From positions 3,643,501 through 3,707,500 of the forward strand of contig NZ_CP046535.1 in NCBI RefSeq assembly GCF_009739515.1: a stretch of DNA of 64,000 bases. Direction: 5' to 3'. The first letter of the stretch is position 1. Each line of letters begins with the position of its first letter. Source of the DNA: Sphingomonas profundi (lineage in GTDB: Bacteria; Pseudomonadota; Alphaproteobacteria; Sphingomonadales; Sphingomonadaceae). Shown in pieces: positions 1 through 64,000 of this stretch. The notes below the pieces were generated by a model, which was not told the DNA's origin, ran no database searches, and saw nothing but the letters and a program-made list of their open reading frames with translations. The position numbers were made by a program, and so were the translations under genes.

Positions 1-650
1 GTCTCCGCCCCGGCAAGCGCCTCCGGCCCGCCGATCGCGATCCGGGCATCGGTCAGCCCGTCCCGCTCCACGGCCGCCGCCATGCACGCGGCGACGTCGT
101 CGATCGCGATCCACGAGATCGCCAGCGCGGGCGCGGCGGGATAGGCGAACACGCCGTCGCGGACGATCGCCGGCCGTGCCCACGGGCGCGTCAGATTGTC
201 CATGAACACCATCGGGCGCAGACTGACGAAGGCGGCGCCGGCGCCGGCGAAAACCCGCTCGATCGCGCGCCGCCCGTCATGCCCGGCCACGCCCAGGTCG
301 CGGTCGGCCACGAAGCAGCTTGTGTTGAACACGATGCGGCCGATGCCGGCGGCCTGCGCCGCTTCGGCGATCGCCCGCGCCATCGCCTCGGCCCGCGCGA
401 CATCGTGGACGAACGGCAGGTGCAGCGCCAGCGCGTCATGCCCCGCCATCGCCGCCGCCATCCCGCCCGCGTCGCCGATGTCGGCGGCGGCGAGGGGCAC
501 GCCGAGGTCGGCGGCCCTCGCCGATGCCGGATCGCGCACGCCGGCCGTCACCCGGTGGCCGCGGGCGCGCAGCGCGGCGATCAGCGGCCGCCCCTGGTCG
601 CCGGTGCCGCCCAGCACGAAGACCCGCCGGGCGGCGGCGGCCGCCGCCAT
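1..650 (-). CDS. NmrA-like NAD(P)-binding protein, 3' end cut by window edge
   Basis: The frame opens with an ATG at 650 and stays open for 216 codons to the window edge, so the C-terminus is missing. Residues 10-19 read FVLGGTGDQG, the glycine-rich dinucleotide loop of atypical SDRs of the NmrA/HSCARG kind. I see no YxxxK active-site motif, which fits NmrA-like proteins that sense NAD(P) or reduce quinones rather than classical dehydrogenases. The start overlaps the stop of the upstream TonB receptor gene (TGATG), so the two are probably translationally coupled. The substrate or target cannot be told from the sequence. Confidence 0.8.
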   Translation of the reverse strand, partial: MAAAAAARRVFVLGGTGDQGRPLIAALRARGHRVTAGVRDPASARAADLGVPLAAADIGDAGGMAAAMAGHDALALHLPFVHDVARAEAMARAIAEAAQAAGIGRIVFNTSCFVADRDLGVAGHDGRRAIERVFAGAGAAFVSLRPMVFMDNLTRPWARPAIVRDGVFAYPAAPALAISWIAIDDVAACMAAAVERDGLTDARIAIGGPEALAGAE

Positions 651-2986
651 CAGTAGGTGAAGCCGAGCTCGACGCCGAAGGTGCGCCCCACCTCGCGGCT
701 GCCGAACGAGAACGGCCCCGTGATGACCTTGCGATAGAGCCGGCCATCCTTGTGGAAGGCGTTCTGGGCGAACACCGAGAGCTTGGCCTTGCTGCGCGCG
801 CCGACGCTCAGCTCGTAGCCGATCGAGGCGTCGAACGTGCCGTAATTGTCGATGAAGTCCCGGTTCAGGCCCAGCGTGTCCTTCACGATCGCGGTGGCGA
901 ACTTGTCGGTCCACTTGTAGTTGGCGTTCGCCAGCAGCGTGTTGTCGCCGATCGGGATCGTCGCCTCGCCACCGATGCTGGTGGACCATTCCGGCGCGTA
1001 GCGCAGGTTGCGGAGCGCGCGGATATCGACGCCGCCCTGGATGAAACTGTCATATTTGGCGTCGAGATAGCCCGCGCTGCCACGGATGCGCAGCCAGTCC
1101 GTCATCGCCAGGTCCAGCTCCAGCTCGCCGCCGTTGATGGTCGCCTTGCCGGCATTCTCGACGAGCGTCTGGGTGACGGCCGGGTTCACCGGCGATGCGG
1201 TGATGACCTCCTCCTGCTTGTTCTTGTACTTGGTGTGGAAGCCGGTGAGGTTCAGGTGCAGGCGCCGCTCGATCAGGGTGGTGCGGATGCCGGCCTCGTA
1301 GCTGTCCACCGTCTCCGGCTCGTACGGCCCGATCGCGGTGATGACGGAGGCGCGGCTGTTCCACCCGCCGGAACGGTAGCCGCGCGACCAGCTGCCATAG
1401 ATCATCACGTCGGGCGTGAAGTGATAATCGAGGATGATGCGCGGGGTGAACTTCTTGAAGGTCACGTCCGGATCGCGGCAGCTGTCGAAGGCGGGGTTGG
1501 CGGTGAGGCTCGCATCCGGGCAGCGCGCCGTAACGGCGCCGGTGGCCGGGTTGCGGAACGTGATGTGGAACGCCTTCTTCTCGATCGTGTAGCGTCCGCC
1601 GACGGTCAGCCGCAGCCCCTTGGCGAGATCGAGATAGCCCTCGGCATAGGCCGCGTAGGCATCCAGCGCCTGCCCCGCGCTGAAATTCTGCGAGGGCGTA
1701 CCGTTCAGCAGCGCGATCTGCGGGTTCAGGTCGAAGGTGGAGCGCATGTAGTAGAGGCCGGCGACGAAGTTGAACGCGCCATCGAAGCTGCTGATCGCGC
1801 GCAGCTCCTGGCTGATCTGCTCGGCCTTCTGGTCGCGCATCGAGACGAAGATCGGCCGGCCGGGCAGGAAGTTGGCGCCGCCGGTATTCTCGATGTTCAG
1901 CGCATCCTTCTGGTGCATGTAGCCGGTGATCGATTCGATCGAGAGGCCGCCGAACTGCTTCTTCATGTTGAGGGCGGTGGCGATGCTCTCCAGCGAGGCG
2001 GCGAACGGATAGTCGTTCAGCGCCGCCTTGAAGCCGCTATTCTTGATCTGCTGATACTGCGTGCCGTAGCAGGCGCGGAAGGCCGAGCAGAACAGCTGGT
2101 TGTTCGACGCCGGCACCAGCCCCGGCCCGGCCGAGAGCGGCACGAGCGACGGATAGTGCGACTTGTCGTCGATATAGTCGACGCTGAGCGTGGCATCGAA
2201 GCTGTCGTCCGGCGCGTAGCGGATGGCGCCGAACAGCGAGACGCGATCGATGCCGTCCTCCCGCTTGCCGTCGCTCAGGCGGCGGGTGAAGCTGTCCGAT
2301 CGCTCATAATAGCCGCCCAGCTTCACGCCGAGCACGTCCTTCACGATCGGCGCGTTCAGGATGCCGCGCACCTCGCGGCGATCGTAGCTGCCATAGGTGC
2401 CCTGCAGCTTGGCGCCCCAGTCCAGGGTGGGCTTGGTGCGCTTGATGTTGATGACGCCGCCGATCGTGTTGCGGCCGAACAGCGTGCCCTGCGGCCCGCG
2501 CAGCACCTCGATCTGCGCGACGTCGAACGCGTCCGTCATGGCGCCGGTGTTCGAGGCGAGGAACACCCCGTCCACCGCCACCGCCACGGCCGGCTCGAAC
2601 GCGCGATCGAGATCGCCGAAGCTGACGCCGCGGATGGAGGCGGAGAGGCCGCCGCCGGTGAACGGGTGGCGGCCGAGCTCCACGTTCGGGATGTACCGCT
2701 CGATCGCGTCGACATTCTGGATCTGCGCATTCTCCAGCAGCGCCCCGCCCAGCGCGGAGACGGCGACCGGCACGTCCTGCAGCGACTCGGCGCGCTGCCG
2801 CGCGGTGACGACGATCTCGCCGATGCCGGCCGCCTCGGACGAGGCATCGCTGACGCCGGCGGCGGGCGTCGCCGGCGTCACGGGCGCGGGAACGGTGGAC
2901 GGCCCCGCCGCCGGATCGGCGGTCTGGGCGAAAGCCGGCGCCGCGATGGCGGCAAGCGCGGTGGAAGCCAGGAAGGCGTAGCGCAT
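650..2986 (-). CDS. TonB-dependent outer membrane receptor
   Basis: 778-residue receptor. A signal peptide covers about residues 1-21 and ends APAFAQ. A TonB-box-like EIVVTA lies at 57-62, followed by the plug domain with VLRGPQGTLFGRNTIGG, and a long beta-barrel ending in an aromatic residue (GVELGFTY). Start: the ATG at 2986 is chosen because GAGGGG lies about 8 bases upstream and the signal peptide begins there; an in-frame codon 15 bases earlier has no such support. In sphingomonads this receptor class usually imports small organic substrates as well as siderophores; the ligand here is unknown. It lies downstream of a LysR gene on the same strand, separated by 233 bases. Confidence 0.93.
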   Translation of the reverse strand: MRYAFLASTALAAIAAPAFAQTADPAAGPSTVPAPVTPATPAAGVSDASSEAAGIGEIVVTARQRAESLQDVPVAVSALGGALLENAQIQNVDAIERYIPNVELGRHPFTGGGLSASIRGVSFGDLDRAFEPAVAVAVDGVFLASNTGAMTDAFDVAQIEVLRGPQGTLFGRNTIGGVINIKRTKPTLDWGAKLQGTYGSYDRREVRGILNAPIVKDVLGVKLGGYYERSDSFTRRLSDGKREDGIDRVSLFGAIRYAPDDSFDATLSVDYIDDKSHYPSLVPLSAGPGLVPASNNQLFCSAFRACYGTQYQQIKNSGFKAALNDYPFAASLESIATALNMKKQFGGLSIESITGYMHQKDALNIENTGGANFLPGRPIFVSMRDQKAEQISQELRAISSFDGAFNFVAGLYYMRSTFDLNPQIALLNGTPSQNFSAGQALDAYAAYAEGYLDLAKGLRLTVGGRYTIEKKAFHITFRNPATGAVTARCPDASLTANPAFDSCRDPDVTFKKFTPRIILDYHFTPDVMIYGSWSRGYRSGGWNSRASVITAIGPYEPETVDSYEAGIRTTLIERRLHLNLTGFHTKYKNKQEEVITASPVNPAVTQTLVENAGKATINGGELELDLAMTDWLRIRGSAGYLDAKYDSFIQGGVDIRALRNLRYAPEWSTSIGGEATIPIGDNTLLANANYKWTDKFATAIVKDTLGLNRDFIDNYGTFDASIGYELSVGARSKAKLSVFAQNAFHKDGRLYRKVITGPFSFGSREVGRTFGVELGFTY

Positions 2987-3219
2987 CGAACATCCCCTCA
3001 TTATCGTTATGCGATCATTCTCCGCCGTCGCGAGCGATCGGCTGCCTGTTCAAAAGGCGAGGATCGGGTGTGCGGCCGCGCGACATCCGCCTGGTTCGGC
3101 CTTCGCCCGCGCGGCGTCATGCAACCCCCTCCCCGCCTGTTGCTGCCGCGCCCGTCGATGTGGCTGCGGGTGTCGGCACGTGGCAGGATAGGCGGCCGCG
3201 CGGCGCTGTCTAATATCTA
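2987..3219. other. intergenic region between LysR gene and TonB receptor gene
   Basis: 233 bases without a convincing gene. It must hold the 5' leader of the TonB receptor gene (GAGGGG ribosome-binding site near 2994-2999) and probably its promoter, since the LysR gene on the same strand ends at 3220. I see no clear -35/-10 pair and no strong hairpin. Confidence 0.4.
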
Positions 3220-4155
3220 TCACGCGCGGCTTGATACGGCTTTCTTATCAACCCGCGCCGGCGCCGCGCCGGCGGCGGCGGCCCAGAAGGCGGCCACGGC
3301 CGGCCGGTCGTCACCGCGCCGCCGTTCCAGGCAGAGGTCGAAGGTCGGCATCGGCGGGGTCAGCCGCACCACGCGCATGCCGGGCGGCAGCGGCCGCTCC
3401 AGCCCGTGCCACTCACCGACCATCACCGGCACGGGCGATCGTTCGAGCTGATGATGAAGGCCGGGGATCGACGCCTCGGTCAGCGTCACCACGCCGATGC
3501 CCAGGCGGGAGAGCTCGCGCACCAGCCCGTCGTACAGCGGCGGGTTGATGTTGCGGCGGAACACCGCCACGCCGATGCCGGCCAGCGCCGCTAGCGGCAG
3601 CTCCGCCATAGGCCATCGCGGCTCGTCCCGCACCAGCAGCGCCCAGCGATAGCGGCCGAGGCGGGTGGCCTCGCAGGCGGGCTGCGCCGGCGTGCCGCCG
3701 ATGGTGAGCGCCACGTCCAGCGTGCCCGCGCGCAACTGCTCGCGCAGCACCATCGACCAGGCGTTCACCACCTCCACCTCGATATCGGGGTGGCGCGCGG
3801 TGAAATCGTCGATCAGGCGGCCGCGCTCGGGAATGTCGGCGGAGAAATCGGGCGCGCCCACGCGCAGGATCGTCCGCGCGCGGCGGTTGATCGCCTGCGC
3901 GGCGGCGGCGGCATCCTCTGCGGCGCGGACATAGGCGCGCGCGGCCGGCAGGAAGGCGCGGCCCTCCGGCGTCAGCGTGACGATGCGGTTGCGATCGCGA
4001 TCGACGAAGCGGAAGCCCAGTTGCTCCTCCAGCCGGCGGATCTGCACCGACAGCCACGGCTGGGCTACGTGCAGCTGCTCGGCGGCGCGGCGGAAGGAGA
4101 GCATGTCGGCCACCGCCACGAACATGCGCACGCCGCGGATATCGAGCTGCTGCAT
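3220..4155 (-). CDS. LysR-family transcriptional regulator
   Basis: 311 residues, usual LysR length. The N-terminal winged helix-turn-helix (about 1-60) contains MFVAVADMLSFRRAAEQLHV and the typical LSVQIRRLEEQLG recognition region; the rest is the periplasmic-binding-protein-like effector domain. The ATG at 4155 is preceded by AAGGAGAGG. The gene is divergent from the YdeP-like oxidoreductase gene at 4271, the usual LysR-target arrangement, and lies upstream of the TonB receptor gene, so either could be a target. The effector is unknown. Confidence 0.92.
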   Translation of the reverse strand: MQQLDIRGVRMFVAVADMLSFRRAAEQLHVAQPWLSVQIRRLEEQLGFRFVDRDRNRIVTLTPEGRAFLPAARAYVRAAEDAAAAAQAINRRARTILRVGAPDFSADIPERGRLIDDFTARHPDIEVEVVNAWSMVLREQLRAGTLDVALTIGGTPAQPACEATRLGRYRWALLVRDEPRWPMAELPLAALAGIGVAVFRRNINPPLYDGLVRELSRLGIGVVTLTEASIPGLHHQLERSPVPVMVGEWHGLERPLPPGMRVVRLTPPMPTFDLCLERRRGDDRPAVAAFWAAAAGAAPARVDKKAVSSRA

Positions 4156-4270
4156 AATCCTCTCCTTCCGGCGGCCAGCATAGCCTGCGCCACCGTCGTG
4201 GCGAACTTCTGACAAGTGCCAGCCGGAGCGATCGGCAATCGGCAGCGTTATCGCCGGGCAAACGGAGAAT
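4156..4270. promoter_or_regulatory. divergent promoter region, LysR / YdeP-like oxidoreductase
   Basis: 115 bases between divergently transcribed genes; expected to carry both promoters and the LysR binding site. The leftmost part holds the LysR gene's ribosome-binding site (CTCTCCTT on the plus strand near 4161-4168). I cannot point to a specific T-N11-A operator with confidence. Confidence 0.4.
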
Positions 4271-6577
4271 ATGGGTATGAGCGAGCGTGGTCCGGACGAG
4301 GCGGAGATCGAGCCCTACACCGGCCCGGCGGGCGGCTGGGGCTCGCTGCGGTCGGTCTCGGAGATATTGCCGCGCGAGCGCGTGTCGCCCGCGGCACTGG
4401 CCGAGCTTGCCCGGCAGAACAAGCCGGACGGCTTCCAGTGCGTCAGCTGCGCCTGGTCCAAGCCCCATCCGCCCCACGCGGCCGAGTTCTGCGAGGAGGG
4501 CGCCAAGGCGACCGCGTGGGAGCTGACCACCCGCCGCACCACGCCCGCCTTCTTCCAGGAGCATAGCCTGACGGAACTGCGCGGCTGGGCGGACTATGAT
4601 CTGGAGCAGCATGGCCGCCTGACCGATCCACTGCGCTACGACGCCGCGACCGACCGCTACGTGGTGGTGCCGTGGGAGACCGCCTTCGCCGAGATCGGCG
4701 CGCGGCTGAAGACGATCGAGCCGGAGCGGACGATCTTCTACGCCTCCGGCCGGGCGAGCCTGGAGACATCGTACATGTACCAGCTGCTGGCGCGCATGTA
4801 CGGCCACCAGAACCTGCCCGACAGCTCGAACATGTGCCACGAATCGACCTCCGTGGGGTTGAAGGCGGCGATCGGCGTGCCGGTGGGCACGGTGCGGCTC
4901 GAAGATTTCGAGACGTGCGACGCGATCTTCTTCTTCGGCCAGAATGTCGGCACGAACAGCCCGCGAATGCTCCACCAGCTGCGCTCGGCGCGCAAGCGCG
5001 GGGTGGAGATCATCACCTTCAACCCGCTGCGGGAGCGCGGGCTGGAGCGGTTCACCGATCCGCAGAACCCGATCGAGATGGCGACGCGCGGCGAGACGGT
5101 GATCTCGACCCAATATCACCAGGTCCGCGCCGGCGGCGACCTCGCCGCGATGACGGGCATCGCGAAATATGTGATCGCGGCGGACGACGCGGCGCAGGCA
5201 TCCGGCGGCCCGCGCGTGATCGATCACGCCTTCATCGCCGAGCATTGCCACGATTACGCGGCCTTCGCTGATTATGTCCGCGCGACGGACTGGGACGAGA
5301 TCGTCCGCGCATCGGGCCTGCCGCGCGAGGCGATCGAGCAGGCGGCGGCCGTCTACGCCCGGTCCAAGGCGGTGCTCGGCATCTACGGCATGGGGCTGAC
5401 GCAGCATGTGAAGGGCGTCGAGAATGTCCGCATGCTGGTGAACCTGCTGCTGATGCGCGGCAATGTCGGGCGGCCCGGCGCCGGGCCGTGCCCGGTGCGC
5501 GGCCACAGCAACGTGCAGGGCCAGCGGACGGTGGGCATCACCGAGAAGCCGGAGCTCGCGCCGCTCGACAGCCTGAAGGCGCGCTACGGTTTCGAGCCCC
5601 CGCGCGAGAAGGGGCGCGACACGATCGCGGCCTGCGAGGGCGTGATCGACGGCAGCGTGCGGGCTTTCGTGTCGCTGGGCGGCAACTTCCTGCGCGCGGT
5701 GCCGGAGACGGTGCTGATGGAGGAGGGCTGGGCGAAGCTCGACCTCTCCGTGCAGATCGCCACCAAGCTCAACCGCAGCCATCTGGTGCCGGCGGCCGGT
5801 GCGACCTACCTGCTGCCCTGCCTCGGCCGGATCGAGCTCGACGAACAGGCGAGCGGCCCGCAGATCGTGACGATGGAGGATTCCACCAGCGTGATCCACC
5901 CCTCGCGCGGGCGGGTGACGCCGGCGAGCCCGAACCTGCGATCCGAGCCGGCGATCGTCGCCGGCATCGCCAAGGCGCTGCTGCCACCGAACCCCAGCGT
6001 CGACTGGGACGGCTGGGTGGCGGACTATGCCCGCGTGCGGGACGAGATCGCCGCCATATTCCCCAACTTCTTCAACGATTTCAACGCGCGCTTGAAGGAG
6101 CCCGGCGGCTTCTGGAAAGGCAACAAGGCGGCCGGGCGGATCTGGGCGACGCCATCCGGCAAGGCGGAGTTCCTCGTCCCCTCCGATCTCGACGCGGCGG
6201 GCTTCGCCGATGCCGAGGGACGGCTGCGACTGATCACCGTGCGATCGAACGACCAGTTCAACACGACGGTCTACGGCTACGACGATCGCTTCCGTGGCAT
6301 CAAGGGCACGCGCAAGGTGGTGATGATGAACCGTGCCGACATCGCTCGCTGGGGCCTGACGGACGGCCAGATCGTCACCCTCGAGAGCGATGCCGAGGAT
6401 GGCCGCGCCCGCGCGGTGCCCGATCTGCGCATCGTGGAATATGATGTGCCGGACGGCTGCATCGCGGCTTATTATCCGGAGTGCAATCCGCTGATCGCCG
6501 TCTCCCACCACGCCGAGGAGAGCCATGTGCCGGCGGCCAAGACGGTGCCGGTCCGCATCCGCGCCCAAGCGGCCTGA
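4271..6577 (+). CDS. FdhF/YdeP-family molybdopterin oxidoreductase
   Basis: 768-residue cytoplasmic molybdoenzyme (no signal peptide) of the formate-dehydrogenase-alpha/YdeP group. Near the N-terminus C57, C60 and C74 (QCVSCAWSKP, EFCEEG) stand where related enzymes bind an iron-sulfur cluster, but the full classical four-cysteine spacing is not present. SSNMCHES at about 186-192 falls where FdhF carries its metal-ligand selenocysteine. GPCPVRGHSNVQGQ is a pterin-binding signature, and the C-terminal 120 residues form the molydopterin dinucleotide-binding domain. YdeP-like proteins are linked to acid resistance or oxidation of small organic acids, but the reaction is not established. A second ATG lies two codons in. 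Regulation by the divergent LysR is likely. Confidence 0.9.
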   Translation: MGMSERGPDEAEIEPYTGPAGGWGSLRSVSEILPRERVSPAALAELARQNKPDGFQCVSCAWSKPHPPHAAEFCEEGAKATAWELTTRRTTPAFFQEHSLTELRGWADYDLEQHGRLTDPLRYDAATDRYVVVPWETAFAEIGARLKTIEPERTIFYASGRASLETSYMYQLLARMYGHQNLPDSSNMCHESTSVGLKAAIGVPVGTVRLEDFETCDAIFFFGQNVGTNSPRMLHQLRSARKRGVEIITFNPLRERGLERFTDPQNPIEMATRGETVISTQYHQVRAGGDLAAMTGIAKYVIAADDAAQASGGPRVIDHAFIAEHCHDYAAFADYVRATDWDEIVRASGLPREAIEQAAAVYARSKAVLGIYGMGLTQHVKGVENVRMLVNLLLMRGNVGRPGAGPCPVRGHSNVQGQRTVGITEKPELAPLDSLKARYGFEPPREKGRDTIAACEGVIDGSVRAFVSLGGNFLRAVPETVLMEEGWAKLDLSVQIATKLNRSHLVPAAGATYLLPCLGRIELDEQASGPQIVTMEDSTSVIHPSRGRVTPASPNLRSEPAIVAGIAKALLPPNPSVDWDGWVADYARVRDEIAAIFPNFFNDFNARLKEPGGFWKGNKAAGRIWATPSGKAEFLVPSDLDAAGFADAEGRLRLITVRSNDQFNTTVYGYDDRFRGIKGTRKVVMMNRADIARWGLTDGQIVTLESDAEDGRARAVPDLRIVEYDVPDGCIAAYYPECNPLIAVSHHAEESHVPAAKTVPVRIRAQAA

Positions 6578-6623
6578 CGCACGGGCGCTGAGTGCGCACT
6601 AGGCATAGGATCACGAAGTGCAC

Positions 6624-6648
6624 GCGCGCGACGAGCGCCCTCGCGCGC
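6624..6648. terminator. possible hairpin between convergent genes
   Basis: GCGCGCGA (6624-6631) and TCGCGCGC (6641-6648) are perfect complements around a 9-base loop, placed between the convergent YdeP-like gene and the AttH/CrtC-like gene. There is no T tract, so it may be a bidirectional structure or chance in a GC-rich spacer (6578-6748). I see nothing else in that spacer. Confidence 0.35.
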
Positions 6649-6748
6649 ACGCACGCCTGTCGCCAGTCGTCACGATCGCCGCTTCTGTCGACCTAGTGGG
6701 GGCGGTCATCGTCCACGAGGGTCTGGTTGCCGCCCATCGCCGGACCCT

Positions 6749-7720
6749 TCAGGCGTAGAGCTGATCCGCCAGCTTCTGCGACAGATAGTAATTGCCCCAG
6801 AAATCGGCGATGTGGCTGTAACCCGTCCGTTCGCCCGACTCCCACCGCATCAGCGTCTGGAAGCCCGAGCTGGAGGGGTTGAAATTATACCAGGGGCCGG
6901 CGGCGATCGTCGTTCCTCGCGCGACGTAGGTGTCGCCGCGATCGTCGACGAAGCGGACGTTGGCGCTCGTCACCAGCATGTCGTTGCGCTTGGCGGTCAT
7001 CTCGGCGTCCATCAGGGGGCGGCGCTCGCCATCGACCACCACATAGCCATATTTGAAGGGGCCGTAGGTCACTCGACCGTCCTCGATCGCCATGCCCATC
7101 ACCATGAACGCGCCGAGGCCCTCGCCCAGCTCGACATGGATCCATGAGGCGCCCTTGTTGCCCCAGTCGTTGCGCGGGCCCCAGCTCTTGTTGACACCTT
7201 CGATGCAATCGACCCGATAGCTCTTGTCGCGCAGGCGCAGCGTGCCTTGCACCCGCCCCTTGCCTTCGAGATGGCCGTTGTTCCAGCCATCATAACCATC
7301 GACCCTGCTGTCGCTCAACTGCGGCACCTGCGCGGGGTCGCGCGCGTCGGTGGGATCGCAGGTCGCCTCGTAGGTGAAGTCAAGCGAACAGACACCGTCG
7401 CGCGAGGCGTAGTGCCACTCGTGCCGACGCTCGTCATGCGCCTTGAAGGAGAGGCCGTTCGGCAGGGTGAAATCGGAGAAATCGTCGGGGCAGCGCATGT
7501 GCATCTGCGAATCATTGTGGTGCAACTGCCAGGGCTGGAAGCAGATGCCCTGATGGATCTCCACCGAACTGTGGCAAACGCCGAGATTTGGCCGGGTCAG
7601 GACGTAAAGATTGCCGCTGATGGCATATTCGGGAATCGAGAAGATGACGAAGACCGTTTCCGTCCACGTCTCATCGGCGGGATCGCGATCGTGGAACCTG
7701 TAGTCGTCGGCAACAATCAT
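6749..7720 (-). CDS. AttH/CrtC-like protein of unknown function, paralogue 1
   Basis: 323 residues, no signal peptide. Rich in tryptophan, aspartate and glycine, with predicted beta-structure throughout. The central block KSWGPRNDWGNKGASW and the ending GYSHIADFWGNYY are conserved in the paralogue at 17540-18511, which is alike over its full length. The SWG-R motif and overall pattern resemble the AttH / carotenoid 1,2-hydratase (CrtC) lipocalin-like superfamily; I recall such proteins under DUF7064/DUF7065, not verified. A hydratase or lyase role on an isoprenoid-like intermediate is a guess. ATG at 7720 with GGGAGGACC upstream. It is the last gene of the 13443-to-6749 operon with a CoA ligase and acyl-CoA dehydrogenase. 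Confidence 0.85.
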   Translation of the reverse strand: MIVADDYRFHDRDPADETWTETVFVIFSIPEYAISGNLYVLTRPNLGVCHSSVEIHQGICFQPWQLHHNDSQMHMRCPDDFSDFTLPNGLSFKAHDERRHEWHYASRDGVCSLDFTYEATCDPTDARDPAQVPQLSDSRVDGYDGWNNGHLEGKGRVQGTLRLRDKSYRVDCIEGVNKSWGPRNDWGNKGASWIHVELGEGLGAFMVMGMAIEDGRVTYGPFKYGYVVVDGERRPLMDAEMTAKRNDMLVTSANVRFVDDRGDTYVARGTTIAAGPWYNFNPSSSGFQTLMRWESGERTGYSHIADFWGNYYLSQKLADQLYA

Positions 7721-7742
7721 CGCGGTCCTCCCGAAAGGCGGA

Positions 7743-8771
7743 TTACTCGGTGTCGTGAAGCTGGATGATGCGCTTGCCGGCATTCTCGCCGCGATAGAGC
7801 CCCGCCAGCGCATCGGGGGCGCTCTCGATCCCGTCGAGTATGTCCTCGCGGTAGCGGAGCCGGCCGTCGCGCACCCATGTCGCAAGCTGGTCGACCGCGG
7901 CCTGATATGCGTCGGCATGATCGAAGATGACGAAGCCTTCCATCCGCGCGCGCTTGACGAGCAGATGCCGCTCGACCCTGGGGCCGGATGGCCACACGCT
8001 CCAGTCGGCGATAGACGCGGTGCCGCACACCACCACGCGCGCGCGGTTGGCGAGCAGTGGCATCACGGTGTCGCTGATGCGCCCGGCGACATTGTCGAAA
8101 TAGACGTGGACGCCGTCCGGGCAGTGATGCGCGATGGCCTCCCCCAGGCCATCCGCGCGGTAGTCGATCGCGGCGTCATAGCCGAAATCCTCGATGCAGG
8201 AGCGCGCCTTGGCGGCGCCGCCCGCGATCCCCACGGCGCGGCAGCCCAGGATCTTCGCGATCTGGCCGACGGCGGACCCGACCGCGCCGGCGGCCGTGGA
8301 CACGAGCACGGTCTCGCCGGGCGCGGGCTGGCCGATCCTCGTGAGCGCGAGCAGGGCGGTGACGCCGTTGATGCCGAGCACGCCGAGCGACAGCGACAGC
8401 GGCAGATCGTCCTGCATCACCTTGCGGACCACCGCATCGGGGCGGACGGTCGCATAATCCTGCCAGCCGAACCAGCCGGCCACCCTGTCCCCCGGCGCGT
8501 AGCCCGCCGCGTTGGAGGCGACGACCTCGCCCGCCGCGAGCGCGCGCATCACCGAGCCGATCGCGACGGGATCGGCATAATTGCCCGCGTCCGCGATCCA
8601 GCCGCGCATCGCCGGCTCGACGGACAGGAAGCGGTTGCGGATCAACAGTTCGCCATCGTCGGGCGCGCGGGCGCTGCCGGTGCGGACAGCGAAATGCTCG
8701 GCCTGCGCGATGCCGGTCGGCCGCGCGACCAGGATGACCTGGCGGCTGGCGAGCCCGGTCGACCCGCCCAT
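7743..8771 (-). CDS. medium-chain NADP-dependent oxidoreductase (zinc-free, CurA/leukotriene-B4-reductase-like)
   Basis: 342 residues. The cofactor-binding motif AAGAVGSAVGQIAK, the GYAPGDRVAG region and the catalytic-domain sequence SVEPAMRGWI identify the zinc-independent MDR group that reduces the double bond of enones or NADPH-dependent 2-alkenals (curcumin reductase CurA, prostaglandin/leukotriene reductases). No zinc-ligand cysteine cluster is present. Its ATG overlaps the stop of the upstream CoA-ligase gene (TGATG). In this operon it could reduce an unsaturated carbonyl intermediate of the substrate; the exact substrate cannot be inferred. Confidence 0.9.
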   Translation of the reverse strand: MGGSTGLASRQVILVARPTGIAQAEHFAVRTGSARAPDDGELLIRNRFLSVEPAMRGWIADAGNYADPVAIGSVMRALAAGEVVASNAAGYAPGDRVAGWFGWQDYATVRPDAVVRKVMQDDLPLSLSLGVLGINGVTALLALTRIGQPAPGETVLVSTAAGAVGSAVGQIAKILGCRAVGIAGGAAKARSCIEDFGYDAAIDYRADGLGEAIAHHCPDGVHVYFDNVAGRISDTVMPLLANRARVVVCGTASIADWSVWPSGPRVERHLLVKRARMEGFVIFDHADAYQAAVDQLATWVRDGRLRYREDILDGIESAPDALAGLYRGENAGKRIIQLHDTE

Positions 8772-10330
8772 CAGGCCACGCCCCGGCCGTGCCCGGCCCA
8801 GTAGGGCGCGCGCAGATCCTTCTTGGAAATCTTCCCCGAGGGCACCAGCGGGAAGCTTTCGCGAAACTCGATCGACTTGGGCACCTTGTAGCCGGCGAGG
8901 TGGGCGCGGCAGTGCGCGATCAGATCCGGTTCCGTCACCACATGGCCCTCGCGCAGGATCACCAGGGCCTTGACGCATTCGCCCCAGCGCGGATCGGGCA
9001 CGCCGATCACCGCTACGCTCGCTATGGCGGCGTGGGTGGAGAGGGCGCTCTCGACCTCGCTGGAATAGATGTTTTCCCCGCCCGAAACGATCATGTCCTT
9101 GGCGCGATCGACGATGTAGAACAGCCCGTCGGCATCGCGGCGGGCGATGTCGCCGGTGCGATACCAGCCATGGCGGATCGCCTCCGCGGTCATCGCCGGC
9201 CGGCGCCAATAGCCTTTCGTGATCGACGGTTGGCGGATCAGCAGTTCGCCGCTCTCGCCGTCAGGTACGTCGCGATCGGCGGCGTCGACGATCCGCATCG
9301 CGACCAGCGGCAGCGGGCGCCCGCAGCTCTTGAGCCGCTCCTCGTCGGAGAGGTCGTGTTCCTCGGGCCGCAGCAGAGCGATCGCGCCGCCGGCCTCGGT
9401 CGAGCCGTAGAACTGCATGAAGCGGCATGGCATGTAGGCGATGGCGCGCTTGATGAGACCGAGCGAGATCGGCGAGCCGGCATAGAGCGTCAACCGCAAC
9501 GACGAGAAATCGGCGGTCTGCGCGGCGGGATGATCGAGCAGGATCTGCAGCATCGTCGGCGTCAGCGTCAGCAGGGTGGGCCGGCGCGCGCCGATCGCAT
9601 CCAGCATCGCCGCCGGATCGAACTGCCGCACGATGTCTATCGCCACGCCGTTGTAGATGCATTGCAGCGCGATGCCGATGTGGAGCAGGTGGAAATTAGG
9701 TAACCCGTTGATGAAACTGTCGCCGTCCTGCCAGTCGTACGCCGGTTCGAGATGTTCGCACAGCCGCATGGCGTTGATCGCCGCATGCGAGAACATCACG
9801 CCCTTGGGCTCGCCCGTGGTGCCCGATGTGTAGAGCTGGAACGCGACATCGTCATGCTCGACGGCGATGGCGGGGCGGGTATCGGGCTGACCGGCGGCGC
9901 TGGCTTCGAGCGTGTCGTCCGCATCGATCCACAGCGTCTCGGGCGGTTCTGCCATCAGCGCGAGCGCGGCCTGCCACAATGTCTCGCTGTCGCGTTCGAC
10001 GATCACCATGTGCGCCTGGCTGTCCGCCACCTGTGCGGCGATCTCACCGGGCGACAGCCGCCAATTGTAGATCACCATGCCGCTGCGCGTCTTCGCCGCG
10101 CCGAACAGCGCGAAATAGAGATCGGGGCTGTTCTTGCCGAGGAAGCCGACGAAGCCACCCGGCACGGTCGGCCCGGCCGCGATCAGATGCGCGACCTGGT
10201 TGGTGATCCGATCGAATGCATCGAAGGCGATCGCACGGTCGGCGGTGCGCAGCGCCAGCCGCGAAGGATCGTGCCGCGCCCAGTAATCGGGCACGTCTCC
10301 CAAGGTCCGGATTTCAGGATAGGCCCACAT
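8771..10330 (-). CDS. AMP-forming acyl-CoA ligase
   Basis: 519-residue ANL-superfamily ligase that activates a carboxylate to its acyl-CoA through an acyl-adenylate. Seen: P-loop YTSGTTGEPKG near residues 157-167, QFYGSTEAGG, the GWYRTGDIARRD hinge region, and the C-terminal catalytic lysine in VPSGKISKKDLR. ATG at 10330, one base after the stop of the hydratase gene. It follows genes for an alcohol dehydrogenase and (divergent) an aldehyde dehydrogenase that could supply its carboxylic-acid substrate. Chain length or ring specificity is not readable from sequence. Confidence 0.93.
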   Translation of the reverse strand: MWAYPEIRTLGDVPDYWARHDPSRLALRTADRAIAFDAFDRITNQVAHLIAAGPTVPGGFVGFLGKNSPDLYFALFGAAKTRSGMVIYNWRLSPGEIAAQVADSQAHMVIVERDSETLWQAALALMAEPPETLWIDADDTLEASAAGQPDTRPAIAVEHDDVAFQLYTSGTTGEPKGVMFSHAAINAMRLCEHLEPAYDWQDGDSFINGLPNFHLLHIGIALQCIYNGVAIDIVRQFDPAAMLDAIGARRPTLLTLTPTMLQILLDHPAAQTADFSSLRLTLYAGSPISLGLIKRAIAYMPCRFMQFYGSTEAGGAIALLRPEEHDLSDEERLKSCGRPLPLVAMRIVDAADRDVPDGESGELLIRQPSITKGYWRRPAMTAEAIRHGWYRTGDIARRDADGLFYIVDRAKDMIVSGGENIYSSEVESALSTHAAIASVAVIGVPDPRWGECVKALVILREGHVVTEPDLIAHCRAHLAGYKVPKSIEFRESFPLVPSGKISKKDLRAPYWAGHGRGVA

Positions 10331-10331
10331 C

Positions 10332-11123
10332 TCAATACCCCCGGAAGATCGGCTTTCGTCGCTCCGAAAAGGCGATGATGGCCTCGCGCGCGTCTGCGCT
10401 CCCGGCGCAGCGGGCGAGCGCCTGCGCCTCGAGTTCAAGCTGCGCGTCGAGCGGCTGGTCCTCGACGGAGGTCAGCAGTCGCCGCATCTCGCCGAACGCC
10501 TTGGTCGGCCCCGTGGCGAACCGAAGCGCTATCGCCTCCGCGCGCGCCGCGCAGGCGTCTTGGGCATGGACCTCATCGACGAGCCCGATGGCGAGCGCCG
10601 CCTCTGCGTCCAGCGTCTCGTTCATCAGAAGAAAGCGCCGCGCCCGCGCGATCCCCATGCGCCGGCTGAGCATCACGGACGTGCCCGCATCGTTGGCGAA
10701 GCCGATCCCGGCATAAGCGGCGACGAACTTCGCATCCTCAGACGCGATCAGCAGGTCGGCGCCGGCGGCGAGGCCGACCATACCGCCGGCGCACACGCCC
10801 TGGACGGACGCCACGACCGGCGCGTCGATGCGTTGCAGCCGGGAAACGGCGCTGTGCAAGGTCATCGTCCAGCGTTTGATGTTGCGCGGCAGCTCGTCCA
10901 GATTGCCGATGAAGCTCGCAATGTCGCCGCCATAGCCGAACGCCTTGCCCTCCGCGCGGATCAGCACGCAGCGCACGCCGGTCTCTTCGGACAGACGGAT
11001 GACGGCCTCCGCCATCTCGTCGCAGAAACGTCCGTCGATCGGGTTGCCGCGCTCGGCGCAGCAGAAGGTGAGCCGCGCAAGCCCGTCGACGACCTCTAGC
11101 CTCAAGCGTTCGAAATCCATCAT
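10332..11123 (-). CDS. enoyl-CoA hydratase/isomerase-family protein lacking both usual glutamates
   Basis: 263 residues with the crotonase fold and the oxyanion-hole block GKAFGYGGDI. In true enoyl-CoA hydratases one catalytic Glu sits in GGGCEL and one in the following PE segment; here these read CAGGMVGLAAG and YAGIGFANDAG, so neither is present. The protein may therefore catalyse isomerisation, hydrolysis or C-C cleavage rather than hydration. ATG at 11123 (a second at 11120) behind AGGGACG. It sits between an acyl-CoA dehydrogenase gene and the CoA-ligase gene. Confidence 0.88.
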   Translation of the reverse strand: MMDFERLRLEVVDGLARLTFCCAERGNPIDGRFCDEMAEAVIRLSEETGVRCVLIRAEGKAFGYGGDIASFIGNLDELPRNIKRWTMTLHSAVSRLQRIDAPVVASVQGVCAGGMVGLAAGADLLIASEDAKFVAAYAGIGFANDAGTSVMLSRRMGIARARRFLLMNETLDAEAALAIGLVDEVHAQDACAARAEAIALRFATGPTKAFGEMRRLLTSVEDQPLDAQLELEAQALARCAGSADAREAIIAFSERRKPIFRGY

Positions 11124-11153
11124 CGTCCCTGCCTGCGCGAAACCCGCCGCTCC

Positions 11154-12296
11154 TCAGAGCGAACGGCCGATCAATTCCTTCATGATCTCGGACGAGCCGC
11201 CGTAGATCCGGCGGACCCGCGCATCGCGCCAGATCCGCGCGATGGGATATTCGTTCATGTAGCCCGCACCGCCGTGCAGCTGGAGCGCGGCATCGCAGAC
11301 CAGCCACTGCGTCTCGGTATGCCAGAGCTTGGCCTTCGCGGCCTGCGCGGCATCGAGCGTTCCGGCGACATGCTCGGCGATCGCCCAGTCGATGTGCGCC
11401 CAGCCCACCTGAAGGCGCGCGTCGAGGTCGGCGAGCGTGAAGCGCGTGTTCTGGAAATCGAGGATCGCCTTGCCGAACGCCTTGCGCTCGCGCACGAAGG
11501 CGATCGCCTCGTCATAGGCGCGCTGGGCTGCGGCCTGCGCGGTGATCGCGATCGAGAGCCGTTCCTGGACGAGCTCGTTCATCAGATAGGCGAAACCGCG
11601 ATTTTCCGCGCCCAGCAGGTTGGCGGCGGGCACGCGCACATCCTCGAAGAACAGCTCGGACGTGTCGGCCGACCACTGCCCGATCTTGTCGAGATTGCGC
11701 CCGCGCGAGAAACCCGGGCGATCCGCCTCGATGAAGATCAGCGACGTGCCCTTGGCACCGTCCTGCGGGCTGGTCTTGCACACCGCGATGACGAGATCGG
11801 CATTCTGCCCGTTGGTGATATATGTCTTCGATCCGTTGACGACATAATCGTCGCCATCGCGAACTGCCGTCGTGCGGACGCCCTGCAGATCCGATCCCGC
11901 GCCAGGTTCGGTCATCGCGATGCAGGTGATGATCGATCCCGCTGCCATGCCCGGCAGATACGTCTGCTTCTGCGCGTCGCTGGCGTGATGCAGGACATAG
12001 GGGAGGGTAATATCGGTCTGGAGCGTCAGGCAGTCCGACATCATCGCATAGCTGAATTCCTCGTTCAGCACCGCGTTGAAGGTGAAATCGAGCCCGAGGC
12101 CGCCATATTCGGCAGGAACGTTTGGGCATAGTAGGCCAAGGGCGCCCGCCTGCTCCCAGAGCGCCCGGCTGACCTTGCCCTCCGCTTCGAAGGCGGGCAG
12201 TTGCGGCGTGAACGCATCGGCCAGAAACCGGCGCACGGTTTCCCGGAACTGGTCATGCTCGGCGCCGTAGGCTCCACGGCCGCTGCGCTTCAACAA
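11154..12296 (-). CDS. acyl-CoA dehydrogenase
   Basis: 380-residue FAD flavoprotein forming an alpha,beta-double bond in an acyl-CoA. Seen: FAD/substrate motif AMTEPGAGSDLQGVRT, KTYITNG, and the C-terminal LHGGAGYMNEYPIARIWRDAR. VQERLSIAI places a candidate base in helix G, as in isovaleryl- and long-chain enzymes; the YEGT position of medium-chain enzymes is YGGSSE. Initiation is probably at a TTG (12296), preceded by GGGGAGG at good spacing; a second TTG follows directly. It lies downstream of the alcohol dehydrogenase gene in the same operon. Confidence 0.93.
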   Translation of the reverse strand: MLKRSGRGAYGAEHDQFRETVRRFLADAFTPQLPAFEAEGKVSRALWEQAGALGLLCPNVPAEYGGLGLDFTFNAVLNEEFSYAMMSDCLTLQTDITLPYVLHHASDAQKQTYLPGMAAGSIITCIAMTEPGAGSDLQGVRTTAVRDGDDYVVNGSKTYITNGQNADLVIAVCKTSPQDGAKGTSLIFIEADRPGFSRGRNLDKIGQWSADTSELFFEDVRVPAANLLGAENRGFAYLMNELVQERLSIAITAQAAAQRAYDEAIAFVRERKAFGKAILDFQNTRFTLADLDARLQVGWAHIDWAIAEHVAGTLDAAQAAKAKLWHTETQWLVCDAALQLHGGAGYMNEYPIARIWRDARVRRIYGGSSEIMKELIGRSL

Positions 12297-12339
12297 CGGA
12301 GCCTCCCCGGCGCCGCGGCCCGATCCCCGCCCGATCCGC

Positions 12340-13443
12340 TCACAGCGTCAGCACGACCTTGATCGCCTTGCCCGAATGCGCATCGGCGATCGCCTGGTTG
12401 ATCTCGGCGAACGGATAGGTGGTGACGAAGCGATCGAACGGCAGCCGCCCGGCGCGGTGCAGCGCGGCCAGCTCAGGCAGAAAGCGGTCGGGATCGCTGT
12501 CGCCCTCGACGATCCCGCGGACCGTTCCGCCCTGGGTAAGCCACTGGATTACGGGCAAGGCCAGGGTCGCATCCATCGCCGCCGGCAGGCCGACCAGCCC
12601 GACCCGGCCCTTGTTCGCGATCAGCCCCAGCGCGGCCGTCATCGCGCCGGCATTGCCGCTGGTATCGACGAGCAGGTCCGCGCCCCCGGGCAGGATCGCG
12701 CGCACCGCCTCGGCGAGATCGCCGGCCATCGGATCGATCACGTGGGTGGCGCCCACCTCGACGCCGATGTCGCGCCGGCCCTGCTGCGGCTCGATCAGGA
12801 TGATCGGCGCGCAGCCGGCTACCACGCCGCCGAGCACCGCGCTCAACCCCACCGAACCGCCGCCGATCACCACCAGCGACTGGCCCGGCTTCGCCTCGAG
12901 CGAGCGCATCACCGCGCCCGCGCCCGTCTGGATGCCGCAGCCGAGCGGCGCGAGCAGCGCGAGGTCGGCGTCGTCGTCCAGCTTGACCACGTTGCGCTCG
13001 GTCGCGATCGCCCGGCTGGCGAAGGACGACTGGCCGAAGAAGTTGTCGGACAGCGCGTGGCCGTGGCTGTGCAGCCGCGACGAACCGTCGGCACGTGCGC
13101 ACGCCATGTTGAGCGCCGTGAAATGCTCGCAATAGGCCGGATCATCGGCGCGGCAGTGGCGGCATTCGCCACAGCTGTTGAAGGTGAGCAGAACCTTGTC
13201 GCCCGGCGCCACCTTGCGAACGCCTTCGCCCACGGCAAGGACGATACCGGCGCCCTCATGGCCGAAGACGGCGGGGAAGGCGGTGCCGAACGCGCCCGAC
13301 ACCATCACCAGGTCGCTGTGGCAGATGCCGACCGCCTTGACGTCGACCAGCACCTCGCCCGGCCCGGGGGCGGCGACTGAGATGTCCTGGATTTCGAAGG
13401 CCGCGTTGGCGGCGGGCATCACGGCGGCGATGGCGTCGATCAC
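12340..13443 (-). CDS. zinc-dependent alcohol dehydrogenase (XylB/AreB-like)
   Basis: 367 residues. Catalytic zinc ligands in GICHSDL and FGHEGAG, a structural zinc cluster CGECRHCRADDPAYC, and a Rossmann motif VIGGGSVGLSAVLGG define the class-III-like MDR alcohol dehydrogenases; benzyl/aryl/terpene alcohol enzymes such as XylB, AreB and geraniol dehydrogenase belong here. It would oxidise a primary alcohol to an aldehyde with NAD+. It is the first gene of the leftward operon and is divergent from the aldehyde dehydrogenase gene at 13593, which fits a two-step alcohol-to-acid oxidation feeding the CoA ligase at 8771-10330. Confidence 0.92.
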   Translation of the reverse strand: MIDAIAAVMPAANAAFEIQDISVAAPGPGEVLVDVKAVGICHSDLVMVSGAFGTAFPAVFGHEGAGIVLAVGEGVRKVAPGDKVLLTFNSCGECRHCRADDPAYCEHFTALNMACARADGSSRLHSHGHALSDNFFGQSSFASRAIATERNVVKLDDDADLALLAPLGCGIQTGAGAVMRSLEAKPGQSLVVIGGGSVGLSAVLGGVVAGCAPIILIEPQQGRRDIGVEVGATHVIDPMAGDLAEAVRAILPGGADLLVDTSGNAGAMTAALGLIANKGRVGLVGLPAAMDATLALPVIQWLTQGGTVRGIVEGDSDPDRFLPELAALHRAGRLPFDRFVTTYPFAEINQAIADAHSGKAIKVVLTL

Positions 13444-13517
13444 GGCAGTCCCTCTCGAGCGACGCCGTCTCGCGAGCGTCTTTTCCGAGTGCGAGGATCG
13501 AACAGCGCCGGATTAAA

Positions 13518-13534
13518 GTCAACCACTTTACTAA
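13518..13534 (+). promoter_or_regulatory. operator-like element in the ADH/ALDH divergent promoter
   Basis: GTCAACCACTTTACTAA lies between the divergent alcohol and aldehyde dehydrogenase genes. It resembles GTCAACCTGTTTACAAG (complement of 32019-32035) and GTAAACGTGTTTACAAG (20984-21000). Which regulator binds is unknown; the MarR protein encoded at 34282 is a candidate. Confidence 0.4.
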
Positions 13535-13592
13535 CTTTCGGGTGACGGGTAGGATGATGCGCAACGACAACAGATTGTTCGAGGATGCCGAG

Positions 13593-15032
13593 ATGATCAT
13601 GGACCGGAGCGCATTCTTCATCGGCGCGGAATGGGTCGCCCCCGCGTCGACCCGCCGCTTCGAGATCGTCGGTGCGTCGACGGGCGACGTCGTGGCGACC
13701 GTTCCCGAGGCGGTCGAGGCCGATATCGATCGCGCGGTCGCGGCCGCGCGGCACGCGTTCGACTCGACCGACTGGGCGACGCGCGCCCCTGCCGAGCGGG
13801 CCGCCGTGATGCGGCGCTTCCTGGCCGCGCTGGCGGCGCGGTCCGGCGATCTGGCGCATGCGGTGAGCATCCAGAACGGGATGCCGATCGCGCTGAGCGG
13901 CCTGCTTGAAGCGCAGTTCTCGCTCGGCGTGCTCGATTATTATGCCGGGCTTGCCGAGGCTGGTAGCAGAGACGACGTGCGGCCGTCGCAGATGGGGCGG
14001 CACACGCTTGTCGAGCGATCCGCCGTCGGGGTGGTCGCCGCGATCGTGCCGTGGAATTTTCCGGTGACGCTGGCGCTCAGCAAGATCGCGCCGGCGATGG
14101 CGGCCGGATGCACCCTGGTCATCAAGCCGTCACCCGGCACGATCCTCGACAGCTATGTGATGGCGGAGGCCGCGCTGGAGGCCGGCGTGCCGCCGGGCGT
14201 GCTCAACTGGGTGGCGGCGGATCGGGCGGCGGGCGCCTATCTCGTCTCGCATCCCGGCGTCGACAAGGTGGCGTTCACCGGCTCGACGGGTGCCGGCCGC
14301 GCAATCGCGGCGCGCTGCGGGGAATTGCTGCGCCCGGTCACGCTCGAACTGGGCGGCAAGTCCGCCGCGATCCTGCTCGACGACGTCGACCTGCCGACCT
14401 TTCTGGCGGGCGTGCCGATGGCGTCGCTGCTCAACAACGGGCAGGCCTGCTATAACGGCACGCGCGTGCTGGCGCCGGTGCGGCGTTACGGCGAGGTGGT
14501 GGATGCGCTCGCCGCGACGATGGCGTCGCTCACGGTCGGCGACGCGCTCGATCCCTCCACCCAGGTCGGCCCGATGGCGTCGGCGGCGCATCGCGACCGG
14601 GTTGAGGGCTATATCGCGCAGGGCAAGCAGGAGGCGCGGCTGGTGCAGGGCGGCGGCCGGCCGACGACGACCAACCAGGGCTGGTTCGTGGAGCCGACGC
14701 TGTTCGCCGACGTGGACAATTCCGCCACCATCGCCCGCGAGGAGATCTTCGGTCCGGTGCTTTCCGTGATCCCCTACGAGTCCGATGCCGATGCGGTGCG
14801 GATCGCCAACGACAGCGCCTTCGGCCTCGGCGGGTCGGTGTGGAGCGGAGATGCCGATCGCGCGCTGGGCGTCGCCCGGCAGGTGCAGACCGGCACGATC
14901 GGGATCAACGGCTACATGCCCTCGCTCGGCTCGCCGTTCGGTGGCGTGAAAGCCAGCGGCATGGGGCGCGAGTTCGGCCCCGAGGCGCTCGGCAGCTATC
15001 AGCAGCTCAAGTCCATCTATGTGATGGGCTGA
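13593..15032 (+). CDS. NAD(P)+-dependent aldehyde dehydrogenase
   Basis: 479 residues if begun at ATG 13593 (second ATG at 13599; GAGG about 10 bases upstream); an upstream ATG at 13542 lacks a ribosome-binding site. Motifs in order: IVPWNFPVTLALSKIAPA, KPSPGT, FTGSTGAGRAI, the catalytic Glu in LELGGKS, the catalytic Cys in NNGQACYNGTR, EEIFGPVLS and SPFGGVKASGMGREFG. It oxidises an aldehyde to the acid and is divergent from the alcohol dehydrogenase gene, so the pair probably acts in sequence. It ends 8 bases from the convergent phosphatase gene. Confidence 0.93.
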   Translation: MIMDRSAFFIGAEWVAPASTRRFEIVGASTGDVVATVPEAVEADIDRAVAAARHAFDSTDWATRAPAERAAVMRRFLAALAARSGDLAHAVSIQNGMPIALSGLLEAQFSLGVLDYYAGLAEAGSRDDVRPSQMGRHTLVERSAVGVVAAIVPWNFPVTLALSKIAPAMAAGCTLVIKPSPGTILDSYVMAEAALEAGVPPGVLNWVAADRAAGAYLVSHPGVDKVAFTGSTGAGRAIAARCGELLRPVTLELGGKSAAILLDDVDLPTFLAGVPMASLLNNGQACYNGTRVLAPVRRYGEVVDALAATMASLTVGDALDPSTQVGPMASAAHRDRVEGYIAQGKQEARLVQGGGRPTTTNQGWFVEPTLFADVDNSATIAREEIFGPVLSVIPYESDADAVRIANDSAFGLGGSVWSGDADRALGVARQVQTGTIGINGYMPSLGSPFGGVKASGMGREFGPEALGSYQQLKSIYVMG

Positions 15033-15040
15033 ACGCCGCG

Positions 15041-15820
15041 CTACGCGACCATGCGATCGCGGAGCGCGGCAAGCTCGCTCCGCGTCAGGCCGGCGGCGAG
15101 CAGATAGGCGTCGACCCCGCCATGCGCCCGCATGATCGCGGCGAAGCTCTCGGCCAGATAGGATTCGTCCACGCCCATCATTACGTCGAGCGCGTCGGCC
15201 GGCAAGGCGAAGCCGAGATGGGCGGTGGCCAGCGCCTGCGTCGCCGCGATGGCCTCCGCCGATTTGCGGATGCGGCTGGCGAGATAGTCCGCGACGATCG
15301 CATCGTACGGCACGTCGAGCGCAGCGAGGAGCACGGCAGACACGAACCCCGTACGGTCCTTGCCCGCGGTGCAGTGGATCAGCAGCGGCAAGCTACCTTC
15401 GGCGATCCGACGGAACAGATAGGCGATATGGCCAGCCGCCGCCGCCGGAAGCCCGGCATAGACGGCACGCATCGCAGCCCGCGCACCCGCCGCGTCCGGT
15501 GCCTCGCGGAGCTTCGGCCAGGGCTGGTGCTCCGGCGCCAGCGCACCCAGCAAATCGAGGTCGATGGTTTCCGTGCCGCCGGCCGCCCACCACCGATTGG
15601 GCGCGCGACGCCGTTCCGTTGCACCACGCAGATCGCAGACCAGCCGGATGGACTTGGCGGCCAGCCGGTTCGCATCGTCCTCGCCGGGTTCGAGCAGGGC
15701 TTCCGAGCGGTATATCAGCCCCGAACGGACCGTCCCGCCCGTTCGGGTAGGCTCGCCGCCCAGCGCCCGAAAGTTCGGGAACGCCGCGAATATATCCGGC
15801 GGGGCGGGCGATCCGACCAT
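15041..15820 (-). CDS. tyrosine-phosphatase-family protein (CX5R)
   Basis: 259 residues. The P-loop HCTAGKDRTG (C-x5-R) near residues 149-158 defines the dual-specificity/tyrosine phosphatase fold, most like the bacterial Y_phosphatase3 group with an N-terminal NFRALGG segment and RSGLIYRSEAL. It follows the small helical protein gene by 6 bases and ends an operon holding an APH-type kinase. Besides protein phosphotyrosine, such enzymes can use inositol phosphates or other small phosphoesters, so removal of phosphate from a phosphorylated intermediate is possible but unproven. Confidence 0.9.
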   Translation of the reverse strand: MVGSPAPPDIFAAFPNFRALGGEPTRTGGTVRSGLIYRSEALLEPGEDDANRLAAKSIRLVCDLRGATERRRAPNRWWAAGGTETIDLDLLGALAPEHQPWPKLREAPDAAGARAAMRAVYAGLPAAAAGHIAYLFRRIAEGSLPLLIHCTAGKDRTGFVSAVLLAALDVPYDAIVADYLASRIRKSAEAIAATQALATAHLGFALPADALDVMMGVDESYLAESFAAIMRAHGGVDAYLLAAGLTRSELAALRDRMVA

Positions 15821-15826
15821 GCGGGC

Positions 15827-16303
15827 CTACCACGCCGGCGCAGGCAGCGTTTCGGGCTTGAGTTCGAAGCCGAACGGCCGGCACCACTGGCGCTGCTGGT
15901 CGATTATCGCGGCGCTGTGCTTGAGGATAAGCCGCTCGACCTCGACCGAACCGTCGGCCTCGGCGAAGGCGGCGATCGCCTCGCGGCCCTGATGCGTCAC
16001 CTTCTCGTAGTCGGCTATGTCGGCCTCGGGCCGCGCCAGCACGGCGGTGCCCGCCTCGACGAACGCCCCCAGCGCCGCATCGCCCTCGTGCCCCAGTTCA
16101 CGCGCGAGATCGAGGCAGGCGGACAATTCCCAGCGATAGTAGCGGCGCGCCTCCGGCAGCCGCTCCGCGACGAAGGCCAGCGTGGCTATGCTGAGATGGA
16201 CCTGCTCGGCGACATGCTTTTCCGCGCCGGCCAGTGCCGGCGCGACCACCTCACGCAGGGCGCGCATCACGACCTGCAACTGCTTGTCGATCGACTGGAT
16301 CAT
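15827..16303 (-). CDS. small helical partner protein of the APH-type kinase (LvaB-like), copy 1
   Basis: 158 residues, all-helical by appearance, no signal peptide. It is homologous to the 168-residue protein at 24424-24930: both begin M-I-x-S-I-D, then an LREVVAPAL / LAEVILPAL block and LARELG / LARDLC. Its ATG overlaps the kinase gene stop (ATGA). In Pseudomonas putida the small protein LvaB is needed for the APH-family kinase LvaA to phosphorylate 4-hydroxyacyl-CoA; the same gene order and size class suggest the same role. I recall the family as DUF6285, not checked. Confidence 0.8.
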   Translation of the reverse strand: MIQSIDKQLQVVMRALREVVAPALAGAEKHVAEQVHLSIATLAFVAERLPEARRYYRWELSACLDLARELGHEGDAALGAFVEAGTAVLARPEADIADYEKVTHQGREAIAAFAEADGSVEVERLILKHSAAIIDQQRQWCRPFGFELKPETLPAPAW

Positions 16304-17535
16304 GCGACGACCTCCGCATAAGCGGCGCGCAGATCGGCGAGCGCGATGTAGCCCAGAATCGCGACGAAGTTGGTGACGATATCCTGGTGCGTGCCCGCCA
16401 TCAGCGATGCGCGCGCCGACGATCCCAGGGTGAGCACGCAGACGAGATAGCGGTTGTAGATGCGGAAGTAGCGGATACGCTCGGGATCGACCGGCATCCC
16501 CGACGCCTCTCCATAGGCCGCGTACAGTTCCGCCTCGGTCATCATGCCCGAGGCGAGCACCGCGTCGCCATCCTCGGCGACGTGCTGGAAGGTCGGCATC
16601 GCCGCATAGGTCAGATCCTGGTGACGGTCGCCGAGCGCGGCGCCTTCCCAGTCCAGCCACGCGGTGATCGTGCCGCTATCCTCGTCGAACAGGAAGTTGC
16701 CGCTGCGATAGTCGCCGTGGACGATCGAGACGCGATCGAGCACCGGCGCGTGCGCGATCAACCAGCGATAGACCATGTCCATCACAGGCTCCTCCTCGAT
16801 GCGATCCTCCTCCCAGAGACGCCGCATCGCGTTGACCTGCCGGATCACCGAGGCGTTCGATCCCACGGTCGCGCCATCGAAGCTCGGCAGGTGGCTGGCG
16901 ACTTCGCTCGTGTCGATGGCGTGCAGCGTCGCCAGCAGGTTCACGAAATGCGGGGCCAGCCTGGCCCGCAGGGCGGGGCCGTAATTCTGGCCGAGGCCAG
17001 TCACCTTGGCGGCGTCGTGCGTCGGCTTCGCCGATCCGCGCGCGAAGCTGTAGATCATCGCCGGATAGGGGAGGTGGCGCGCCTCTGCATCGACCCAATA
17101 GGGTCTTGGTGCGGGAATGCGGCCGTCGACCGCATTGAGGATCTCGAACTCGCGCCGCCGGCTGGATTCGGTCACCGACGCGGCAGGCTCCATGCGGAGC
17201 ACCAGCGTGACGGTCTCGCCGGGTGGCAGGCCGTTCACGTCGTTGCCCTTCAGGTCGAAGACCATCTGCAGTTTCGACGCGCCGCCCGACAGCCAGCGCG
17301 CATTGTCGATCTCGGCCGGCTCGCCTGTCTCCGCGAGGATCAGCGCGGCCGCACCCTCGACCAGGCGTTCCAGCGACACGGCGCTGTAGCCCGGGCCGTG
17401 GCGTCGCTGCATCTTGCGGGTGAGGACGACGTCGATCTCGCGTTCGGTGGGGAAACGGTCGCGGATCGCGCCGATCACCGCCTCGTCCGGCGCGCGGCGC
17501 TGCGTCTCGTCGAAGCGTAGCCGGTCGTCGGCCAT
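16300..17535 (-). CDS. APH-fold phosphotransferase, LvaA-like acyl-CoA kinase candidate, copy 1
   Basis: 411 residues. The C-lobe shows the kinase signature VHGDYRSGNFLFDE (catalytic Asp, Mg-binding Asn) and WLDWEGAALGDRHQDLTY (DxD-like second metal site); the N-lobe contains WLSGGASKLQMVF and LVLRMEP. This is the aminoglycoside/choline kinase fold, but the catabolic setting points to the ACAD10/11-LvaA branch, which phosphorylates 4-hydroxyacyl-CoA so that an acyl-CoA dehydrogenase-like enzyme can remove phosphate. ATG at 17535, 4 bases after the AttH/CrtC-like gene stop. A paralogue lies at 23252-24427. Drug-resistance function is unlikely. Confidence 0.87.
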   Translation of the reverse strand: MADDRLRFDETQRRAPDEAVIGAIRDRFPTEREIDVVLTRKMQRRHGPGYSAVSLERLVEGAAALILAETGEPAEIDNARWLSGGASKLQMVFDLKGNDVNGLPPGETVTLVLRMEPAASVTESSRRREFEILNAVDGRIPAPRPYWVDAEARHLPYPAMIYSFARGSAKPTHDAAKVTGLGQNYGPALRARLAPHFVNLLATLHAIDTSEVASHLPSFDGATVGSNASVIRQVNAMRRLWEEDRIEEEPVMDMVYRWLIAHAPVLDRVSIVHGDYRSGNFLFDEDSGTITAWLDWEGAALGDRHQDLTYAAMPTFQHVAEDGDAVLASGMMTEAELYAAYGEASGMPVDPERIRYFRIYNRYLVCVLTLGSSARASLMAGTHQDIVTNFVAILGYIALADLRAAYAEVVA

Positions 17536-17539
17536 CCGA

Positions 17540-18511
17540 TCAGCCACCGAATCGATCCGCCATGCCGGCGGAGAGGAAGGCGTGGCCGGTGAAATCGGCG
17601 ATGTGGCTGTAGCCGGTGCCATGCTCGCTCTCCCAGCGCATCAGCGTCTGGTAGGCGACGCTCGACGGATTGAAATTGTACCATGGTGCGGCAGCGATGG
17701 TCGTGCCGCGTGCCGCGTAGGCGATCCCGCGATCGTCCTCGAAGGTGACGTCGGCACGCGTCACCAGCATGTCCGAACGCTTGGCCGACATCCGGGCCGA
17801 GAGCAGCGGCCGGCGCTCGCCATGATCGGCGAGGAAGCCGTATTTGAACGTCTCGTAGACGATCTCCTTCTCGCGGAACACGAGCGAGAAGACGAGGAAC
17901 GCGCTGAGATCGTCGTTCAGGTTGACCTGGATCCAGCTCGCGCCCTTGTTGCCCCAGTCGCGGCGCGGACCCCAGCTCTTGTCCATGCCGTCGATGCAGT
18001 CGATCCTGAACTCCCGGCCACGCAGGACGAGCGAACCGGTGATGCGGCCCTTGCTCTCCATGTGCCCGTTGTTCCAGCCGTCATAGCCCTCGACCTTGCC
18101 CTGGCCGAGCGACGGGACATGCGCGGGATCGTGCGGATCGAACGGATCGCAGATCCCGCGATAGGCCAGTTCGAGCGAGCAATTGCCGTCCAGCGACGTG
18201 TAGCGGAAGTCGCTGTCGCGTTCGTTGTGCGCCTTGAACGACAGCCCGTTGTCGAGCGTGAAATCGTCAAACCGCTCCGGACAGCGCAGGTGCATCTGCG
18301 CGTCATTATGATCGATCTGCCACGGATGAAAGCACATCCCCCGGTGGATCTCGATCGAGCTGTGGCAGATGCCGCGATTGGGGCGCGCCAGGACGTAGAG
18401 ATTGCCGCTGATGCCATCGGCCGGCGACGAGAAGATGACGAACTGGGTTTCGGTCCAGTCGAGATCGTTCGGGTCGCAAGGATGGAACTTAAAATCGTCA
18501 GCGGTAATCAT
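17540..18511 (-). CDS. AttH/CrtC-like protein of unknown function, paralogue 2
   Basis: 323 residues, the same length as paralogue 1 and clearly homologous from end to end (GISGNLYVLARPN, EGYDGWNNGH, KSWGPRRDWGNKGASW, GTTIAAAPWYNFNPSS). No signal peptide, so it acts in the cytoplasm. It heads a tight operon with the APH-type kinase, its small partner and the phosphatase, 28 bases below the TonB receptor gene. CrtC-like enzymes add water to isolated C=C bonds; a hydration that creates the hydroxyl later phosphorylated by the neighbouring kinase would make sense, but is inference. Confidence 0.85.
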   Translation of the reverse strand: MITADDFKFHPCDPNDLDWTETQFVIFSSPADGISGNLYVLARPNRGICHSSIEIHRGMCFHPWQIDHNDAQMHLRCPERFDDFTLDNGLSFKAHNERDSDFRYTSLDGNCSLELAYRGICDPFDPHDPAHVPSLGQGKVEGYDGWNNGHMESKGRITGSLVLRGREFRIDCIDGMDKSWGPRRDWGNKGASWIQVNLNDDLSAFLVFSLVFREKEIVYETFKYGFLADHGERRPLLSARMSAKRSDMLVTRADVTFEDDRGIAYAARGTTIAAAPWYNFNPSSVAYQTLMRWESEHGTGYSHIADFTGHAFLSAGMADRFGG

Positions 18512-18539
18512 CGCGGAACAATCCTCTCCAGCGCCGGGC

Positions 18540-20891
18540 TCAGAAGCGGTATCGCGCCTCGATCAGGAAGGTGCGCGGCTCCGCCGGCACGGCGACGCTG
18601 AGCGCGAAGATGCTCGCGAAGCCGATGCCGCCCGTATAATAGGTCTTGGCGAAGGCGTTCTTGACGAGGCCCGACAGCGCCCAGCCCTTGCCGCCGGACT
18701 GTTCAAGCCCGACGCGGAAGTTGGCGACGGCGTAGCCGGGGATCTTGGTGCCGGGATTGAGCGAACGGCCGGTCGAGCTGAAGAAGTTCGACGTCTGCGC
18801 GAACACATCGCCGTGCAGCACCGCGTTCACCCGCTCCGTCACCGGCGCGGTCACGTCGGCATAGGCCAGCCCCGACCATTTGGGCGTATCGGGGTAGCTG
18901 TCATAGATGGCGATCGCCGTCGTGCCGTCGGTTCCGAGCACCGCGACGCGGTTCTTGGTGAAGCGAGCGTGGGTGTAGTTGATGTTGCCGCCCAGCGTCA
19001 GCCAGCTGACCGGCCGGATGTTGCCGTCAAACTCGACGCCGGTGATCTGCGCTTGCGGCACGTTCACTGTGGTCGCCGCGATGAACCCGTAGATCGAGCC
19101 GTAGAAGGCGCGCTGAACGTTGTCGACCCAGGTGTGATAGACGGCGAGGTTGGCGTTCACCGGCATGGTGCCGAGATAGCCGTGATATTTGGCGCCGCCC
19201 TCGACATCGGTCGCGACCTCGGGCCGGTACTCGCCGCCCGACTGATCCGCGAACCCCGGCGTCGGCGGCCCCTGATTGTTGAAGCCGCCGCTGCGGAAGC
19301 TGCGGCTGCCCTTCGCATACAGCAGCAGGTTCGACGTGACCTGGTTGTTGATGCCCGCCGTCCAGCTCAGCCGGCTGAACGTGTCCTTCTGCGGGGCGAT
19401 GAACCGCCCATCGGCGTAGAAGGGCACCAGCGTCGGGTTCGCGGTCGGGCTGTAGAGATCGTTGGCGTCGCGCGCGAACGTGACCTCTTCCGAGGTGTAG
19501 CGAACGCCACCCGTCAGCTTGAAGCCCGCCAGCCCGGTGTCGAACGTGGCCTGCGTGTAGCCCGCGATCGATCGGCTGCGCGTCGTGCCGGCGTTGATCT
19601 GAACCGGCGCGCCCAGCTCGGCCTCGATGAAGCTGTTGTTCACCGTGTGGTCGCGAATATCCGCCGCATAGCCGCCGATGACATATTCGAGCCGGTCGTC
19701 GAAGATCTTGCCGAGCAGCTGGAGCTCGTCCGAATATTGCCGGATCACGCCGAAGCTGCCCAGCTCGCCCGTCTTGGCGGTGCCGCGACCGTCGATGCCG
19801 AACTGCGTGCCGTCGATATCGCCGCCGTCGAAGAACTTGGTGCGGACATAGCCGAACACATTCTTGATCGTAGTGTCCTCACCGATCTTCCACGAGGTGA
19901 TGTTCGACACCACCACCTTGGTGAGATGATGGGAGTTGAGGGAGTCGACGTTGACCGTATAAGGCCCGCGCGCGCGCTGATCGATGCCGGCCTGGACAAG
20001 ACCCGGGATCAGCACGTTGTTGGGGACGACCGGGTTGCCGGGCACGTTCGCGCTGGGCGGCAGCACGCTGTAGACGGGCGCCACGATACTGGTTCCGTCG
20101 TCGTTGAGATAATCGACGACGAGGCTGTTCGTGATCGTCGAGGTGGGCATGAAATCGACGCTGAGGCGGCCCGCCTTGCGATCGATCTCACCCAGCCGCG
20201 AGCCGTAGAACAGATTGGTCTGATAGCCGTCGCGCACGCGGTAGGAGCCGGCGACGCGCACCCGCAGCACGTCGGGCACCAGCGCGCCGCCGATCGCGCC
20301 CTCGACGCGCATCTCGTCAAAGCGGCCGACGCCGACCGAGCCGTAGCCGGACAGTTCCTCGGTCGGCTTGGCGGTGGTGAACAGCACCGCGCCGCCGGTG
20401 GCGTTGCGGCCGAACAGCGTGCCCTGCGGACCCTTGACCACCTGCACCGACTGCAGATCATAGAAGGCGCTCTGGCCAACGCCGCCGACCTGCACCTCGT
20501 TGACGTAGGGCAGCACCGCCGGCAGCGAGTTCGAGTAGGTATCGACAGTCTGGCCGCGCAGCGAATAGTTGAGCTGGTTGTCGTTTTGCGACGCACGCAC
20601 GGTCAGCCCCGGCACCGCCACCTGGAGATCGCGCTCGGACGAGATCGCCTGGTTGGCGAGCGTGGTGCCCGAGAGGACCGACACCGCCACCGGCGTCCGC
20701 TGGAGAGCCTCGGAACGGCGCTGGGCGGTGACGATGATCTCCGTCTGGTCGCCATCGGCCGGCCGCTGCGCGGGCTGCGAGCCATCCGGCGGCGTGGCCT
20801 GCCCGCTGCTGCTTATCTGTGCGAACGCGGGAGTTCCAACGCCCAACAGCGTCGCTGCGCCAGAGACCAGCAAAGCCGTCCGCAAGGTCAT
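18540..20891 (-). CDS. TonB-dependent outer membrane receptor
   Basis: 783 residues counted from the third of three adjacent ATG codons (20897, 20894, 20891); GGGAGAGG ends right before the first, so the third has the best spacing. Signal peptide to about residue 25 (GTPAFAQ), TonB-box-like EIIVTA at 51-56, plug with VVKGPQGTLFGRNATGGAVLF, beta-barrel ending ARYRF. It heads the AttH/CrtC-like, kinase, partner and phosphatase operon and lies below an inverted-repeat element, so it probably imports the substrate of this island. Confidence 0.93.
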   Translation of the reverse strand: MTLRTALLVSGAATLLGVGTPAFAQISSSGQATPPDGSQPAQRPADGDQTEIIVTAQRRSEALQRTPVAVSVLSGTTLANQAISSERDLQVAVPGLTVRASQNDNQLNYSLRGQTVDTYSNSLPAVLPYVNEVQVGGVGQSAFYDLQSVQVVKGPQGTLFGRNATGGAVLFTTAKPTEELSGYGSVGVGRFDEMRVEGAIGGALVPDVLRVRVAGSYRVRDGYQTNLFYGSRLGEIDRKAGRLSVDFMPTSTITNSLVVDYLNDDGTSIVAPVYSVLPPSANVPGNPVVPNNVLIPGLVQAGIDQRARGPYTVNVDSLNSHHLTKVVVSNITSWKIGEDTTIKNVFGYVRTKFFDGGDIDGTQFGIDGRGTAKTGELGSFGVIRQYSDELQLLGKIFDDRLEYVIGGYAADIRDHTVNNSFIEAELGAPVQINAGTTRSRSIAGYTQATFDTGLAGFKLTGGVRYTSEEVTFARDANDLYSPTANPTLVPFYADGRFIAPQKDTFSRLSWTAGINNQVTSNLLLYAKGSRSFRSGGFNNQGPPTPGFADQSGGEYRPEVATDVEGGAKYHGYLGTMPVNANLAVYHTWVDNVQRAFYGSIYGFIAATTVNVPQAQITGVEFDGNIRPVSWLTLGGNINYTHARFTKNRVAVLGTDGTTAIAIYDSYPDTPKWSGLAYADVTAPVTERVNAVLHGDVFAQTSNFFSSTGRSLNPGTKIPGYAVANFRVGLEQSGGKGWALSGLVKNAFAKTYYTGGIGFASIFALSVAVPAEPRTFLIEARYRF

Positions 20892-20983
20892 CATCATCCT
20901 CTCCCATTTCCTGACGCGCCGGTTGGCCCGGGCGCTCGCGCATGCCGAACTGTCGTCGGCTGTGATCTTGGTCGTACCTGTAC

Positions 20984-21000
20984 GTAAACGTGTTTACAAG
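20984..21000 (-). promoter_or_regulatory. inverted repeat upstream of TonB receptor gene
   Basis: GTAAAC-GT-GTTTAC (20984-20997) is a perfect 6-base inverted repeat with 2-base centre, followed by AAG. The 17-base unit differs at only two positions from GTCAACCTGTTTACAAG in the 31968-32083 divergent promoter. It lies about 95 bases upstream of the receptor start, a reasonable place for an operator. Confidence 0.5.
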
Positions 21001-21065
21001 AATTATTTGCGCCGTCGTGATCGCTCGCGCTGCCGACGGCGATCGGGCGCCAGCTTCGTCCGGAT

Positions 21066-22034
21066 CTAGGTGCGCGCGCGGATCAGGCCGCGATTGCGTG
21101 TCGTGTAGACGCGACTCAGGCCGATCTGCTGCACGCCGTTGCCGATGAGATCCCCGTGCGCGACCCGCATCGACGCCTGCAGATAGGTGTTCGATGGATA
21201 GGGCGCCCAGTAGCAGCCGTTGACCGTGGAGTAGGTGAAGCGAAACGCCTTGCCGCGCGTGTCGACCACGTCGACCATCCCGCCCATCGGCATCGCGTTG
21301 CGATATTCCTGCGTGCCGGTTGACGAGACGACGCCGTAAAGTCCACCGTCGTCAAGCACATAGCCGCTGACATGTGGCCCGAGTGAGTCGCGCCGCGCCA
21401 GATCGTGCACCGTGAACAGGTGGCAGGTCAGCGCCTCGCCGAAGCTTGCGTGCCACCAGATCACCGCCGAATTGTCACGCTCCTCGCGCGGTCCCCAGCT
21501 CCGGTCGCCCGTATCGACGCAATCGACCCGGTAGCGTTTGCCGCGAACGACCAGCTCGCCGGTAATGCGATACGTCACATCGTAATGGCCCGACCATGAC
21601 GTGTCCCACGCCGGACCGACGCGCGCGGCGGCCGTGGGATCCATCGCCGGATCGTTGATGTCGAACGGCGCATGCAGCGCGACATAGTCGAGATGAAAGC
21701 TCGTATCGTCGAACCCTTCATAGTCCACGCGATAATGGCGCGTCGGATCGACCGCCTTGATCGACAACCCGTTTTCGAGCGTGAAGGCGGTAAAGTCCTT
21801 CGGGCAGGGAAGATGCTGCATGTCGTCGACGTAGAGCTGTTCCTCCCAGAGGTCGGTGATCTTGTCCATGATCGTGATATCGACGGCGCATACGCCGAGC
21901 CGCGGCCGAGCGACGACATAGACCGTGGCATTGATATTGGCGTCCGGCACGGCGAACGGCAGAGCGAGCGTCTCCACCCAATTCCACGCGCTTTGTTCGG
22001 TGAAATGGAATTGTGCGTCCTGATCGACGATCAT
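21066..22034 (-). CDS. AttH/CrtC-like protein of unknown function, paralogue 3
   Basis: 322 residues, more diverged than paralogues 1 and 2 but with the same plan: N-terminal MIVDQDAQFHF, ENGLSIKAVDP (ENGLSFKAH in the others), YRVDCVDTGDRSWGPREERD in the centre. No signal peptide. ATG at 22034 with CAGGAGAGCG upstream; a start 45 bases earlier would add an unconserved leader. Transcribed alone toward the TonB receptor gene promoter and divergent from paralogue 4. Function unknown; see the CrtC-like argument for the family. Confidence 0.83.
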   Translation of the reverse strand: MIVDQDAQFHFTEQSAWNWVETLALPFAVPDANINATVYVVARPRLGVCAVDITIMDKITDLWEEQLYVDDMQHLPCPKDFTAFTLENGLSIKAVDPTRHYRVDYEGFDDTSFHLDYVALHAPFDINDPAMDPTAAARVGPAWDTSWSGHYDVTYRITGELVVRGKRYRVDCVDTGDRSWGPREERDNSAVIWWHASFGEALTCHLFTVHDLARRDSLGPHVSGYVLDDGGLYGVVSSTGTQEYRNAMPMGGMVDVVDTRGKAFRFTYSTVNGCYWAPYPSNTYLQASMRVAHGDLIGNGVQQIGLSRVYTTRNRGLIRART

Positions 22035-22100
22035 CCTGCGCTCTCCTGCTGCCGCCTTCTTGCCGAAGCCCGCGGCCATTCTATCTCAGCCCACAGACTA

Positions 22101-22114
22101 GTTCACCAGTTTGC
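22101..22114 (+). promoter_or_regulatory. weak operator-like element between paralogues 3 and 4
   Basis: GTTCACCAGTTTGC lies in the 276-base divergent region 22035-22310 and partly matches GTCAACCTGTTTAC found at 32019-32035 (complement). Four of fourteen positions differ, so this could be chance. The rest of the region shows no other clear signal apart from the ribosome-binding sites. Confidence 0.25.
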
Positions 22115-22310
22115 GTTTCGCAAGGGCGTCAGGTGCGCACCGGGCAGGGGGAAACGGGCTGTCGGGGCGGTGAATCGCGCGATTGGCCGAGCAGTCAGCC
22201 ATGTTCGTCATCCTGATCTCGCATCAAAACGTCTTGAACAAGAACACCGCTTTACGATAAGTCCAATGTCGTCGGACGCGCGGCAGGATGCGTCCCGGAG
22301 AGGATGCCCC

Positions 22311-23255
22311 ATGCGCTTTGAGGATATTGTTTCGGACGTCCCGACGCTCGCGGACGAGCATGACGACCGGCACCGGCTGAGCGCCGAATCGCATGCGCGC
22401 GAGGCGGCGGCATTCATGTTCGCGCTGCCCGAGAAGGGCTTGGCGGGCTTCCTCTACCCGTGGGTGGACAATAAGGGGCTGGCCGGTTCGGCGGTGTGCC
22501 TGTTCGGCCCCTCCCTGGCCGAGCCGGTCAAGGAACGGTTCGAAGAGGTGCCCGTGCCCGATTCGATGACCTTCCACGACTGGCAGGTCAGCGGCCTGAC
22601 GATGCGGCTCGGCGAACCGCATCGCAGCGTCGATCTGTCGTTTCAGGGCCAGCGCGTCCAGATCGAATGCCATTATGAGGCGATGCACCCTCCTTATGCC
22701 TTCAGCTCGCACGAGGATGGCTGCCCGTCTTACTATGCGGACGATCGCACCGAGCAACATGGCCGGCTGACCGGCACGCTGACGATCGACGGAACGCGGC
22801 ACGAGATCGATACCTTCATGCAGCGCGACCATAGCTGGGGCACGCGCATCTGGGGACTCAATCAGCACTATAAGTGGTTTCACGCGACGACCGCGAGCGC
22901 TGCCGTGCATTTCTTCGAGATGCAGTCCTTCGGTCGCACGCTGCTGCGCGGCTACGTGTTCAAGGACGGTCGCATGAGCGAGATCCGCAGCGTCCGCTAC
23001 GATTTCGTCTATGACGACAACATGCACCACGAATCGATCGACGTCGTGGCAGTGGACGCCGCCGGCCGTACCACCGCGATCGCGAGCAAGGTGTTCGCCA
23101 AGTTCCAGTACGATGCCGATCCGATGATCATGCTCAACGAAGGCGCGACCATCGTCGAGATCGAAGGAGAGACCGGCAGCGGCTGGTGCGAATTCTGCTG
23201 GAACATGACCTATTACCAGTTCGCCAGGCAGCACGTCGCGCAGTTCGGCAAATGA
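22311..23255 (+). CDS. AttH/CrtC-like protein of unknown function, paralogue 4
   Basis: 314 residues. The central MQRDHSWGTRIWGLNQHYKW is the version of the SWG-R motif nearest to the general AttH/hydroxyneurosporene-synthase-like family; the N-terminal half (GLAGFLYPWVDNKGLAG, DWQVSGLTMRL) is also of that pattern. Start ATG 22311 with GGAGAGGATG upstream. It overlaps the next kinase gene by ATGA, exactly as a paralogue pairs with a kinase on the other strand at 16.3-18.5 kb. Cytoplasmic, reaction unknown. Confidence 0.83.
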   Translation: MRFEDIVSDVPTLADEHDDRHRLSAESHAREAAAFMFALPEKGLAGFLYPWVDNKGLAGSAVCLFGPSLAEPVKERFEEVPVPDSMTFHDWQVSGLTMRLGEPHRSVDLSFQGQRVQIECHYEAMHPPYAFSSHEDGCPSYYADDRTEQHGRLTGTLTIDGTRHEIDTFMQRDHSWGTRIWGLNQHYKWFHATTASAAVHFFEMQSFGRTLLRGYVFKDGRMSEIRSVRYDFVYDDNMHHESIDVVAVDAAGRTTAIASKVFAKFQYDADPMIMLNEGATIVEIEGETGSGWCEFCWNMTYYQFARQHVAQFGK

Positions 23256-24427
23256 CGGCGGAGCCCGACGTCGAGGCCGTGCCAGTCGGCAAGGTCGGAA
23301 ATATGCGGGACATCGAGCCGGCCGTCGCCGCGGTCCTGGACAGGCGCCGGCTGCGCAAGGCCGCCGGTGTCTATCGCGCGCGCACCGAGGATGATGTCCA
23401 GGCGCGTCTCAACGCCTTTCTTGCCGAGGAGGCGCCGGGTGCGCGCGCCGATGCGCTGCAGCGGATGGGCGGCGGGGCGTCGAAGGAGCAGTTCAGCTTT
23501 ACCATCGCCGATGGCGAGCATGCGGGCCGCTATGTGCTGCGCATGGAGCCGGCGCAATCGATTTCCGAATCGGATCGTCGCCGCGAGTTTGAGATACTGG
23601 ACGTCTTTCGCGGCATCGTGCCTGCGCCCGAACCCGTCTGGCTCGACGCCGAGGGCGACAGGCTCGGTCAGCCGGGGGCGATCATGCGCTTCGTCGGCGG
23701 CGTCACGAAGCCGAGCCATAACGGCCGAACGGTCTCCGGGCTGGGCACGTTGCTGGGCGCTGACCTGCGTGAGCGGATCGGCCCGCAGTTCATCGATCAT
23801 CTGGTCGCGATCCACGCGCTCGACTGGCGGACCGCGCATCTGCCGACGTTCCAGGTGCCCGATGCCGATCCGCAGCAGGCCGCGCGCTGGCAGCTGAACT
23901 GGTGGGCGCAGGTCTGGCGCGAGGATCGCGTCCACCCGATCCCGGCGGTCGCGATGGCCGAGCGCTGGATGCGCGAGAATCTTCCCGCCGCACACGAACT
24001 GGTGCTGGTCCACGGCGACTATCGCACCGGCAACTACCTGTTCGACGAGGAGAGCGGCGAGATCGTCGCGGTGCTCGACTGGGAACTTGCCCATATCGGC
24101 GATTTTCACGAGGACCTGGCCTGGGCGATGCAGCGTGCGTTCGGCGCCTATGAGGATGGCGCCTATCGGGCAAGCGGGCTCTATCCGCGCGAGGAGATGA
24201 TCGCGCGGTACGAGGCGGCGTCGGGCCGACGCGTCGACCGCCGCACGCTGCGCTTCTACGAGGTGCTGGCGGCGTACAAGACCATCATCATCGTGCTGGC
24301 GACCGGGCTGAGATCGGCCCGCGATCACCACAACCATCAGGACGTGCTGCTCACCTGGATCGCGCCGGCGGGGCATATCTTCCACGCCGAGATGTGCGAT
24401 CTTCTGCGGCAGGAGATTGCCTCGTGA
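23252..24427 (+). CDS. APH-fold phosphotransferase, LvaA-like acyl-CoA kinase candidate, copy 2
   Basis: 391 residues. Kinase signature VHGDYRTGNYLFDEESG and VLDWELAHIGDFHEDLAWAM; N-lobe MGGGASKEQFSF and YVLRMEPAQS. It resembles copy 1 over its whole length (for example SDRRREFEILD / SSRRREFEILN). Starts at an ATG overlapping the AttH/CrtC-like gene stop, and its own stop overlaps the GTG of the small partner gene. This order repeats the module at 15.8-18.5 kb. A role in phosphorylating a hydroxyacyl-CoA, as LvaA does, is inferred from family and partner. Confidence 0.87.
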   Translation: MTAEPDVEAVPVGKVGNMRDIEPAVAAVLDRRRLRKAAGVYRARTEDDVQARLNAFLAEEAPGARADALQRMGGGASKEQFSFTIADGEHAGRYVLRMEPAQSISESDRRREFEILDVFRGIVPAPEPVWLDAEGDRLGQPGAIMRFVGGVTKPSHNGRTVSGLGTLLGADLRERIGPQFIDHLVAIHALDWRTAHLPTFQVPDADPQQAARWQLNWWAQVWREDRVHPIPAVAMAERWMRENLPAAHELVLVHGDYRTGNYLFDEESGEIVAVLDWELAHIGDFHEDLAWAMQRAFGAYEDGAYRASGLYPREEMIARYEAASGRRVDRRTLRFYEVLAAYKTIIIVLATGLRSARDHHNHQDVLLTWIAPAGHIFHAEMCDLLRQEIAS

Positions 24428-24930
24428 TCCCTTCGATCGACGATCGCCTCGACAGCATGGCGCGCGCACTCGCCGAGGTGATCCTGCCGGCGCTTCCGGC
24501 CGACCGTTCGCTGGCGATCGAGCAGGCGTCGCTCGTCCTCGCCCATATCGGCATCCTGCGCGATCATATCGACGCGGCGGCGCGCTTCGAACGGCGCGAG
24601 GCCGATGCGATGCTCGCCCTTGCACGGGACCTTTGCGACGGGGCGGCGGGGGGTGAACGCACGATGGCGGCCGCCGCTGCGCTGCGCACGGCGATCGACG
24701 CCGCCAGCGTCGACACGCCGGCGGATGCGCGCGCCACCACCTGTCGGATCGGCGAGGCGGTCGAGGCCCTGATCGACGCCAGCGGCGTCGATGGGCGTGC
24801 CGACTTCAAGGCGCGTTCGTTCGACAGCGTCGTCGCGGCGGGGCAGGTGAGCGCGGCCCGCGACCGGGCGTGGAATCAGGCCGCCGGTTTCGAGGCGGCG
24901 GACACGCAGCACGCGCCTGCAGACTGGTAA
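24424..24930 (+). CDS. small helical partner protein of the APH-type kinase (LvaB-like), copy 2
   Basis: 168 residues, predicted all-helical, Ala-rich. Start is a GTG at 24424 overlapping the kinase stop (GTGA); the next upstream ATG frame would run inside the kinase gene. Residues 1-70 align with the 15827-16303 protein (IPSIDDRLD / IQSIDKQLQ, LALARDL / LDLAREL). The C-terminal 60 residues are more variable. Obligate pairing with an APH-type kinase twice in this window supports an LvaB-like role in kinase activity or stability. Confidence 0.8.
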   Translation: MIPSIDDRLDSMARALAEVILPALPADRSLAIEQASLVLAHIGILRDHIDAAARFERREADAMLALARDLCDGAAGGERTMAAAAALRTAIDAASVDTPADARATTCRIGEAVEALIDASGVDGRADFKARSFDSVVAAGQVSAARDRAWNQAAGFEAADTQHAPADW

Positions 24931-24970
24931 TCCACGGCCAAGTCTCGACGAGATGGCTGGCCGAGCCCGG

Positions 24971-25906
24971 TCAGGCCGTCATGCCCATCGCCGCGCGCGC
25001 CTCTGCATAGTCGGCGACGAGCCAGTCGATATAGTCGGCCGCCGGTTCCGATCGCGTCACCGCGCCGATCCCCTGGCCCGCGCTCCAGATATCGCGCCAC
25101 GCCTTGCTGTTCGAACCGCCACCGGCGATGCTGATTTCGGCGCCCTCCGCGCGCACCAGCGCCGCCGGATCGAGCCCGTTCTCCCGGATCGACGGGATCA
25201 GGAAATTGGCGTTCACGCCGGTAAAGCAGTTGGTCAGCGCGATATCCTTGGCGGCGCTGTCGACGATCATCTGCTTGAAGGCGGCCTGCGTGTTCGCCTC
25301 TGTGCTGGCGAGGAAGGCGGAGCCGATATAAGCGAGATCCGCACCGAGCACCTCCGCGGCCAGCACCGATCGGCCGGTGGCGATACAGCCGGACAGGATG
25401 AGCAGCCCATCCCACCAGCGCCGTATCTCCTGCATCAGCGCGAAGGGTGAGAGATCGCCGGTATGACCGCCGGCGCCCGCGCCGATCGCGATGATGCCGT
25501 CCACGCCCATCTCGGCGCACTTGCGCGCATGCCGGTCCTTGATGACATCCTGGAAGACCAGCGAACCATTGGCCTGTAGCGCCCTGACCAGATCGGCGTT
25601 GGCGGCGAGTGCCAGGACGACGATCGGCACCTTGTGGCGCAGGATGACATCGAGATCGGCATGGAGGCGATCGTTGGAGCGGTGCGCGACGAGGTTGATG
25701 CAGTAGGGCGCCCCGCCCACGGCCTCGCGGATACGTGCGATATCCTCGTCGAGCGCGGCGGTGCTGCGCGGATTGAGCGCGGGCATGGAGCCGATGATGC
25801 CGGCGCGGCACTGCGCGATCACCAGATCGGCGGTCGATGCGATAAACATCGGACCCGCCATGACGGGCAGGCGGAGCCGGGCGCGCAGGTCCGCCGCCAG
25901 GCTCAT
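24971..25906 (-). CDS. nitronate monooxygenase-like flavoprotein (NMO/IpdC family)
   Basis: 311-residue FMN-dependent TIM barrel of the NMO/2-nitropropane dioxygenase superfamily: LPVMAGPMF near the start, GAGAGGHTGDLS (phosphate loop and catalytic-type His), SGCIATGRSVLAAEVLGAD and YIGSAFLAS. Despite the family name, members in catabolic clusters act on acyl-CoA; IpdC of steroid-ring degradation oxidises a hydroxyacyl-CoA ring intermediate. It ends the leftward operon 31967-24971, its ATG overlapping the SDR stop (ATGA), so an IpdC-like role is more plausible than nitronate oxidation. Confidence 0.88.
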   Translation of the reverse strand: MSLAADLRARLRLPVMAGPMFIASTADLVIAQCRAGIIGSMPALNPRSTAALDEDIARIREAVGGAPYCINLVAHRSNDRLHADLDVILRHKVPIVVLALAANADLVRALQANGSLVFQDVIKDRHARKCAEMGVDGIIAIGAGAGGHTGDLSPFALMQEIRRWWDGLLILSGCIATGRSVLAAEVLGADLAYIGSAFLASTEANTQAAFKQMIVDSAAKDIALTNCFTGVNANFLIPSIRENGLDPAALVRAEGAEISIAGGGSNSKAWRDIWSAGQGIGAVTRSEPAADYIDWLVADYAEARAAMGMTA

Positions 25907-26817
25907 ACCGGATCCCAGGTGAAGACGTCGCCCGATCGATGCAGCGGATAGAAATCATTGGCGAACTGATCGAACACCCGCTCGGCGATCGCCTCAGGCG
26001 TCCAGCCCTCGGCGGTGTGCGCGGTGCGGATCGGGCGCGGCTGCGAGAAGAGGTAGATCTCGTTGTTGCGAACGCCGAAGATCTGGCCCGTCACCCGCGC
26101 GCCCTCATCCGCGCAGAGCGCCACGACGAACGGCGCGATCTTTTCCGCGACGAGCTTCTTCAGGCCCTCAACGCGCTTCTGCTGTTCGGGCGTCTCGTTG
26201 GGGATCGAACTCACCATGCGCGTCCAGGCGAACGGCGCGACCGCGTTGGAGCGGACGTTGAACCGCTGCATGTCGAGCGCGATCGACTTGGAGAGGCCGA
26301 CGATACCGAGCTTGGCCGCCGCGTAGTTCGCCTGGCCCATGTTGCCGACCAGCCCCGAGGTGGACGTCATGTGGACGAACGCGCCCGACGCCTGCTCCTT
26401 GAAATAGGGCGCGGCGGCGCGGCTGGTGTGGAAGCTGCCCCTCAGATGCACGGCCAGCACCGCGTCGAAATCGTCGGGCGTCATCTTGTGGAACAGCACG
26501 TCGCGCAGATTGCCGGCATTGTTCACGACGGCATCGATCCTTCCGAAATGGTCAATCGCCGTCTTCACCATCGCGCAGCCGCCGGCCCACTCGGCGACGC
26601 TGTCGTGATTGGCGACCGCCCGGCCGCCCATCGCGACGATCTCGGCGGCGACCTGCTCGGCCGGCGATCCCTCGTCTGCGCCGCTGCCGTCAAGCGCGAC
26701 GCCGAGATCGTTGACCACCACCGCCGCGCCGGCACGCGCGAGATCAAGCGCGATGCCGCGCCCGACGCCGCGCCCGGCGCCGGTGACGAGCGCGACCTTG
26801 CCGTCCATCATTCCCAT
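25903..26817 (-). CDS. SDR dehydrogenase, multifunctional-enzyme (HSD17B4) type
   Basis: 304 residues. TGAGRGVGRGIA cofactor loop (12-23), NNAGNLRD, and active-site S152/S154, Y165, K169 in TSTSGLVGNMGQANYAAAK. The long C-terminal tail and VVVNDLG after strand 2 match the (3R)-hydroxyacyl-CoA dehydrogenase domain of peroxisomal multifunctional enzyme 2. It would oxidise a 3-hydroxyacyl-CoA with NAD+. ATG at 26817; a second in-frame start at 26808 is possible. It sits between the acyl-CoA dehydrogenase and NMO-like genes. Confidence 0.9.
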   Translation of the reverse strand: MGMMDGKVALVTGAGRGVGRGIALDLARAGAAVVVNDLGVALDGSGADEGSPAEQVAAEIVAMGGRAVANHDSVAEWAGGCAMVKTAIDHFGRIDAVVNNAGNLRDVLFHKMTPDDFDAVLAVHLRGSFHTSRAAAPYFKEQASGAFVHMTSTSGLVGNMGQANYAAAKLGIVGLSKSIALDMQRFNVRSNAVAPFAWTRMVSSIPNETPEQQKRVEGLKKLVAEKIAPFVVALCADEGARVTGQIFGVRNNEIYLFSQPRPIRTAHTAEGWTPEAIAERVFDQFANDFYPLHRSGDVFTWDPV

Positions 26818-26828
26818 GGGTGTCGTCC

Positions 26829-28013
26829 TCAATAGCTCTTGGGCAGGCCGAGGACCTTCTCGGCGATGAAGCTCATGATGAGCTGTTCGGTGATCGGCGC
26901 CAGCCGGGTCAGCGCGGCTTCGCGGTACAGGCGCTCGACATGATATTCCTTGGCGTAGCCGAAGCCGCCATGCGTCGCCACCGCCTGCCAGGCCGCATCG
27001 TGGCAGGCGCGCGCGGCGAGGAACTTGGCGCTGTTGGCCTCGGCGCCGCACGGAAGCCCGCTATCGTAAAGCGCGGCCGCCTTCTGGACCATCAGCCACG
27101 CGCTTTCCAGATACATCCACCGCTCGGCGAGCGGATGCTGGATACCCTGGTTCATGCCGATCGGCCGATCGAAGACGGTGCGTTCCTTGGCGTAGTTGGC
27201 TGCGCGGCGCAGGGCGTCCGATCCGATGCCCATCGCCGCCGCCGCGATGAGGATACGCTCGGGATTGAGGCTGTGGAGGATGTAGCCGAAACCCTTGCCC
27301 TCCTCGCCGATCCGGTCCTCGTCGGGGATGAACAGGCCGTCGATGAAGATCGCGTTCGAGTCGACGGCCTTGCGGCCCATCTTCGGTATCAGGTGCACGT
27401 CGATCTTGCTGCGATCGAGATCGGTGTAGAAGATGGTGATGCCGTCGGTCGGCCGGCTCACATCCTCGAACTTGGTCGTCCGGGTCAGCAGCATGATCTT
27501 GTTGGCGACCTGCGCGGTCGAGGTCCAGACCTTCTGGCCATGGACGACATAGCCGCCGGGCACCTTCTCCGCGAAGGTCTTGATCCGCGTCGTGTTGAGG
27601 CCGGCATCGGGCTCGGTGAAGCCGAAGCAGCACTGGTCCTCTCCCGAAACCAGCCGCGGCACCCAGCGCGCCTTCTGATCGGGCGTGCCCTTCACGACGA
27701 TGGGGTGCGGGCCGAACAGATTGATATGGATGGTGGACGAGGCGGCGAAGCCGCCGCCGCACGACGCCACCTCGCGTATCATCGTCATCGCCTCGGTGAC
27801 GCCAAGGCCCGAGCCGCCATATTCCTCGGGCATGGTGATGCCGAGCCAGCCACCGTCGGCCATCGCGCGATGAAAGTCCTTCGGGAACTCTCCGGTATCG
27901 TCGCGGTCGAGCCAATATTCGTCGTCGAACGGTGCGCAGACGGCGCGCACGCCCTCGCGGATGGCGTCGAGGTCTTCCTGGGTGGGGAGGGGGCGGGAAT
28001 CGCTCACGGTCAT
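26829..28013 (-). CDS. acyl-CoA dehydrogenase
   Basis: 394 residues. CCFGFTEPDAGLNTTRIKT is a variant FAD/substrate loop, with N where most have SD; GQKVWTSTAQVAN, NPERILIAAAAMG (candidate base in helix G) and THGGFGYAKEYHVERLYREA follow. The loop variant and PERI helix set it apart from the other three dehydrogenases of the window, suggesting another substrate, perhaps alpha-branched or cyclic. The ATG at 28013 overlaps the stop of the CitE-like gene (ATGA). Confidence 0.92.
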   Translation of the reverse strand: MTVSDSRPLPTQEDLDAIREGVRAVCAPFDDEYWLDRDDTGEFPKDFHRAMADGGWLGITMPEEYGGSGLGVTEAMTMIREVASCGGGFAASSTIHINLFGPHPIVVKGTPDQKARWVPRLVSGEDQCCFGFTEPDAGLNTTRIKTFAEKVPGGYVVHGQKVWTSTAQVANKIMLLTRTTKFEDVSRPTDGITIFYTDLDRSKIDVHLIPKMGRKAVDSNAIFIDGLFIPDEDRIGEEGKGFGYILHSLNPERILIAAAAMGIGSDALRRAANYAKERTVFDRPIGMNQGIQHPLAERWMYLESAWLMVQKAAALYDSGLPCGAEANSAKFLAARACHDAAWQAVATHGGFGYAKEYHVERLYREAALTRLAPITEQLIMSFIAEKVLGLPKSY

Positions 28014-28879
28014 TCTCCGACGGTGGCCAGCGTGCGCCTGGCGGCCTTGAGATGGGGGATGTCGTACATCTTGCCGCCGATGCCGAGCGTGCCGGCATCC
28101 GGCTGCGCGGCAAAGGCGTCGACGATCAGGCGCGCCTCCGCGATCTCCGCGTCGGACGGCGAGAAGCAGCGGTTGATCGTGGCGACCTGATCGGGGTGGA
28201 TCGCTATCCGGCCGACGAAGCCGTCGCGGCGGGCGTCCCGGCACGATCGCTCCAGGCCGGCATCGTCGCGGAAATCGGCGTAGAGCGTGTCCAGCGGCGC
28301 GACGCCGGCCGATGCGGCGGCGAACAGGCATTGCGCGCGGGCGACCTGATAGGGAAAGGTCCAGCTTCCGTCGTCGCCCTTGTTGCCGGTCGCGCCGATC
28401 GCGGCGGCGAGATCCTCGGCGCCCCAGGTCAACCCGACGAGGCGCGGATGCACCGGCGCGTAGCTGCCGAGCGCGAACATCGCCGCCGGCGTCTCTGTCG
28501 CGACGACCATCAGCCTGACGGTGCCGATCGCCATCCCCGCTTTCTGCTCCAGCGCGTCGAGATAGTGGCCGATCTGTGCGATATCGTGGGCGCCATTGGC
28601 CTTGGGGATCAGCAGGCCGTCGAGGCCCGGCTTCACCACCGCCGCCATGTCCGCCAGCGTCAGCCCGGTATCGAACGGATTGACCCGCACGAAGAAGGCG
28701 AAATCGCGGGGCGCGGTGTCGTCCAGCAGCGTGGCCACCGTCGCGCGGGCCTCGTCCTTGCGCGACGGCGCCACCGCATCCTCCAGATCGAGGATCAGCA
28801 CGTCGGCACCGATGCCGCGGGCCTTGGCGAACTTGCGTTCGCTGTCGCCCGGCACGAACAGGAGCGAACGCAGCTTCAT
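28010..28879 (-). CDS. CitE-like CoA-ester lyase (HpcH/HpaI aldolase family)
   Basis: 289 residues, starting MKLRSLLFVPG as in citrate lyase beta subunits and malyl-CoA lyases. Mg-binding and catalytic segments: DLEDAVAP, ATETPAAMF (Glu ligand) and LTWGAEDLAAAIG (Asp ligand). Such enzymes reversibly cleave or form 3-hydroxy-dicarboxyl-CoA thioesters or hydrolyse malyl-CoA. ATG at 28879 overlaps the MaoC stop; an upstream ATG at 28921 would extend into that gene. Directly following a mesaconyl-hydratase-type MaoC, it may cleave a hydrated short dicarboxyl-CoA product. Confidence 0.9.
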   Translation of the reverse strand: MKLRSLLFVPGDSERKFAKARGIGADVLILDLEDAVAPSRKDEARATVATLLDDTAPRDFAFFVRVNPFDTGLTLADMAAVVKPGLDGLLIPKANGAHDIAQIGHYLDALEQKAGMAIGTVRLMVVATETPAAMFALGSYAPVHPRLVGLTWGAEDLAAAIGATGNKGDDGSWTFPYQVARAQCLFAAASAGVAPLDTLYADFRDDAGLERSCRDARRDGFVGRIAIHPDQVATINRCFSPSDAEIAEARLIVDAFAAQPDAGTLGIGGKMYDIPHLKAARRTLATVGE

Positions 28880-29328
28880 GCCGGCCGCGCCAGCATCAGC
28901 GCGGATCGCGTCGTCCGGCACACCACCTCGTCATGCTGGTTGAGCCCGACATGCTCGAAGGTGACGATGCCCTGACCCGGGCGAGACTTGCTTGGCCGCA
29001 GCGCCTTGACGGTGGTTTCGGAGCGGATCGTGTCGCCCGAGAATACCGGCTTCGGGAACACCGTATCCGTCATCCCGAGATTGGCGACGGTGGTGCCGAA
29101 CGTCGTATCCTGCACCGACAGGCCGACCACCAGGCCGAGCGTGAAGATCGAGTTCATCAGCGGCCTGCCGAACTCCGTCGAGGCCGCATAGGCGTGGTCG
29201 ATATGGATCGCCGCCGGATTGTACGTGAGCGACGAGAACAGCATGTTGTCCATGTCGGTCACGGTGCGGCGGATCTCGTGGACGAACACGCGCCCGATCT
29301 CGAATTGCTCGAAATACAGTCCTGCCAA
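28876..29328 (-). CDS. MaoC-family hydratase, mesaconyl-CoA-hydratase type
   Basis: 150-residue single hot-dog domain. DNMLFSSLTYNPAAIHIDHA is the N-x-x-x-H-x-D hydratase signature in the form typical of mesaconyl-CoA hydratases and partners of CitE-like lyases; TEFGRPLMNSIFTLGL follows. It would add water to an enoyl-CoA. Its gene is located directly ahead of the CitE-like lyase gene with an ATGA overlap, and 9 bases below the thiolase stop, all in one operon. Confidence 0.9.
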   Translation of the reverse strand: MAGLYFEQFEIGRVFVHEIRRTVTDMDNMLFSSLTYNPAAIHIDHAYAASTEFGRPLMNSIFTLGLVVGLSVQDTTFGTTVANLGMTDTVFPKPVFSGDTIRSETTVKALRPSKSRPGQGIVTFEHVGLNQHDEVVCRTTRSALMLARPA

Positions 29329-29337
29329 GACAACCTC

Positions 29338-30537
29338 CTAGTTCAGACGACCGAGAATCGAGACGGCGGCCACGCTGTTGTACGGCGACCCCCCCAGATT
29401 GTGAGTCAGCCCAAGATCGACCTTGCCCCGCTGGCGGGCGCCGGCACGATCCTGAAGCTGGGTGTAGACTTCATACGCCATGCGCAACCCGGATGCGCCG
29501 ACCGGGTGGCCGAAGCATTTCAGGCCGCCGTCTATCTGGCAGGGCAGGGCGCCCTCGCTGTCATACCGGCCATCGAGAATGTCGAAGATCGCGCGGCCGC
29601 CATCGGAGAGGCCAAGATCCTCCATCGTCACCAGTTCGGTGATCGAGAAGCAGTCGTGCACTTCGGTCAGCGAAAGCTCGGCGCGGGGATCGGCGATGCC
29701 CGCCTCGGCATAGGCGCGCCTGGCGGCGACCTGCGTGTTGCGCACCGAGGCGCCGTCCCATTCGCCATATTGCATCTCCCAGCCATTGCTGGCCGAAAGC
29801 TGGATCGCCTTGATCGTCACCGGATTCATGCGACCGAGCGAACGCGCGATCTCCGGCGTCGTCACGATCGCGCACGCCGCACCGTCGGACACGCCGCAGC
29901 AATCGAACAGGCCGAGCGGATCGGCGATCATCGGCGCGTTCAGGATCCTGTCCATCTCGACGGGCTTCTGCAGATGCGCCTTGGCGTTGCGGGCGCCGTT
30001 CTGGTGGCTCTTCCATGAAACATGCGCCATCGCGCGCTTGAGGTCGGCAGGGTCGACGCCGTGTCGCGCGGTATAGGCGCCGGCCAACTGGGCGAAGGTG
30101 CCGGGCGCCGATCCGTACGGCATCCACAGATCGTTCGCGAGGCCCTTGGTGCGCAGCGGCAGGCCGCCATAGCCCGTGTCCTTGAGCTTCTCGACGCCGA
30201 GTGCCAGCGCGATGTCGACGGCCCCCGCCGCCACCGCATAGGCCGCCGCGCGCAACGCCTCGGTGCCGGTCGCGCACATATTCTCGACGCGCGAGACCGG
30301 GATCGTCTCCAGCCGCAGTGCGTGCGCCAGCGGCAGCGCGCTGTTGCCGACGTTGATGTCGTCCAGCGCGTTGCCCACCCACGCCGCTTCGATCCGGCTG
30401 CGTTCGATGCCGGCGTCGGCGATCGCCTCGGCGAACGCGTCGACCATCAGATCCTCCGGCCCCTTGTCCCAATGTTCGCCGAACGCGGTGCAGCCCATGC
30501 CGATGATCGCGACGCGATCCTTGATCCCGGTGGCCAT
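29338..30537 (-). CDS. SCPx/Ltp-type thiolase, copy 1
   Basis: 399 residues. Nucleophile Cys in ENMCATGTEAL (about residue 92), HDCFSITELVTMEDLGL, and GGLKCFGHPVGASGLRM with the catalytic His. It resembles lipid-transfer-protein thiolases such as Ltp2, which work with an OB-fold (DUF35) partner, and indeed the next gene upstream encodes an HMG-CoA-synthase-like/OB-fold fusion, 2 bases away. It may thus be a thiolase or retro-aldolase acting on a branched or ring-derived acyl-CoA. A close paralogue with the same partner is at 61886-63088. Confidence 0.92.
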   Translation of the reverse strand: MATGIKDRVAIIGMGCTAFGEHWDKGPEDLMVDAFAEAIADAGIERSRIEAAWVGNALDDINVGNSALPLAHALRLETIPVSRVENMCATGTEALRAAAYAVAAGAVDIALALGVEKLKDTGYGGLPLRTKGLANDLWMPYGSAPGTFAQLAGAYTARHGVDPADLKRAMAHVSWKSHQNGARNAKAHLQKPVEMDRILNAPMIADPLGLFDCCGVSDGAACAIVTTPEIARSLGRMNPVTIKAIQLSASNGWEMQYGEWDGASVRNTQVAARRAYAEAGIADPRAELSLTEVHDCFSITELVTMEDLGLSDGGRAIFDILDGRYDSEGALPCQIDGGLKCFGHPVGASGLRMAYEVYTQLQDRAGARQRGKVDLGLTHNLGGSPYNSVAAVSILGRLN

Positions 30538-30539
30538 GA

Positions 30540-31967
30540 TCAGTTCTCCAGCAAAGGCCGCGCGGCGGGCGCGGCCTTCCAGAAATAGGTGCGGAAACCG
30601 CGCCGGCGATCGATCGACTTGATCCGCAGCCGCATCCGCAGCGCGTCGCCGACGGTGAAGCCGGCCGCATCCGCGTCGACCAGCTCCATCGGCAGACGCG
30701 CGCCATTGTCGAACTGGACAAGCCCGAACCAGAAGGGCGGATCGGGCGTGTAGTTGAGACGATCGGCAGTGACCGAAACGAGCGTCGCCGGGCAATCGGC
30801 CAGCCGCACGTCCGTCATCGCTTCCGGGCCGGCCGCGCCGGGTCGAACGGGGATGCGGCTCTTGGGGAATTGCACGTTGCCCGATTCGTCCCGACCGCCG
30901 ATGAAGCCGATCGTATCGCGGCCATGCCGTTCCAGAACGGTGCCCTGCGCCTTCTGCTCGGTCTCCGAGCGGACGCCCCAGTCGAGATCGATCTCCCCGG
31001 TCAGCGACAGGAAGCGCACATAGTCCTGCGTGACAAGGCCGGAACCCAGCATCGCCACGGCGTCCGCCGCGCCCGTCACCTCTCCGGTGATCTCGAAGAC
31101 GAGCGCGTCGCAGCCCGAGCCGAACCCCGCGACAAGGACGATGTCGCCGGGCGAGGATGCGGCGAAGGCCAGTGCCATCGCATACAGGATGTGCGCCGCG
31201 CCGAGATCGCCCGCCTGCGCATCGAGCGCGCCGGCATGGTTCGTGGCGGTCATGCCGGTGAGGCTGGCGATGTCCCGCCACATGCCGCCAAGCGGTTCGT
31301 GGACGGCCGCGTGGATCACCGCCGACGGCTCGATCCCCGCCGCCGCGCAGGCCGCACGGATCGTCGGCGCGATCACCTCGCGCGCGGCGGTCTCGCGCAC
31401 GAAGCGTTCCTCATAGGCGTATGGCGTCGGCATCTCGCGCGAGGCGTACATGTCGACCAGATCGTGCGACAGGCTGGCATGGCCGATCAGCCGCGCGCCA
31501 CCGGCATCTCCGACCCGCGCGGCGGCGCCGCCGTCGCCGAAGGCGAGATGTTGCGGGCTGCCGGCGCGAGCGGGGCGCCGTTCGCCGGCAGCGACAACCA
31601 CTTCACCATTTCCCAGCAGCGCGTCGAGCAATGCCGACACGGCACAGCGCCGGGACCCGGCGACGTCGTTCGATCGCGTCGTGGCGGGCCATCCCAGCGC
31701 CTCCAGCGCGATCGCCGCGTGCGCGCGCTCGTAGAAGGGGGCAGAGGTCGAGGCGAAGGCGAATCGATCGATCGGCCGATCGCCGCCGAGTCGCCGCGCG
31801 GCCTCGACAGCGAGCGTGAGCGCATCCTCGTCCCATCCGGCGATCGCCCGGCGCCCGCCGCCGCGGCCGCCAAGGCCGGCGAATCGCAGCGCCTTCGACG
31901 CCGCCGCCCGATCGAGACGGAGCATCGGCAGATATCCGCCGACGGCCGATATGAATCTCTCGGTCAT
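30540..31967 (-). CDS. HMG-CoA-synthase/KAS III-like domain fused to OB-fold (DUF35), copy 1
   Basis: 475 residues. About 1-330 form a thiolase-fold domain like HMG-CoA synthases (FASTSAPFYERAHAAIALEALG, active-site Cys in AGSRRCAVSALLDALL, His in HAAVHEP, GFGSGCDALVFEITG). About 345-475 form an OB-fold ending QFDNGARLPMELVDADAAGF and RTYFWKA. The four zinc-ribbon cysteines expected before the OB fold are missing (GGRDESGNVQFPKS), unlike copy 2 at 63100. ATG at 31967. First gene of the leftward operon; probably in complex with the thiolase, as in archaeal thiolase/HMGS/DUF35 assemblies. Confidence 0.87.
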   Translation of the reverse strand: MTERFISAVGGYLPMLRLDRAAASKALRFAGLGGRGGGRRAIAGWDEDALTLAVEAARRLGGDRPIDRFAFASTSAPFYERAHAAIALEALGWPATTRSNDVAGSRRCAVSALLDALLGNGEVVVAAGERRPARAGSPQHLAFGDGGAAARVGDAGGARLIGHASLSHDLVDMYASREMPTPYAYEERFVRETAAREVIAPTIRAACAAAGIEPSAVIHAAVHEPLGGMWRDIASLTGMTATNHAGALDAQAGDLGAAHILYAMALAFAASSPGDIVLVAGFGSGCDALVFEITGEVTGAADAVAMLGSGLVTQDYVRFLSLTGEIDLDWGVRSETEQKAQGTVLERHGRDTIGFIGGRDESGNVQFPKSRIPVRPGAAGPEAMTDVRLADCPATLVSVTADRLNYTPDPPFWFGLVQFDNGARLPMELVDADAAGFTVGDALRMRLRIKSIDRRRGFRTYFWKAAPAARPLLEN

Positions 31968-32018
31968 CCTCACCGCTTCTGCTGTTCGACACCCGCTTGT
32001 TGACAGGATCGAACATAC

Positions 32019-32035
32019 TTGTAAACAGGTTGACG
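32019..32035 (-). promoter_or_regulatory. operator-like element in the central divergent promoter
   Basis: CTTGTAAACAGGTTGAC (plus strand) lies in the 116-base region 31968-32083 between the two large divergent operons. Its complement GTCAACCTGTTTACAAG matches the inverted repeat at 20984-21000 at 15 of 17 positions. A related CTTGTTGACAGG begins at 31997. One regulator controlling both operons and the TonB receptor gene would fit. Confidence 0.5.
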
Positions 32036-32083
32036 GACGGAAGCGATGGCGTTCAGCCGCGCACCGGGAGGGGACTGCCACAC

Positions 32084-32989
32084 GTGAGCATCGCTATTTT
32101 TCTGGATGACGTGCTGGCCGGCAAGTCGGTCCTGGTGACAGGCGGCGGTTCCGGGCTCGGCAAGGAGATCGCCAGGGCGCTCGTCGCCAAGGGCGCGGTC
32201 GTGCATATCTGCGGGCGCCGGGCGAGCGTGCTCGAAGCGGCCGCGGCGGAGATCGGGGGCGCGGTGCACTGGCACGTCTGCGATATACGCGATGCCGACC
32301 AGGTCGACCAGTTGATGGACGCCATCTGGGCGGTGGGCCCGTTGACCTGCCTCGTCAACAACGCCGCGGCGAACTTCATCGCGCCGACCAAGGACCTGAG
32401 CCCACGCGGATTTCGCGCGGTGACGTCGACCGTGATGGACGGCAGCTTCCACGTCACGCTCGCCGCCGGCAAGCGCTGGATCGCCGAGGGCATCGCCGGA
32501 TCGGTCGTCAGCAATCTGGTGACATGGGTATGGACGGGATCGGCCTTCGTCGTGCCCTCCGCGATGGCGAAGACCGCGCTTCATGCCATGACGATGTCGC
32601 TTGCGGTGGAGTGGGGACGCTACGGCATCCGGCTCAACGCCACCGCTCCAGGGCCGTTTCCGACCGAGAGCGCCTGGGAGAAGCTCAGTCCCATTCCCGG
32701 CGCGAAATCGAGCGCGACGAGCGACGATACCGTTCCGCTCGGCCGGTTCGGGGAAATGGCCGAGCTGCAGAACCTGATCGTCTTCCTGCTGTCCGACGGT
32801 TGCAGATACCTGACCGGCCAGACGATCGCGATCGACGGCGGGCAGCATCTCGCCGGCCCCGGCACGTTCGCCGACCTCACGAGCATGACCGACACCCAGT
32901 GGAACGATGCGCGTGACGCCATCCGCCGCTCGACCGAACGGGACAAGGCCGAGCGCGCCGCCCCTGCCAACGAAGGAACAGTCCGGTGA
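32084..32989 (+). CDS. 2,4-dienoyl-CoA-reductase-like SDR with Tyr replaced by Trp
   Basis: 301 residues from a GTG at 32084 with GGGAGGGGAC upstream. TGGGSGLGKEIA binds NADP(H); NNAAANF and VVPSAMAKTALHAMTMSLAVEW match the mitochondrial/bacterial 2,4-dienoyl-CoA reductase DECR group, keeping its Asn, Ser and Lys. The position of the DECR1 active-site Tyr (in IYAETGS, from memory) is Trp here (TWVWTGS). It may be a reductase with altered proton donor, or may have lost that activity. First gene of the rightward operon, overlapping the next gene by GTGA. Confidence 0.88.
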   Translation: MSIAIFLDDVLAGKSVLVTGGGSGLGKEIARALVAKGAVVHICGRRASVLEAAAAEIGGAVHWHVCDIRDADQVDQLMDAIWAVGPLTCLVNNAAANFIAPTKDLSPRGFRAVTSTVMDGSFHVTLAAGKRWIAEGIAGSVVSNLVTWVWTGSAFVVPSAMAKTALHAMTMSLAVEWGRYGIRLNATAPGPFPTESAWEKLSPIPGAKSSATSDDTVPLGRFGEMAELQNLIVFLLSDGCRYLTGQTIAIDGGQHLAGPGTFADLTSMTDTQWNDARDAIRRSTERDKAERAAPANEGTVR

Positions 32990-34182
32990 TCGAACGCCGC
33001 ATCTTCAACGAAGAACATGATATGTGGCGCGAGACGGTTCGCCGTTTCGTCGAGAAGGAGATCGTGCCCTACCACGCGCAGTGGGAAGAAGACGGCATCG
33101 TCCCGCGCGAGCTGTGGCTGAAGGCCGGCGAGGCCGGGCTGCTGTGCTGCACCGTGCCGGAGGAATATGGCGGGCTGGGCGCCGACTATCTGTTCGACGT
33201 GGTCGTGTTCGAGGAATTGTGGCGGGTCGGCGCCAGCGGCCCGGGGTTCCTGATCCATACCGATCTCGTCGCGACCTACATCAAGAGCTTCGGCACGGAG
33301 GAGCAGAAGCGCCAGTGGCTGCCGCGCATGGTGAAGGGTGAGGCGATCGGCTCGCTAGGCATGACCGAGCCGCACGCCGGCAGCGATCTGAAGGCGGTGA
33401 AGACCCGCGCGGTGCGCGATCCCAATGCCGCGCCCGGCGACAACGACGCCGATTTCATCATCGACGGGCAGAAGGTGTTCATCTCGAACGGCCAGCTGTG
33501 CGACGTCCTCGTCCTCGCGACGAAGACCGACAGCGCGGCGGGAGCGAATGGCGTGTCCCTGTTCCTGGTGGATGCGACGACACCCGGCTTCAATCGCGGC
33601 CAGAACCTCGAGAAGCTGGGCATGAAGGCGCAGGATACGTCGGAGCTGTTCTTCTCGGACATGCGCGTGCCGGCCTCGGCGATGCTTGGGGCCGAGGGTC
33701 AGGGTTTCAAGCTGATGATGACCAAGCTGTCGCAGGAGCGGCTGGCGCAGGCGATCCGATCGGCGACCGTCATCGAGGAGATGATCCAGTGGACGGTCGA
33801 CTATACCGCCGAGCGCCAGGCGTTCGGCCAGTCGATCGGCGACTTCCAGAACACCCAGTTCGTACTGGCGGATCTCAAGGCGCGTTCGGTGATGGCGCGC
33901 GTCTTCACCGATCGCTGCATCGAACTGTTCATGGCCGGCGAGCTCGACTCGGTCGATGCCGCGATGGCCAAGATGACGACGGCCGAACTGCACTGCGAAA
34001 CCGCCGACAAGTGCCTCCAGCTGTTCGGCGGCTGGGGATATATGTGGGAATATCCGATCTGCCGGGCCTATGCCGATGCGCGGATCGTCAAGATCGCGGG
34101 TGGCTCGATCGAGATCATGAAGACGATCATCGGCCGCGACATGTTCAAGGGCAAGCTCAACCCCAAGCCCAAGGCGGCTTGA
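32986..34182 (+). CDS. acyl-CoA dehydrogenase
   Basis: 398 residues from a GTG overlapping the SDR stop. GMTEPHAGSDLKAVKTRAV, GQKVFISNGQ, LSQERLAQAI (candidate helix-G base) and LFGGWGYMWEYPICRAYADARI. In cyclohexanecarboxylate degradation an acyl-CoA dehydrogenase (AliB, BadJ) introduces the ring double bond before BadK/BadH/BadI; with badH and badI relatives 0.6-3 kb downstream in the same direction, this is the best candidate for that step here. Sequence alone does not separate it from isovaleryl-type enzymes. Confidence 0.92.
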   Translation: MIERRIFNEEHDMWRETVRRFVEKEIVPYHAQWEEDGIVPRELWLKAGEAGLLCCTVPEEYGGLGADYLFDVVVFEELWRVGASGPGFLIHTDLVATYIKSFGTEEQKRQWLPRMVKGEAIGSLGMTEPHAGSDLKAVKTRAVRDPNAAPGDNDADFIIDGQKVFISNGQLCDVLVLATKTDSAAGANGVSLFLVDATTPGFNRGQNLEKLGMKAQDTSELFFSDMRVPASAMLGAEGQGFKLMMTKLSQERLAQAIRSATVIEEMIQWTVDYTAERQAFGQSIGDFQNTQFVLADLKARSVMARVFTDRCIELFMAGELDSVDAAMAKMTTAELHCETADKCLQLFGGWGYMWEYPICRAYADARIVKIAGGSIEIMKTIIGRDMFKGKLNPKPKAA

Positions 34183-34281
34183 GGCCGGTTCATGATAGGC
34201 GCAAGGCACCCTCTTTTGGCCGCGTCGCGCGGCGACGTTTCGGGTAACAGCCTCTGGCTGCGCTCGATCAGGGGAGATGTC

Positions 34282-34746
34282 GTGCCCAAGGATCTTAATA
34301 CCAACCTTCGTTTCGGTTTCCTCATTCACGATGTCTCGCGGCTGCGCCGGATCGTCGTCGATCGCGCGCTCAAGCCCGTCGGCATCACCCGCTCCCAATG
34401 GTGGGTGCTTGCCTTCCTGTCGCGCCGCGACGGAATGACCCAGACCGCGCTGGCCGCCGATCTCGACGTCACCAAGGTCGGCATGGGCGGCCTGATCGAG
34501 CGCATGGAAAGCGCGGGTTATGTCGAGCGCCGCGCCGATCCGCGCGATGGCCGGATCAGGCGCGTCTACCTCACTTCGGCCGGCGCGAAGCTGGTCAACA
34601 CGATCCGCGTCAACGTCGGCGAAGTGGAGGACGAGATCCTGTCCGACGTTTCCGACGAGGCGATGCAGACTACCGCCGAAACGCTGGTGACGCTCAAGCG
34701 CAAGCTGCTCGCCATGTCGGGCGGCGACACGGACGATGACGATTGA
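34282..34746 (+). CDS. MarR-family transcriptional regulator
   Basis: 154 residues from a GTG at 34282 with GGGGAG 6 bases upstream; an ATG 90 bases earlier would give an unusual leader. The winged helix contains QTALAADLDVTKVGMGGLIERM and ESAGYVERRADPRDGRIRRVYL. BadR, which controls cyclohexanecarboxylate genes in Rhodopseudomonas palustris, is also of the MarR type and lies near badHI. This gene sits inside the operon just before the badH relative, so it may sense a ring acyl-CoA and control the island. Confidence 0.9.
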   Translation: MPKDLNTNLRFGFLIHDVSRLRRIVVDRALKPVGITRSQWWVLAFLSRRDGMTQTALAADLDVTKVGMGGLIERMESAGYVERRADPRDGRIRRVYLTSAGAKLVNTIRVNVGEVEDEILSDVSDEAMQTTAETLVTLKRKLLAMSGGDTDDDD

Positions 34747-34760
34747 CAGGAGGATGAAGC

Positions 34761-35519
34761 GTGCAGGGACTTGAAGGCAAGGTCGCCATCGTCACGGGCG
34801 GCGGGCAGGGGATCGGTCGCGCGCTGACGCTGCGGCTGGCGGCCGAGGGGTGCAAGGTCGCGATCTTCGATCTGAAGCCGGAGGCGGGCGAGGAGACCGC
34901 CGGGCTGGCCGGCGATGCGACCGTCAAGACCTATGCCGTCGATGTCGGCGATCAGGAGCAGGTGCAGGCGGCCGTCGCCGCTGTCGAGGCGGATCTCGGC
35001 CCGGTCTGGGCGCTGGTGAACAATGCGGGCTGGGATCAGCCGGCCCCGTTCCTCGCCACCGAGAAGCCGCTGTGGGACAAGATCATCCGCATCAACCTGT
35101 ATGGCGCGCTCTACACGCATCATGCGGTGGCACCGCTGATGGTGGCACGCGGCGGCGGGCGCATCATCAATATCGCGTCGGACGCGGCGCGCGTCGGCAC
35201 CAGCACCGAGGCCGTCTATTCGGCGTGCAAGGGCGGCGTCATCAGCTTCACCAAGTCGATCGCGCGCGAACTGGCCTCCAAGAACGTGCTGCTCAACGTC
35301 GTCTGCCCCGGCCCGACGAACACGCCGATGATGGCATCGGTGCTCGGCGAAGGCGAGCGCGCGGTGAAGTGGAAGGACGCCATGGTGCGCGGCATCCCGC
35401 TGAAGCGGATGGGCGAGCCTGACGACTATGCCGGCATCGTCGCGTTCCTGGCGTCCGACGATGCGAGCTTCATCACCGGGCAGACCTTCTCGGTCGCCGG
35501 CGGCATGAACATGATCTGA
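34761..35519 (+). CDS. badH: 2-hydroxycyclohexanecarboxyl-CoA dehydrogenase-like SDR (BadH)
   Basis: 252-residue SDR from a GTG at 34761 behind AGGAGG. TGGGQGIGRAL loop, NNAGWDQPAPF, IASDAARVGTSTEAVYSACKGG (S140, Y153, K157), VVCPGPTNTPMM and FITGQTFSVAGG. NNAGWD and SDAARVG are features I associate with BadH, which oxidises 2-hydroxycyclohexanecarboxyl-CoA to the 2-keto compound with NAD+. The badI relative follows one short gene later, so the assignment is supported by context. The ring could carry substituents; the exact substrate is inference. Confidence 0.82.
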   Translation: MQGLEGKVAIVTGGGQGIGRALTLRLAAEGCKVAIFDLKPEAGEETAGLAGDATVKTYAVDVGDQEQVQAAVAAVEADLGPVWALVNNAGWDQPAPFLATEKPLWDKIIRINLYGALYTHHAVAPLMVARGGGRIINIASDAARVGTSTEAVYSACKGGVISFTKSIARELASKNVLLNVVCPGPTNTPMMASVLGEGERAVKWKDAMVRGIPLKRMGEPDDYAGIVAFLASDDASFITGQTFSVAGGMNMI

Positions 35520-35526
35520 TCGTACC

Positions 35527-35940
35527 GTGGCGGAGGATGTTCCCGACGGATTTGTACGTGCCGATCCCGGACCCGGCTTCGGGGCCGATTTCGGCGCGGT
35601 CTATCTCGACCGGGGCCGTGGCCGGATCGGCTTCCGCGTGACCGCGCGGCACGGCAATCCCGTCGGCGCCTGCCACGGCGGCGCGATGGCGACGTTCGCC
35701 GACATGCAGCTCATGGCGATCCGTGCGGGGGCCGAGGAAGGCCGGCCGCACAGCCCGACGATCAGCCTGTCGCTCGATTATCTGGCGCCGGCGCCGGTCG
35801 GCGCGTGGGTGGAGGCGGCGGTCACGCTCGTCAGGGCGACCCGAACGATGCTGTTCACCCAGGCGGTGATGACGGTCGACGGCGAGGCCGTCGCGCGCGC
35901 CACCGCGATCTACAAGAATCCCGAGAGGAAAGGAGCCTGA
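35527..35940 (+). CDS. PaaI-type hot-dog thioesterase
   Basis: 137 residues from a GTG at 35527. GNPVGACHGGAMATFADMQLM is the hot-dog signature of PaaI/4-hydroxybenzoyl-CoA-thioesterase-like enzymes (catalytic Asp in ADMQ-type position, HGG loop), then SLSLDYLAPAPVGAWVEA. It hydrolyses acyl-CoA thioesters; in catabolic clusters such enzymes commonly rescue CoA from dead-end products. It lies between the badH and badI relatives with gaps of 7 and 1 bases. Confidence 0.87.
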   Translation: MAEDVPDGFVRADPGPGFGADFGAVYLDRGRGRIGFRVTARHGNPVGACHGGAMATFADMQLMAIRAGAEEGRPHSPTISLSLDYLAPAPVGAWVEAAVTLVRATRTMLFTQAVMTVDGEAVARATAIYKNPERKGA

Positions 35941-35941
35941 C

Positions 35942-36733
35942 ATGGCCGCACCGGAGTTCGAAGACATCATCTACGAGGTGCGCAAGCGCGCCGCCTGGAT
36001 CATCATCAACCGCCCTAAGCTGTACAATGCGTTCCGCGCGCAGACCATCGAGGAGCTGATCGCGGCGTTCAAGCTCGCCGCCGACGACAAAGGCGTGTCC
36101 TCGGTCGTGCTCACCGGCGCGGGGGACAAGGCGTTCTGCACCGGCGGCGACCAGTCCGCGCACGAGGGGCAGTATGACGGGCGCGGCATCGTCGGCCTGC
36201 CGATCGACGAGTTGCAGTCGATCATCCGCGACATCCCCAAGCCGGTGATCGCCCGGGTCAACGGCTTCGCGATCGGCGGCGGCAACGTGTTCGCCACGCT
36301 CTGCGATCTCACCATCGCCGCCGACACCGCCAAGATGGGCCAGGTCGGCCCGAAGGTCGGCTCGGTCGATGGCGGCTGGGGCACGGCGCTGCTGGCGCGT
36401 CACGTCGGCGACAAGAAGGCGCGCGAGATCTGGTTTCTCAACGAGCAATATACCGCGCAGCAGGCGCTGGAGATGGGCCTCGTCAACAAGGTCGTGCCCG
36501 CAGCCGAACTGGACGCCGCGGTCGACGCGTGGACCGACACGATCGGCGAACGCTCGCCGACGGCGCTGGCGCTGGCCAAGCGCTCGTTCAACGCCGACAG
36601 CGAGAATATCCGGGGGATCAGCCAGATGGCGCTCAACGCCGTCAAGCTGTTCTACGACACCGCCGAATCGAAAGAGGGTGTCAACGCCTTCAACGAACGC
36701 CGCAAGCCCGACTTTCACGCTTTCGTGAAGTAA
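35942..36733 (+). CDS. badI: 2-ketocyclohexanecarboxyl-CoA hydrolase-like ring-opening enzyme (BadI)
   Basis: 263-residue crotonase-superfamily protein. GAGDKAFCTGGDQSAHEG, YDGRGIVGLP, IRDIPKPVIARVNGFAIGGG, QVGPKVGSVDGGWGTALLAR and HVGDKKAREIWFLNEQY closely follow BadI, which opens the ring of 2-ketocyclohexanecarboxyl-CoA to pimeloyl-CoA; menaquinone MenB is the other relative with GPKVGS-type blocks, but no menaquinone genes are near. Together with the badH relative it defines ring cleavage in this island. ATG at 35942, one base after the thioesterase stop. Confidence 0.87.
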   Translation: MAAPEFEDIIYEVRKRAAWIIINRPKLYNAFRAQTIEELIAAFKLAADDKGVSSVVLTGAGDKAFCTGGDQSAHEGQYDGRGIVGLPIDELQSIIRDIPKPVIARVNGFAIGGGNVFATLCDLTIAADTAKMGQVGPKVGSVDGGWGTALLARHVGDKKAREIWFLNEQYTAQQALEMGLVNKVVPAAELDAAVDAWTDTIGERSPTALALAKRSFNADSENIRGISQMALNAVKLFYDTAESKEGVNAFNERRKPDFHAFVK

Positions 36734-36753
36734 GCGACGGTAGGCGCCGGCCC

Positions 36754-37989
36754 GTGCCGCAGCGGATCGAACCGGACGGGCTGGCGGCGGTGCTGCCGCC
36801 GGGTGGGCTGACCCTGGTGTCGGCCTGCTCGGCGGAGTCGACGGTGCTTGCCGATGCGGTGATGGCCGCGGGCGATGCGCTTGGGCCAATGACGTTCAGC
36901 GGCATCTTCGTCGGCGGCCTCAACCGGCAGACCTGGCTTGCGAACGATCGCTGCCGGGTGCTGACATTCTTCCTGACGCCCGAACTGCGGGCGGTGGCTG
37001 ATCGCGTCGAGTTCCTGCCGCTCTGCTATCGGGATATCCTGGCGGAACTGCGTCGGCGCAAGCCCGCCGCGGCGCTGTTCATGTGTTCGCCGCCCGATGC
37101 CGACGGGATGTGCAGCTTCGGCACGGAGGTGGCCTTCATCGCCGACATGTGGCGCGACGTGCCCGTTCGGATCGCGCACATCAACCCGCTGATGCCGCGG
37201 ACATCGGGCGATCCCGGCATCCCCTTCGCTAGCCTCACCGCCTATATCGATGCCGGGCAGCCGTTGGCCTGCCTGCCCGCAGCGCCCGCCGACGCGACAG
37301 CGGCGGCGATCGCCGGCCATGTCGCGCCGTTCGTGCGCGACGGGGCGACGATCCAGACGGGCCTGGGCAAGATTCCCGATGCGGTGCTGCGCGCGCTGGT
37401 CGACCGGCGGGCGTTGCGCATCCACACTGGCCTGATCGGCGACGGCGTCCTCGCGCTGATGGAGAGCGGCGCGATCAGCGATCCCGGCGCCGCCACGGTC
37501 GGCGTCGCGATCGGCAGCGAGCGGCTCTACGCCGCGCTCGGCGATCCGGTCTTCCGGTTCCGCCCCGTGTCGGTGACGCATGGGCAGGACATATTGTCGA
37601 CGATCGACGATCTGGTGACGATCAACTCGGCGATCGAGGTGGATCTGTTCGGCCAGGCCTATGCCGAACTGACGCCCAAAGGCCTGATGTCGGGGCCGGG
37701 CGGCGCTTCCGATTTCGCGCGCGGCGCGCGCAACGGCGGCGTTCGGATCGTCGCGCTGCCCTCGGACGCCGCCAACGGACAAATCGCCCGGATCGTCACG
37801 CCGGGAAGGGCAAACGGTCCGGTCTCGCTCGGCCGGATGGATATCGACGTGGTGGTGACCGAACATGGCGCCGCCGACCTGCGCGCGCTGACCTACGAGG
37901 CCCGCGCGCAGGCGCTCATCGCCATCGCACCGCCCGCCCATCGCGATCGTCTGCACGCCGAATGGGCCGATTACTCGAAGCGACTTTAA
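36754..37989 (+). CDS. acetyl-CoA hydrolase/4-hydroxybutyrate CoA-transferase-family protein
   Basis: 411 residues from a GTG at 36754 (weak GGTAGG upstream); the frame is open earlier but would overlap the badI relative. VQTGLGKIPDAV-like segment (IQTGLGKIPDAVLRAL), HTGLIGDGVLALMESG, and GGASDFARGARNGG with TEHGAADLRALTYEARAQALI identify the family, which moves CoA between an acyl-CoA and a free acid through a glutamyl-CoA intermediate. It could activate an acid substrate or release a free acid product while conserving the thioester. Confidence 0.87.
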   Translation: MPQRIEPDGLAAVLPPGGLTLVSACSAESTVLADAVMAAGDALGPMTFSGIFVGGLNRQTWLANDRCRVLTFFLTPELRAVADRVEFLPLCYRDILAELRRRKPAAALFMCSPPDADGMCSFGTEVAFIADMWRDVPVRIAHINPLMPRTSGDPGIPFASLTAYIDAGQPLACLPAAPADATAAAIAGHVAPFVRDGATIQTGLGKIPDAVLRALVDRRALRIHTGLIGDGVLALMESGAISDPGAATVGVAIGSERLYAALGDPVFRFRPVSVTHGQDILSTIDDLVTINSAIEVDLFGQAYAELTPKGLMSGPGGASDFARGARNGGVRIVALPSDAANGQIARIVTPGRANGPVSLGRMDIDVVVTEHGAADLRALTYEARAQALIAIAPPAHRDRLHAEWADYSKRL

Positions 37990-38004
37990 GGACAGGAGGC
38001 CGCC

Positions 38005-38934
38005 ATGGCATCGAACAAGGTCATCATCTCCTGCGCCGTCACCGGCTCGATCCATACGCCCTCGATGTCGCCGCACCTGCCCGTCACCGCGCAGGAAATC
38101 GCCGAGTCGGCGCTCGGCGCGGCGGCGGCCGGGGCCGCAATCGTCCACCTCCATGCGCGTAATCCGGAGGACGGCCGGCCGGACCAGAGCCCGGAGGCGT
38201 TCGCGCCGTTCCTCAAGGTGATCAAGCAATCGTCCGACGTCGTCGTCAACCTGACGACGGGCGGGTCGCCGTACATGTCGGTCGAGGAGCGCGTCCGCCC
38301 CGCCGAGCATTGGCAGCCGGAGGTCGCGAGCCTCAACATGGGATCGATGAACTTCGGCCTGTTCCCGATGCTCAGGCGGTACAAGGAATTCAAGCATGCG
38401 TGGGAGCCGGCGATGCTGGAAGGGTCGCACGACCTCGTCTTCCGCAACAGCTTCAAGGACATCCGCTACGCGCTCGACACGCTGAACGCGACCGGCGCGC
38501 GCTATGAGTTCGAGTGTTACGACACCAGCCATCTCCACAACCTCCATTATTTCTGGAGCGAGGGCCTGGTGAAGGCGCCTTTGTTCATCCAGACGTGCTT
38601 CGGCCTGCTCGGCGGCATCGGCGCGCATCCCGAGGAGGTGCTGCACATGAAGCGCACCGCCGATCGCCTGTTCGGCGATGATTATCGCTGGTCGGTGCTG
38701 GGCGCGGGCGCATCGCAGATGAAGGTCGCGGCGCAGGCGGCGGCGATGGGCGGCCATGTCCGCGTCGGGCTGGAGGACAATCTCTGGCTCGACAAGGGCG
38801 TGCTCGCGCCGACCAACGCGGCGCAGGTGACGCGCGTGCGGCAGATTCTCGAAGGACTGGGCCTCGCGATCGCGTCGCCCGACGAAGCCCGCGAGATCCT
38901 CGACCTGAAGGGCGGGGACCGGGTCGGCTTCTGA
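38005..38934 (+). CDS. BKACE enzyme (beta-keto acid cleavage, DUF849)
   Basis: 309 residues. Zinc-site HLHARNP (H48, H50), NLTTGGSPYMSVEER and VGLEDNLWLDKG are hallmarks of the beta-keto-acid cleavage enzyme family, in which Kce (3-keto-5-aminohexanoate cleavage) is the founder. These enzymes condense a beta-keto acid with acetyl-CoA to give acetoacetate and a new acyl-CoA. Good AGGAGG at 37995. Next to the CoA-transferase, it may shorten a keto acid from ring opening. The TGA overlaps the next ATG (TGATG). Confidence 0.9.
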   Translation: MASNKVIISCAVTGSIHTPSMSPHLPVTAQEIAESALGAAAAGAAIVHLHARNPEDGRPDQSPEAFAPFLKVIKQSSDVVVNLTTGGSPYMSVEERVRPAEHWQPEVASLNMGSMNFGLFPMLRRYKEFKHAWEPAMLEGSHDLVFRNSFKDIRYALDTLNATGARYEFECYDTSHLHNLHYFWSEGLVKAPLFIQTCFGLLGGIGAHPEEVLHMKRTADRLFGDDYRWSVLGAGASQMKVAAQAAAMGGHVRVGLEDNLWLDKGVLAPTNAAQVTRVRQILEGLGLAIASPDEAREILDLKGGDRVGF

Positions 38935-40322
38935 TGCGCCCGCTCGCCGACACGCCCGCGCTCCATCCCGAGGACCGGCCGGCGCTGGTGCATGGCGACC
39001 GGCGCTGGACGTTCGGCGATCTCGATGCGCGCTCGGCGGCGTGGGCGCGCGCGCTGGTGGCACGCGGGGTGCGCGGCGACGATCTGGTCGCCTTCTCGCT
39101 GCCCAACGGCCCCGACTTCATCGCGCTCACCTTCGCGATCTATCGCGCCGGCGCGACGCCCGCGCCGATCTCCGGCAAGCTCCCCGCTGCCGAGCGCGAC
39201 GCGATCCTCGCTGTCATGCAACCACGACTGTTCGTCGACGCCGTGAACCTGCCCGGGGAGCCGTCACCCGGATACGAACCGCGTCCCGTGGCCATGTCGT
39301 GGAAGGCCTGCACCAGCGGCGGCAGCACGGGGCGGCCCAAGGTGATCGTCGATGGCCGGCCCGCCGCGTTCGCCGAAGGCAGCGAGTTCATCGCCATCCC
39401 CGCGAACGAGGCCGTGCTCGTCCCCGGCCCGCTGTACCACAATGCGCCGTTCAGCGCGGCCGTGTTCGCGCTCTGGCGCGGCAACACGCTGGTGACGATG
39501 GACCGCTTCGATGCCGAGGGCGCGTTGCGGCTGATCGCACGCGAGCATGTCGTCTGGTCGATCATGGTGCCGACCATGCTGCACCGGATCCGCAAGCTTC
39601 CCGCCAGCGTCCGCGCGGCGATCGACCTGTCGCGCTGGCGCACCGTCGTCCACACCGCCGCGACGATGCCGGACTGGCTGAAGCGCGACTGGATCGACTG
39701 GCGCGGCGCGGACCATATCTGGGAAGTGTATGGGGCGACCGAGGGGCTGGTGCGCTGCTGGATCGGCGGCGCCGAATGGCTCGAACGTCCCGGCTCGGTG
39801 GGCCGCCCGGTCGGCGGCGCCCGTCTGCGCATCCTGGACGATCGAGGCGCGGACGTGCCGACCGGCACGATCGGCGAGGTGTTCGCGATGCCGGCGGGCG
39901 GCCCGCGATCGAGCTACCGCTATATCGGCGCCGAAAGCCGGGCTACGGCCGACGGCTGGGAGTCGGTCGGCGACTGCGGTCGGGTGGACGCGGACGGCTA
40001 TCTGTACCTCGCCGATCGCCGGACCGATCTGATCATATCGGGCGGGGTCAACATCTGGCCGGCCGAGGTGGAGGCCGCCCTGCTCCGCCATCCCGAGATC
40101 CTGTCTTGCGCGGTCTTCGGCGAAGCCGACGACGATCTCGGCCAGCGCGTCCATGCTGTCGTGCAGGCGCGCGATCCGGTGACGCTCGACGAGGTAAGCG
40201 CCTTTCTACGCAGTCACCTGGCGCGAGAGAAGATCCCGCGGGCGATCACCTGCCGCACCGATGCGGTGCGCGACGATGCCGGCAAGTTCCGCAAGCCCGT
40301 CTCCCAGAAGGTCGCACCATGA
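38934..40322 (+). CDS. AMP-forming acyl-CoA ligase, bile-acid-CoA-ligase-like
   Basis: 462 residues, short for an ANL ligase. P-loop TSGGSTGRPKVIVDG near residues 124-138, a form seen in bile-acid and other bulky-substrate CoA ligases; VYGATEG, SVGDCGRVDADGYLYLADR and the C-terminal lysine region DDAGKFRK. It activates a carboxylate with ATP and CoA. The second ligase of the island, suggesting two acids (for example parent acid and ring-opened product). Starts in the BKACE stop and overlaps the next gene (ATGA). Confidence 0.9.
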   Translation: MRPLADTPALHPEDRPALVHGDRRWTFGDLDARSAAWARALVARGVRGDDLVAFSLPNGPDFIALTFAIYRAGATPAPISGKLPAAERDAILAVMQPRLFVDAVNLPGEPSPGYEPRPVAMSWKACTSGGSTGRPKVIVDGRPAAFAEGSEFIAIPANEAVLVPGPLYHNAPFSAAVFALWRGNTLVTMDRFDAEGALRLIAREHVVWSIMVPTMLHRIRKLPASVRAAIDLSRWRTVVHTAATMPDWLKRDWIDWRGADHIWEVYGATEGLVRCWIGGAEWLERPGSVGRPVGGARLRILDDRGADVPTGTIGEVFAMPAGGPRSSYRYIGAESRATADGWESVGDCGRVDADGYLYLADRRTDLIISGGVNIWPAEVEAALLRHPEILSCAVFGEADDDLGQRVHAVVQARDPVTLDEVSAFLRSHLAREKIPRAITCRTDAVRDDAGKFRKPVSQKVAP

Positions 40323-41602
40323 ACGATCAGCCAGTCCTCCAGCAGTTTCGGATCGAGCATCGCGACAACGGGCTCGTCCATCTCGTGTTCGATTGTCCGG
40401 GGCGGACGATGAACGTCTTTTCCGAGGCCGCGATCGCCGAATTCGGCGCGTTCGCGCACTGGCTCGCGGATGCGGACGTCAGGGGCGTCGTGGTCCGGTC
40501 CGGCAAAGCCAACGCCTTCTGCGCCGGCGCGGATCTCTCCGAACTCGGTGTCGCGTACGACATGATCATGAAGGCGCCGCCGCGGGCGCGGTTCGGCATC
40601 GCGTTCGACCACTTCTTTCGCCTCAGCAGCGCGATCCGCGCGCTTGAGACGGCCGGCAAGCCGGTTGCGGCGGCGATCGCCGGGCTGGCGCTGGGTGGCG
40701 GCTGCGAACTTGCGCTCGGTGCGCATCATCGCGTGCTGGTCGATGATCCGAAGATCGGCCTGGGCCTGCCCGAATCGCTGGTCGGCCTGCTGCCCGGGGC
40801 GGGCGGTACGCAGCGCCTGCCGAGGCTGATCGGGTGCGAGGCCGCGCTGCCGATCCTGCTGGATGGCCGGCGACTGGCCGGCACGGCGGCGCTTGAGGCG
40901 GGGCTGGTCGACGCGCTCGCCGCGCCGGGCGAGGAGATCGCACGGGCCGAGGCCTGGCTGTTGTCCGCCCCCGAACCATCCCAGCCATGGGATCGCGACG
41001 GCTGGGTGCCGGCCCAGTCGGCGACCGTCAGTGCCGCCATCGCTCCGTGGCGCGAGCGGATCCTTGCCGAGACGCTCGGCCACTATCCCGCGCCGCTCGC
41101 CATACTGGATTGCGTGGAGTTCGGCCTGCCGCAGGTCTTCGACGGCGCGATCCGCAGCGAGATGGCGATCTTCGCTCATCTCATCCAGCGCGAGGAGCCG
41201 CGCAACATGATCCAGACGCTGTTTCTCGGGAAGACCGATCACGATCGGCTGGTCCGGAAGGATGCGCTGCCGGGCTTCGTGGCCGAGGCGGTCAGCGCCG
41301 CGCAGGCGGCACTGGAGGGCGTCGACGGCAGTGCCCACAGCCTCGCCGGTTTCGCCGGGACGATGAAGGCGCCCCCCGTGCGCTCGCGGGCGACATCCGG
41401 CTACTGGATCGACGGCGATATGCCGGAAGCGGCGGCCGCGCGTCATTGTCTCGACGTGATCGGCGGCGCCGTCCTGCCCATCGCCACGACGCTGACGCCG
41501 GAGGAGCGGCGCCTGGTCGATTACGCGATCGTCCAGGCGACCGGCTATCCCGCCTATCTCGGCGGGCCGCTGGCCTATGCGGCGCGCGCCTCTGCTCCAT
41601 GA
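40319..41602 (+). CDS. FadB/FadJ-like protein with hydratase domain but no NAD-binding dehydrogenase domain
   Basis: 427 residues. About 1-190 are an active-looking enoyl-CoA hydratase domain with both glutamates (GGGCELALG and LPESLVGLLPGAGGTQRLPR). About 230-310 match the linker of FadB/FadJ (HYPAPLAILDCVEFGLPQ, NMIQTLFLGKTDHDRL). In FadB/J a Rossmann GxGxxG dehydrogenase domain follows; here none is present, only a ~110-residue tail ending ATGYPAYLGGPLAYA, which looks like the last FadB segment. Total is about 60 percent of FadB length. No frameshift is apparent, so the compact form seems genuine. Last gene of the operon. Confidence 0.85.
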   Translation: MNDQPVLQQFRIEHRDNGLVHLVFDCPGRTMNVFSEAAIAEFGAFAHWLADADVRGVVVRSGKANAFCAGADLSELGVAYDMIMKAPPRARFGIAFDHFFRLSSAIRALETAGKPVAAAIAGLALGGGCELALGAHHRVLVDDPKIGLGLPESLVGLLPGAGGTQRLPRLIGCEAALPILLDGRRLAGTAALEAGLVDALAAPGEEIARAEAWLLSAPEPSQPWDRDGWVPAQSATVSAAIAPWRERILAETLGHYPAPLAILDCVEFGLPQVFDGAIRSEMAIFAHLIQREEPRNMIQTLFLGKTDHDRLVRKDALPGFVAEAVSAAQAALEGVDGSAHSLAGFAGTMKAPPVRSRATSGYWIDGDMPEAAAARHCLDVIGGAVLPIATTLTPEERRLVDYAIVQATGYPAYLGGPLAYAARASAP

Positions 41603-41800
41603 TCGTGCGCCACCTGTCGGCTTGCCGGTCTTCCCGGCCATCTTCTCGGCTGCCTTGGTCTCGCGCTTCGTCGCCGTGCGATCGGCCAAGACCGCGCCCA
41701 TGATCCCCATCATGCGGAGACGTCGACGCGCTCGCCTGTCCTCGACGGAAACAGCGGGGAGACGGCACGTTCAGCGATCATGGCAGGAGCGGAGCGACCG
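41603..41800. other. gap between catabolic operon and topoisomerase IB gene
   Basis: 198 bases with no convincing gene. A minus-strand frame from 41713 reads MMGIMGAVLADRTATKRE and runs into the FadB-like gene without a ribosome-binding site; I do not call it. The topoisomerase ribosome-binding site (GGAG) is at 41786-41792. Confidence 0.4.
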
Positions 41801-42883
41801 ATGGCTGACGAGGCAGGCGAGAACATCATCGACGCGCGCGACGCGGCGGAGAGTGCGGGGCTGGTCTACGTCACGGATCAGGAGGTCGGCATAACGCGGC
41901 GCAAGAGCGGCAAGGGTTGGAGCTACCGCGACGCGAGCGGCACGAAGATCAGCGACAAGGCGGTGATCGAGCGCATCAACAAGATCGGCATTCCGCCCGC
42001 TTATACGGACGTGTGGATCTGCGCCGACGATCGCGGCCACATCCAGGCGACAGGACGCGACGCCAAGGGCCGCAAGCAGTACCGCTACCACGAGCGCTTC
42101 CGCGAGGTGCGCGACAGCACCAAGTACGAGCACATGCTGACCTTCGCCGAGGTTCTGCCCGGCATCCGCGAGCGGATCGACGCCGACATGGGCCGACGCG
42201 GCCTGCCGCGCGAGAAGGTGCTGGCGACCGTCGTCCGCCTGCTCGAAACGACGATGATCCGTGTCGGCAACGCCGATTACGCCAGGCAGAACCAGAGCTA
42301 CGGGCTGACCACCCTCAACGACCGGCACGTCAAGGTGGAGGGCGGCGAGCTGCGCTTCCGCTTCAAGGGCAAGAGCGGCAAGCAGTGGAACCTGAAGCTC
42401 GCCGACCGCCGTGTCGCCAGGATCGTCAAGCAGAGCCAGGACCTGCCCGGTCAGCACCTGTTCCAGTATCTCGACGAGGAGGGAGAGCAGCGCGAGGTCA
42501 CATCGAGCGACGTCAACGCCTATCTGCGCGAGATCAGCGGCAGCGACATCACCGCCAAGGACTTCCGCACCTGGACCGGCACGGTGCTGGCCGCGCTCGC
42601 ACTGGCCGAGTTCGAGAAGTTCGACAGCGAGGCGGCCGCCAAGAAGAACGTCCGCGCCGCGATCGAGAAAGTGTCGGCCAAGCTCGGCAACACGCCTGCG
42701 GTGTGCCGGCGATGCTACGTGCACCCGGAAGTGATCGACAGCTACATGTCGGAAGCGCTGGTGCTGGAGATCGAACAGCAGGTGGAGCGCGAGCTGCGCG
42801 ACAACGTCGCGGGATTGCGGCCTGAGGAGGCGCTGGTGCTCGCCTTCCTGCAGCGGCGCTTGTCGGAGAAGCTGACCGCCTAG
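41801..42883 (+). CDS. DNA topoisomerase IB (poxvirus-type)
   Basis: 360 residues from ATG 41801, preceded by AGGAGCGGAG; an ATG 21 bases earlier is less well placed. Motifs: KGWSYRDASG, IPPAYTDVWIC, GRDAKGRKQYRYH, TTMIRVGNADYARQNQSYGLTTL, FRFKGKSGKQWNL, KDFRTWTGTVLAA, and the active-site Tyr in CRRCYVHPEVIDSY. It relaxes supercoils through a 3'-phosphotyrosine link. Widely present in soil alphaproteobacteria; no functional link to the catabolic operon is evident. Confidence 0.94.
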   Translation: MADEAGENIIDARDAAESAGLVYVTDQEVGITRRKSGKGWSYRDASGTKISDKAVIERINKIGIPPAYTDVWICADDRGHIQATGRDAKGRKQYRYHERFREVRDSTKYEHMLTFAEVLPGIRERIDADMGRRGLPREKVLATVVRLLETTMIRVGNADYARQNQSYGLTTLNDRHVKVEGGELRFRFKGKSGKQWNLKLADRRVARIVKQSQDLPGQHLFQYLDEEGEQREVTSSDVNAYLREISGSDITAKDFRTWTGTVLAALALAEFEKFDSEAAAKKNVRAAIEKVSAKLGNTPAVCRRCYVHPEVIDSYMSEALVLEIEQQVERELRDNVAGLRPEEALVLAFLQRRLSEKLTA

Positions 42884-42993
42884 AGCCTGATCGACGCGGG
42901 TTTGGCCGGGAGGGGAGCGGCAGGTGCGGGTCGAGACTATTCGAACGATCTTCGGGAGAGTATAGCGCCGTCGGCAACGGGCGGCCGGTCATG

Positions 42994-43725
42994 TCAGCCG
43001 ACGTCGCTCTTGGCTCCGCCGATCTCGTTCATCACGCCTTTCGAGAAGATGCTGCCACCGAAGCTCGTCAGGCTGCCCTGGGTGCGGCCCTTGTCGATCA
43101 GGAACTTCTGCGCACCATCCTTGTAGGCGCTCATGGCGATCTTGGGCGCGATCTTGGTTCCCTTGGCGTAATAGGCGCCGTTCTTGGTGGATCCCTTGCC
43201 GTGCTTCTCATCGCGGCGGCCGAGATGCGCCAGGATCTTCTTTTCATTCTCCGTGATGAGACGGGTGCGTTCCGTCTCGGCCAGCAGCCAGTCCCAGCTC
43301 TGCTTCGTGCCGCCGATCTCCAGCACCCAACGCTTGATCTTCAGCGGCGTCCAGATCAGGCTGTGCCGGTCCAGAACGCCGCCCTTGTCGGTGCCGGCCC
43401 GCAGCACGCGTGAGACCATGTTCGAGCAGTTGTTGCGGTAGAACCCGTACTTCTCGCCTTTCTCTCGAATATCGCGCCACTCCTTGACCGCTTTCGACTC
43501 GTCGAACGTATCGAGCAGCAGGATGTGGTCCGGCGCGTAGCCCTCGTAGGCGAGATCATCCACTATCGTCAGCTTGTGCGGCTTGCTCGAGTCATCGCTG
43601 GGGAGCCAGCTGACGAAGCGGGTGGACGTCGTCCAATCCTTGCCGATCAGCATGGACGCGTGCCCGGTATAGCTGTGGCTGACGGTAACGAGATTGTTGT
43701 TCCAGATCAGGATCACCGCGCTCAT
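42994..43725 (-). CDS. possible permuted NlpC/P60- (papain-) like protein, function unknown
   Basis: 243 residues from ATG 43725 with GGGAGGG upstream. No signal peptide. The order TGHASMLIG, then FVSWLPSDDSS, then YGFYRNNCSNMVSRVLRAG is that of permuted papain-like (NlpC/P60, LRAT/YiiX-like) amidases, where a His precedes the nucleophile Cys; the SWLP segment resembles the SWWP-type motif seen in some secreted effectors of this fold. The Lys/Gly-rich C-terminus ends GSIFSKGVMNEIGG. The fold is my inference. It sits alone, convergent with the topoisomerase gene, with somewhat lower GC codon use. Confidence 0.6.
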   Translation of the reverse strand: MSAVILIWNNNLVTVSHSYTGHASMLIGKDWTTSTRFVSWLPSDDSSKPHKLTIVDDLAYEGYAPDHILLLDTFDESKAVKEWRDIREKGEKYGFYRNNCSNMVSRVLRAGTDKGGVLDRHSLIWTPLKIKRWVLEIGGTKQSWDWLLAETERTRLITENEKKILAHLGRRDEKHGKGSTKNGAYYAKGTKIAPKIAMSAYKDGAQKFLIDKGRTQGSLTSFGGSIFSKGVMNEIGGAKSDVG

Positions 43726-43912
43726 CGTGCCAGCCCTCCCGTTGCCGTCGATGTGTTGCGCCACATTGTTATCCGCGCCCAGACCGGACGTCGAGAGTGC
43801 CGATCGGCCGTTACTGCGGGCGAAAGGCGCTCGCACCGCGATCATCGCACGCCAAATTCAACTGGCTCACGTCAGGCGTGCGAAGCGGTGGGGAGGTCCA
43901 GAGCGCGGTCGC
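43726..43912. other. intergenic region, 187 bases
   Basis: Lies upstream of the papain-like gene and downstream of the PagL-like gene, both on the minus strand. It contains the GGGAGGG ribosome-binding site of the former near 43735-43741. I see no other gene or clear signal. Confidence 0.35.
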
Positions 43913-44461
43913 TCAGCGCAGCCTCGCCACGGCGCGGATACCCCAGCTGTCGAGGCCGCGATTCTGCCGGCTGAAGAGGGTCGCGTGGCTCAGGTGGATC
44001 CACGAGGCCTCCAGCGCCAGGCCGGGCAGAACCTTCCAGCCGACGGCTATCTCCGGCTCGAAGGTGATCGGCGAGCCGAGATCGACCCGCTTTCCCCTGC
44101 GGTAAGCGCGCCTGTCGTCGTTCACCGCGAGGCCGATCCCGGGCCGCGCATAGAGGATGGACCCGAACGTCCAGTTCAGGCCGATGGCGGCGTAGTTCGT
44201 GGCGCCGTTCAGGCTGATCGAGGCGAGGGCGTGCGGCGCCGGCGACCCGATCGCGTGCAGCGCGCCGATAGGCTCGCCGATCCACCCGCCCTTGATGTCA
44301 AAACCGCCCTGATAGTGCGTCTGCGCCAGGGTTATGTCGTGGCGGTACACGCCGGCCCAGAGGCTGTCGGCAAGGGCGGGCGCGGCCATCCCGATCACTG
44401 CCGGCAAGAAGATCATGCGGGCGAGTGTCCACCCGGCGCGATCATGCCGGTGCCGGTGCAT
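43913..44461 (-). CDS. PagL-like lipid A 3-O-deacylase family protein
   Basis: 182 residues from ATG 44461 (GGGAGG directly before it); a second ATG at 44416 is possible. A signal peptide ends near APALADS. The body is an 8-strand-type outer membrane barrel pattern; near the C-terminus WIHLSHATLF carries the H-x-S dyad of PagL, followed by NRGLDSWGIR, the usual third segment. PagL removes a 3-linked acyl chain from lipid A in the outer membrane. In sphingomonads, which lack classical LPS, the acyl substrate may be another lipid; inference. Confidence 0.75.
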   Translation of the reverse strand: MHRHRHDRAGWTLARMIFLPAVIGMAAPALADSLWAGVYRHDITLAQTHYQGGFDIKGGWIGEPIGALHAIGSPAPHALASISLNGATNYAAIGLNWTFGSILYARPGIGLAVNDDRRAYRRGKRVDLGSPITFEPEIAVGWKVLPGLALEASWIHLSHATLFSRQNRGLDSWGIRAVARLR

Positions 44462-44583
44462 CCTCCCGGTTCCGCCCCCCGCCCGTCCGGTCGCGGAGAT
44501 GATCTCGCGGACAATGTCGCGTGTCGGCGGCGACGCCATGGACGAGCGGACCTTCGGCAAGGGTCTGGCGCGGGCGAGGCGGT

Positions 44584-45873
44584 TCAGCCGCCGTTCGGCG
44601 CGCCGGCCGCCTTCACCACCTCGCCACCCTTGATGACCGCGGCGACATGTTCCAGCACGCGAACGTCCGCCAGCGGATCGCCGTCGACCGCGATGATGTC
44701 GCCGTAGCGCCCGGGTGCGATCGCGCCCACGTCGGCCGTGCGGGCGAGCGCCTGCGCGGCGCTGCTGGTCGCCGCCTGGATCGCCTCCATCGGCGTCATT
44801 CCCCATTCCACCATCTTGGCGAACTGCAGGGCGTTGTTGCCGTTCGGGTAGACGCCCGCATCGGTGCCGAACAGCATCTTCACGCCGGCGGCGTGCGCGG
44901 CACGGAAGGTCTCGCGCTGCCTGCGGCCGACCGCGCGCTCCTTCTCCAGGCTCTCGGCGAAGACGCCGTTCCGCGCTCCCTCGGCCAGGATGTAGTCGTC
45001 GTCGTAGATGTCCATGTCGAACCATGCGCCGTGCGCCTTGGCCAGCTTGAAGCTCTCGGCATCCGCCAGGCTCGCATGCTCGATCGTGTCGACGCCGGCG
45101 CGCAGCGCGTCGTTGATGCCGGCGGCGCCGTGCGCGTGCACCGCCACCTTCATGCCGAGCATGTGCGCCTCCTCGACGATGGCGCTGATCTCGGCGAGGC
45201 TGAGCTGCTGCCCGCCGACGCTATCGGTCTTGGAGAGGACCCCGCCGGTCATGCAGACCTTGATGACTTCGGCGCCGTACTTGCGCAGCGTGCGCACGAC
45301 GCCGCGGAACGCATCCGGCCCGTTGGCGATCTGCGGACTGTCCATGTGCACGGAGGGCGGGAATTCGGTGGCGTCGCAGTGGCCGCCGGTGGCGCCGATC
45401 GCGTAGGTCGCGGGTATGATGCGCGGGCCGGGTATGTAGCCGCCGGCGATGCCCTGCTTGATCGCCACGTCGTCATAATTGGCCGAGCCGACGTTGCGCA
45501 CGGTGGTGAAGCCCGCCTCCACCGTCTTCTTCGCGTTGGCCACGCCCACCACCGTCCAGAAATTGTCGGTGAACTCCAGCCCACGGTAGCCGCTCAGGGT
45601 GGGGTCGATGGTCAGGTGGACATGCATGTCGATCAGGCCGGGCAGGATCGTGCGGTTGCCCAGATCGAGCCGCCGGGCGCCGGCCGGAACGGCATCGCCC
45701 TGCCGCCCGACGGTGGTGATGCGCCCGTCGACGATCGTCACCTGCGGGCGGTCGACCGCCTTGCCCGCGATCACGTCGATCATGCGGGCGGCCGTCACCA
45801 CGACCGTGGCGGCCGGAGCCGCGCCAGCCGAGACGAGCGACGCGAGAGCGATGCAGAACCGCAAGGCGACCAT
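44584..45873 (-). CDS. secreted metal-dependent amidohydrolase (Xaa-Pro-dipeptidase-like), copy 1
   Basis: 429 residues from ATG 45873, with AAGGAGA 8 bases upstream. Signal peptide to about residue 22 (SAGAAPAA). Metal sites of the amidohydrolase barrel: DMHVHL, the bridging Lys in EVIKVCMTGG, HAHG, DTIEHAS and FGTDAG. The length and GVYPNGNNALQF match imidazolonepropionase-like carboxypeptidase/prolidase members that cleave N-acyl or Xaa-Pro bonds. Exported, so it acts in the periplasm. Paralogue at 48915-50192. Confidence 0.9.
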   Translation of the reverse strand: MVALRFCIALASLVSAGAAPAATVVVTAARMIDVIAGKAVDRPQVTIVDGRITTVGRQGDAVPAGARRLDLGNRTILPGLIDMHVHLTIDPTLSGYRGLEFTDNFWTVVGVANAKKTVEAGFTTVRNVGSANYDDVAIKQGIAGGYIPGPRIIPATYAIGATGGHCDATEFPPSVHMDSPQIANGPDAFRGVVRTLRKYGAEVIKVCMTGGVLSKTDSVGGQQLSLAEISAIVEEAHMLGMKVAVHAHGAAGINDALRAGVDTIEHASLADAESFKLAKAHGAWFDMDIYDDDYILAEGARNGVFAESLEKERAVGRRQRETFRAAHAAGVKMLFGTDAGVYPNGNNALQFAKMVEWGMTPMEAIQAATSSAAQALARTADVGAIAPGRYGDIIAVDGDPLADVRVLEHVAAVIKGGEVVKAAGAPNGG

Positions 45874-46041
45874 CGGGCATTCTCCTTCGAAAAGACGGGC
45901 TTGGGCGCTTGATCGCGCTCTTGCGAACCGTGCCGGGTTTTGCCGGAGGCCGTCGGTTGAGTCACGCTGCCATATCGATGCTGTCCGCGGCACGCGAGGA
46001 CGACGGGTATGACGAGGAGGCGGCGCGCGATCCTCGCGCGG

Positions 46042-47652
46042 TCACTGCCGGCGCAGCAGCCGCCCCACCACGCCGCGATCCGCCAGGATCGCACGCGCCG
46101 CATTATGTCCCGGCGCGCCGGTGACGCCGCCGCCGGGATGGGTGCCCGCGCCGCACATGTAGAGGCCCCGGATCGGCGCGCGATAGCTGCCATGCCCCAG
46201 CATCGGCCGCGCCGACCATAATTGGTCGAGCGTCATGTTGCCGTGCATGATGTCGCCGCCGATCAGCCCGAACTTGCGCTCCAGATCCAGCGGCGAATGG
46301 ATCTGCCGGCCGATCAGCGAAGCGCGGAAGCCCGGTGCCGCCGCCTCGACGGTGTCGATGATCGTATCCGCGGCCGCCTCGCGCTCGTCGTCCCACGATC
46401 GCGCGTCGGGCAGTTCGGGTGCGAACTGCTGGCAGAACAGGCTGGCGACGTGCCGGCCCGCGGGCGCGAGGCTGTCGTCGATGGTCGATGGGATCAGCAT
46501 CTCGACGATCGGCGCCTTCGACCAGCCATGCCGCTTGGCGTCCACGAAGGCGCGGTCCATATAGTCCAGCGTCGGCGCTATGATGATGCCCGATTGATGA
46601 TGTTCCCCCGCCTCCGGCAAGGCGGTGAAGCGCGGCAGCTCGCTGAGCGCGACGTTCATCCGGAACGTCCCCGATCCCGCCTTGAAGGTGGCGATCCGCC
46701 GCGCGAAATCGGCCGGCAGATCGGCGCGATCGACCAGCCGGTCGTACAGCAGCCGCGGCCCGACGTTCGCGGCGACCAGCGGTGCCACGATCTCCTCGCC
46801 GCTTTCCAGCCGGACGCCCGCGACCCTGCCGCCGTCGACGAGCACGCGCGCGACCGGCGCCTCCAGCGTGATCTCCACCCCGGCATCGCGGCAGGCCGCC
46901 GCCATCGCCTGGGTGATCGCGCCCATGCCGCCCACGGCGTGGCCCCAGGCGCCCTTCTTGCCGTTGACCTCGCCGAAGACGTGGTGGAGCAGCACATAGG
47001 CCGATCCCGGCGTGTCCGGGCTCGCATAATTGCCCACCACCGCATCGAAGCCGAAGGCCGCCTTCACCGCCTCGCTCTCGAACCAGCCGTCGAGGAAGGT
47101 GCGCGCCGACTTGACGAACAGGTCCAGCACGTCGCGTTGGCGCTCGATCGACAGGCCGGCGAGCCGTCGTCCCTGCCGCACCGCATCGATCAGCGTCCGC
47201 GCGCCCTCGCCGACATTGGGCGGAGCCTTCATCGCCAGATCGCGCAGCACCTCGGCCACGCCTTCCAGCGCGTCGTAATAGGCCGGCAGCGTCTCGGCAT
47301 CCTTCGTCGAGAAGCGCCGGAACTCGGCCTGCGTGCGCGCCAACCCGCCGCCCAGCTTCAGGTAGCCGCCGTCGGGCTGCGGCAGGAAATTGGAGATCGG
47401 CCGCTCGATCACGCGATAGCCGCGCGCGACCAGCCCCATGTCGGCGATCACCTTGGGCTGGAGCAGGCTGACGGTGTAGCTGGCGGTGGAATTGCGGAAG
47501 CCGGGATGGAACTCCTCCGTCACCGCCGCGCCGCCGACGACATGGCGCCGCTCCAGCACGCGCACCTTCAGTCCGGCACGGGCGAGATAGAAGGCGCAGA
47601 CGAGGCCGTTATGCCCGCCGCCGAGGACGAGGGCATCGTAGCGCTCGGTCAT
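46042..47652 (-). CDS. PYROXD2/phytoene-desaturase-like FAD oxidoreductase, copy 1
   Basis: 536 residues. N-terminal FAD loop LVLGGGHNGLVCAFYLARAG with VLERR, and the C-terminal FAD motif LYMCGAGTHPGGGVTGAPGHNAA. This is the CrtI/PYROXD2-like branch of amine-oxidase-fold flavoproteins, which remove hydrogens from C-C bonds; it is not part of a carotenoid cluster. The ATG overlaps the stop of a Rieske oxygenase gene (ATGA), so the two probably act on one substrate. A paralogue is paired with another Rieske gene at 52213-54996. Confidence 0.9.
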   Translation of the reverse strand: MTERYDALVLGGGHNGLVCAFYLARAGLKVRVLERRHVVGGAAVTEEFHPGFRNSTASYTVSLLQPKVIADMGLVARGYRVIERPISNFLPQPDGGYLKLGGGLARTQAEFRRFSTKDAETLPAYYDALEGVAEVLRDLAMKAPPNVGEGARTLIDAVRQGRRLAGLSIERQRDVLDLFVKSARTFLDGWFESEAVKAAFGFDAVVGNYASPDTPGSAYVLLHHVFGEVNGKKGAWGHAVGGMGAITQAMAAACRDAGVEITLEAPVARVLVDGGRVAGVRLESGEEIVAPLVAANVGPRLLYDRLVDRADLPADFARRIATFKAGSGTFRMNVALSELPRFTALPEAGEHHQSGIIIAPTLDYMDRAFVDAKRHGWSKAPIVEMLIPSTIDDSLAPAGRHVASLFCQQFAPELPDARSWDDEREAAADTIIDTVEAAAPGFRASLIGRQIHSPLDLERKFGLIGGDIMHGNMTLDQLWSARPMLGHGSYRAPIRGLYMCGAGTHPGGGVTGAPGHNAARAILADRGVVGRLLRRQ

Positions 47653-48836
47653 GCCGGCTGCACCGCGCGCGGGCGCCGGCTCCAGCCCGGCAGCGGTGGC
47701 TGTGGGTGCCGCGCCTCCGGGATCAGGCGGCGGATGCGGCCGGCGAAGGCGCGCAGCGCGACCTCGCTCTCGCTCAGCGGCCCGGCGGTGAAGCTGGCCG
47801 AGGCCATGCCCTGCTGCACGCGTGCGACCAGCCCGGTGTCCTCCGCATTGACCTGCCGGTTGATCCGCCAGTTGAGATAGCGCGCCGCCTTCATCTCGCG
47901 ACGCCCGTCTGGAAGGGCATAAGCGATCTCGCGGATCAGTGTCTCGGTGGGCGAGACGGGCAGCCACTGCATGAAGTCGACCTGATCCGGATAGATGTCG
48001 AAGGCGACGTTCGGCCACAGCTTGAAATAGGTCCACAGCCGCTGCCGCGCGGGTGGCAGATGGGGCACGTCGGGCAGGAAATGCTGGTACGCGCGCTCTG
48101 AGCGGTCGGCCGAGGGGCGCTGCTCGATCGGCCCCCACATCTTGTCGACGAGGCCCGTCGACTCGACGCCATAGCCGTCGCCCATCAGCCGCCGGAGGCC
48201 GGGATGCGCCACGGTAATGTGCAGGCCGTCGGAATAATTGTCGCCGATATTCTTCCAGTTCACCGCGCGCGGCCGCAGCGTGACCCGCCCGAAGGCGCGC
48301 AGGTCGGCGAAGCGGTAGGGCGCGACCTCCGCCTCGTAGGGCGCCATCATCGTCGCGACCGAAGGGCCGCCGTCATCCTCCAGCCGGACGAAGACGAAGC
48401 CGTGCCACAGCTCGATCGCGACGCCGACGAGCCCCTGCGCCGCCATGTCCAACGTCGGATAGCTGGCGCGCATCGGCACCCCCGCCAAGCGCCCGTCCAG
48501 GTCATAGGTCCAGGCGTGATAGGGGCAGACGATCCTGCGCGTGCAGCCGGAAGGCCCGTCAAGCAGGCGCGCGCCGCGATGCCGGCAGACGTTGGTGAAT
48601 GCGCGCAAGGCGCCATCCTGCCCCCGGATCACCACCACGCTCTCGCCGAGATAGTCGAGCGTGTGGAAATCGCCGACGTTCGGCACATCGCTTTCGTGGC
48701 ACACCACCTGCCACGACGGCCGCATCACCCGCGCCATCTCGACAGCGAAATATTCGGGATCGGCATAGGTCCACGCCGGCAGGCCCCAGCCGGCGTCGGG
48801 ATCGGGCACGTCGTGCGCGTGGAGATCGGCGATCAT
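47649..48836 (-). CDS. Rieske non-heme iron oxygenase, catalytic subunit, copy 1
   Basis: 395 residues. [2Fe-2S] Rieske ligands CRHRGARL (C84, H86) and CPYHAW (C104, H107), and mononuclear iron ligands in GDNYSDGLHITVAHP (D/H206/H211). The type is like GbcA, CntA and other single-component alpha subunits acting on quaternary amines and similar substrates. No ferredoxin or reductase gene is in the window, so electrons come from elsewhere. Divergent from the second amidohydrolase gene across a short region with an operator-like element. Confidence 0.92.
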   Translation of the reverse strand: MIADLHAHDVPDPDAGWGLPAWTYADPEYFAVEMARVMRPSWQVVCHESDVPNVGDFHTLDYLGESVVVIRGQDGALRAFTNVCRHRGARLLDGPSGCTRRIVCPYHAWTYDLDGRLAGVPMRASYPTLDMAAQGLVGVAIELWHGFVFVRLEDDGGPSVATMMAPYEAEVAPYRFADLRAFGRVTLRPRAVNWKNIGDNYSDGLHITVAHPGLRRLMGDGYGVESTGLVDKMWGPIEQRPSADRSERAYQHFLPDVPHLPPARQRLWTYFKLWPNVAFDIYPDQVDFMQWLPVSPTETLIREIAYALPDGRREMKAARYLNWRINRQVNAEDTGLVARVQQGMASASFTAGPLSESEVALRAFAGRIRRLIPEARHPQPPLPGWSRRPRAVQPA

Positions 48837-48858
48837 GGATTTTCCGTCACTGCTATTG

Positions 48859-48875
48859 GACAGTTGTAAAACAAG
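48859..48875. promoter_or_regulatory. operator-like element between Rieske and amidohydrolase genes
   Basis: GACAGTTGTAAAACAAG lies in the 78-base divergent region 48837-48914; its complement CTTGTTTTACAACTGTC shares the TGT-N2-A-N-CAA core with elements at 53880-53895 and 56961-56976. The TetR protein encoded at 50189 is the natural candidate to bind. Confidence 0.4.
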
Positions 48876-48914
48876 CGCGCATCCAGCACAACAGCGCTTG
48901 GTTCGGGAGGTGAC

Positions 48915-50192
48915 ATGGCCCTATCGAAGATGCTGATCGGCGTGGCGGCGGCCCTGCTCGCGATGCCCGCGCAGGCCGCGACCAGCTATGTCCGCGCGGG
49001 CCGCCTGATCGATACCGAGAAGGGTGTCGTGCTGACGGACCGGCTGATCCGCATCGATGACGGTCGCGTCGCCGCGATCATGCCCTATGCGCCGCCACCC
49101 GCCGGTGCGACCGTGCTCGACTGGTCGGGCTATACCGTGCTGCCCGGCTTGATCGACATGCACACCCATCTCGCCGACTGGGGCCAGACCAACAACGTCG
49201 CCGAACCGCTGCTGCACAGCGCGCAGGAGATCGCCTATGTCGGTGCGCGCAACGCCCGGACGACCCTGCGCGCCGGCTTCACCAGCGTTCACGATGTCGG
49301 CTGCTTCCGCGCGTTCAGCGATGTCGAGCTGCGCAACGCGATCGCGCGCGGCGATGTCGAGGGGCCGCGGATGAGCGTGGTCGGCGCCTATATCACCACG
49401 CCGGGCGGCGGCGGCGAGGTGACGGGCTTCGCGCCCGACGTGACGGTGCCCGCCGACATGCGCGTCGGCGTGGCGAGCGGGCCGGACGAGGTGCGGCGCA
49501 AGGTGAACTACCTGTTCCAGCACGGCGTCGACTCGATCAAGCTGATCGCCACCGGCGCGGTGCTGGCCGAGGGCACCGAGCCCGGCCAGCAGGAACTGAC
49601 CGAGGCCGAGATGCACGCCGCGGTCGAAGCGGCGGCGGCGCGGGGCGGGTGGGTGACGGCGCACGCCCACGGCGCCGAGGGGATCAAGGCGGCGATCCGC
49701 GCCGGCGTCCGCTCGATCGAGCACGCCTCGCTGATCGACGACGAAGGCATCGCGCTGGCCAAGGCGAAGGGCGTGTTCCTCGACATGGACGTCTACAATG
49801 GCGACTATATCGAGGAGATCGGCACGAAGGAGGGCTGGCCCGCCGGCTATCTGCGCAAGAACCGCGAGACCACCGATGCGCAGCGCGCGGGTTTCGCCAA
49901 GGCGGTGAAGGCGGGGGTGAAGCTCAGCTTCGGCACCGATGCCGGCGTCTATCCGCACGGCAAGAACGCGCGCCAGTTCAGATATATGGTCCGCTTCGGC
50001 ATGACCCCGATGCAGGCGATCCAGGCGGCCACGGTGACTTCGGCGGCACTGCTCGGGTGGAGCCGCGATGTCGGCGCGCTCTCGCCCGGCCATTATGCCG
50101 ACATGGTCGCGGTGGCGCGCGATCCGCTGGCCGACGTAAGCGCGCTGGAGTCAGTCGACCATGTGATGAAGGGCGGAGCGGTGGTCCGCTAG
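48915..50192 (+). CDS. secreted metal-dependent amidohydrolase (Xaa-Pro-dipeptidase-like), copy 2
   Basis: 425 residues with a signal peptide to about residue 22 (MPAQAATS). Metal ligands in DMHTHL, SIKLIATGA (bridging Lys), AHAHG, SIEHAS and FGTDAG. Clearly a paralogue of 44584-45873 (FGTDAGVYPHGKNARQF / FGTDAGVYPNGNNALQF). GAYITTPGGGGEVTGF replaces the GHCDATEFPP loop of copy 1, so specificity may differ. Overlaps the convergent TetR gene by four bases at its stop. Confidence 0.9.
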   Translation: MALSKMLIGVAAALLAMPAQAATSYVRAGRLIDTEKGVVLTDRLIRIDDGRVAAIMPYAPPPAGATVLDWSGYTVLPGLIDMHTHLADWGQTNNVAEPLLHSAQEIAYVGARNARTTLRAGFTSVHDVGCFRAFSDVELRNAIARGDVEGPRMSVVGAYITTPGGGGEVTGFAPDVTVPADMRVGVASGPDEVRRKVNYLFQHGVDSIKLIATGAVLAEGTEPGQQELTEAEMHAAVEAAAARGGWVTAHAHGAEGIKAAIRAGVRSIEHASLIDDEGIALAKAKGVFLDMDVYNGDYIEEIGTKEGWPAGYLRKNRETTDAQRAGFAKAVKAGVKLSFGTDAGVYPHGKNARQFRYMVRFGMTPMQAIQAATVTSAALLGWSRDVGALSPGHYADMVAVARDPLADVSALESVDHVMKGGAVVR

Positions 50193-50791
50193 GCCGCGAT
50201 CCGCCGCAAAGCCGCATTGCACAGCGCCAGCGCCTGTTCCGGCGGCAGCCGATCGGGCGCGAGGCAGAAGTCCAGCCAGATGCCGTCCATCACCGCCGAC
50301 AGGATCGGCACCGCCTGCCTGTCCGGCATCGGCCTGTCACCCGGCAACCGGCGCAGGGCCGATGTCAGCAGCGCCCGCAGGCGATCGTTGTAGCTTTCGC
50401 TCACGCCGGCGAAATCGGCGTTGCCGCGCACCAGGGTCCAGAAGGCGATCCATGCGCCGAGGATGTCCTTGCTCGCCCAGTCGTCGAAGAACAGAACCGC
50501 GAAGAAGCGATCGAACGCCGCCCACGGATCCAGCGCGGGCTCGGCCAGCGCCGCCTCGAACCTGGCGATGAAATGGTCGCACAGCTGCTGGTAGGTCTCC
50601 AGCAGCAGATTTTCGGGATTGACGAAATAATGCCGCAGCAGGCCGTGCGACACCCCCGCGCGCCGGCAGATCTCGCGCCCGGTCGCCCCGCGCGGGCCGA
50701 GTTCGGCGAGGCAGCGCATCGTCACTTCCAGCAGATCCCGCCGGCGCAGTTCGGGCGCCTGTCGCGCGGGCCGGGCCAGGATCCGCGTCAT
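50189..50791 (-). CDS. TetR-family regulator, BetI-like
   Basis: 200 residues. The N-terminal helix-turn-helix is in ATGREICRRAGVSHGLLRHYF; the C-terminal domain (AFDRFFAVLFFDD, AWIAFWTLVRGN, MDGIWLDFCLA) is of the BetI/TetR_C_6 type that binds choline-like or small cationic ligands. Its start overlaps the permease gene stop (TGATG). Located centrally in the amidohydrolase/Rieske island, it is the likely local repressor. Effector unknown. Confidence 0.92.
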   Translation of the reverse strand: MTRILARPARQAPELRRRDLLEVTMRCLAELGPRGATGREICRRAGVSHGLLRHYFVNPENLLLETYQQLCDHFIARFEAALAEPALDPWAAFDRFFAVLFFDDWASKDILGAWIAFWTLVRGNADFAGVSESYNDRLRALLTSALRRLPGDRPMPDRQAVPILSAVMDGIWLDFCLAPDRLPPEQALALCNAALRRIAA

Positions 50792-52209
50792 CAGGCGAAC
50801 GCCGCCTCGCGCGCGGCGCGGCGGCGCGATGCGGCGTAGATCGCCCAGCCGATGCCGAGCAGCATCGCGGTGAGGCCGAGGATCTTGGCGACGGCGAGCG
50901 GCTTGTTCGGCTCGTCCGCCGCCGGCATGCTCGCCAGGAGGATACCGGCCAGCGTCGTCACCAGCCCGAGGCAGGCCAGCGCCGTCGACGAGACCCGCCC
51001 GCCGGGCAGCCGCCAGATCTCCGGCCCGGCCGGCTCCCGCTGCAACCTGATCACGGCGAGGAACACCAGCGCGAAGGGGATGAAGGCGGCGATGATACCC
51101 ATGCTGACCAGCACGTCATACGCCCCCTTCACCCCGGTGCCCAGCTGTCCCAGAACGACGAACAGCGCCCCCAGCCCGCCCTGCAGCATCAGCGCGACAT
51201 AAGGCGTGCCCCAGCGCGGGTGGACCCGCCCGAACACCGGCGGCAGCGATCGCTCGATCCCGATCACGAAGGGTATCCGCGCCGCCGCGCCGAGGAAACC
51301 GCTCGCCGCGCCGAGATTGCCGATCGTGATCAGGATCGCCAGCGGCACGATCACCCATGCCATGTTCAGCTTCAGCGCGGTGGCCGCACCCGCCTGAATC
51401 AGGCCCTGCAACGTGTTCACCTCGCTCGCCGGCATCGCCACCAGCACCGCGACCGTGCCGACGACGTAGCAGAAGACGATGATCGCCCCGCCCACGATCA
51501 GCGCGCGCGGGATCGTGCGGCGCGCGTCCTTGATCTCGCCGCTCATGAACGATGCCGCCTCGCACCCCGAGAGGGCGAAGGTGAGCGAGGCCCAGAACAG
51601 CATGTCCTTGATCTGCACGCTCGGCGTCATCGTCGTCGCGGAGAAATCGGTCGCCGATCCGAAGCGCGTCCACGCCAGCGCGCCCATCGCGATCACGATC
51701 AGCGCCGGCAGCCACATCCCCACCGCGCCGACATTGTTCATCCACTTGGCGAAGCGCAGGCCGAAGATGTTGAGCGCCGTGATCGCGGCCAGCGCCACCA
51801 GCGAGAACAGCATGAAATAGGCCGGGTCGTCGTGCAGGTGCCGCCAGCTCTCCCCGCCGATGAAGAGCGCATTGCCCGCATCGAAATAGAAGACCGCCGG
51901 AAAATAGGGCAGGTTCGAGGTGAAATAGCTCCACCCCGCCATGAAGCCGGCGAGCGGGCCGAACGCCTGCCTCGTCCAGATGTAGAGCCCGCCCTCCTGC
52001 GGATAGCGCGACGACAGCTCGATCACCGCGCAGGCCAGCGGTACGAAGAAGCACAGCATCGCGCCGATCCAGATGACGATCGCGCTCGGCCCGGCCGCGG
52101 CGGCGGTGGCGATCCAGCGCAGGCTGATCCCGGTGACGACGTAGAAGAGGACGAGATCGGTGAAGCCGAGCACGCGCGGCGGATGTGCTCCCGATCCCGC
52201 GCCCGCCAT
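50791..52209 (-). CDS. APC-family amino-acid/amine permease
   Basis: 472 residues with about twelve hydrophobic membrane spans. FTDLVLFYVVTGISLRWIATAAAAGP at the start and the conserved SRYPQEGGLYIWTRQAFG and SCCEAAS-equivalent LSGCEAASFMSGEIKDA are typical of amino acid-polyamine-organocation transporters. It would import an amino acid, amine or peptide product released by the periplasmic amidohydrolases. Ends in the TetR start; 3 bases after the FAD oxidoreductase stop. Confidence 0.92.
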   Translation of the reverse strand: MAGAGSGAHPPRVLGFTDLVLFYVVTGISLRWIATAAAAGPSAIVIWIGAMLCFFVPLACAVIELSSRYPQEGGLYIWTRQAFGPLAGFMAGWSYFTSNLPYFPAVFYFDAGNALFIGGESWRHLHDDPAYFMLFSLVALAAITALNIFGLRFAKWMNNVGAVGMWLPALIVIAMGALAWTRFGSATDFSATTMTPSVQIKDMLFWASLTFALSGCEAASFMSGEIKDARRTIPRALIVGGAIIVFCYVVGTVAVLVAMPASEVNTLQGLIQAGAATALKLNMAWVIVPLAILITIGNLGAASGFLGAAARIPFVIGIERSLPPVFGRVHPRWGTPYVALMLQGGLGALFVVLGQLGTGVKGAYDVLVSMGIIAAFIPFALVFLAVIRLQREPAGPEIWRLPGGRVSSTALACLGLVTTLAGILLASMPAADEPNKPLAVAKILGLTAMLLGIGWAIYAASRRRAAREAAFA

Positions 52210-52212
52210 CCG

Positions 52213-53829
52213 CTACCGCCTCCGCCCGAGATCTTTGAGCACCGCCTGCGCCGCATTATGCCCCGGCGCGCCGGTCACGCCGCCGCCAGGATGCGCGCCG
52301 GCCCCGCATAGATACAGCCCCGCGATCGGCGAGCGATATTGCGAGTAGCCCGGCACCGGCCGCATCGAGAACAGCTGCCCCAGGTTCAGATCGCCGTGAA
52401 AGATGTTGCCTTCGGTGAGGTCGTAGGTCCGCTCCAGATCCAGCGGGCTGAGCAGCCGCCGCGCCACGATCAGGCCGGGCAGGTCGGGCATGTGCCGTGC
52501 GATCTGCGCGACGATGCGATCGATCAGCTCCTCGCGCCGGCCGTCCCAATCGCCCTCGGCCAGATCGAACGGCAGATATTGGATGAAGCAGGTCATCACC
52601 TGCTGGCCGGGCGGGCACAGGCCGGGATCGACCAGACTGGGAAGGACGCAGTCGATCCACAGTTCGTCGGCGATCGCGCCGCGCCGCGCCGCCTCGGCGA
52701 TCCGCTGCGCGCCTTCCAGGCTGGGGGTGATCGAGAGCAGGCTGCGCTCGGCCGGCGTGGCATCGGCCGGGCGGCCGGGCACGGTCGGTTCGCCGGACAG
52801 GACGAGGTTGAGCTTGGCGCACGGGCCGGCCATCCTGATCGCGGCGATGTCGCGGCGGAAATCGTCGGCAAGATGCTCGGGCGCGACCAGGCCGAGGAAG
52901 GTGCGCTTGGGGTCGGCGTTCGACAGCACCGCCCGCGCGCTCACCGTGCGCCCGTCGGCCAGCGTGACGCCGGTGGCGCGCGCGTGATCGATCCGGATCG
53001 ATGCGACGGGCGCGTCCGTCACCAGTTCCGCGCCATGCGCCCGCGCCGCAGAGGCGATCGCGGCGGTGATCGCGCCCATTCCGCCCATGACATGGCCGTT
53101 GAAGCCCTGCACCGCATCGTCCCCGCCGGCGAGCAGGTGGAACAGCAGGCCGCCCGCCGATCCGGGATCATAGGGGCCGCCATGCTTGCCGTAGACGTTG
53201 TTGGCCAGGATCATCCGCTTGACCGCCGCCGACTCGAAATGGCGGTCGAGGAAATCACCGAGGCTGCCGGTGAGGAAGGCGATCAGCCGCGCCATCTCCG
53301 GCCCCTGCATCCGGCGGAAGCGTCTGGCGACGCGCCAGCCTTCCTTCAGCCGCGCAACCCCGGTGGCGGCAAGATCGGGCGGCGGTTCGAGAAAGAAGGG
53401 CTGGAGGTAGGCGGCAAGCGCCTTCAGCTCGCGCTCGACGCGGACGAACGCCACCGCATCGCGCGGCGAGTAGCGGGCGATCTCGGCGGCGGTGCGATCG
53501 GTATCGGCCCACCAGCGGATGATGCTGCCGTCTTCCAGCGGCACGGTCAGTATCGGATCGCACGGCACCATCGCGAGGCCGTGCCGCCCCAGATCGAGAT
53601 CGCGGATCACGGTGGGCATCAGCATGCTGGCGATGTACGAGCAGGACGAGACGCGGGCGCCCGGCGCGGCGACGGCATCGACCTCCTCGGTCACGCAGGC
53701 GCCGCCCAGCACGCCGCGCCGCTCCAGCACGATCACCGATCTGCCGGCCCTGGCGAGATAGGCGGCGGCGGTCAGCCCGTTGTGGCCGCCGCCGACGATG
53801 ACGGCATCGTAGCCTTCGCGCAAAGCCAA
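52213..53829 (-). CDS. PYROXD2/phytoene-desaturase-like FAD oxidoreductase, copy 2
   Basis: 538 residues. IVGGGHNGLTAAAYLARAG near residue 10-28, VLERRGVLGGACVTEE, and the terminal LYLCGAGAHPGGGVTGAPGHNAAQ. Paralogous to 46042-47652. Initiation seems to be at a TTG (53829) with GAAGGGGC upstream; no ATG or GTG lies before the FAD loop in frame. Divergent from the Rieske gene at 53905 and followed by the permease gene. Confidence 0.9.
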   Translation of the reverse strand: MALREGYDAVIVGGGHNGLTAAAYLARAGRSVIVLERRGVLGGACVTEEVDAVAAPGARVSSCSYIASMLMPTVIRDLDLGRHGLAMVPCDPILTVPLEDGSIIRWWADTDRTAAEIARYSPRDAVAFVRVERELKALAAYLQPFFLEPPPDLAATGVARLKEGWRVARRFRRMQGPEMARLIAFLTGSLGDFLDRHFESAAVKRMILANNVYGKHGGPYDPGSAGGLLFHLLAGGDDAVQGFNGHVMGGMGAITAAIASAARAHGAELVTDAPVASIRIDHARATGVTLADGRTVSARAVLSNADPKRTFLGLVAPEHLADDFRRDIAAIRMAGPCAKLNLVLSGEPTVPGRPADATPAERSLLSITPSLEGAQRIAEAARRGAIADELWIDCVLPSLVDPGLCPPGQQVMTCFIQYLPFDLAEGDWDGRREELIDRIVAQIARHMPDLPGLIVARRLLSPLDLERTYDLTEGNIFHGDLNLGQLFSMRPVPGYSQYRSPIAGLYLCGAGAHPGGGVTGAPGHNAAQAVLKDLGRRR

Positions 53830-53879
53830 TGCCCCTTCGCCCTTCCCGCTTCACGATAGGCAGGTTCGGCGCTATGAGG

Positions 53880-53895
53880 CAACTGTCTAACAAGG
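53880..53895. promoter_or_regulatory. operator-like element between FAD oxidoreductase and Rieske genes
   Basis: CAACTGTCTAACAAGG in the 75-base divergent region 53830-53904; complement CCTTGTTAGACAGTTG. Shares TGT-N2-A-N-CAA with 48859-48875. It starts 10 bases before the Rieske ATG, so a bound repressor could block transcription or the ribosome site. Confidence 0.4.
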
Positions 53896-53904
53896 GGCTG
53901 CGCG

Positions 53905-54996
53905 ATGGAACCTTCGCTACCCAGCGACGCCTATGTCACCGCCGCGGGCTTCGCCGCCGATGCGGCACGCATCCTGACGCGCGACTGGTTCTGCGCGGGC
54001 CGCGTCGAGGATGTCGCGGCGCCCGGCGATCATGTCGTGCTGGAGATCGCAGGCGAGAGCATCCTCGTCACCCGCACCCGCACCGGAGACCTGCGCGCAT
54101 TCTACAACGTCTGCCGGCATCGTGGATCCAGCCTGTGCGACGGCGCCAACGATGCGCGATGGGGCGTGAGCCTGAACGGCGGTGTGGTCGGCGGGGTGAT
54201 CCGCTGCCCCTATCACGGCTGGTCCTACGGACTGGACGGCGCGCTGCTGGCAACGCCGCAGATGCGCGTGGACAAGGCGGCGTTCGGCCTCCACCCGGTC
54301 GGCGTCGAGACCTGGGGCGGGTTCCTGTTCCTCAATCTCACCCCGGCGACCGCGGCCGATCTCGCCGACGCGCTGGGCGAGGCGCCGCGCCGGCTCGGCA
54401 ATTATCCGCTTGCGGATCTGCGCACGGGACGGACGATCCGATATGATGTCGCGGCGAACTGGAAGCTGATCCTCGAGAACTACAACGAATGCTATCATTG
54501 CGCAGGCGTGCATCCGGAGCTGTGCGATCTGGTTCCCGGATTTCGCGAGGCGGGCGGCAGCCAGCTCGATTGGGAGGCGGGCATTTCCCACCGCCCCGGC
54601 GCGACCACCTACACGGCAAGCGGCACCACCGCGCGCGCCACCTTCCCCGGTCTGACCGCCGAGGAACAGGTCCGTCACAAGGGTGAGCTGCTCTATCCCA
54701 ACCTGATGCTGAGCGTGTCGAGCGATCATGCCGCCGCCTTTCTGCTGTGGCCGCTGGCGGCGGACCGCACCCGCATCGAATGCCGCTTCCTGTTCCACCG
54801 CGACGAGATCGCCCGCGACGGTTTCGATCCGGCCGACGCCGTCGACTTCTGGGACATGGTCAATCGCCAGGACTGGGCCGTGTGCGAACGCGTCCAGCGC
54901 GGCATGGGCGCGCGCGTCCACGATCACGGCTGGTACTCGCCGATGGAGGATGCCAGCCTCGACATCCGCCGCTACGTCGCGCGCCACGCCGAGTAG
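53905..54996 (+). CDS. Rieske non-heme iron oxygenase, catalytic subunit, copy 2 (GbcA-like)
   Basis: 363 residues. Rieske ligands C70, H72 (CRHRGSS) and C101, H104 (CPYHGW), with a longer insert between them than in copy 1; iron ligands in ENYNECYHCAGVHPE (H198, H203). ENYNECYHC is characteristic of the glycine-betaine/stachydrine demethylase and choline-monooxygenase-like group. It could remove an N-methyl group or hydroxylate a related substrate; the sarcosine-oxidase-like gene at 59463 would be a logical later step. Reductase is not in the window. Confidence 0.91.
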   Translation: MEPSLPSDAYVTAAGFAADAARILTRDWFCAGRVEDVAAPGDHVVLEIAGESILVTRTRTGDLRAFYNVCRHRGSSLCDGANDARWGVSLNGGVVGGVIRCPYHGWSYGLDGALLATPQMRVDKAAFGLHPVGVETWGGFLFLNLTPATAADLADALGEAPRRLGNYPLADLRTGRTIRYDVAANWKLILENYNECYHCAGVHPELCDLVPGFREAGGSQLDWEAGISHRPGATTYTASGTTARATFPGLTAEEQVRHKGELLYPNLMLSVSSDHAAAFLLWPLAADRTRIECRFLFHRDEIARDGFDPADAVDFWDMVNRQDWAVCERVQRGMGARVHDHGWYSPMEDASLDIRRYVARHAE

Positions 54997-55029
54997 CGTG
55001 GCGACCGCCGACCTGCCTATAGTCGCGCG

Positions 55030-56931
55030 GTGACGACCGGAAACGCACGACCGCGCGAGGCGACGGGGACGCTGGAAGCGGCGATCGCTCACACCCGCCT
55101 GCTGCTGGCACGCGATCCGGCGCTGGCGCTGGCGCAGACCGAAGAGATATTGCGGGTGGTGCGCGAGGATTCCGCCGCGCTGCTGCTGCGCGGGCAGGCG
55201 CTGGCGGCGCTGGGCCGTGCGCGCGAGGCGGTGACGGCGCTGCGCCGGGCGGCCGAGCGCGATCGGGGATCGGCCGGGGTGTGGCGCGCGCTGGCCGACC
55301 AGCTCGTCCTCACCGGCGACGGCGCCGCGGCGGACGCGGCCTATGCGCGCGCGATCCGCGCGTCGGTTCACGTGCCGGTGCTGATCGAGGCGGCCGAGGC
55401 GCTGGTCGACAATCGCCTCGCGGTGGCCGAACGGCTGCTCAAGCCGCACCTTAAAGCGCATCCCACCGACGTCGCCGCGATCCGCATGCTGGCCGAGCTG
55501 GCGGGCCGGATCGGCCGCAACGCCGATGCCGAGGCGCTGCTGAGGCGCGCGATCGAGCTGGCGCCGAGCTTCGCGCCCGCCCGCTTCAATCTCGCCACCC
55601 TGCTCTACCGCACCAACCAGCTGCCCGCCGCGCTGGAACAGCTCCGCCGCCTCGCTGCCGAGGAGCCGGGCAACGCCGCCTATCGCAACCTCGCCGCCGC
55701 GGCGCTCGCACAACTGGGCGACACCGCGGAGGCGATCGATCATTTCGAGGCGGTGCTGGGCGCACATCCCGATTACACCAGGATCCGCCTGAGCTATGGC
55801 CACGCGCTGAAGACGGTAGGCCGGCAGGGCGACAGCGTGGCCGCCTACCGCCGCTGCATCGCCGACGCGCCGGGCTTCGGCGAGGCATGGTGGAGCCTCG
55901 CCAACCTCAAGACCGTGCGCCTCGGCGACGACGACGTGGCGGCGATGACGGCGGCACTGGCGCTCCCCACGCTCTCGCCCGAGGATCGCCTTCACCTCCA
56001 CTTCGCGCTTGGCAAGGCGGAGGAGGATGCCGGTCGCGTCGAGGCGGCGTTCGGCCACTACGCCACCGCCAACCGGCTGCGCCTGGAGCTCGTCCCATAT
56101 GATCCCGCCGAGACTTGCGAACGCGTCGATCGCACGATCGCCCTGTTCACCGGCCCGTTCCTCGCCGCCCGCGTAAGCCAGGGCTGCCCGGCACCCGATC
56201 CGATCTTCGTGCTCGGCATGCCCCGCGCCGGATCGACCCTGATCGAACAGATCCTCGCCAGTCACCCTCGGGTGGAAGGCACGCAGGAACTGCCCGATAT
56301 CCAGATGATGGCGCAGCGCCTCGGGCTGGACGCGCCGTATCCCGCGTGCCTCGCCACCTTGAACGCCGCCGCCCTTCGCGCGCTCGGCGAGGAGTATCTC
56401 GATCGCGCGCGGGCGCACCGCAAGACCGACCGACCCTTCTTCGTCGACAAGATGCCAAACAACTGGCTGCACATCGGGCTGATCCAGCTGATTCTGCCGA
56501 ACGCCCGGATCGTCGATGCCCGACGTCATCCGATCGCCTGCGGCTTCTCCAATTTCAAACAGCATTTCGCGCGTGGTCAGGCCTTCGCCTATGATCTCGG
56601 GCATATGGGGCGTTACTATGCCGACTATGTCAGGCTGATGGCGCATTTCGACGCCGTTCTGCCCGGCCGCATCCACCGCGTCTTTCACGAAGCGCTGGTC
56701 GCGGATACCGAAAGCGAGGTGCGCCGCCTGCTCGCCGCTCTCGGCCTGCCGTTCGATCCCGCCTGCCTGCGCTTCCACGAAACCGAGCGGCCGGTGCGCA
56801 CCGCGAGTTCGGAGCAGGTGCGTCGCCCGATCAGCCGCTCCGGCATCGATGCGTGGCGCGCGTTCGCGCCGTGGCTGGAGCCGTTGCGCACCGCGCTGGG
56901 GCCGGTCGTTGCCGAATATCCTCACCCCTGA
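55030..56931 (+). CDS. TPR-repeat sulfotransferase
   Basis: 633 residues from a GTG at 55030. About 1-330 are tetratricopeptide repeats (for example RAIELAPSFAPARFNLATLL). From about residue 390 comes a sulfotransferase domain with the PAPS-binding loop DPIFVLGMPRAGSTLIEQIL and the 3'-phosphate-binding RHPIACGFSNFKQ. It would transfer sulfate to a peptide tyrosine, sugar or small molecule. Such genes are often next to TonB receptor genes in sphingomonads, as here (receptor start 115 bases on), but the acceptor is unknown. No signal peptide. Confidence 0.88.
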   Translation: MTTGNARPREATGTLEAAIAHTRLLLARDPALALAQTEEILRVVREDSAALLLRGQALAALGRAREAVTALRRAAERDRGSAGVWRALADQLVLTGDGAAADAAYARAIRASVHVPVLIEAAEALVDNRLAVAERLLKPHLKAHPTDVAAIRMLAELAGRIGRNADAEALLRRAIELAPSFAPARFNLATLLYRTNQLPAALEQLRRLAAEEPGNAAYRNLAAAALAQLGDTAEAIDHFEAVLGAHPDYTRIRLSYGHALKTVGRQGDSVAAYRRCIADAPGFGEAWWSLANLKTVRLGDDDVAAMTAALALPTLSPEDRLHLHFALGKAEEDAGRVEAAFGHYATANRLRLELVPYDPAETCERVDRTIALFTGPFLAARVSQGCPAPDPIFVLGMPRAGSTLIEQILASHPRVEGTQELPDIQMMAQRLGLDAPYPACLATLNAAALRALGEEYLDRARAHRKTDRPFFVDKMPNNWLHIGLIQLILPNARIVDARRHPIACGFSNFKQHFARGQAFAYDLGHMGRYYADYVRLMAHFDAVLPGRIHRVFHEALVADTESEVRRLLAALGLPFDPACLRFHETERPVRTASSEQVRRPISRSGIDAWRAFAPWLEPLRTALGPVVAEYPHP

Positions 56932-56960
56932 CCGCATCATTGCTGTTGCGCGACAGCCGA

Positions 56961-56976
56961 CTTGACAGCTGTCAAG
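56961..56976. promoter_or_regulatory. perfect 16-base palindrome upstream of TonB receptor gene
   Basis: CTTGACAGCTGTCAAG is a perfect inverted repeat 85 bases before the receptor ATG. Its right half TGTCAAGCAA matches the TGT-N2-A-N-CAA core of the elements at 48859 and 53880. TTGACA within it could also serve as a -35 box. Probable TetR operator. Confidence 0.5.
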
Positions 56977-57045
56977 CAACGCGGGAGCCTGATGCGGCCG
57001 CGACAGACGCCGACAAGGCGCGTCGCGCGAAATGGGGGTCACATC

Positions 57046-59442
57046 ATGTCCTGTTCCGCCTCTCGTCCCGCCTTGACCCCGCGCCGCAGCCTGCTGCTGG
57101 CGCTGGCCTGTTCCACCAGCCTGATCGCCGCCCCCGCGCTGGCGCAGGAGGCCGGGCAAGGCGTTGCGGATGTCGATCGGCCGGCCGACATCATCGTCAC
57201 CGCCACCAAGCGTTCCGAGAGCCTGCAGAAGGTGCCGATCAGCATCCAGGTGCTGGGCGAGCAGCTGCTGGATCAGCGCCAGGTCCAGAGTTCCGACGAT
57301 TATGCCAAGCTGCTGCCCAGCGTCAGCTTCCAGTCGTTCGGCCCCAGCCAGAGCCAGCTCTATTTCCGCGGCGTGACCAGCGGCGGCGACGGTCTTCACG
57401 GCGGGTCGCTGCCCACCGCCGGCGTCTATCTGGACGAGACGCCCGTCACCACGATCGCCAACAATGTCGATATCCACATCTACGATATCGCCCGTGTCGA
57501 GGCGCTGTCGGGGCCGCAGGGCACCCTGTTCGGCGCGTCGTCGCTGGCCGGCACGCTGCGGATCATCACCAACAAGCCCGATCCGAGCAAGTTTTCCGCC
57601 GGCTACGATCTGCAGGGCAACAAGTTCGGCAAGGGCGATTATGGCGGGGTGGGCGAGGCGTTCGTCAACATCCCGCTGTCCGAAGCTGCGGCGATCCGGC
57701 TCGTCGGCTTCTACCAGCACGATGGCGGCTACATCGACAACACGCCCGGCACGCGCACCTACACGCTGGGCGATCTGGACGACACCACCAATCTTACCGT
57801 CAACAACAATGCGTTGGTGAAGAAGGACTTCAACGACGTCGACACCTATGGCGGCCGCGCCGCGCTGAAGGTGGATCTGGACGAGGATTGGACGGTGACG
57901 CCGTCGGTGGTCTACCAGCATCAGAAGACCAGGGGCGCCTTCCTGTTCGATCCCAAGGTCGGTGATCTGCAGGTCCACGATTTCACGCCCAGTGAAAATC
58001 TCGATCGCTGGTTTCAGTCGGCACTCACGATCGAGGGCAAGCTGGGTGACTGGAACGTGCTCTATTCGGGCGGCTACTTCGAGCGCAAGGTGGATAACCG
58101 CACGGATTATTCCTACTACACCGTCGCCTACGATACGCCCGGTTATTACTATACCAATTTTCCCACCGGCACGGGCGGCTTCCTCGATCCCACGCAGACC
58201 CAGATCCTCAGGGACAAATATACCAAGCAGACTCACGAACTGCGCGTCACCTCGCCGGCCGACAATCGGCTGCGGCTGGTCGCGGGCCTGTTCTTCCAGC
58301 GGCAGACCGATGCGATCGCCGCCGACTATATCGTGCCGGGGATCAGCGGCATCCCGACCCCGCCGGTCACGGTGCCGATTCCGGGTTTCGGCGATTCCGT
58401 GTTCCGCACCCGCCTGCACCGCAGCGACAATGATTATGCCGCCTTCGCCGAAGCCGCGTTCGATATCGTGCCCGACGTCACGCTCAACGCCGGCATTCGC
58501 GGCTTCATCGCACATAATGAGCTGGCGGGCTTCTCGGGTTTCGCCTTCAACGTCGATCCCGCGGTCTGCCTGCCGACCGCCGCGACCAACCGCCCGTGCG
58601 ACAATGTCGACAAGGCCAATGACGAATCCGGCGAGACCCACAAGGTGAACCTCACATGGCGGGTCACACCGGATCAGATGGTCTACGCCACCTATTCCAC
58701 CGGCTTCCGCCCGGGCGGCAACAATCGCCGGCCTGGCATCCTGCCGTACAAGTCCGATACGCTGAACAATTACGAGATCGGCTTCAAGACCAGCCTCTTC
58801 GATCGCCGCCTGCGCTTCAACGGCGCGATCTTCCACGAGACCTGGAAGAACCTGCAATACGGCCTGAGCCCCGTCGGATCGCTGGGCGTCACCAACATCT
58901 ACAATGCGGGCAACGCGCGGATCAACGGGGCCGAGGGTGACTTCGCGCTCAGTCTCGGCGGGTTCGTCCTGTCCGGATCGGGCACCTATATCGATGCCAA
59001 GCTGACCACCGACTTCTGCCAGTTCGATGCGGCCGGCAACAGCATCTGCACCCCCGGCGTGGCGCCCGCGGCCTCGCGCGGCACGCGGCTGCCGATCCAG
59101 CCCAGGTTCAAGGGCAATCTCACCGCGCGCTACAATCTGCAACTCGGCACGCTCGCCAGCTTCGCGCAGGGCACGGTCAACTATCAGGGCGGCACGCGAT
59201 CGTACCTGACCGAAAAGGAGGCGACGGCGCTTGGCCGGACGAGCCGGTTCGCCACCGCCGATTTCTCGATCGGTGTCTCGCGCGACAACTGGACGTTCGA
59301 GCTGTTCGTCCAGAACGCCTTCGACAAGCGCGGCATCCTGTCCAAGAACACCGCGTGCGCGCCCGGTTTCTGCGCTCCGTTCGCGCGGCTCTATCCGATC
59401 AAGCCGCAGATCTTCGGGGTGAAGGCGGGCCAGCGCTTCTGA
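57046..59442 (+). CDS. TonB-dependent outer membrane receptor
   Basis: 798 residues from ATG 57046, with GGGGG 7 bases upstream; ATG 56992 (GGGAG upstream) is an alternative that would lengthen the signal peptide. Signal peptide ends near APALAQE (34), TonB-box-like DIIVTA at 48-53, plug with LSGPQGTLFGASSLAGTLRI, barrel ending GVKAGQRF. GASSLAGTLRI instead of GRNTIGG is a distinct receptor subgroup. It probably imports the substrate of the amidohydrolase/Rieske island. Confidence 0.92.
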   Translation: MSCSASRPALTPRRSLLLALACSTSLIAAPALAQEAGQGVADVDRPADIIVTATKRSESLQKVPISIQVLGEQLLDQRQVQSSDDYAKLLPSVSFQSFGPSQSQLYFRGVTSGGDGLHGGSLPTAGVYLDETPVTTIANNVDIHIYDIARVEALSGPQGTLFGASSLAGTLRIITNKPDPSKFSAGYDLQGNKFGKGDYGGVGEAFVNIPLSEAAAIRLVGFYQHDGGYIDNTPGTRTYTLGDLDDTTNLTVNNNALVKKDFNDVDTYGGRAALKVDLDEDWTVTPSVVYQHQKTRGAFLFDPKVGDLQVHDFTPSENLDRWFQSALTIEGKLGDWNVLYSGGYFERKVDNRTDYSYYTVAYDTPGYYYTNFPTGTGGFLDPTQTQILRDKYTKQTHELRVTSPADNRLRLVAGLFFQRQTDAIAADYIVPGISGIPTPPVTVPIPGFGDSVFRTRLHRSDNDYAAFAEAAFDIVPDVTLNAGIRGFIAHNELAGFSGFAFNVDPAVCLPTAATNRPCDNVDKANDESGETHKVNLTWRVTPDQMVYATYSTGFRPGGNNRRPGILPYKSDTLNNYEIGFKTSLFDRRLRFNGAIFHETWKNLQYGLSPVGSLGVTNIYNAGNARINGAEGDFALSLGGFVLSGSGTYIDAKLTTDFCQFDAAGNSICTPGVAPAASRGTRLPIQPRFKGNLTARYNLQLGTLASFAQGTVNYQGGTRSYLTEKEATALGRTSRFATADFSIGVSRDNWTFELFVQNAFDKRGILSKNTACAPGFCAPFARLYPIKPQIFGVKAGQRF

Positions 59443-59462
59443 GCGGGGCGACCACCTGTGAC

Positions 59463-60638
59463 GTGATCGTCGTGGGGCTCGGCGCGGTGGGCAGCGCCGC
59501 GCTGTATCAACTCGCGCGGCGCGGGGTGCAGGCGATCGGTATCGACCGCTTCTCGCCCCCGCACGCGCAAGGCTCCAGCCACGGCGAGACCCGCATCACC
59601 CGTTGCGGCGTGGGCGAGGGCGCGGCCTACGGCCCGCTGGTCGCGCGCAGCCACGCCATCTGGGACGAGATCGCGGCCGAGACCGGCGAGCAGCTTCTGC
59701 TGCGCTGCGGCTTCATGCTGATCGACGGCGTGTCGGGCGAAGCGCGCCCGCAGCAGGATCCGGGCTTTCTCGACGGCACCCTCGCCTCGGCGCGCGCGAA
59801 CCATGTGCCGCACGCGTTGCTGGATGCCGGGGAGGCGGCGAGGCGCTTCCCGCAATTCCTGCTGCGCGGGCACGAGCGCGTCTATTTCGAGCCCGGCGGC
59901 GGCCTCGTATATCCCGAGCGCTGTATCGCCGCGCAGCTGCGGCTCGCCGAAGCGCACGGCGCCACCGTGCGGCGCGACGAGACGGTCGTCGCCGTCACGC
60001 CGGCGGGCGATGGCGTGGCCGTGCGCACCGATCGCGCCACCTATTCCGCCGCGCGCGCGATCCTCGCGGCGGGAAGCTGGCTGCCGGGACTGGTCGGCGC
60101 GCCGCTCGCCCCGATACGGTTGCTGCGGCAGGTGCTCCACTGGTTCGCGGTCGACGATCCCGCCGCTTATGCTCCGTCGCGCAGCCCGACCTTCATCTGG
60201 GTGCACGACGATCCGCCGCACGACAGCTTCTACGGCTTTCCGATCCTGCCGGGGCTGACGCCGGGCCTAAAGGTCGCGACGGAGCAATATACCGCCGTGA
60301 CACCGCTGCCCGAACGCCTCGACCGGGCCGTTGCGCCGTCCGAAGTCGCGGCGATGTTCGCGCGCCACGTCTCCGGCCGTATGCGCGGCGCGCACCGAAC
60401 GGCGCGACAATCGACCGCCTGCGTTTATACGACGGCGCCCGACAATGATTTCGTGATCGATCGCCTCGACCCCGGCGGCGCTGTCTCGCTCGTCTCGGCC
60501 TGCTCGGGTCACGGCTTCAAGCATTCCGCGGCGGTCGGCGAACTGGCCGCGGAAAATGCGCTTGGTCTGGCGATGCCGGACGATCGCTTCCGGCTCTCCC
60601 GCCTTGCCGGAGCGGCTGCCGTGCCCGACCCGGTCTGA
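59463..60638 (+). CDS. sarcosine-oxidase-like (MSOX/MTOX) flavoprotein
   Basis: 391 residues if begun at GTG 59463, 20 bases after the receptor stop with GAGCGGGG upstream; an ATG at 59355 would overlap the receptor by 88 bases, so the start is uncertain. VVGLGAVGSAALYQLARRG binds FAD; SSHGETRITR and ACSGHGFKHSAAVGE are characteristic of monomeric sarcosine and N-methyltryptophan oxidases. The covalent-flavin Cys region SACSGHGFK is present. It would oxidise a secondary or N-methyl amine with O2, which fits the GbcA-like Rieske enzyme. Confidence 0.85.
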   Translation: MIVVGLGAVGSAALYQLARRGVQAIGIDRFSPPHAQGSSHGETRITRCGVGEGAAYGPLVARSHAIWDEIAAETGEQLLLRCGFMLIDGVSGEARPQQDPGFLDGTLASARANHVPHALLDAGEAARRFPQFLLRGHERVYFEPGGGLVYPERCIAAQLRLAEAHGATVRRDETVVAVTPAGDGVAVRTDRATYSAARAILAAGSWLPGLVGAPLAPIRLLRQVLHWFAVDDPAAYAPSRSPTFIWVHDDPPHDSFYGFPILPGLTPGLKVATEQYTAVTPLPERLDRAVAPSEVAAMFARHVSGRMRGAHRTARQSTACVYTTAPDNDFVIDRLDPGGAVSLVSACSGHGFKHSAAVGELAAENALGLAMPDDRFRLSRLAGAAAVPDPV

Positions 60639-60710
60639 GCAACGTCCCGCGCGATGAGCTTGCCATGATCATGGACGACCGCGTCGAGCGCAGCGGCCGG
60701 CGCGTCACGG
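60639..60710. other. short spacer between convergent genes
   Basis: 72 bases between the flavoprotein and acyl-CoA dehydrogenase genes. A 12-base palindrome CCATGATCATGG (60663-60674) lies here; it has no loop and no T tract, so it is not a convincing terminator. Confidence 0.3.
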
Positions 60711-61889
60711 TCAGTTCCGTCGGAACAGATCGCGTGCGATCAGCTGGCGCATGACCTCGTTGGCCCCGCCGGCGATACGGCTGATCCGGGCGTCGACATA
60801 GGCCTGCGCGATCGGATATTCGCTCATATACCCGTAGCCGCCGAAGAACTGGAGGCACTGGTCGACGACACGGCCGTTCAGCTCGGTGACGAGAAGCTTG
60901 ATCTTGGACGCGTCGGTCGGCGTCAGCCGCCCGGCCATGAAGCGGCTTATGCCCCAATCCACCAATATGCGGCCTTGACTGACCTCGGCTGCGAGCTGCG
61001 CGAGGGCGAACTGCGTGTTCTGCATGTCGCCCAGCTTGCCGCCGAACAGGTCGCGTTCCTGTACATAGTCGACGGTCCAGCGGATCGCCGCCTCGCACGC
61101 CGCCATGCCCTTGACGCCGATCGACAGCCGCTCCTGCGCGAGCTTGGTCATCAGCTGGGTGAAACCCCGGCCCTCCTCGCCGAGCAGGTTGCCGGTGGGC
61201 GCGATCGCATCGTGGAAGAACAGCTCGGAGGTGTCCTGCGCCTTCAGGCCGATCTTCTCCAGGCGGCGGCCCCGCTCGAAGCCGGGCTGATCGGCGTCGA
61301 CCGCTATCAGGCTCACGCCGCGGGCGCCGGCGGCCGGATCGGTCTTGCAGGCCAGGACCAGGATGTCGCACTGGCCGCCGTTCGAGATGTAGGTCTTCTG
61401 CCCGTTGATCCGATAGGTCTCGCCCTCGCGCACGGCACTCGTCCGCATGGCCTTCAGGTCGCTGCCGGCGCCCGGTTCGGTCATGCCGACGGCGCCGATC
61501 GCCTCGCCGCTGATCATGCGCGGCAGCCACTCGCGTTTCAGCGCCTCGCCGCCCCAGGCGAGGATGTACGGCGCCACCATCTCGGAGTGGACCATGAAGC
61601 CCGGCCCGGTGACGTTGGCGCGGGTGATCTCCTCGATCACCACCACGGCGTACAACCAGTCGGCGCCGATGCCGCCGTAGGCCTCGGGGATGGTCGGGCA
61701 GAGCATGCCGAGCGCGCCTGCCTTGCGCCAGGCCTCGCGCGGCACGATCCCGGCCTTTTCCCACTCCGCGTGATATGGCTGAAGCTCGGCCTCGACGAAC
61801 CGGCGCACCGTCGCGCGAAATGCGTCGTGCTCGGGCTCGAACAGGTCGCGCTCGACCAGGCTGCCGCTCTCGTGCGCGACGTTCATCAT
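60711..61889 (-). CDS. acyl-CoA dehydrogenase
   Basis: 392 residues. GMTEPGAGSDLKAMRTSAV, GQKTYISNGGQ, LAQERLSIGVKG (candidate helix-G base), FFGGYGYMSEYPIAQAYVDARI. Closest in this window to 32986-34182 (shared FEPEHDAFRATVRRFVE-like start and EYGG-type blocks). The ATG at 61889 overlaps the thiolase stop (ATGA), so it belongs to the leftward operon that begins beyond the right edge. Confidence 0.92.
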   Translation of the reverse strand: MMNVAHESGSLVERDLFEPEHDAFRATVRRFVEAELQPYHAEWEKAGIVPREAWRKAGALGMLCPTIPEAYGGIGADWLYAVVVIEEITRANVTGPGFMVHSEMVAPYILAWGGEALKREWLPRMISGEAIGAVGMTEPGAGSDLKAMRTSAVREGETYRINGQKTYISNGGQCDILVLACKTDPAAGARGVSLIAVDADQPGFERGRRLEKIGLKAQDTSELFFHDAIAPTGNLLGEEGRGFTQLMTKLAQERLSIGVKGMAACEAAIRWTVDYVQERDLFGGKLGDMQNTQFALAQLAAEVSQGRILVDWGISRFMAGRLTPTDASKIKLLVTELNGRVVDQCLQFFGGYGYMSEYPIAQAYVDARISRIAGGANEVMRQLIARDLFRRN

Positions 61890-63088
61890 CGGCCCATCAA
61901 TCCCAGGATCGAGATCGCGGCGACACCCTGATAGGGCACCCCGCCGAGATTGTGGGCCAGGCCGAGCGAGGGATCGGCAAGCTGGCGGCCGCCGGCGCGG
62001 CCGAGCAGCTGGCTGTAGATCTCGTAGGCCATGCGCAGCCCGGATGCGGCGATCGGATGGCCGAAGCATTTGAGCCCGCCGTCGATCTGGCAGGGCAGGC
62101 GCCCGTCGCGGTCGAACGCGCCGTCCAGCACATCGAAGACCGCGCGTCCGTCGTCGGAGAGGCCGAGATCCTCCATCGTCACGAGTTCCGTGATCGAGAA
62201 ACAGTCGTGCACCTCGGTCAGGCCCAGCTGCGTGCGCGGATCGGTGATCCCCGCCTCGCGATAGGCGCGCGCGGCGGCGTTGCGGGTGTTGGGCACGCTG
62301 CTGCCGTCCCATTCCGCCAGCTGCGTCTCCCGCCCCGAGCTCGCCGAGATCTGCAGGGCCTTGATCGACACGATGTCGGTCTTGCCCAGCGCGCGCGCCA
62401 TCTCGGGCGTCGTCACGATCGCGCAGGCGGCGCCGTCCGATACGCCCGAACAGTCGAACAGGCCGAGCGGATCGGCGATCATCGGCGCGCGCAGGATCGT
62501 CTCCATCGGCACGGGCTTGCGGAAGTGCGCCTTCGGGCTGTGCTGGCCATTCTGGTGGCTCTTCCACGAGACATGGCCGATCGCGCGCTTCAGATCGTCG
62601 CGTGAGATGCCGTGGCGCGCACGGTAGCCGGAAGCGAGCTGCGCGAACCCGGCGGGAGCGGAACCCATCGGCATCCACAGGTCGTTGAACGTGCCCTTGA
62701 ACGGGGTCGGCAGACCGCCGTAGCCGGTGTCCTTCAATTTCTCCGAACCGATCGCGAGCGCCACGTCGACCGCCCCTGCGGCGACCGCGTAGGCGGCCGC
62801 GCGCAGCGTCTCCGTGCCGGTCGCGCACATATTCTCCATGCGGCTGACGGGGATGCCGTCCAGCCGCAGCGCGGTGGCCGCGGGGATCGCGGAATTGCCG
62901 ACGTTCACCGCGTCGCCGTAGCAGCCGAACCACGCCGCCTCGATCTGCTCTCGCCCGATGCCGGCGTCGGCCAGCGCCTCCTCGAACGCCTCCGCCATCA
63001 GCTCGGGCGAGCCCGCGTCCCAACGCTCGCCGAACCGCGAGCACCCCATGCCGAGGATCGCGACCTTGTCCTTGATACCCGTTGCCAT
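61886..63088 (-). CDS. SCPx/Ltp-type thiolase, copy 2
   Basis: 400 residues from ATG 63088, with GAGGG about 8 bases upstream; a TTG 15 bases earlier is less likely. MENMCATGTETLRAAAYAVAAG holds the nucleophile Cys, HDCFSITELVTMEDLGL and KCFGHPIAASGLRMAYEIY the catalytic His. Nearly colinear with copy 1 (29338-30537) in length and sequence, for example ATGIKDKVAILGMGCSRFGE versus ATGIKDRVAIIGMGCTAFGE. It follows its own HMGS/OB-fold partner by 11 bases. Confidence 0.92.
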   Translation of the reverse strand: MATGIKDKVAILGMGCSRFGERWDAGSPELMAEAFEEALADAGIGREQIEAAWFGCYGDAVNVGNSAIPAATALRLDGIPVSRMENMCATGTETLRAAAYAVAAGAVDVALAIGSEKLKDTGYGGLPTPFKGTFNDLWMPMGSAPAGFAQLASGYRARHGISRDDLKRAIGHVSWKSHQNGQHSPKAHFRKPVPMETILRAPMIADPLGLFDCSGVSDGAACAIVTTPEMARALGKTDIVSIKALQISASSGRETQLAEWDGSSVPNTRNAAARAYREAGITDPRTQLGLTEVHDCFSITELVTMEDLGLSDDGRAVFDVLDGAFDRDGRLPCQIDGGLKCFGHPIAASGLRMAYEIYSQLLGRAGGRQLADPSLGLAHNLGGVPYQGVAAISILGLMGR

Positions 63089-63099
63089 ACGCCCGACCC

Positions 63100-64000
63100 T
63101 CAAGCCGCACCGAGCGGCGTCGACTTCCAGAAATAGCGGCGATAGCCACGCTGCCGGTCATGCTCCTTGATCCGGAACACCATGCGCAGCGCCGCATCCA
63201 CCTCGATCCCGCCCGCGCCCACGTCGACCAGTTCCATCTGCACGCGCGCGCCGTTGTCGAACTGCACGAAGCCGACATGCAGCGGCGGGCTCGGGTGGTA
63301 GGACAGCCAGTCGGCGGTGACGGTGAGCAGCTTCGCCGGCTCGTCCCGCAGGGGCACCGGGCTGAAGCTGGCGGCGGGGGCGTGGCAGTTAGCGCAATAT
63401 TGCAGCTGCGGGAACTGCACCGCGCCGCACGCGCCGCACGCGCCGGCGACGAACGCGTCGATCTGCCCGGCCGAGCGGTACTGTTCGGTCAGCGCGGTCT
63501 TGGCGCTCTTCTCCGCACGCATGCCCCAGTCCATGTCGATGCCGCCCTGGAACGAGAGCATCCGCAGATAGCTGTCGGTCGGCAGTGCATCGGCGATCGC
63601 CGCTGTCACGCCGCGCGCTGGTCGCGCGTCGGGCAGGTGCCCGGTCGTCTCCAGCACCAGCGCATCGGCGCCCTGGCCGAAGCCGACCAGCAGGATCCGC
63701 TCGCCCGGCCCGGCCGTCTCCAGCGTGCCGGCGAGCATCAGCAGGGCATGCGCCGCGCCCGCATAGCCGACACCGTCGTCGAGTGGATCGGCGATCGTGC
63801 CGGCGAACCTCACCGATTTCGCCACCGCCGGTGCGGCGCCGCGAAGATAGGAGGGCATCACGAAATGCTGGATGTCGCCGATCGACACCCCCGCATCGGC
63901 GAGCGCCGCCGCGATCGCGGCGGGCACGACGCGGCCATAGCCCTCGTCGCGGATCCAGCGTTCCTCCCACTGATAGTCCGTGTCCCTCCCCGCCGCGCGG
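63100..64000 (-). CDS. HMG-CoA-synthase/KAS III-like and OB-fold (DUF35) fusion, copy 2, 5' end beyond window
   Basis: 299 residues are visible; the frame is open to the right edge, with sequence DYQWEERWIRDEGYGRVVPA before the first in-window GTG (63927), so the N-terminus is outside. The HMGS-like part has GFGQGADALVLETTG; the DUF35 part carries a zinc ribbon CGACGAVQFPQLQYCANC and an OB fold ending QFDNGARVQMELVDVGAGG and RRYFWKS. Unlike copy 1 all four ribbon cysteines are kept. It overlaps the thiolase region by operon order and probably forms its partner subunit. Confidence 0.87.
   Translation of the reverse strand, partial: RAAGRDTDYQWEERWIRDEGYGRVVPAAIAAALADAGVSIGDIQHFVMPSYLRGAAPAVAKSVRFAGTIADPLDDGVGYAGAAHALLMLAGTLETAGPGERILLVGFGQGADALVLETTGHLPDARPARGVTAAIADALPTDSYLRMLSFQGGIDMDWGMRAEKSAKTALTEQYRSAGQIDAFVAGACGACGAVQFPQLQYCANCHAPAASFSPVPLRDEPAKLLTVTADWLSYHPSPPLHVGFVQFDNGARVQMELVDVGAGGIEVDAALRMVFRIKEHDRQRGYRRYFWKSTPLGAA

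Follow-up and report, generated by a model that had tools for sequence, protein, structure and literature searches.

The stretch of Sphingomonas profundi DNA analysed here (64,000 nucleotides, hereafter the window) holds two copies of a three-gene set, recognized from gene calls and Pfam matches, in which a DUF7065/7064 gene of the AttH/CrtC fold leads, an APH-fold kinase gene follows and a gene for a small helical protein comes last. One copy lies on the reverse strand (15827-18511) and the other on the forward strand (22311-24930). The first encodes a 323-residue DUF7065/7064 protein of type b, a predicted phospho-lyase assigned by Pfam with a DKSWGPR motif (17540..18511); a 415-residue small-molecule kinase of module clade 1 (16300..17547, Pfam APH E 4e-25) that keeps the HGDxxxxN and LDWE motifs; and a putative five-helix partner protein of 158 residues (15827..16303), remotely DUF6285/LvaB-like and without a Pfam or NCBIfam match. 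The second encodes a 314-residue DUF7064/7065 protein of type a, predicted from its model and profile match to be a phospho-lyase (22311..23255); a 391-residue small-molecule kinase (23252..24427, Pfam APH E 3e-32) that the tree places in module clade 2; and a five-helix protein of 168 residues (24424..24930), known from its model and its co-variation with the kinase. These gene calls agree with an earlier note on this DNA, which had described duplicate kinase/small-protein pairs on opposite strands, each headed by an AttH/CrtC-like gene. The four-base overlaps that it reported at both kinase/small-protein junctions read ATGA and GTGA, and the two small proteins do form one family (phmmer E 1.5e-7, 32%).

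Between the modules is a TonB-dependent outer-membrane receptor (18540..20897, reverse strand, Pfam Plug E 1e-11), which probably serves substrate uptake. A third DUF7064/7065 protein, of type b and 337 residues (21066..22079, reverse strand, Pfam E 5.5e-8), carries the motif GDRSWGPR, and a fourth DUF7064 protein (6749..7720, reverse strand, Pfam E 1.2e-12) reads VNKSWGPR, with Asn replacing the conserved motif Asp. The products of all four genes, at 22311, 17540, 21066 and 6749, exceed the Pfam gathering score for DUF7064 (24.7 bits). Lying 3' of the first module, a gene for a 259-residue tyrosine-phosphatase-like protein (Y_phosphatase3; 15041..15820, reverse strand, Pfam E 9.6e-56) possibly acts to clear stray phosphate esters.

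A terpene catabolic setting

The genes around the modules are 54-79% identical to those of the Castellaniella defragrans monoterpene island, which supports a cyclic or isoprenoid pathway; the earlier note had suggested one for a cyclic or branched compound. An AMP-ligase, enoyl-CoA hydratase, acyl-CoA dehydrogenase (ACAD), Zn-ADH and ALDH are encoded at 8771..15032, in part geoB- and geoA-like by order, the ALDH being 61% and the ADH 47% identical to island genes. A beta-oxidation set on the reverse strand (25903..31973; SDR, ACAD, CitE-like lyase, MaoC, thiolase, HMG-CoA-synthase-like) is partly common to the island (ACAD 79%, CitE 63%, MaoC 68%, SDR 70%). On the forward strand, a ring-cleavage set (32084..36733; SDR, ACAD, MarR, SDR, thioesterase, ECH) clusters mrcB-, mrcC-, mrcD- and mrcE-like genes at 72, 62, 54 and 68% identity to C. 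defragrans, the mrc and geo names being given by gene order in PMC4109377. In C. defragrans DSM 12141 a kinase-small protein-DUF7064 set immediately precedes Ldi, the linalool dehydratase/isomerase, and the DUF7064 protein adjoining Ldi is 38% identical to the 21066..22079 product. The C. defragrans kinase gene at C22:28064 has one TAG within the matched stretch; an open frame was found at 28202-29260.

The kinases and their small partners

Among the kinases compared, the module kinases and the DUF6285-associated kinases are nearest each other in the tree (split 92/92), as separate clades with 100/99 support each. The 25-hydroxysteroid kinase 25-HSK, an APH-fold relative that acts on a tertiary alcohol in the known pathway of 25-phosphosteroid lyase, groups with Rv3168 (100/99), away from the module clade. 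A profile built on the module kinases scores Rv3168, 25-HSK and ACAD11 at 66-102 bits and Mph and APH far lower, at 25-28 bits; the kinases are thus kin of LvaA rather than drug kinases, as the earlier note had supposed. We also considered whether a window kinase might be the 25-HSK orthologue, which the tree position of 25-HSK rules out together with its score on the module profile, 93 bits where module members reach about 400-600.

The small family has, to our knowledge, neither a name nor a known function. Searches of Pfam (at E 0.01), NCBIfam and PDB sequences returned nothing credible, and the likeness to LvaB claimed in the earlier note stands only in part: there is no direct Pfam match to DUF6285 (PF19802) at E 0.01, and a remote similarity is found when the 98-member profile of the small family is aligned with the DUF6285 family profile, rather than with P. 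putida LvaB itself (hhalign 78%, P 1.7e-5, against P 0.2 or more for the controls). We take DUF6285 to be LvaB's family, in line with the genes present together at loci including L143 and L145. Profile searches gave only sub-threshold DUF6285 matches in the host genome, none above cut-off, and no DUF6285 in the Pseudomonas genome searched (P. borbori). The model of small protein 2 (pLDDT 94.8) has helices at 5-23, 29-73, 78-92, 99-123 and 126-150, and has no credible PDB match: Foldseek gives E above 1, and the VIA-align Z values, none over 7, lie in the noise range of helical bundles. The small protein co-varies with its kinase (Mantel r 0.868, 0/1000 permutations), and in 8/8 within-locus comparisons the own kinase-partner pairing does at least as well as the swapped one. 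From this we infer that each small helical protein is the dedicated partner of its kinase.

The DUF7064/7065 proteins as predicted phospho-lyases

The model of the 22311..23255 product (pLDDT 96.7) finds as its best PDB matches the 25-phosphosteroid lyase (25-PSL) structures 9g4c, 9fzn and 9g2i (Foldseek E 1e-14, TM 0.70), with a VIA-align Z of 25.6 over 268 residues at rmsd 2.8. These lyase structures were released in 2026. At the sequence level the family profile reaches 25-PSL at E 3.7e-8, the next family being kievitone hydratase at E 0.24, and hhalign relates both the type a profile (95.7%, P 1e-8) and the type b profile (88%) to 25-PSL. The lyase motif DxSWG is present as DHSWG, its D173 being D in 55/57 sequences, and in 9g4c, the lyase structure with bound product, the D that 9fzn has at exactly this motif is changed to N. 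The protein thus has the fold and the D-x-S-W-G motif of 25-PSL. It also matches NCBIfam Rv3169_fam at E 1e-13, below the NCBIfam cut-off. In the literature collection searched we found no paper on DUF7064, DUF7065 or DUF6285.

Recurrence of the module

The same three-gene sets are found across many terpene, steroid and hydrocarbon degraders, the carriers including Thauera terpenica and a Sterolibacteriaceae MAG, the latter with a dozen kinase copies. When Sphingomonadaceae were sampled by the small protein alone, the module kinase adjoined 28/30 copies, the remaining two sitting on short contigs or stretches of 1.6 and 2.3 kb. When loci were sampled by the kinase, the small protein was present at 72/77 and a DUF7064 gene at 54/77, the latter not being seen at the other 23 within the DNA examined per locus. 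Because the linkage holds in both samples, the arrangement is not due to chance. TonB genes occur at 19/77 of these loci.

A proposed ATP-dependent dehydration

We consider it fairly likely that each module comprises a kinase, its dedicated partner and a phospho-lyase for the ATP-dependent dehydration of an alcohol, probably a tertiary isoprenoid alcohol. With a small helical partner of its own to hold or shape it, the APH-fold kinase would phosphorylate a hydroxyl that is hard to eliminate as water, most likely that of a tertiary isoprenoid alcohol. As a relative of 25-PSL, the DUF7065/7064 protein would expel the phosphate to leave an alkene, which may then be oxidised at its allylic methyl group and activated to a CoA ester, a substrate for the surrounding genes' enzymes of ring cleavage and beta-oxidation. 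The presence of two modules with divergent kinases suggests two hydroxyl groups or two substrates.

The earlier note had read the pairs differently, by analogy with levulinate catabolism: LvaAB-like kinase pairs would phosphorylate a hydroxyacyl-CoA, and a nearby ACAD-like enzyme would remove the phosphate. The kinship of the kinases with DUF6285-associated, LvaA-like kinases (92/92) and the remotely DUF6285-like small proteins are consistent with this, and ACAD genes do lie nearby, four of them in the window, along with many enzymes of CoA esters. However, an aspartate marks LvaC and ACAD10/11 (PMC12440821), and most ACADs adjoining DUF6285 read DGPDEVH or DGASEVH, whereas the four window ACADs carry YGGSSE, APITEQ, AGGSIE and AGGANE at the LvaC-type site. 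Because G or I holds the position of the D, they lack this aspartate, and no LvaC-type ACAD with the catalytic Asp is among them. ACADs matching those of the window occur, moreover, at only 16/77 module loci, against 54/77 for DUF7064. The constant neighbour is the 25-PSL-like protein, which points to a free alcohol rather than a hydroxyacyl-CoA as substrate, and to elimination by that lyase instead of an ACAD. We regard the hydroxyacyl-CoA route as unlikely.

A different role for the DUF7064 protein, as a hydratase or isomerase of the CrtC/kievitone hydratase type, would have it make the tertiary alcohol, which the kinase would trap, activate or detoxify as a phosphate for later release by the tyrosine-phosphatase-like enzyme. 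The AttH/CrtC-like fold that the earlier note gave the leading protein is borne out, and by fold score alone AttH NE1406 (2ich, Z 25.2) ties with 25-PSL while the pericyclases and kievitone hydratase (Z 21.9) come close, so that, as far as the model goes, a hydratase or isomerase is possible. Y_phosphatase3 members are frequent module neighbours (18/77 loci), yet most loci are without one, the kinase-DUF7064 linkage is tight, and the profile favours 25-PSL over kievitone hydratase (E 3.7e-8 against 0.24); we think this scheme quite improbable. Two kinases acting in series might alternatively build a diphosphate, to be ionised by the DUF7064 protein in the manner of a terpene-synthase-type lyase, and double modules or tandem kinases do recur (loci L055, L060, L061, L074, L084, L106, L116 and L119). 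However, most module loci have one kinase only, every kinase has its own co-varying partner and the substrate of 25-PSL is a monophosphate, all of which leaves the diphosphate very improbable. That the kinases are ordinary phosphotransferases which inactivate antibiotics or xenobiotics and have no part in catabolism is scarcely credible, since the Pfam APH fold and weak NCBIfam APH(3') matches are set against a best score of 40.9 of 205 bits, far under every curated resistance cut-off, a profile that ranks Rv3168, 25-HSK and ACAD11 over Mph and APH, and the catabolic surroundings.

We know of no activity for any member of the module kinase clade, the small family or these DUF7064 proteins. Phosphorylation followed by elimination offers a concrete reaction for the function-less Pfam families DUF7064 and DUF7065 and for the unnamed small family, proposes how terpene degraders could overcome the obstacle that tertiary alcohols pose to the breakdown of terpenoids, and would yield candidate biocatalysts that turn such alcohols into alkenes. 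More tentatively, at somewhat less than even chances, we propose that the modules represent a widespread, unnamed ATP-dependent dehydratase system, distributed over Proteobacteria as well as Actinobacteria and reaching about a dozen copies in a genome, in which a kinase needing a small subunit and a DUF7064 phospho-lyase strip tertiary or unreactive hydroxyls from terpenoids, steroids and hydrocarbons. This system would share a common root with LvaAB, the eliminating enzyme (ACAD or lyase) having been exchanged in evolution.

Comparison with known systems

The proposal would unite levulinate LvaAB, anaerobic cholesterol 25-HSK/25-PSL and Rv3168-Rv3169 under one scheme, phosphorylation with subsequent elimination, of which each would be a variant. 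The system of Sterolibacterium denitrificans (PMC8449060, PMC11061730; 9fsg, 9fzn, 9g2i, 9g4c) shares an APH-fold kinase, a lyase whose fold and motif match the window DUF7064 proteins, the degradation of an isoprenoid side chain and the two-step ATP-dependent dehydration that we predict for the window. However, its 25-HSK belongs to the other kinase branch, with Rv3168, and is monomeric without a small partner; a small-protein homologue was searched for in S. denitrificans and none was found. The 25-HSK and 25-PSL genes are also about 46 kb apart, whereas kinase, partner and lyase genes adjoin or overlap in the window.

The LvaA-LvaB/DUF6285 pairs of levulinate catabolism likewise have an APH-fold kinase gene overlapping that of a small helical protein, represent the nearest kinase clade with remotely similar small proteins, and in some cases also come after a DUF7064 gene (L127, L129). 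They differ in that the small family of the window is not DUF6285 by Pfam, and in that they frequently stand beside an ACAD, in many cases an LvaC-type one, rather than beside DUF7064. In ACAD10 and ACAD11 (PMC12440821, PMC11342911) a hydroxyl is likewise phosphorylated, enabling elimination of the phosphate, but the kinase is fused to an ACAD with a catalytic Asp, the substrate is a 4-hydroxyacyl-CoA, and there is neither DUF7064 nor a small partner, unlike in the window modules. The Rv3168-Rv3169 operon of Mycobacterium tuberculosis (3ats; Rv3169_fam; PMC5340868) resembles the window in that a kinase adjoins a DUF7064-family protein, although Rv3168 groups with 25-HSK rather than with the module kinases. 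Finally, the C. defragrans monoterpene island has geo- and mrc-like genes in common with the window, and the type strain carries the triad by ldi. The published island table names no kinase or lyase (PMC4109377); if present in C. defragrans 65Phen, the triad genes would be among its hypothetical proteins.

Module architecture

Genes were called by codon usage across the 64 kb of the window (G000:C1:3643501-3707500, in the single-contig 4.54-Mb genome of S. profundi), and both modules lie exactly where the earlier note placed them. Module 1, on the minus strand, has a DUF7065/7064 gene (17540-18511), a kinase gene (16300-17547) and a small-protein gene (15827-16303); module 2, on the plus strand, has the same three (22311-23255, 23252-24427 and 24424-24930). 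The kinase and small-protein genes overlap by ATGA and GTGA, a TonB receptor gene and a third DUF7064 gene separate the modules, and a fourth DUF7064 gene lies at 6749-7720. The module 1 small-protein gene is followed, also on the minus strand, by a gene for a tyrosine-phosphatase-like protein (Y_phosphatase3, 15041-15820) that also occurs in the monoterpene island of C. defragrans and maybe clears dead-end phosphate esters. The two modules hold the only module-clade kinases in the genome, at 574-599 bits, the next kinases scoring 67-70 bits. By similarity, the named relatives are mostly Sphingomonadaceae, a host family of which very many genera have been sampled.

Kinases and their small partners

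The module kinases retain the HGDxxxxN and LDWE motifs. That they are drug kinases is very unlikely, as their profile finds macrolide and aminoglycoside kinases at 25-28 bits, far below Rv3168, 9o56, 25-hydroxysteroid kinase (25-HSK), 3dxp and ACAD11 (66-102 bits). In the kinase tree the module clade and the clade associated with DUF6285, the LvaB-type family, each stand at 100/99, 25-HSK groups with Rv3168 (PDB 3ats), also at 100/99, and 3dxp with ACAD11; with more S. profundi kinases added, the module and DUF6285 clades join with moderate support (92/92). Because Rv3168 groups with 25-HSK and its operon partner (NCBIfam Rv3169_fam) is a DUF7064 family member, this M. tuberculosis operon may encode a kinase together with a phospho-lyase.

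Other arrangements occur. At L126:503-1936 and L154 (S. profundi itself, C1:4445500-4447950) the gene of a 477-aa kinase overlaps a downstream DUF7064 gene; the N-terminal extension of this kinase, about 150 residues, reads as a helical domain, and the protein is perhaps a natural fusion with the small partner. In four loci (L090, L106, L116, L119) two kinases of the module clade stand directly one behind the other, in some cases after a small gene that matches weakly; one kinase might make a diphosphate, or both might form a heteromer. The 2.5-Mb genome of a Sterolibacteriaceae MAG (G240; L090, L091, L093, L097, L103) has about a dozen module-clade kinases, several with DUF7064 and without a small gene in reach.

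Among the 77 best-scoring kinase matches listed, with flanks of up to 9 kb (shorter on some contigs), a small gene is present in 72 and a DUF7064 gene in 54; phosphatase (18/77), Zn-ADH (19/77), AlkB-like (13/77) and P450 (10/77) genes are less frequent. Sampling by the small protein recovers a kinase in 28 of 30 loci, and sampling by DUF7064 an adjoining kinase in 5 of 11. Over 71 pairs, the distances among the kinases track those among the small proteins (r = 0.868; highest of 1000 permutations, <=0.137). Shared operon inheritance can also produce such a correlation. Within two-module loci, however, a protein's own partner always fits at least as well as the swapped one (1.24 against -0.76 in the window), which argues for the small protein as the dedicated partner of its kinase.

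The earlier note had likened the small proteins to LvaB, a likeness that holds only at a distance. The two small proteins of the window belong to one family that no Pfam or NCBIfam model matched. Its profile (98 members, from the 77 named loci of the kinase-alignment search and earlier loci) aligns with that of DUF6285 (23 members) over the first 65 residues (hhalign 78%, P 1.7e-5; ALxxVVLPAL with FLxxxxxPxL), against P 0.2-0.7 for reversed and column-shuffled controls; a smaller set gave 35% and P 7e-5 over the full length. In all 25 loci examined a DUF6285 gene adjoins, overlaps or is fused with an APH kinase. Given this alignment and linkage, we regard the family as remotely, not straightforwardly, LvaB-like. 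AlphaFold predicts five helices with high confidence (pLDDT 94.8), and the model has no credible match among PDB structures. A DUF7064 gene precedes the DUF6285-kinase pair in 2 of 21 wider loci (L127, L129), which are of mixed type, between Lva and the window module, and have an enoyl-CoA hydratase after the pair in place of an LvaC-type acyl-CoA dehydrogenase (ACAD).

The probable eliminating enzyme

The expected partner of LvaA-type kinases is an ACAD with an Asp (PMC12440821), and such ACADs (DGPDEVH, DGASEVH) lie beside several DUF6285 genes. The proposal that a nearby ACAD removes the phosphate is unlikely to hold: no ACAD with the LvaC-type Asp was found in the 64-kb window, and ACADs matching the window's occur in only 16 of the 77 best-scoring loci listed.

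For the DUF7064 protein as the putative lyase, the decisive result is the predicted model of the module 2 leading protein (22311-23255; pLDDT 96.7). Foldseek places entries of 25-phosphosteroid lyase (25-PSL) on top (best E about 1e-14, TM 0.70). VIA-align scores 25-PSL (Z 25.6, rmsd 2.8, 268 residues) as tied with AttH NE1406 2ich (Z 25.2, rmsd 3.5), and pericyclases and kievitone hydratase below both. The family sequence profile finds 25-PSL at E 3.7e-8, against 0.24 for kievitone hydratase, and aligns RDRSWG of 25-PSL with the family's DHSWG. Since the D of this motif in 9fzn is replaced by N in the product complex 9g4c, we infer that the Asp is important in catalysis. It is present in 55 of 57 members, the exceptions being L109 and the 6749-7720 protein. 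The latter has Asn (VNKSWGPR) and no adjoining kinase, and may have lost phosphate elimination or perform a different reaction. Two subfamilies share 18% identity and occur together in 11 of 55 loci; a (22311-23255) is nearer to 25-PSL than b (17540-18511, 21066-22079, 6749-7720), at hhalign 95.7% against 87.8%.

Pathway context

The window resembles the C. defragrans monoterpene island (PMC4109377, whose gene order gives the geo/mrc names) in ACAD-CitE-MaoC (79/63/68% identity), in mrcB-, C-, D- and E-like genes (72/62/54/68%) and in a geoB-like ALDH (61%), an ADH (47%) and a ligase (46%). In C. defragrans DSM 12141 kinase, small-protein and DUF7064 genes stand immediately ahead of linalool dehydratase/isomerase; in Thauera terpenica the three are accompanied by a phosphatase gene and one for an HMG-CoA-synthase-like protein, and Novosphingobium resinovorum (L043) is near-collinear with 22311-31973 (ACAD 91%). 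At the right edge (60711-63927) a second ACAD/thiolase/HMG-CoA-synthase-like set, partly 48-64% identical to T. terpenica loci, suggests that the island may extend past the end of the window. At 46042-48836 an FAD amine-oxidase-like gene lies beside a Rieske ring-hydroxylating oxygenase, with an amidohydrolase on either flank; an oxygenation step in the same or a neighbouring pathway is possible.

Proposed mechanism and known systems

With gene architecture, homology, fold, motif, co-variation and context as the observations, the most likely mechanism is phosphorylation followed by elimination. The kinase with its small partner would convert ATP and R3C-OH to R3C-OPO3, from which the DUF7064 lyase would form the alkene by elimination; we infer both reactions, the need for the small protein and a tertiary isoprenoid substrate.

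In Sterolibacterium denitrificans, 25-HSK phosphorylates tertiary C25 alcohols, and the phosphate is eliminated by a lyase that was then unknown (PMC8449060). We located 25-HSK through the published primer (L121:9635-10774); 25-PSL (L149) lies about 46 kb away and a small-protein homologue sought in that genome is absent, whereas each window module is three contiguous genes. The window system would work like 25-HSK/25-PSL, yet its kinase is nearer to LvaA than to 25-HSK, and it belongs to neither type as defined.

Follow-up and report, generated by a model that had tools for sequence, protein, structure and literature searches.

A BadH–BadI-like ring-cleavage pair in a probable mrc-type island for monoterpenoid acids in Sphingomonas profundi

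The BadH- and BadI-like genes of Sphingomonas profundi, which the initial annotation described as a pair, sit within a divergent cluster of ~16.6 kb (24971–41602 of the 64-kb window, i.e. the whole stretch of DNA that was analysed; Table 1), such that the pair is real but the feature to which it belongs is far larger. The reading that we favour, at somewhat better than even confidence, is that the pair provides the ring-opening step of a monoterpene ring cleavage (mrc)-type pathway, encoded by an island whose substrate would be an alicyclic acid, probably a monoterpenoid of the p-menthane type such as perillic acid. Most likely, the island serves to take up a 4-substituted cyclohex(en)ecarboxylate of the perillic type, to activate it and to open its ring, with subsequent breakdown via a 3-substituted glutaryl-CoA. 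The neighbours named at the outset (CoA ligases, a MarR regulator, alcohol and aldehyde dehydrogenases) are indeed present, the genes then called 'CrtC-like' are DUF7064/DUF7065 in Pfam, and Sphingopyxis and Novosphingobium, as the closest relatives with a name, agree with the description 'sphingomonad-like'. The reported lack of a benzoyl-CoA reductase extends beyond the window, since PF06050 and PF01869 each give no match in the closed 4.54-Mb genome, ruling out a hidden reductase of these two families. What does need amending is the premise that BadHI are known mainly from phototrophic use of benzoate or cyclohexanecarboxylate, as accounts exist of aerobic BadHI outside benzoate catabolism, both in the bad-ali set of Aromatoleum CIB (PMC9795900) and in the mrc set of Castellaniella (PMC4109377).

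Table 1. Genes and operator-like sites of the island, in window coordinates (KH32C, Azoarcus KH32C cluster)
Feature	Coordinates	Strand	Evidence	Identity to KH32C
Acyl-CoA ligase, predicted perillate-type	8771–10438	-	PF00501; 63–69%, adjoining cluster in four relatives
Enoyl-CoA hydratase-family protein	10332–11123	-	PF00378; 59–67%, adjoining cluster in four relatives
Acyl-CoA dehydrogenase	11154–12296	-	PF00441; 74% in G035 cluster
Zn alcohol dehydrogenase (ADH)	12340–13443	-	PF08240; 63% orthologue adjoining cluster in G088
Palindrome, one mismatch	13518–13531		Between ADH (-) and ALDH (+)
Aldehyde dehydrogenase (ALDH)	13542–15032	+	PF00171; likely start ATG at 13555
TonB-dependent receptor (plug domain)	18540–20897	-	PF07715
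Palindrome, perfect	20984–20997		Upstream of TonB receptor
Nitronate-monooxygenase/FabK-type FMN protein, cluster end	24971–25906	-	PF03060; 72–83% in four relatives
SDR, predicted 3-hydroxyacyl-CoA dehydrogenase	25903–26835	-		72%
Acyl-CoA dehydrogenase (ACAD), predicted 3-R-glutaryl-CoA dehydrogenase	26829–28007 (start estimated)	-	85–87% in sphingomonads	80%
CoA-ester lyase (HpcH/HpaI), RipC-like	28010–28921	-	PF03328; NF038242 173.6 bits, below cut-off 375	56%
MaoC hydratase, RipB/Ich-like	28876–29328	-	NF038241 134.5 bits, below cut-off 340	68%
Thiolase (Thiolase_C_1 type)	29338–30540	-	PF22691/PF00108
KAS III/HMG-CoA-synthase-like protein	30540–31967	-	HMG-CoA synthase model, weak (70.6 bits, under cut-off 244)	41%
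Palindrome, operator-like	32021–32034		Divergent promoter, 15 bp past TTGACA (32000–32005)
SDR, 2,4-dienoyl-CoA reductase type (MrcC-like)	32084–32989	+	NF005811 222.8 bits, below cut-off 318
Acyl-CoA dehydrogenase, MrcB-like	32986–34182	+		74%
MarR regulator	34192–34746	+	67–70% in relatives; true start possibly downstream of 34192
BadH/MrcD-like SDR, predicted 2-hydroxy-4-R-cyclohexanecarboxyl-CoA dehydrogenase	34761–35519	+	TIGR03206	56%
Hotdog (PaaI-like) thioesterase	35527–35940	+	TIGR00369 36.4 bits
BadI/MrcE-like hydrolase, predicted ring-opening	35942–36733	+	TIGR03210, tree	66%
CoA-transferase, acetyl-CoA hydrolase/transferase family	36730–37989	+	PF13336, NCBIfam
BKACE	38005–38934	+	PF05853; NF053538 529.3 bits, over cut-off 430
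Acyl-CoA ligase (ANL)	38934–40322	+	PF00501; at matching place only in Sphingopyxis among relatives compared
Long crotonase, MrcF-like, predicted ring-enoyl-CoA hydratase	40319–41602	+	NCBIfam	42% over 313 aa

Gene content and the class of substrate

The genes of the cluster match the mrc set of Castellaniella and Azoarcus KH32C rather than the bad-ali set for cyclohexanecarboxylate. Counterparts of MrcB, MrcD, MrcE and MrcF stand together, at 74, 56, 66 and 42% identity to the KH32C proteins used as reference, and the downstream dehydrogenases, MaoC hydratase and CoA-ester lyase also have KH32C counterparts (Table 1). In Castellaniella, to whose MrcD and MrcE the KH32C BadH and BadI are reported to be 85% and 88% identical, insertions in mrcF or mrcC abolished growth on limonene, and expression of MrcDEF was seen with alpha-phellandrene (PMC4109377). 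Since the neighbours resemble the mrc genes much more closely than those for cyclohexanecarboxylate, a monoterpenoid-type alicyclic acid is the best substrate class, in keeping with the earlier suggestion of an alicyclic, possibly monoterpene-derived acid.

Typing of 96 BadI loci by their neighbours gave 13 mrc, 38 ali and 45 other loci, where two loci (L048 and L053) that failed the first rule were moved to the mrc type by hand for their KH32C-like genes, and where ACAD, lyase and KAS III-like proteins, being part of the rule, are not independent evidence. MaoC occurs in 12 of the 13 mrc loci, in none of the ali and in two of the other loci, and BKACE in seven, none and none, respectively. 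The six mrc-type loci from which BKACE is missing include those of KH32C, Nevskia and Solimonas, and BKACE is therefore not an obligate part of the set.

In the window, the ALDH and the outlying ligase lie ~10 kb from the core cluster, with unexplained genes between. In relatives, genes orthologous to the CoA ligase, hydratase, ADH and ALDH found at 8.7–15 kb in the window adjoin the BadHI cluster, the ALDH orthologues being 72% identical in Sphingopyxis and 78% in G035, and in two relatives an AlkB hydroxylase adjoins the cluster as well; several named records place the cluster on plasmids. Also in the island are DUF7064, phosphotransferase-like and several TonB genes with counterparts in Sphingopyxis, and near the Sphingopyxis cluster are a lipase, a P450 and a rubredoxin. 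In a search of the genome itself for a linked hydroxylase, 11 places with a P450 (pieces of a split one taken together) and two FA_desaturase-family places were found, none inside the window, the nearest P450 being about 14 kb downstream and beyond it. Nine of the 11 P450s, with the frame picked by motif, are at most 32% identical to the P450 that adjoins the cluster in G035, and the AlkB of Sphingopyxis had no match in the pieces of the genome searched. That no hydroxylase is linked here counts against the favoured reading, as does the distance of the ALDH and the ligase from the core.

The alternative that survives best, albeit an unlikely one, is that the ring belongs to a larger terpenoid or another alicyclic (sesqui- or diterpenoid, or of the alpha-terpineol/oleuropeic acid type), with a bigger or hydroxylated substituent R. 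The DUF7064, phosphotransferase-like and TonB genes would suit such a compound, as would the lipase, P450 and rubredoxin of Sphingopyxis, and BadH and BadI are less conserved with respect to KH32C than are the downstream dehydrogenases, as if the ring substrate differed. However, no gene links the cluster to a bigger skeleton, and the closest cluster with genetics is described as working on C10 monoterpenes (PMC4109377).

Less likely again is that the substrate is unsubstituted cyclohexanecarboxylate, or simple naphthenic acids, in a bad-ali pathway that dispenses with AliA and AliB and ends in pimelyl-CoA. In this regard, the window BadI is slightly nearer to an ali-type BadI from an aliAB locus (71%) than to that of KH32C, acyl-CoA dehydrogenases of the organism match cyclohexanecarboxyl-CoA dehydrogenase models below cut-off, and the clade of mrc-type or short-contig loci in which the window BadI falls (bootstrap 100, SH-aLRT 99) branches together with the ali clade of the Rhodobacter type, weakly supported (91/80). 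Against this, AliA and AliB orthologues are absent among the window proteins compared (best 33%), and the lyase/MaoC/ACAD module for 3-substituted glutaryl-CoA, which would be superfluous for pimelyl-CoA, is found in none of the 38 ali-type loci, its lyase and ACAD being part of the typing rule. The free trees keep the alpha- and the beta/gamma-proteobacterial mrc BadIs apart, which hints that the alphaproteobacterial clusters acquired BadI on their own, but a constrained joint clade scored higher and is not rejected (p-AU 0.777), and separate recruitment is not claimed.

Identity of the ring-cleavage pair

Three tandem plus-strand open reading frames of 252, 137 and 263 aa make up the pair and the thioesterase gene that, as originally noted, splits it. 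The likeness of the SDR and the crotonase to BadH and BadI holds for the ranking of NCBIfam models, where the BadH model leads for the former (328.4 bits; runner-up 217.8) and the BadI model for the latter (410.8 bits), but not for the curated cut-offs of these models (431.2 and 467.6, respectively), under which both proteins fall. The SDR is nearer to the BadH/MrcD-like protein of KH32C than to ali-type BadH (46%). In five relatives the order BadH–hotdog–BadI is kept, with a thioesterase of 46–56% identity at the middle position. The BadI-like protein is 36% identical to the next best crotonase of the same genome, and it groups with BadI-type hydrolases, apart from MenB, in trees that had a single MenB (E. 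coli) as outgroup; the 'careful' tree was built from 70 of 99 rows after removal of those that were long or near-duplicates. A MenB-type ring-closing synthase or plain hydratase, standing next to the SDR by chance, is a very improbable reading, and the model ranking and the trees rule out such an identity: E. coli MenB is 52% identical to it and MenB proteins are its ten closest solved chains, but the BadI model stands 80–100 bits above the leading two for MenB (330.9 and 310.4 bits, under cut-offs of 380 and 342.7), E. coli MenB lies on a long branch outside every BadI row, and the gene order is common to the five relatives.

Putative operator and predicted pathway

A 14-bp palindrome, GTAAAC-N2-GTTTAC, precedes the ring-cleavage operons, the aldehyde/alcohol dehydrogenase genes and the TonB receptor; the 64-kb window holds three sites, where shuffled sequence has a mean of 0.0. 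The site at 32021 is present in all six aligned loci, and the 14 letters of the site at 13518 recur identically before the FdR/ALDH genes of Sphingopyxis. Exact copies number only two in 4.54 Mb, both inside the island. With one mismatch allowed, the whole genome has 14 strand hits, not far above the eight of a reversed-pattern control, and the argument for the palindrome depends on its exact copies and on where the sites stand. Outside the window, all seven one-mismatch places lie within mechanically called open reading frames and add no genes to the regulon, and three of the six hits in Sphingopyxis (5684, 18306 and 20115) are inside annotated genes. The BadR operator CAAN4TTG is not matched at the promoter, the site at 32021, GTAAACAGGTTGAC, being by eye one letter off per strand. 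Repression through the palindrome is probably the task of the MarR protein, and it is conceivable, if somewhat less than an even prospect, that alphaproteobacteria have here a regulon for alicyclic terpenoid acids that is both self-contained and transferable.

Gene order, homology, phylogeny and the conservation of the palindrome are what the sequences show; the reactions that follow, like the substrate, are read from them. The TonB receptor would take up the compound, ADH and ALDH would convert a ring-borne CH2OH to the acid, and the ligase at 8771–10438 would form the CoA ester. The ring double bond, which in a saturated acid the acyl-CoA dehydrogenase at 11154 may introduce, would be hydrated by the MrcF-like crotonase (or by that at 10332). 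Oxidation by the BadH-like SDR would then yield the 2-keto ester, whose ring the BadI-like hydrolase would open, leaving a pimelyl-CoA with a substituent at position 3. One round of beta-oxidation would lead to 3-R-glutaryl-CoA, which the dehydrogenase at 26829 and the MaoC hydratase could turn into a tertiary alcohol; the CoA-ester lyase would then cleave this to acetyl-CoA and a beta-keto acid, R-CO-CH2-COOH. From the latter and acetyl-CoA, BKACE would produce R-CO-CoA (methacrylyl-CoA where R is isopropenyl) and acetoacetate, the acetoacetate being reactivated by the CoA-transferase or a ligase. A reverse HMG-CoA synthase as the cleaving enzyme, as proposed for LrcC, is judged, for general reasons of thermodynamics, less likely than the CoA-ester lyase.

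The window BKACE scores in NCBIfam as a 3,5-dioxohexanoate enzyme, which does not in itself name a branched substrate. Its closest solved structures, 8RIO and 8RIP, are those of Paracoccus denitrificans BKACE15, whose physiological role is stated as unknown (PMC11961710). If the regulon is indeed self-contained, terpenoid catabolism would be a natural role for the BKACE family (DUF849). The genetics of ring cleavage in cyclic monoterpenoids come from a small number of bacteria, and what becomes of the branched glutaryl-CoA has so far only been proposed; for alphaproteobacteria, the cluster offers an ordered gene set for this cleavage, in which both the last step (BKACE) and the operator are open to experiment. 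If true, the pathway could replace the 'enoyl-CoA hydratase-related' labels on such loci.

Comparison with known systems

The chemistry probably resembles that of the limonene degraders, with a different ending and an on/off switch of its own. In common with the mrc clusters of Castellaniella defragrans 65Phen and Azoarcus KH32C are the BadH-, BadI- and MrcF-like ring enzymes, the MrcB-type ACAD and the triple of MaoC, CoA-ester lyase and ACAD, with the dienoyl-reductase-type SDR as a candidate counterpart of MrcC; the Castellaniella island also has an acetyl-CoA hydrolase/transferase. In contrast, the window cluster adds BKACE and the hotdog thioesterase, and neither the KH32C MaoC pair MrcG/MrcH nor acetoacetyl-CoA synthetase is matched by any of the window proteins compared. 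With the RipABC system of itaconate degradation it shares a CoA-transferase, a MaoC hydratase and a CitE-like lyase, which would form and cleave a tertiary alcohol CoA ester. RipB and RipC are the best models of the MaoC hydratase and the lyase, although both scores are under the Rip cut-offs, and the CoA-transferase we take to be related to RipA.

The lrc operon of Syntrophobacteraceae LiM6, from anaerobic limonene degradation, is likewise proposed to act via 3-isopropenyl-glutaryl-CoA and a tertiary alcohol, and has an HMG-CoA-synthase-superfamily protein and a CoA-transferase, likened here by description (PMC12583861). It differs in that activation in LiM6 is anaerobic, by a glycyl radical enzyme, and in that BKACE and CoA-ester lyase are not named in the section that sets out the scheme (PMC12583861). 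The bad-ali systems of R. palustris and Aromatoleum CIB have BadH, BadI, a MarR-type regulator and a short inverted-repeat operator with a 2-bp spacer, as described in PMC9795900. Unlike them, the window is without AliA and AliB and has the lower-pathway module in addition, and its operator is GTAAAC-N2-GTTTAC where theirs is CAAN4TTG (PMC9795900).

Identity and setting of the predicted ring-cleavage trio

The genes that the initial annotation had recognised as a BadH-like SDR and a BadI-like crotonase separated by a thioesterase gene are indeed three open reading frames at those positions (table), and the genes upstream and downstream of them make up two divergent operons. The top NCBIfam model is BadH (328 bits) for the SDR and BadI (411 bits) for the crotonase, each below its curated cut-off, with the MenB models ranking behind BadI (best two 331 and 310 bits, both also below cut-off). 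Among 27 hits in its own genome the BadI-like protein is the sole one of its kind, the runner-up being 36% identical. In trees that include E. coli MenB as outgroup, it falls within a clade of 13 (99 BadI-type rows; SH-aLRT 98) or 12 (70 rows; 100/99), alphaproteobacterial or unclassified-proteobacterial in both cases. In other words, the phylogeny bears out its designation as a BadI relative rather than a MenB. Moreover, the absence of benzoyl-CoA reductase genes, originally remarked for the window, extends to the whole genome, a single closed contig of 4,538,634 bases in which neither PF06050 nor PF01869 finds a match; both families gave matches in control genomes.

Features of the cluster and its flanks
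Feature	Position	Strand	Genes or context
Plus arm	32084-41602	+	2,4-dienoyl-CoA reductase-type SDR, ACAD, MarR, BadH, hotdog, BadI, CoA-transferase, BKACE, acyl-CoA ligase, long crotonase
MarR	34192-34746	+	
BadH-like SDR	34761-35519	+	
Hotdog thioesterase	35527-35940	+	
BadI-like crotonase	35942-36733	+	
BKACE	38005-38934	+	DUF849-type
Minus arm	31967 back to 24971	-	KAS III-like, thiolase, MaoC, CoA-ester lyase, ACAD, SDR, nitronate-monooxygenase-type protein
Palindrome	32021		
Palindrome	20984		upstream of TonB receptor
Palindrome	13518		between ADH and ALDH
DUF7064/DUF7065 and phosphotransferase (APH-like)	6749-7918, 16300-18511, 21672-24427		
Left flank	4271-6577		molybdopterin oxidoreductase, divergent LysR gene
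Right flank	41780-53829		topoisomerase IB, amidohydrolases, Rieske oxygenase, amino-acid permease, FAD amine oxidases
Second thiolase/KAS III-like pair	61886-63927	-	paralogous to cluster pair 29338-31967

A BadI-model match at E <= 1e-70 occurs in six of the 149 family genomes searched, the present one counted, and is of the window type in four of these (G000, the genome itself, G035, G070 and G088, the last three with BadI 84-88% identical to the window protein); G094, a further listed genus member, has no match at that threshold. The two-armed cluster recurs in G035 (rearranged) and G088. It is also plasmid-borne in Sphingopyxis macrogoltabida 203N, in Novosphingobium resinovorum SA1 and, in a less complete form, in Rhodobacteraceae QY30.

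Relationship to monoterpene ring-cleavage loci

The counterparts in Azoarcus KH32C of the monoterpene ring cleavage (mrc) proteins match those of the window as follows: ACAD 80%, MrcB-like ACAD 74%, SDR 72%, MaoC 68%, BadI 66%, BadH 56%, CoA-ester lyase 56%, MrcF 42% over 313 aa and KAS III-like 41% identity. AliA and AliB of a cyclohexanecarboxylate (ali) locus find best matches of 33% among window proteins. For KH32C BadH and BadI, identities of 85% to MrcD and 88% to MrcE of Castellaniella are reported; MrcD and MrcE were expressed on alpha-phellandrene, and insertion mutants in mrcF and mrcC no longer grew on limonene (PMC4109377).

When 96 BadI loci, with flanks mostly of 10 kb and many on shorter contigs, were sorted by neighbouring genes into mrc (13), ali (38) and other (45) types, a BKACE of at least 50% identity was found in 7/13, 0/38 and 0/45, respectively, and a MaoC of at least 45% in 12/13, 0/38 and 2/45; the counts for ACAD, lyase and KAS III-like proteins are not independent, because these proteins entered the typing rule. 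Three actinobacterial loci (L096, L101 and L104; Pseudonocardia, Gordonia) carry near BadI an SDR that shares 62-64% identity with the dienoyl-reductase-type SDR of the window, and are possibly a third type of BadI cluster.

A shared palindrome and the wider island

All six aligned divergent promoters, from loci picked because their flanks contain the promoter, have TTGACA followed by GTAAAC-N2-GYTNAC. A matrix of the six sites matches only three places in the window (mean 0.0 in five shuffles), and dinucleotide shuffles give 0.50 expected strand-matches for 5 observed; exact copies of GTAAACNNGTTNAC occur at two places genome-wide, both inside the window. Outside the matrix set, sites lie in Sphingopyxis at 47916 and 20719, ahead of the hydratase/ligase operon and FdR/ALDH genes, and in G035 at 28244, 35067 and 11823; three further Sphingopyxis matches fall within genes. 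Nine other loci scanned gave weak matches (13.7-15.4 bits) in three (QY30, KH32C, Variovorax) and none in six. The MarR protein of the plus arm presumably binds the palindrome.

Orthologues of genes in the window's 8.7-15 kb block lie a few kb from the cluster in G035 (ligase 67%, hydratase 64%, ACAD 74%, ALDH 78%), after it in G088 (ligase 63%, hydratase 59%, ADH 63%) and close to it in Sphingopyxis (ligase 69%, hydratase 67%, ALDH 72%), and this linkage makes it very probable that the block serves the same pathway. The surroundings in Sphingopyxis include AlkB, P450, rubredoxin and TonB receptors, those in G035 an AlkB (81% to that of Sphingopyxis) and a ferredoxin-reductase-like gene, and in Solimonas aquatica an AlkB (59%) lies near an mrc-type BadI. 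The rightmost DUF7064/DUF7065-phosphotransferase pair has counterparts near the clusters of Sphingopyxis, Novosphingobium SA1 and G035 (phosphotransferase 51-58%). The left-flank genes have no counterpart in the relatives compared, and those compared in the right flank are not conserved along with the island. Among genes compared right of 41602, only the second thiolase/KAS III-like pair has good counterparts in the relatives (thiolase 72% to the Sphingopyxis cluster thiolase); crossing the window's right edge, it is perhaps the sign of a second related catabolic locus.

Predicted route and comparison with known systems

Up to ring opening, the order would be MrcF-MrcD-MrcE. The best models for the window MaoC and CoA-ester lyase are RipB and RipC, itaconate enzymes, at scores below cut-off; RipB and RipC form, then cleave, a tertiary-alcohol CoA ester. 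The window's additional enzymes suit the open-chain route proposed earlier, with 3-isopropenyl-glutaryl-CoA as an intermediate and cleavage of a tertiary alcohol (PMC12583861). We infer each reaction that follows, as those before: the lyase would yield a beta-keto acid, the BKACE would turn this and acetyl-CoA into an acyl-CoA plus acetoacetate, as BKACE enzymes do with beta-keto acids (PMC11961710), and the CoA-transferase and ligase could reactivate the acetoacetate. By alignment, the closest solved relative is BKACE15, which accepts beta-ketohexanoate, beta-ketopentanoate, 3,5-dioxohexanoate and 5-hydroxy-beta-ketohexanoate and whose physiological role is given as unknown (PMC11961710). Two further BKACE paralogues occur in the genome (G000:C1:2027446-2028339 and G000:C1:3388100-3388990), the latter with two P450 matches within about 20 kb.

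Judged by search listings, the open-access literature yielded no description of this cluster in sphingomonads, nor of a BKACE in terpenoid catabolism. Aerobic use of BadHI outside benzoate catabolism is already known (PMC9795900). Monoterpene catabolism, too, is known to involve BadHI-like enzymes (PMC4109377), and a ring-opening hydrolase has also been proposed for it (PMC12583861). The Castellaniella monoterpene island, like the window's left flank, holds a molybdopterin-binding oxidoreductase (PMC4109377). BadR, which takes a CoA ester of its pathway as effector, has the operator CAAN4TTG (PMC9795900); the window palindrome is laid out similarly, with inverted half-sites 2 bp apart close to a -35 box, but differs in its letters.
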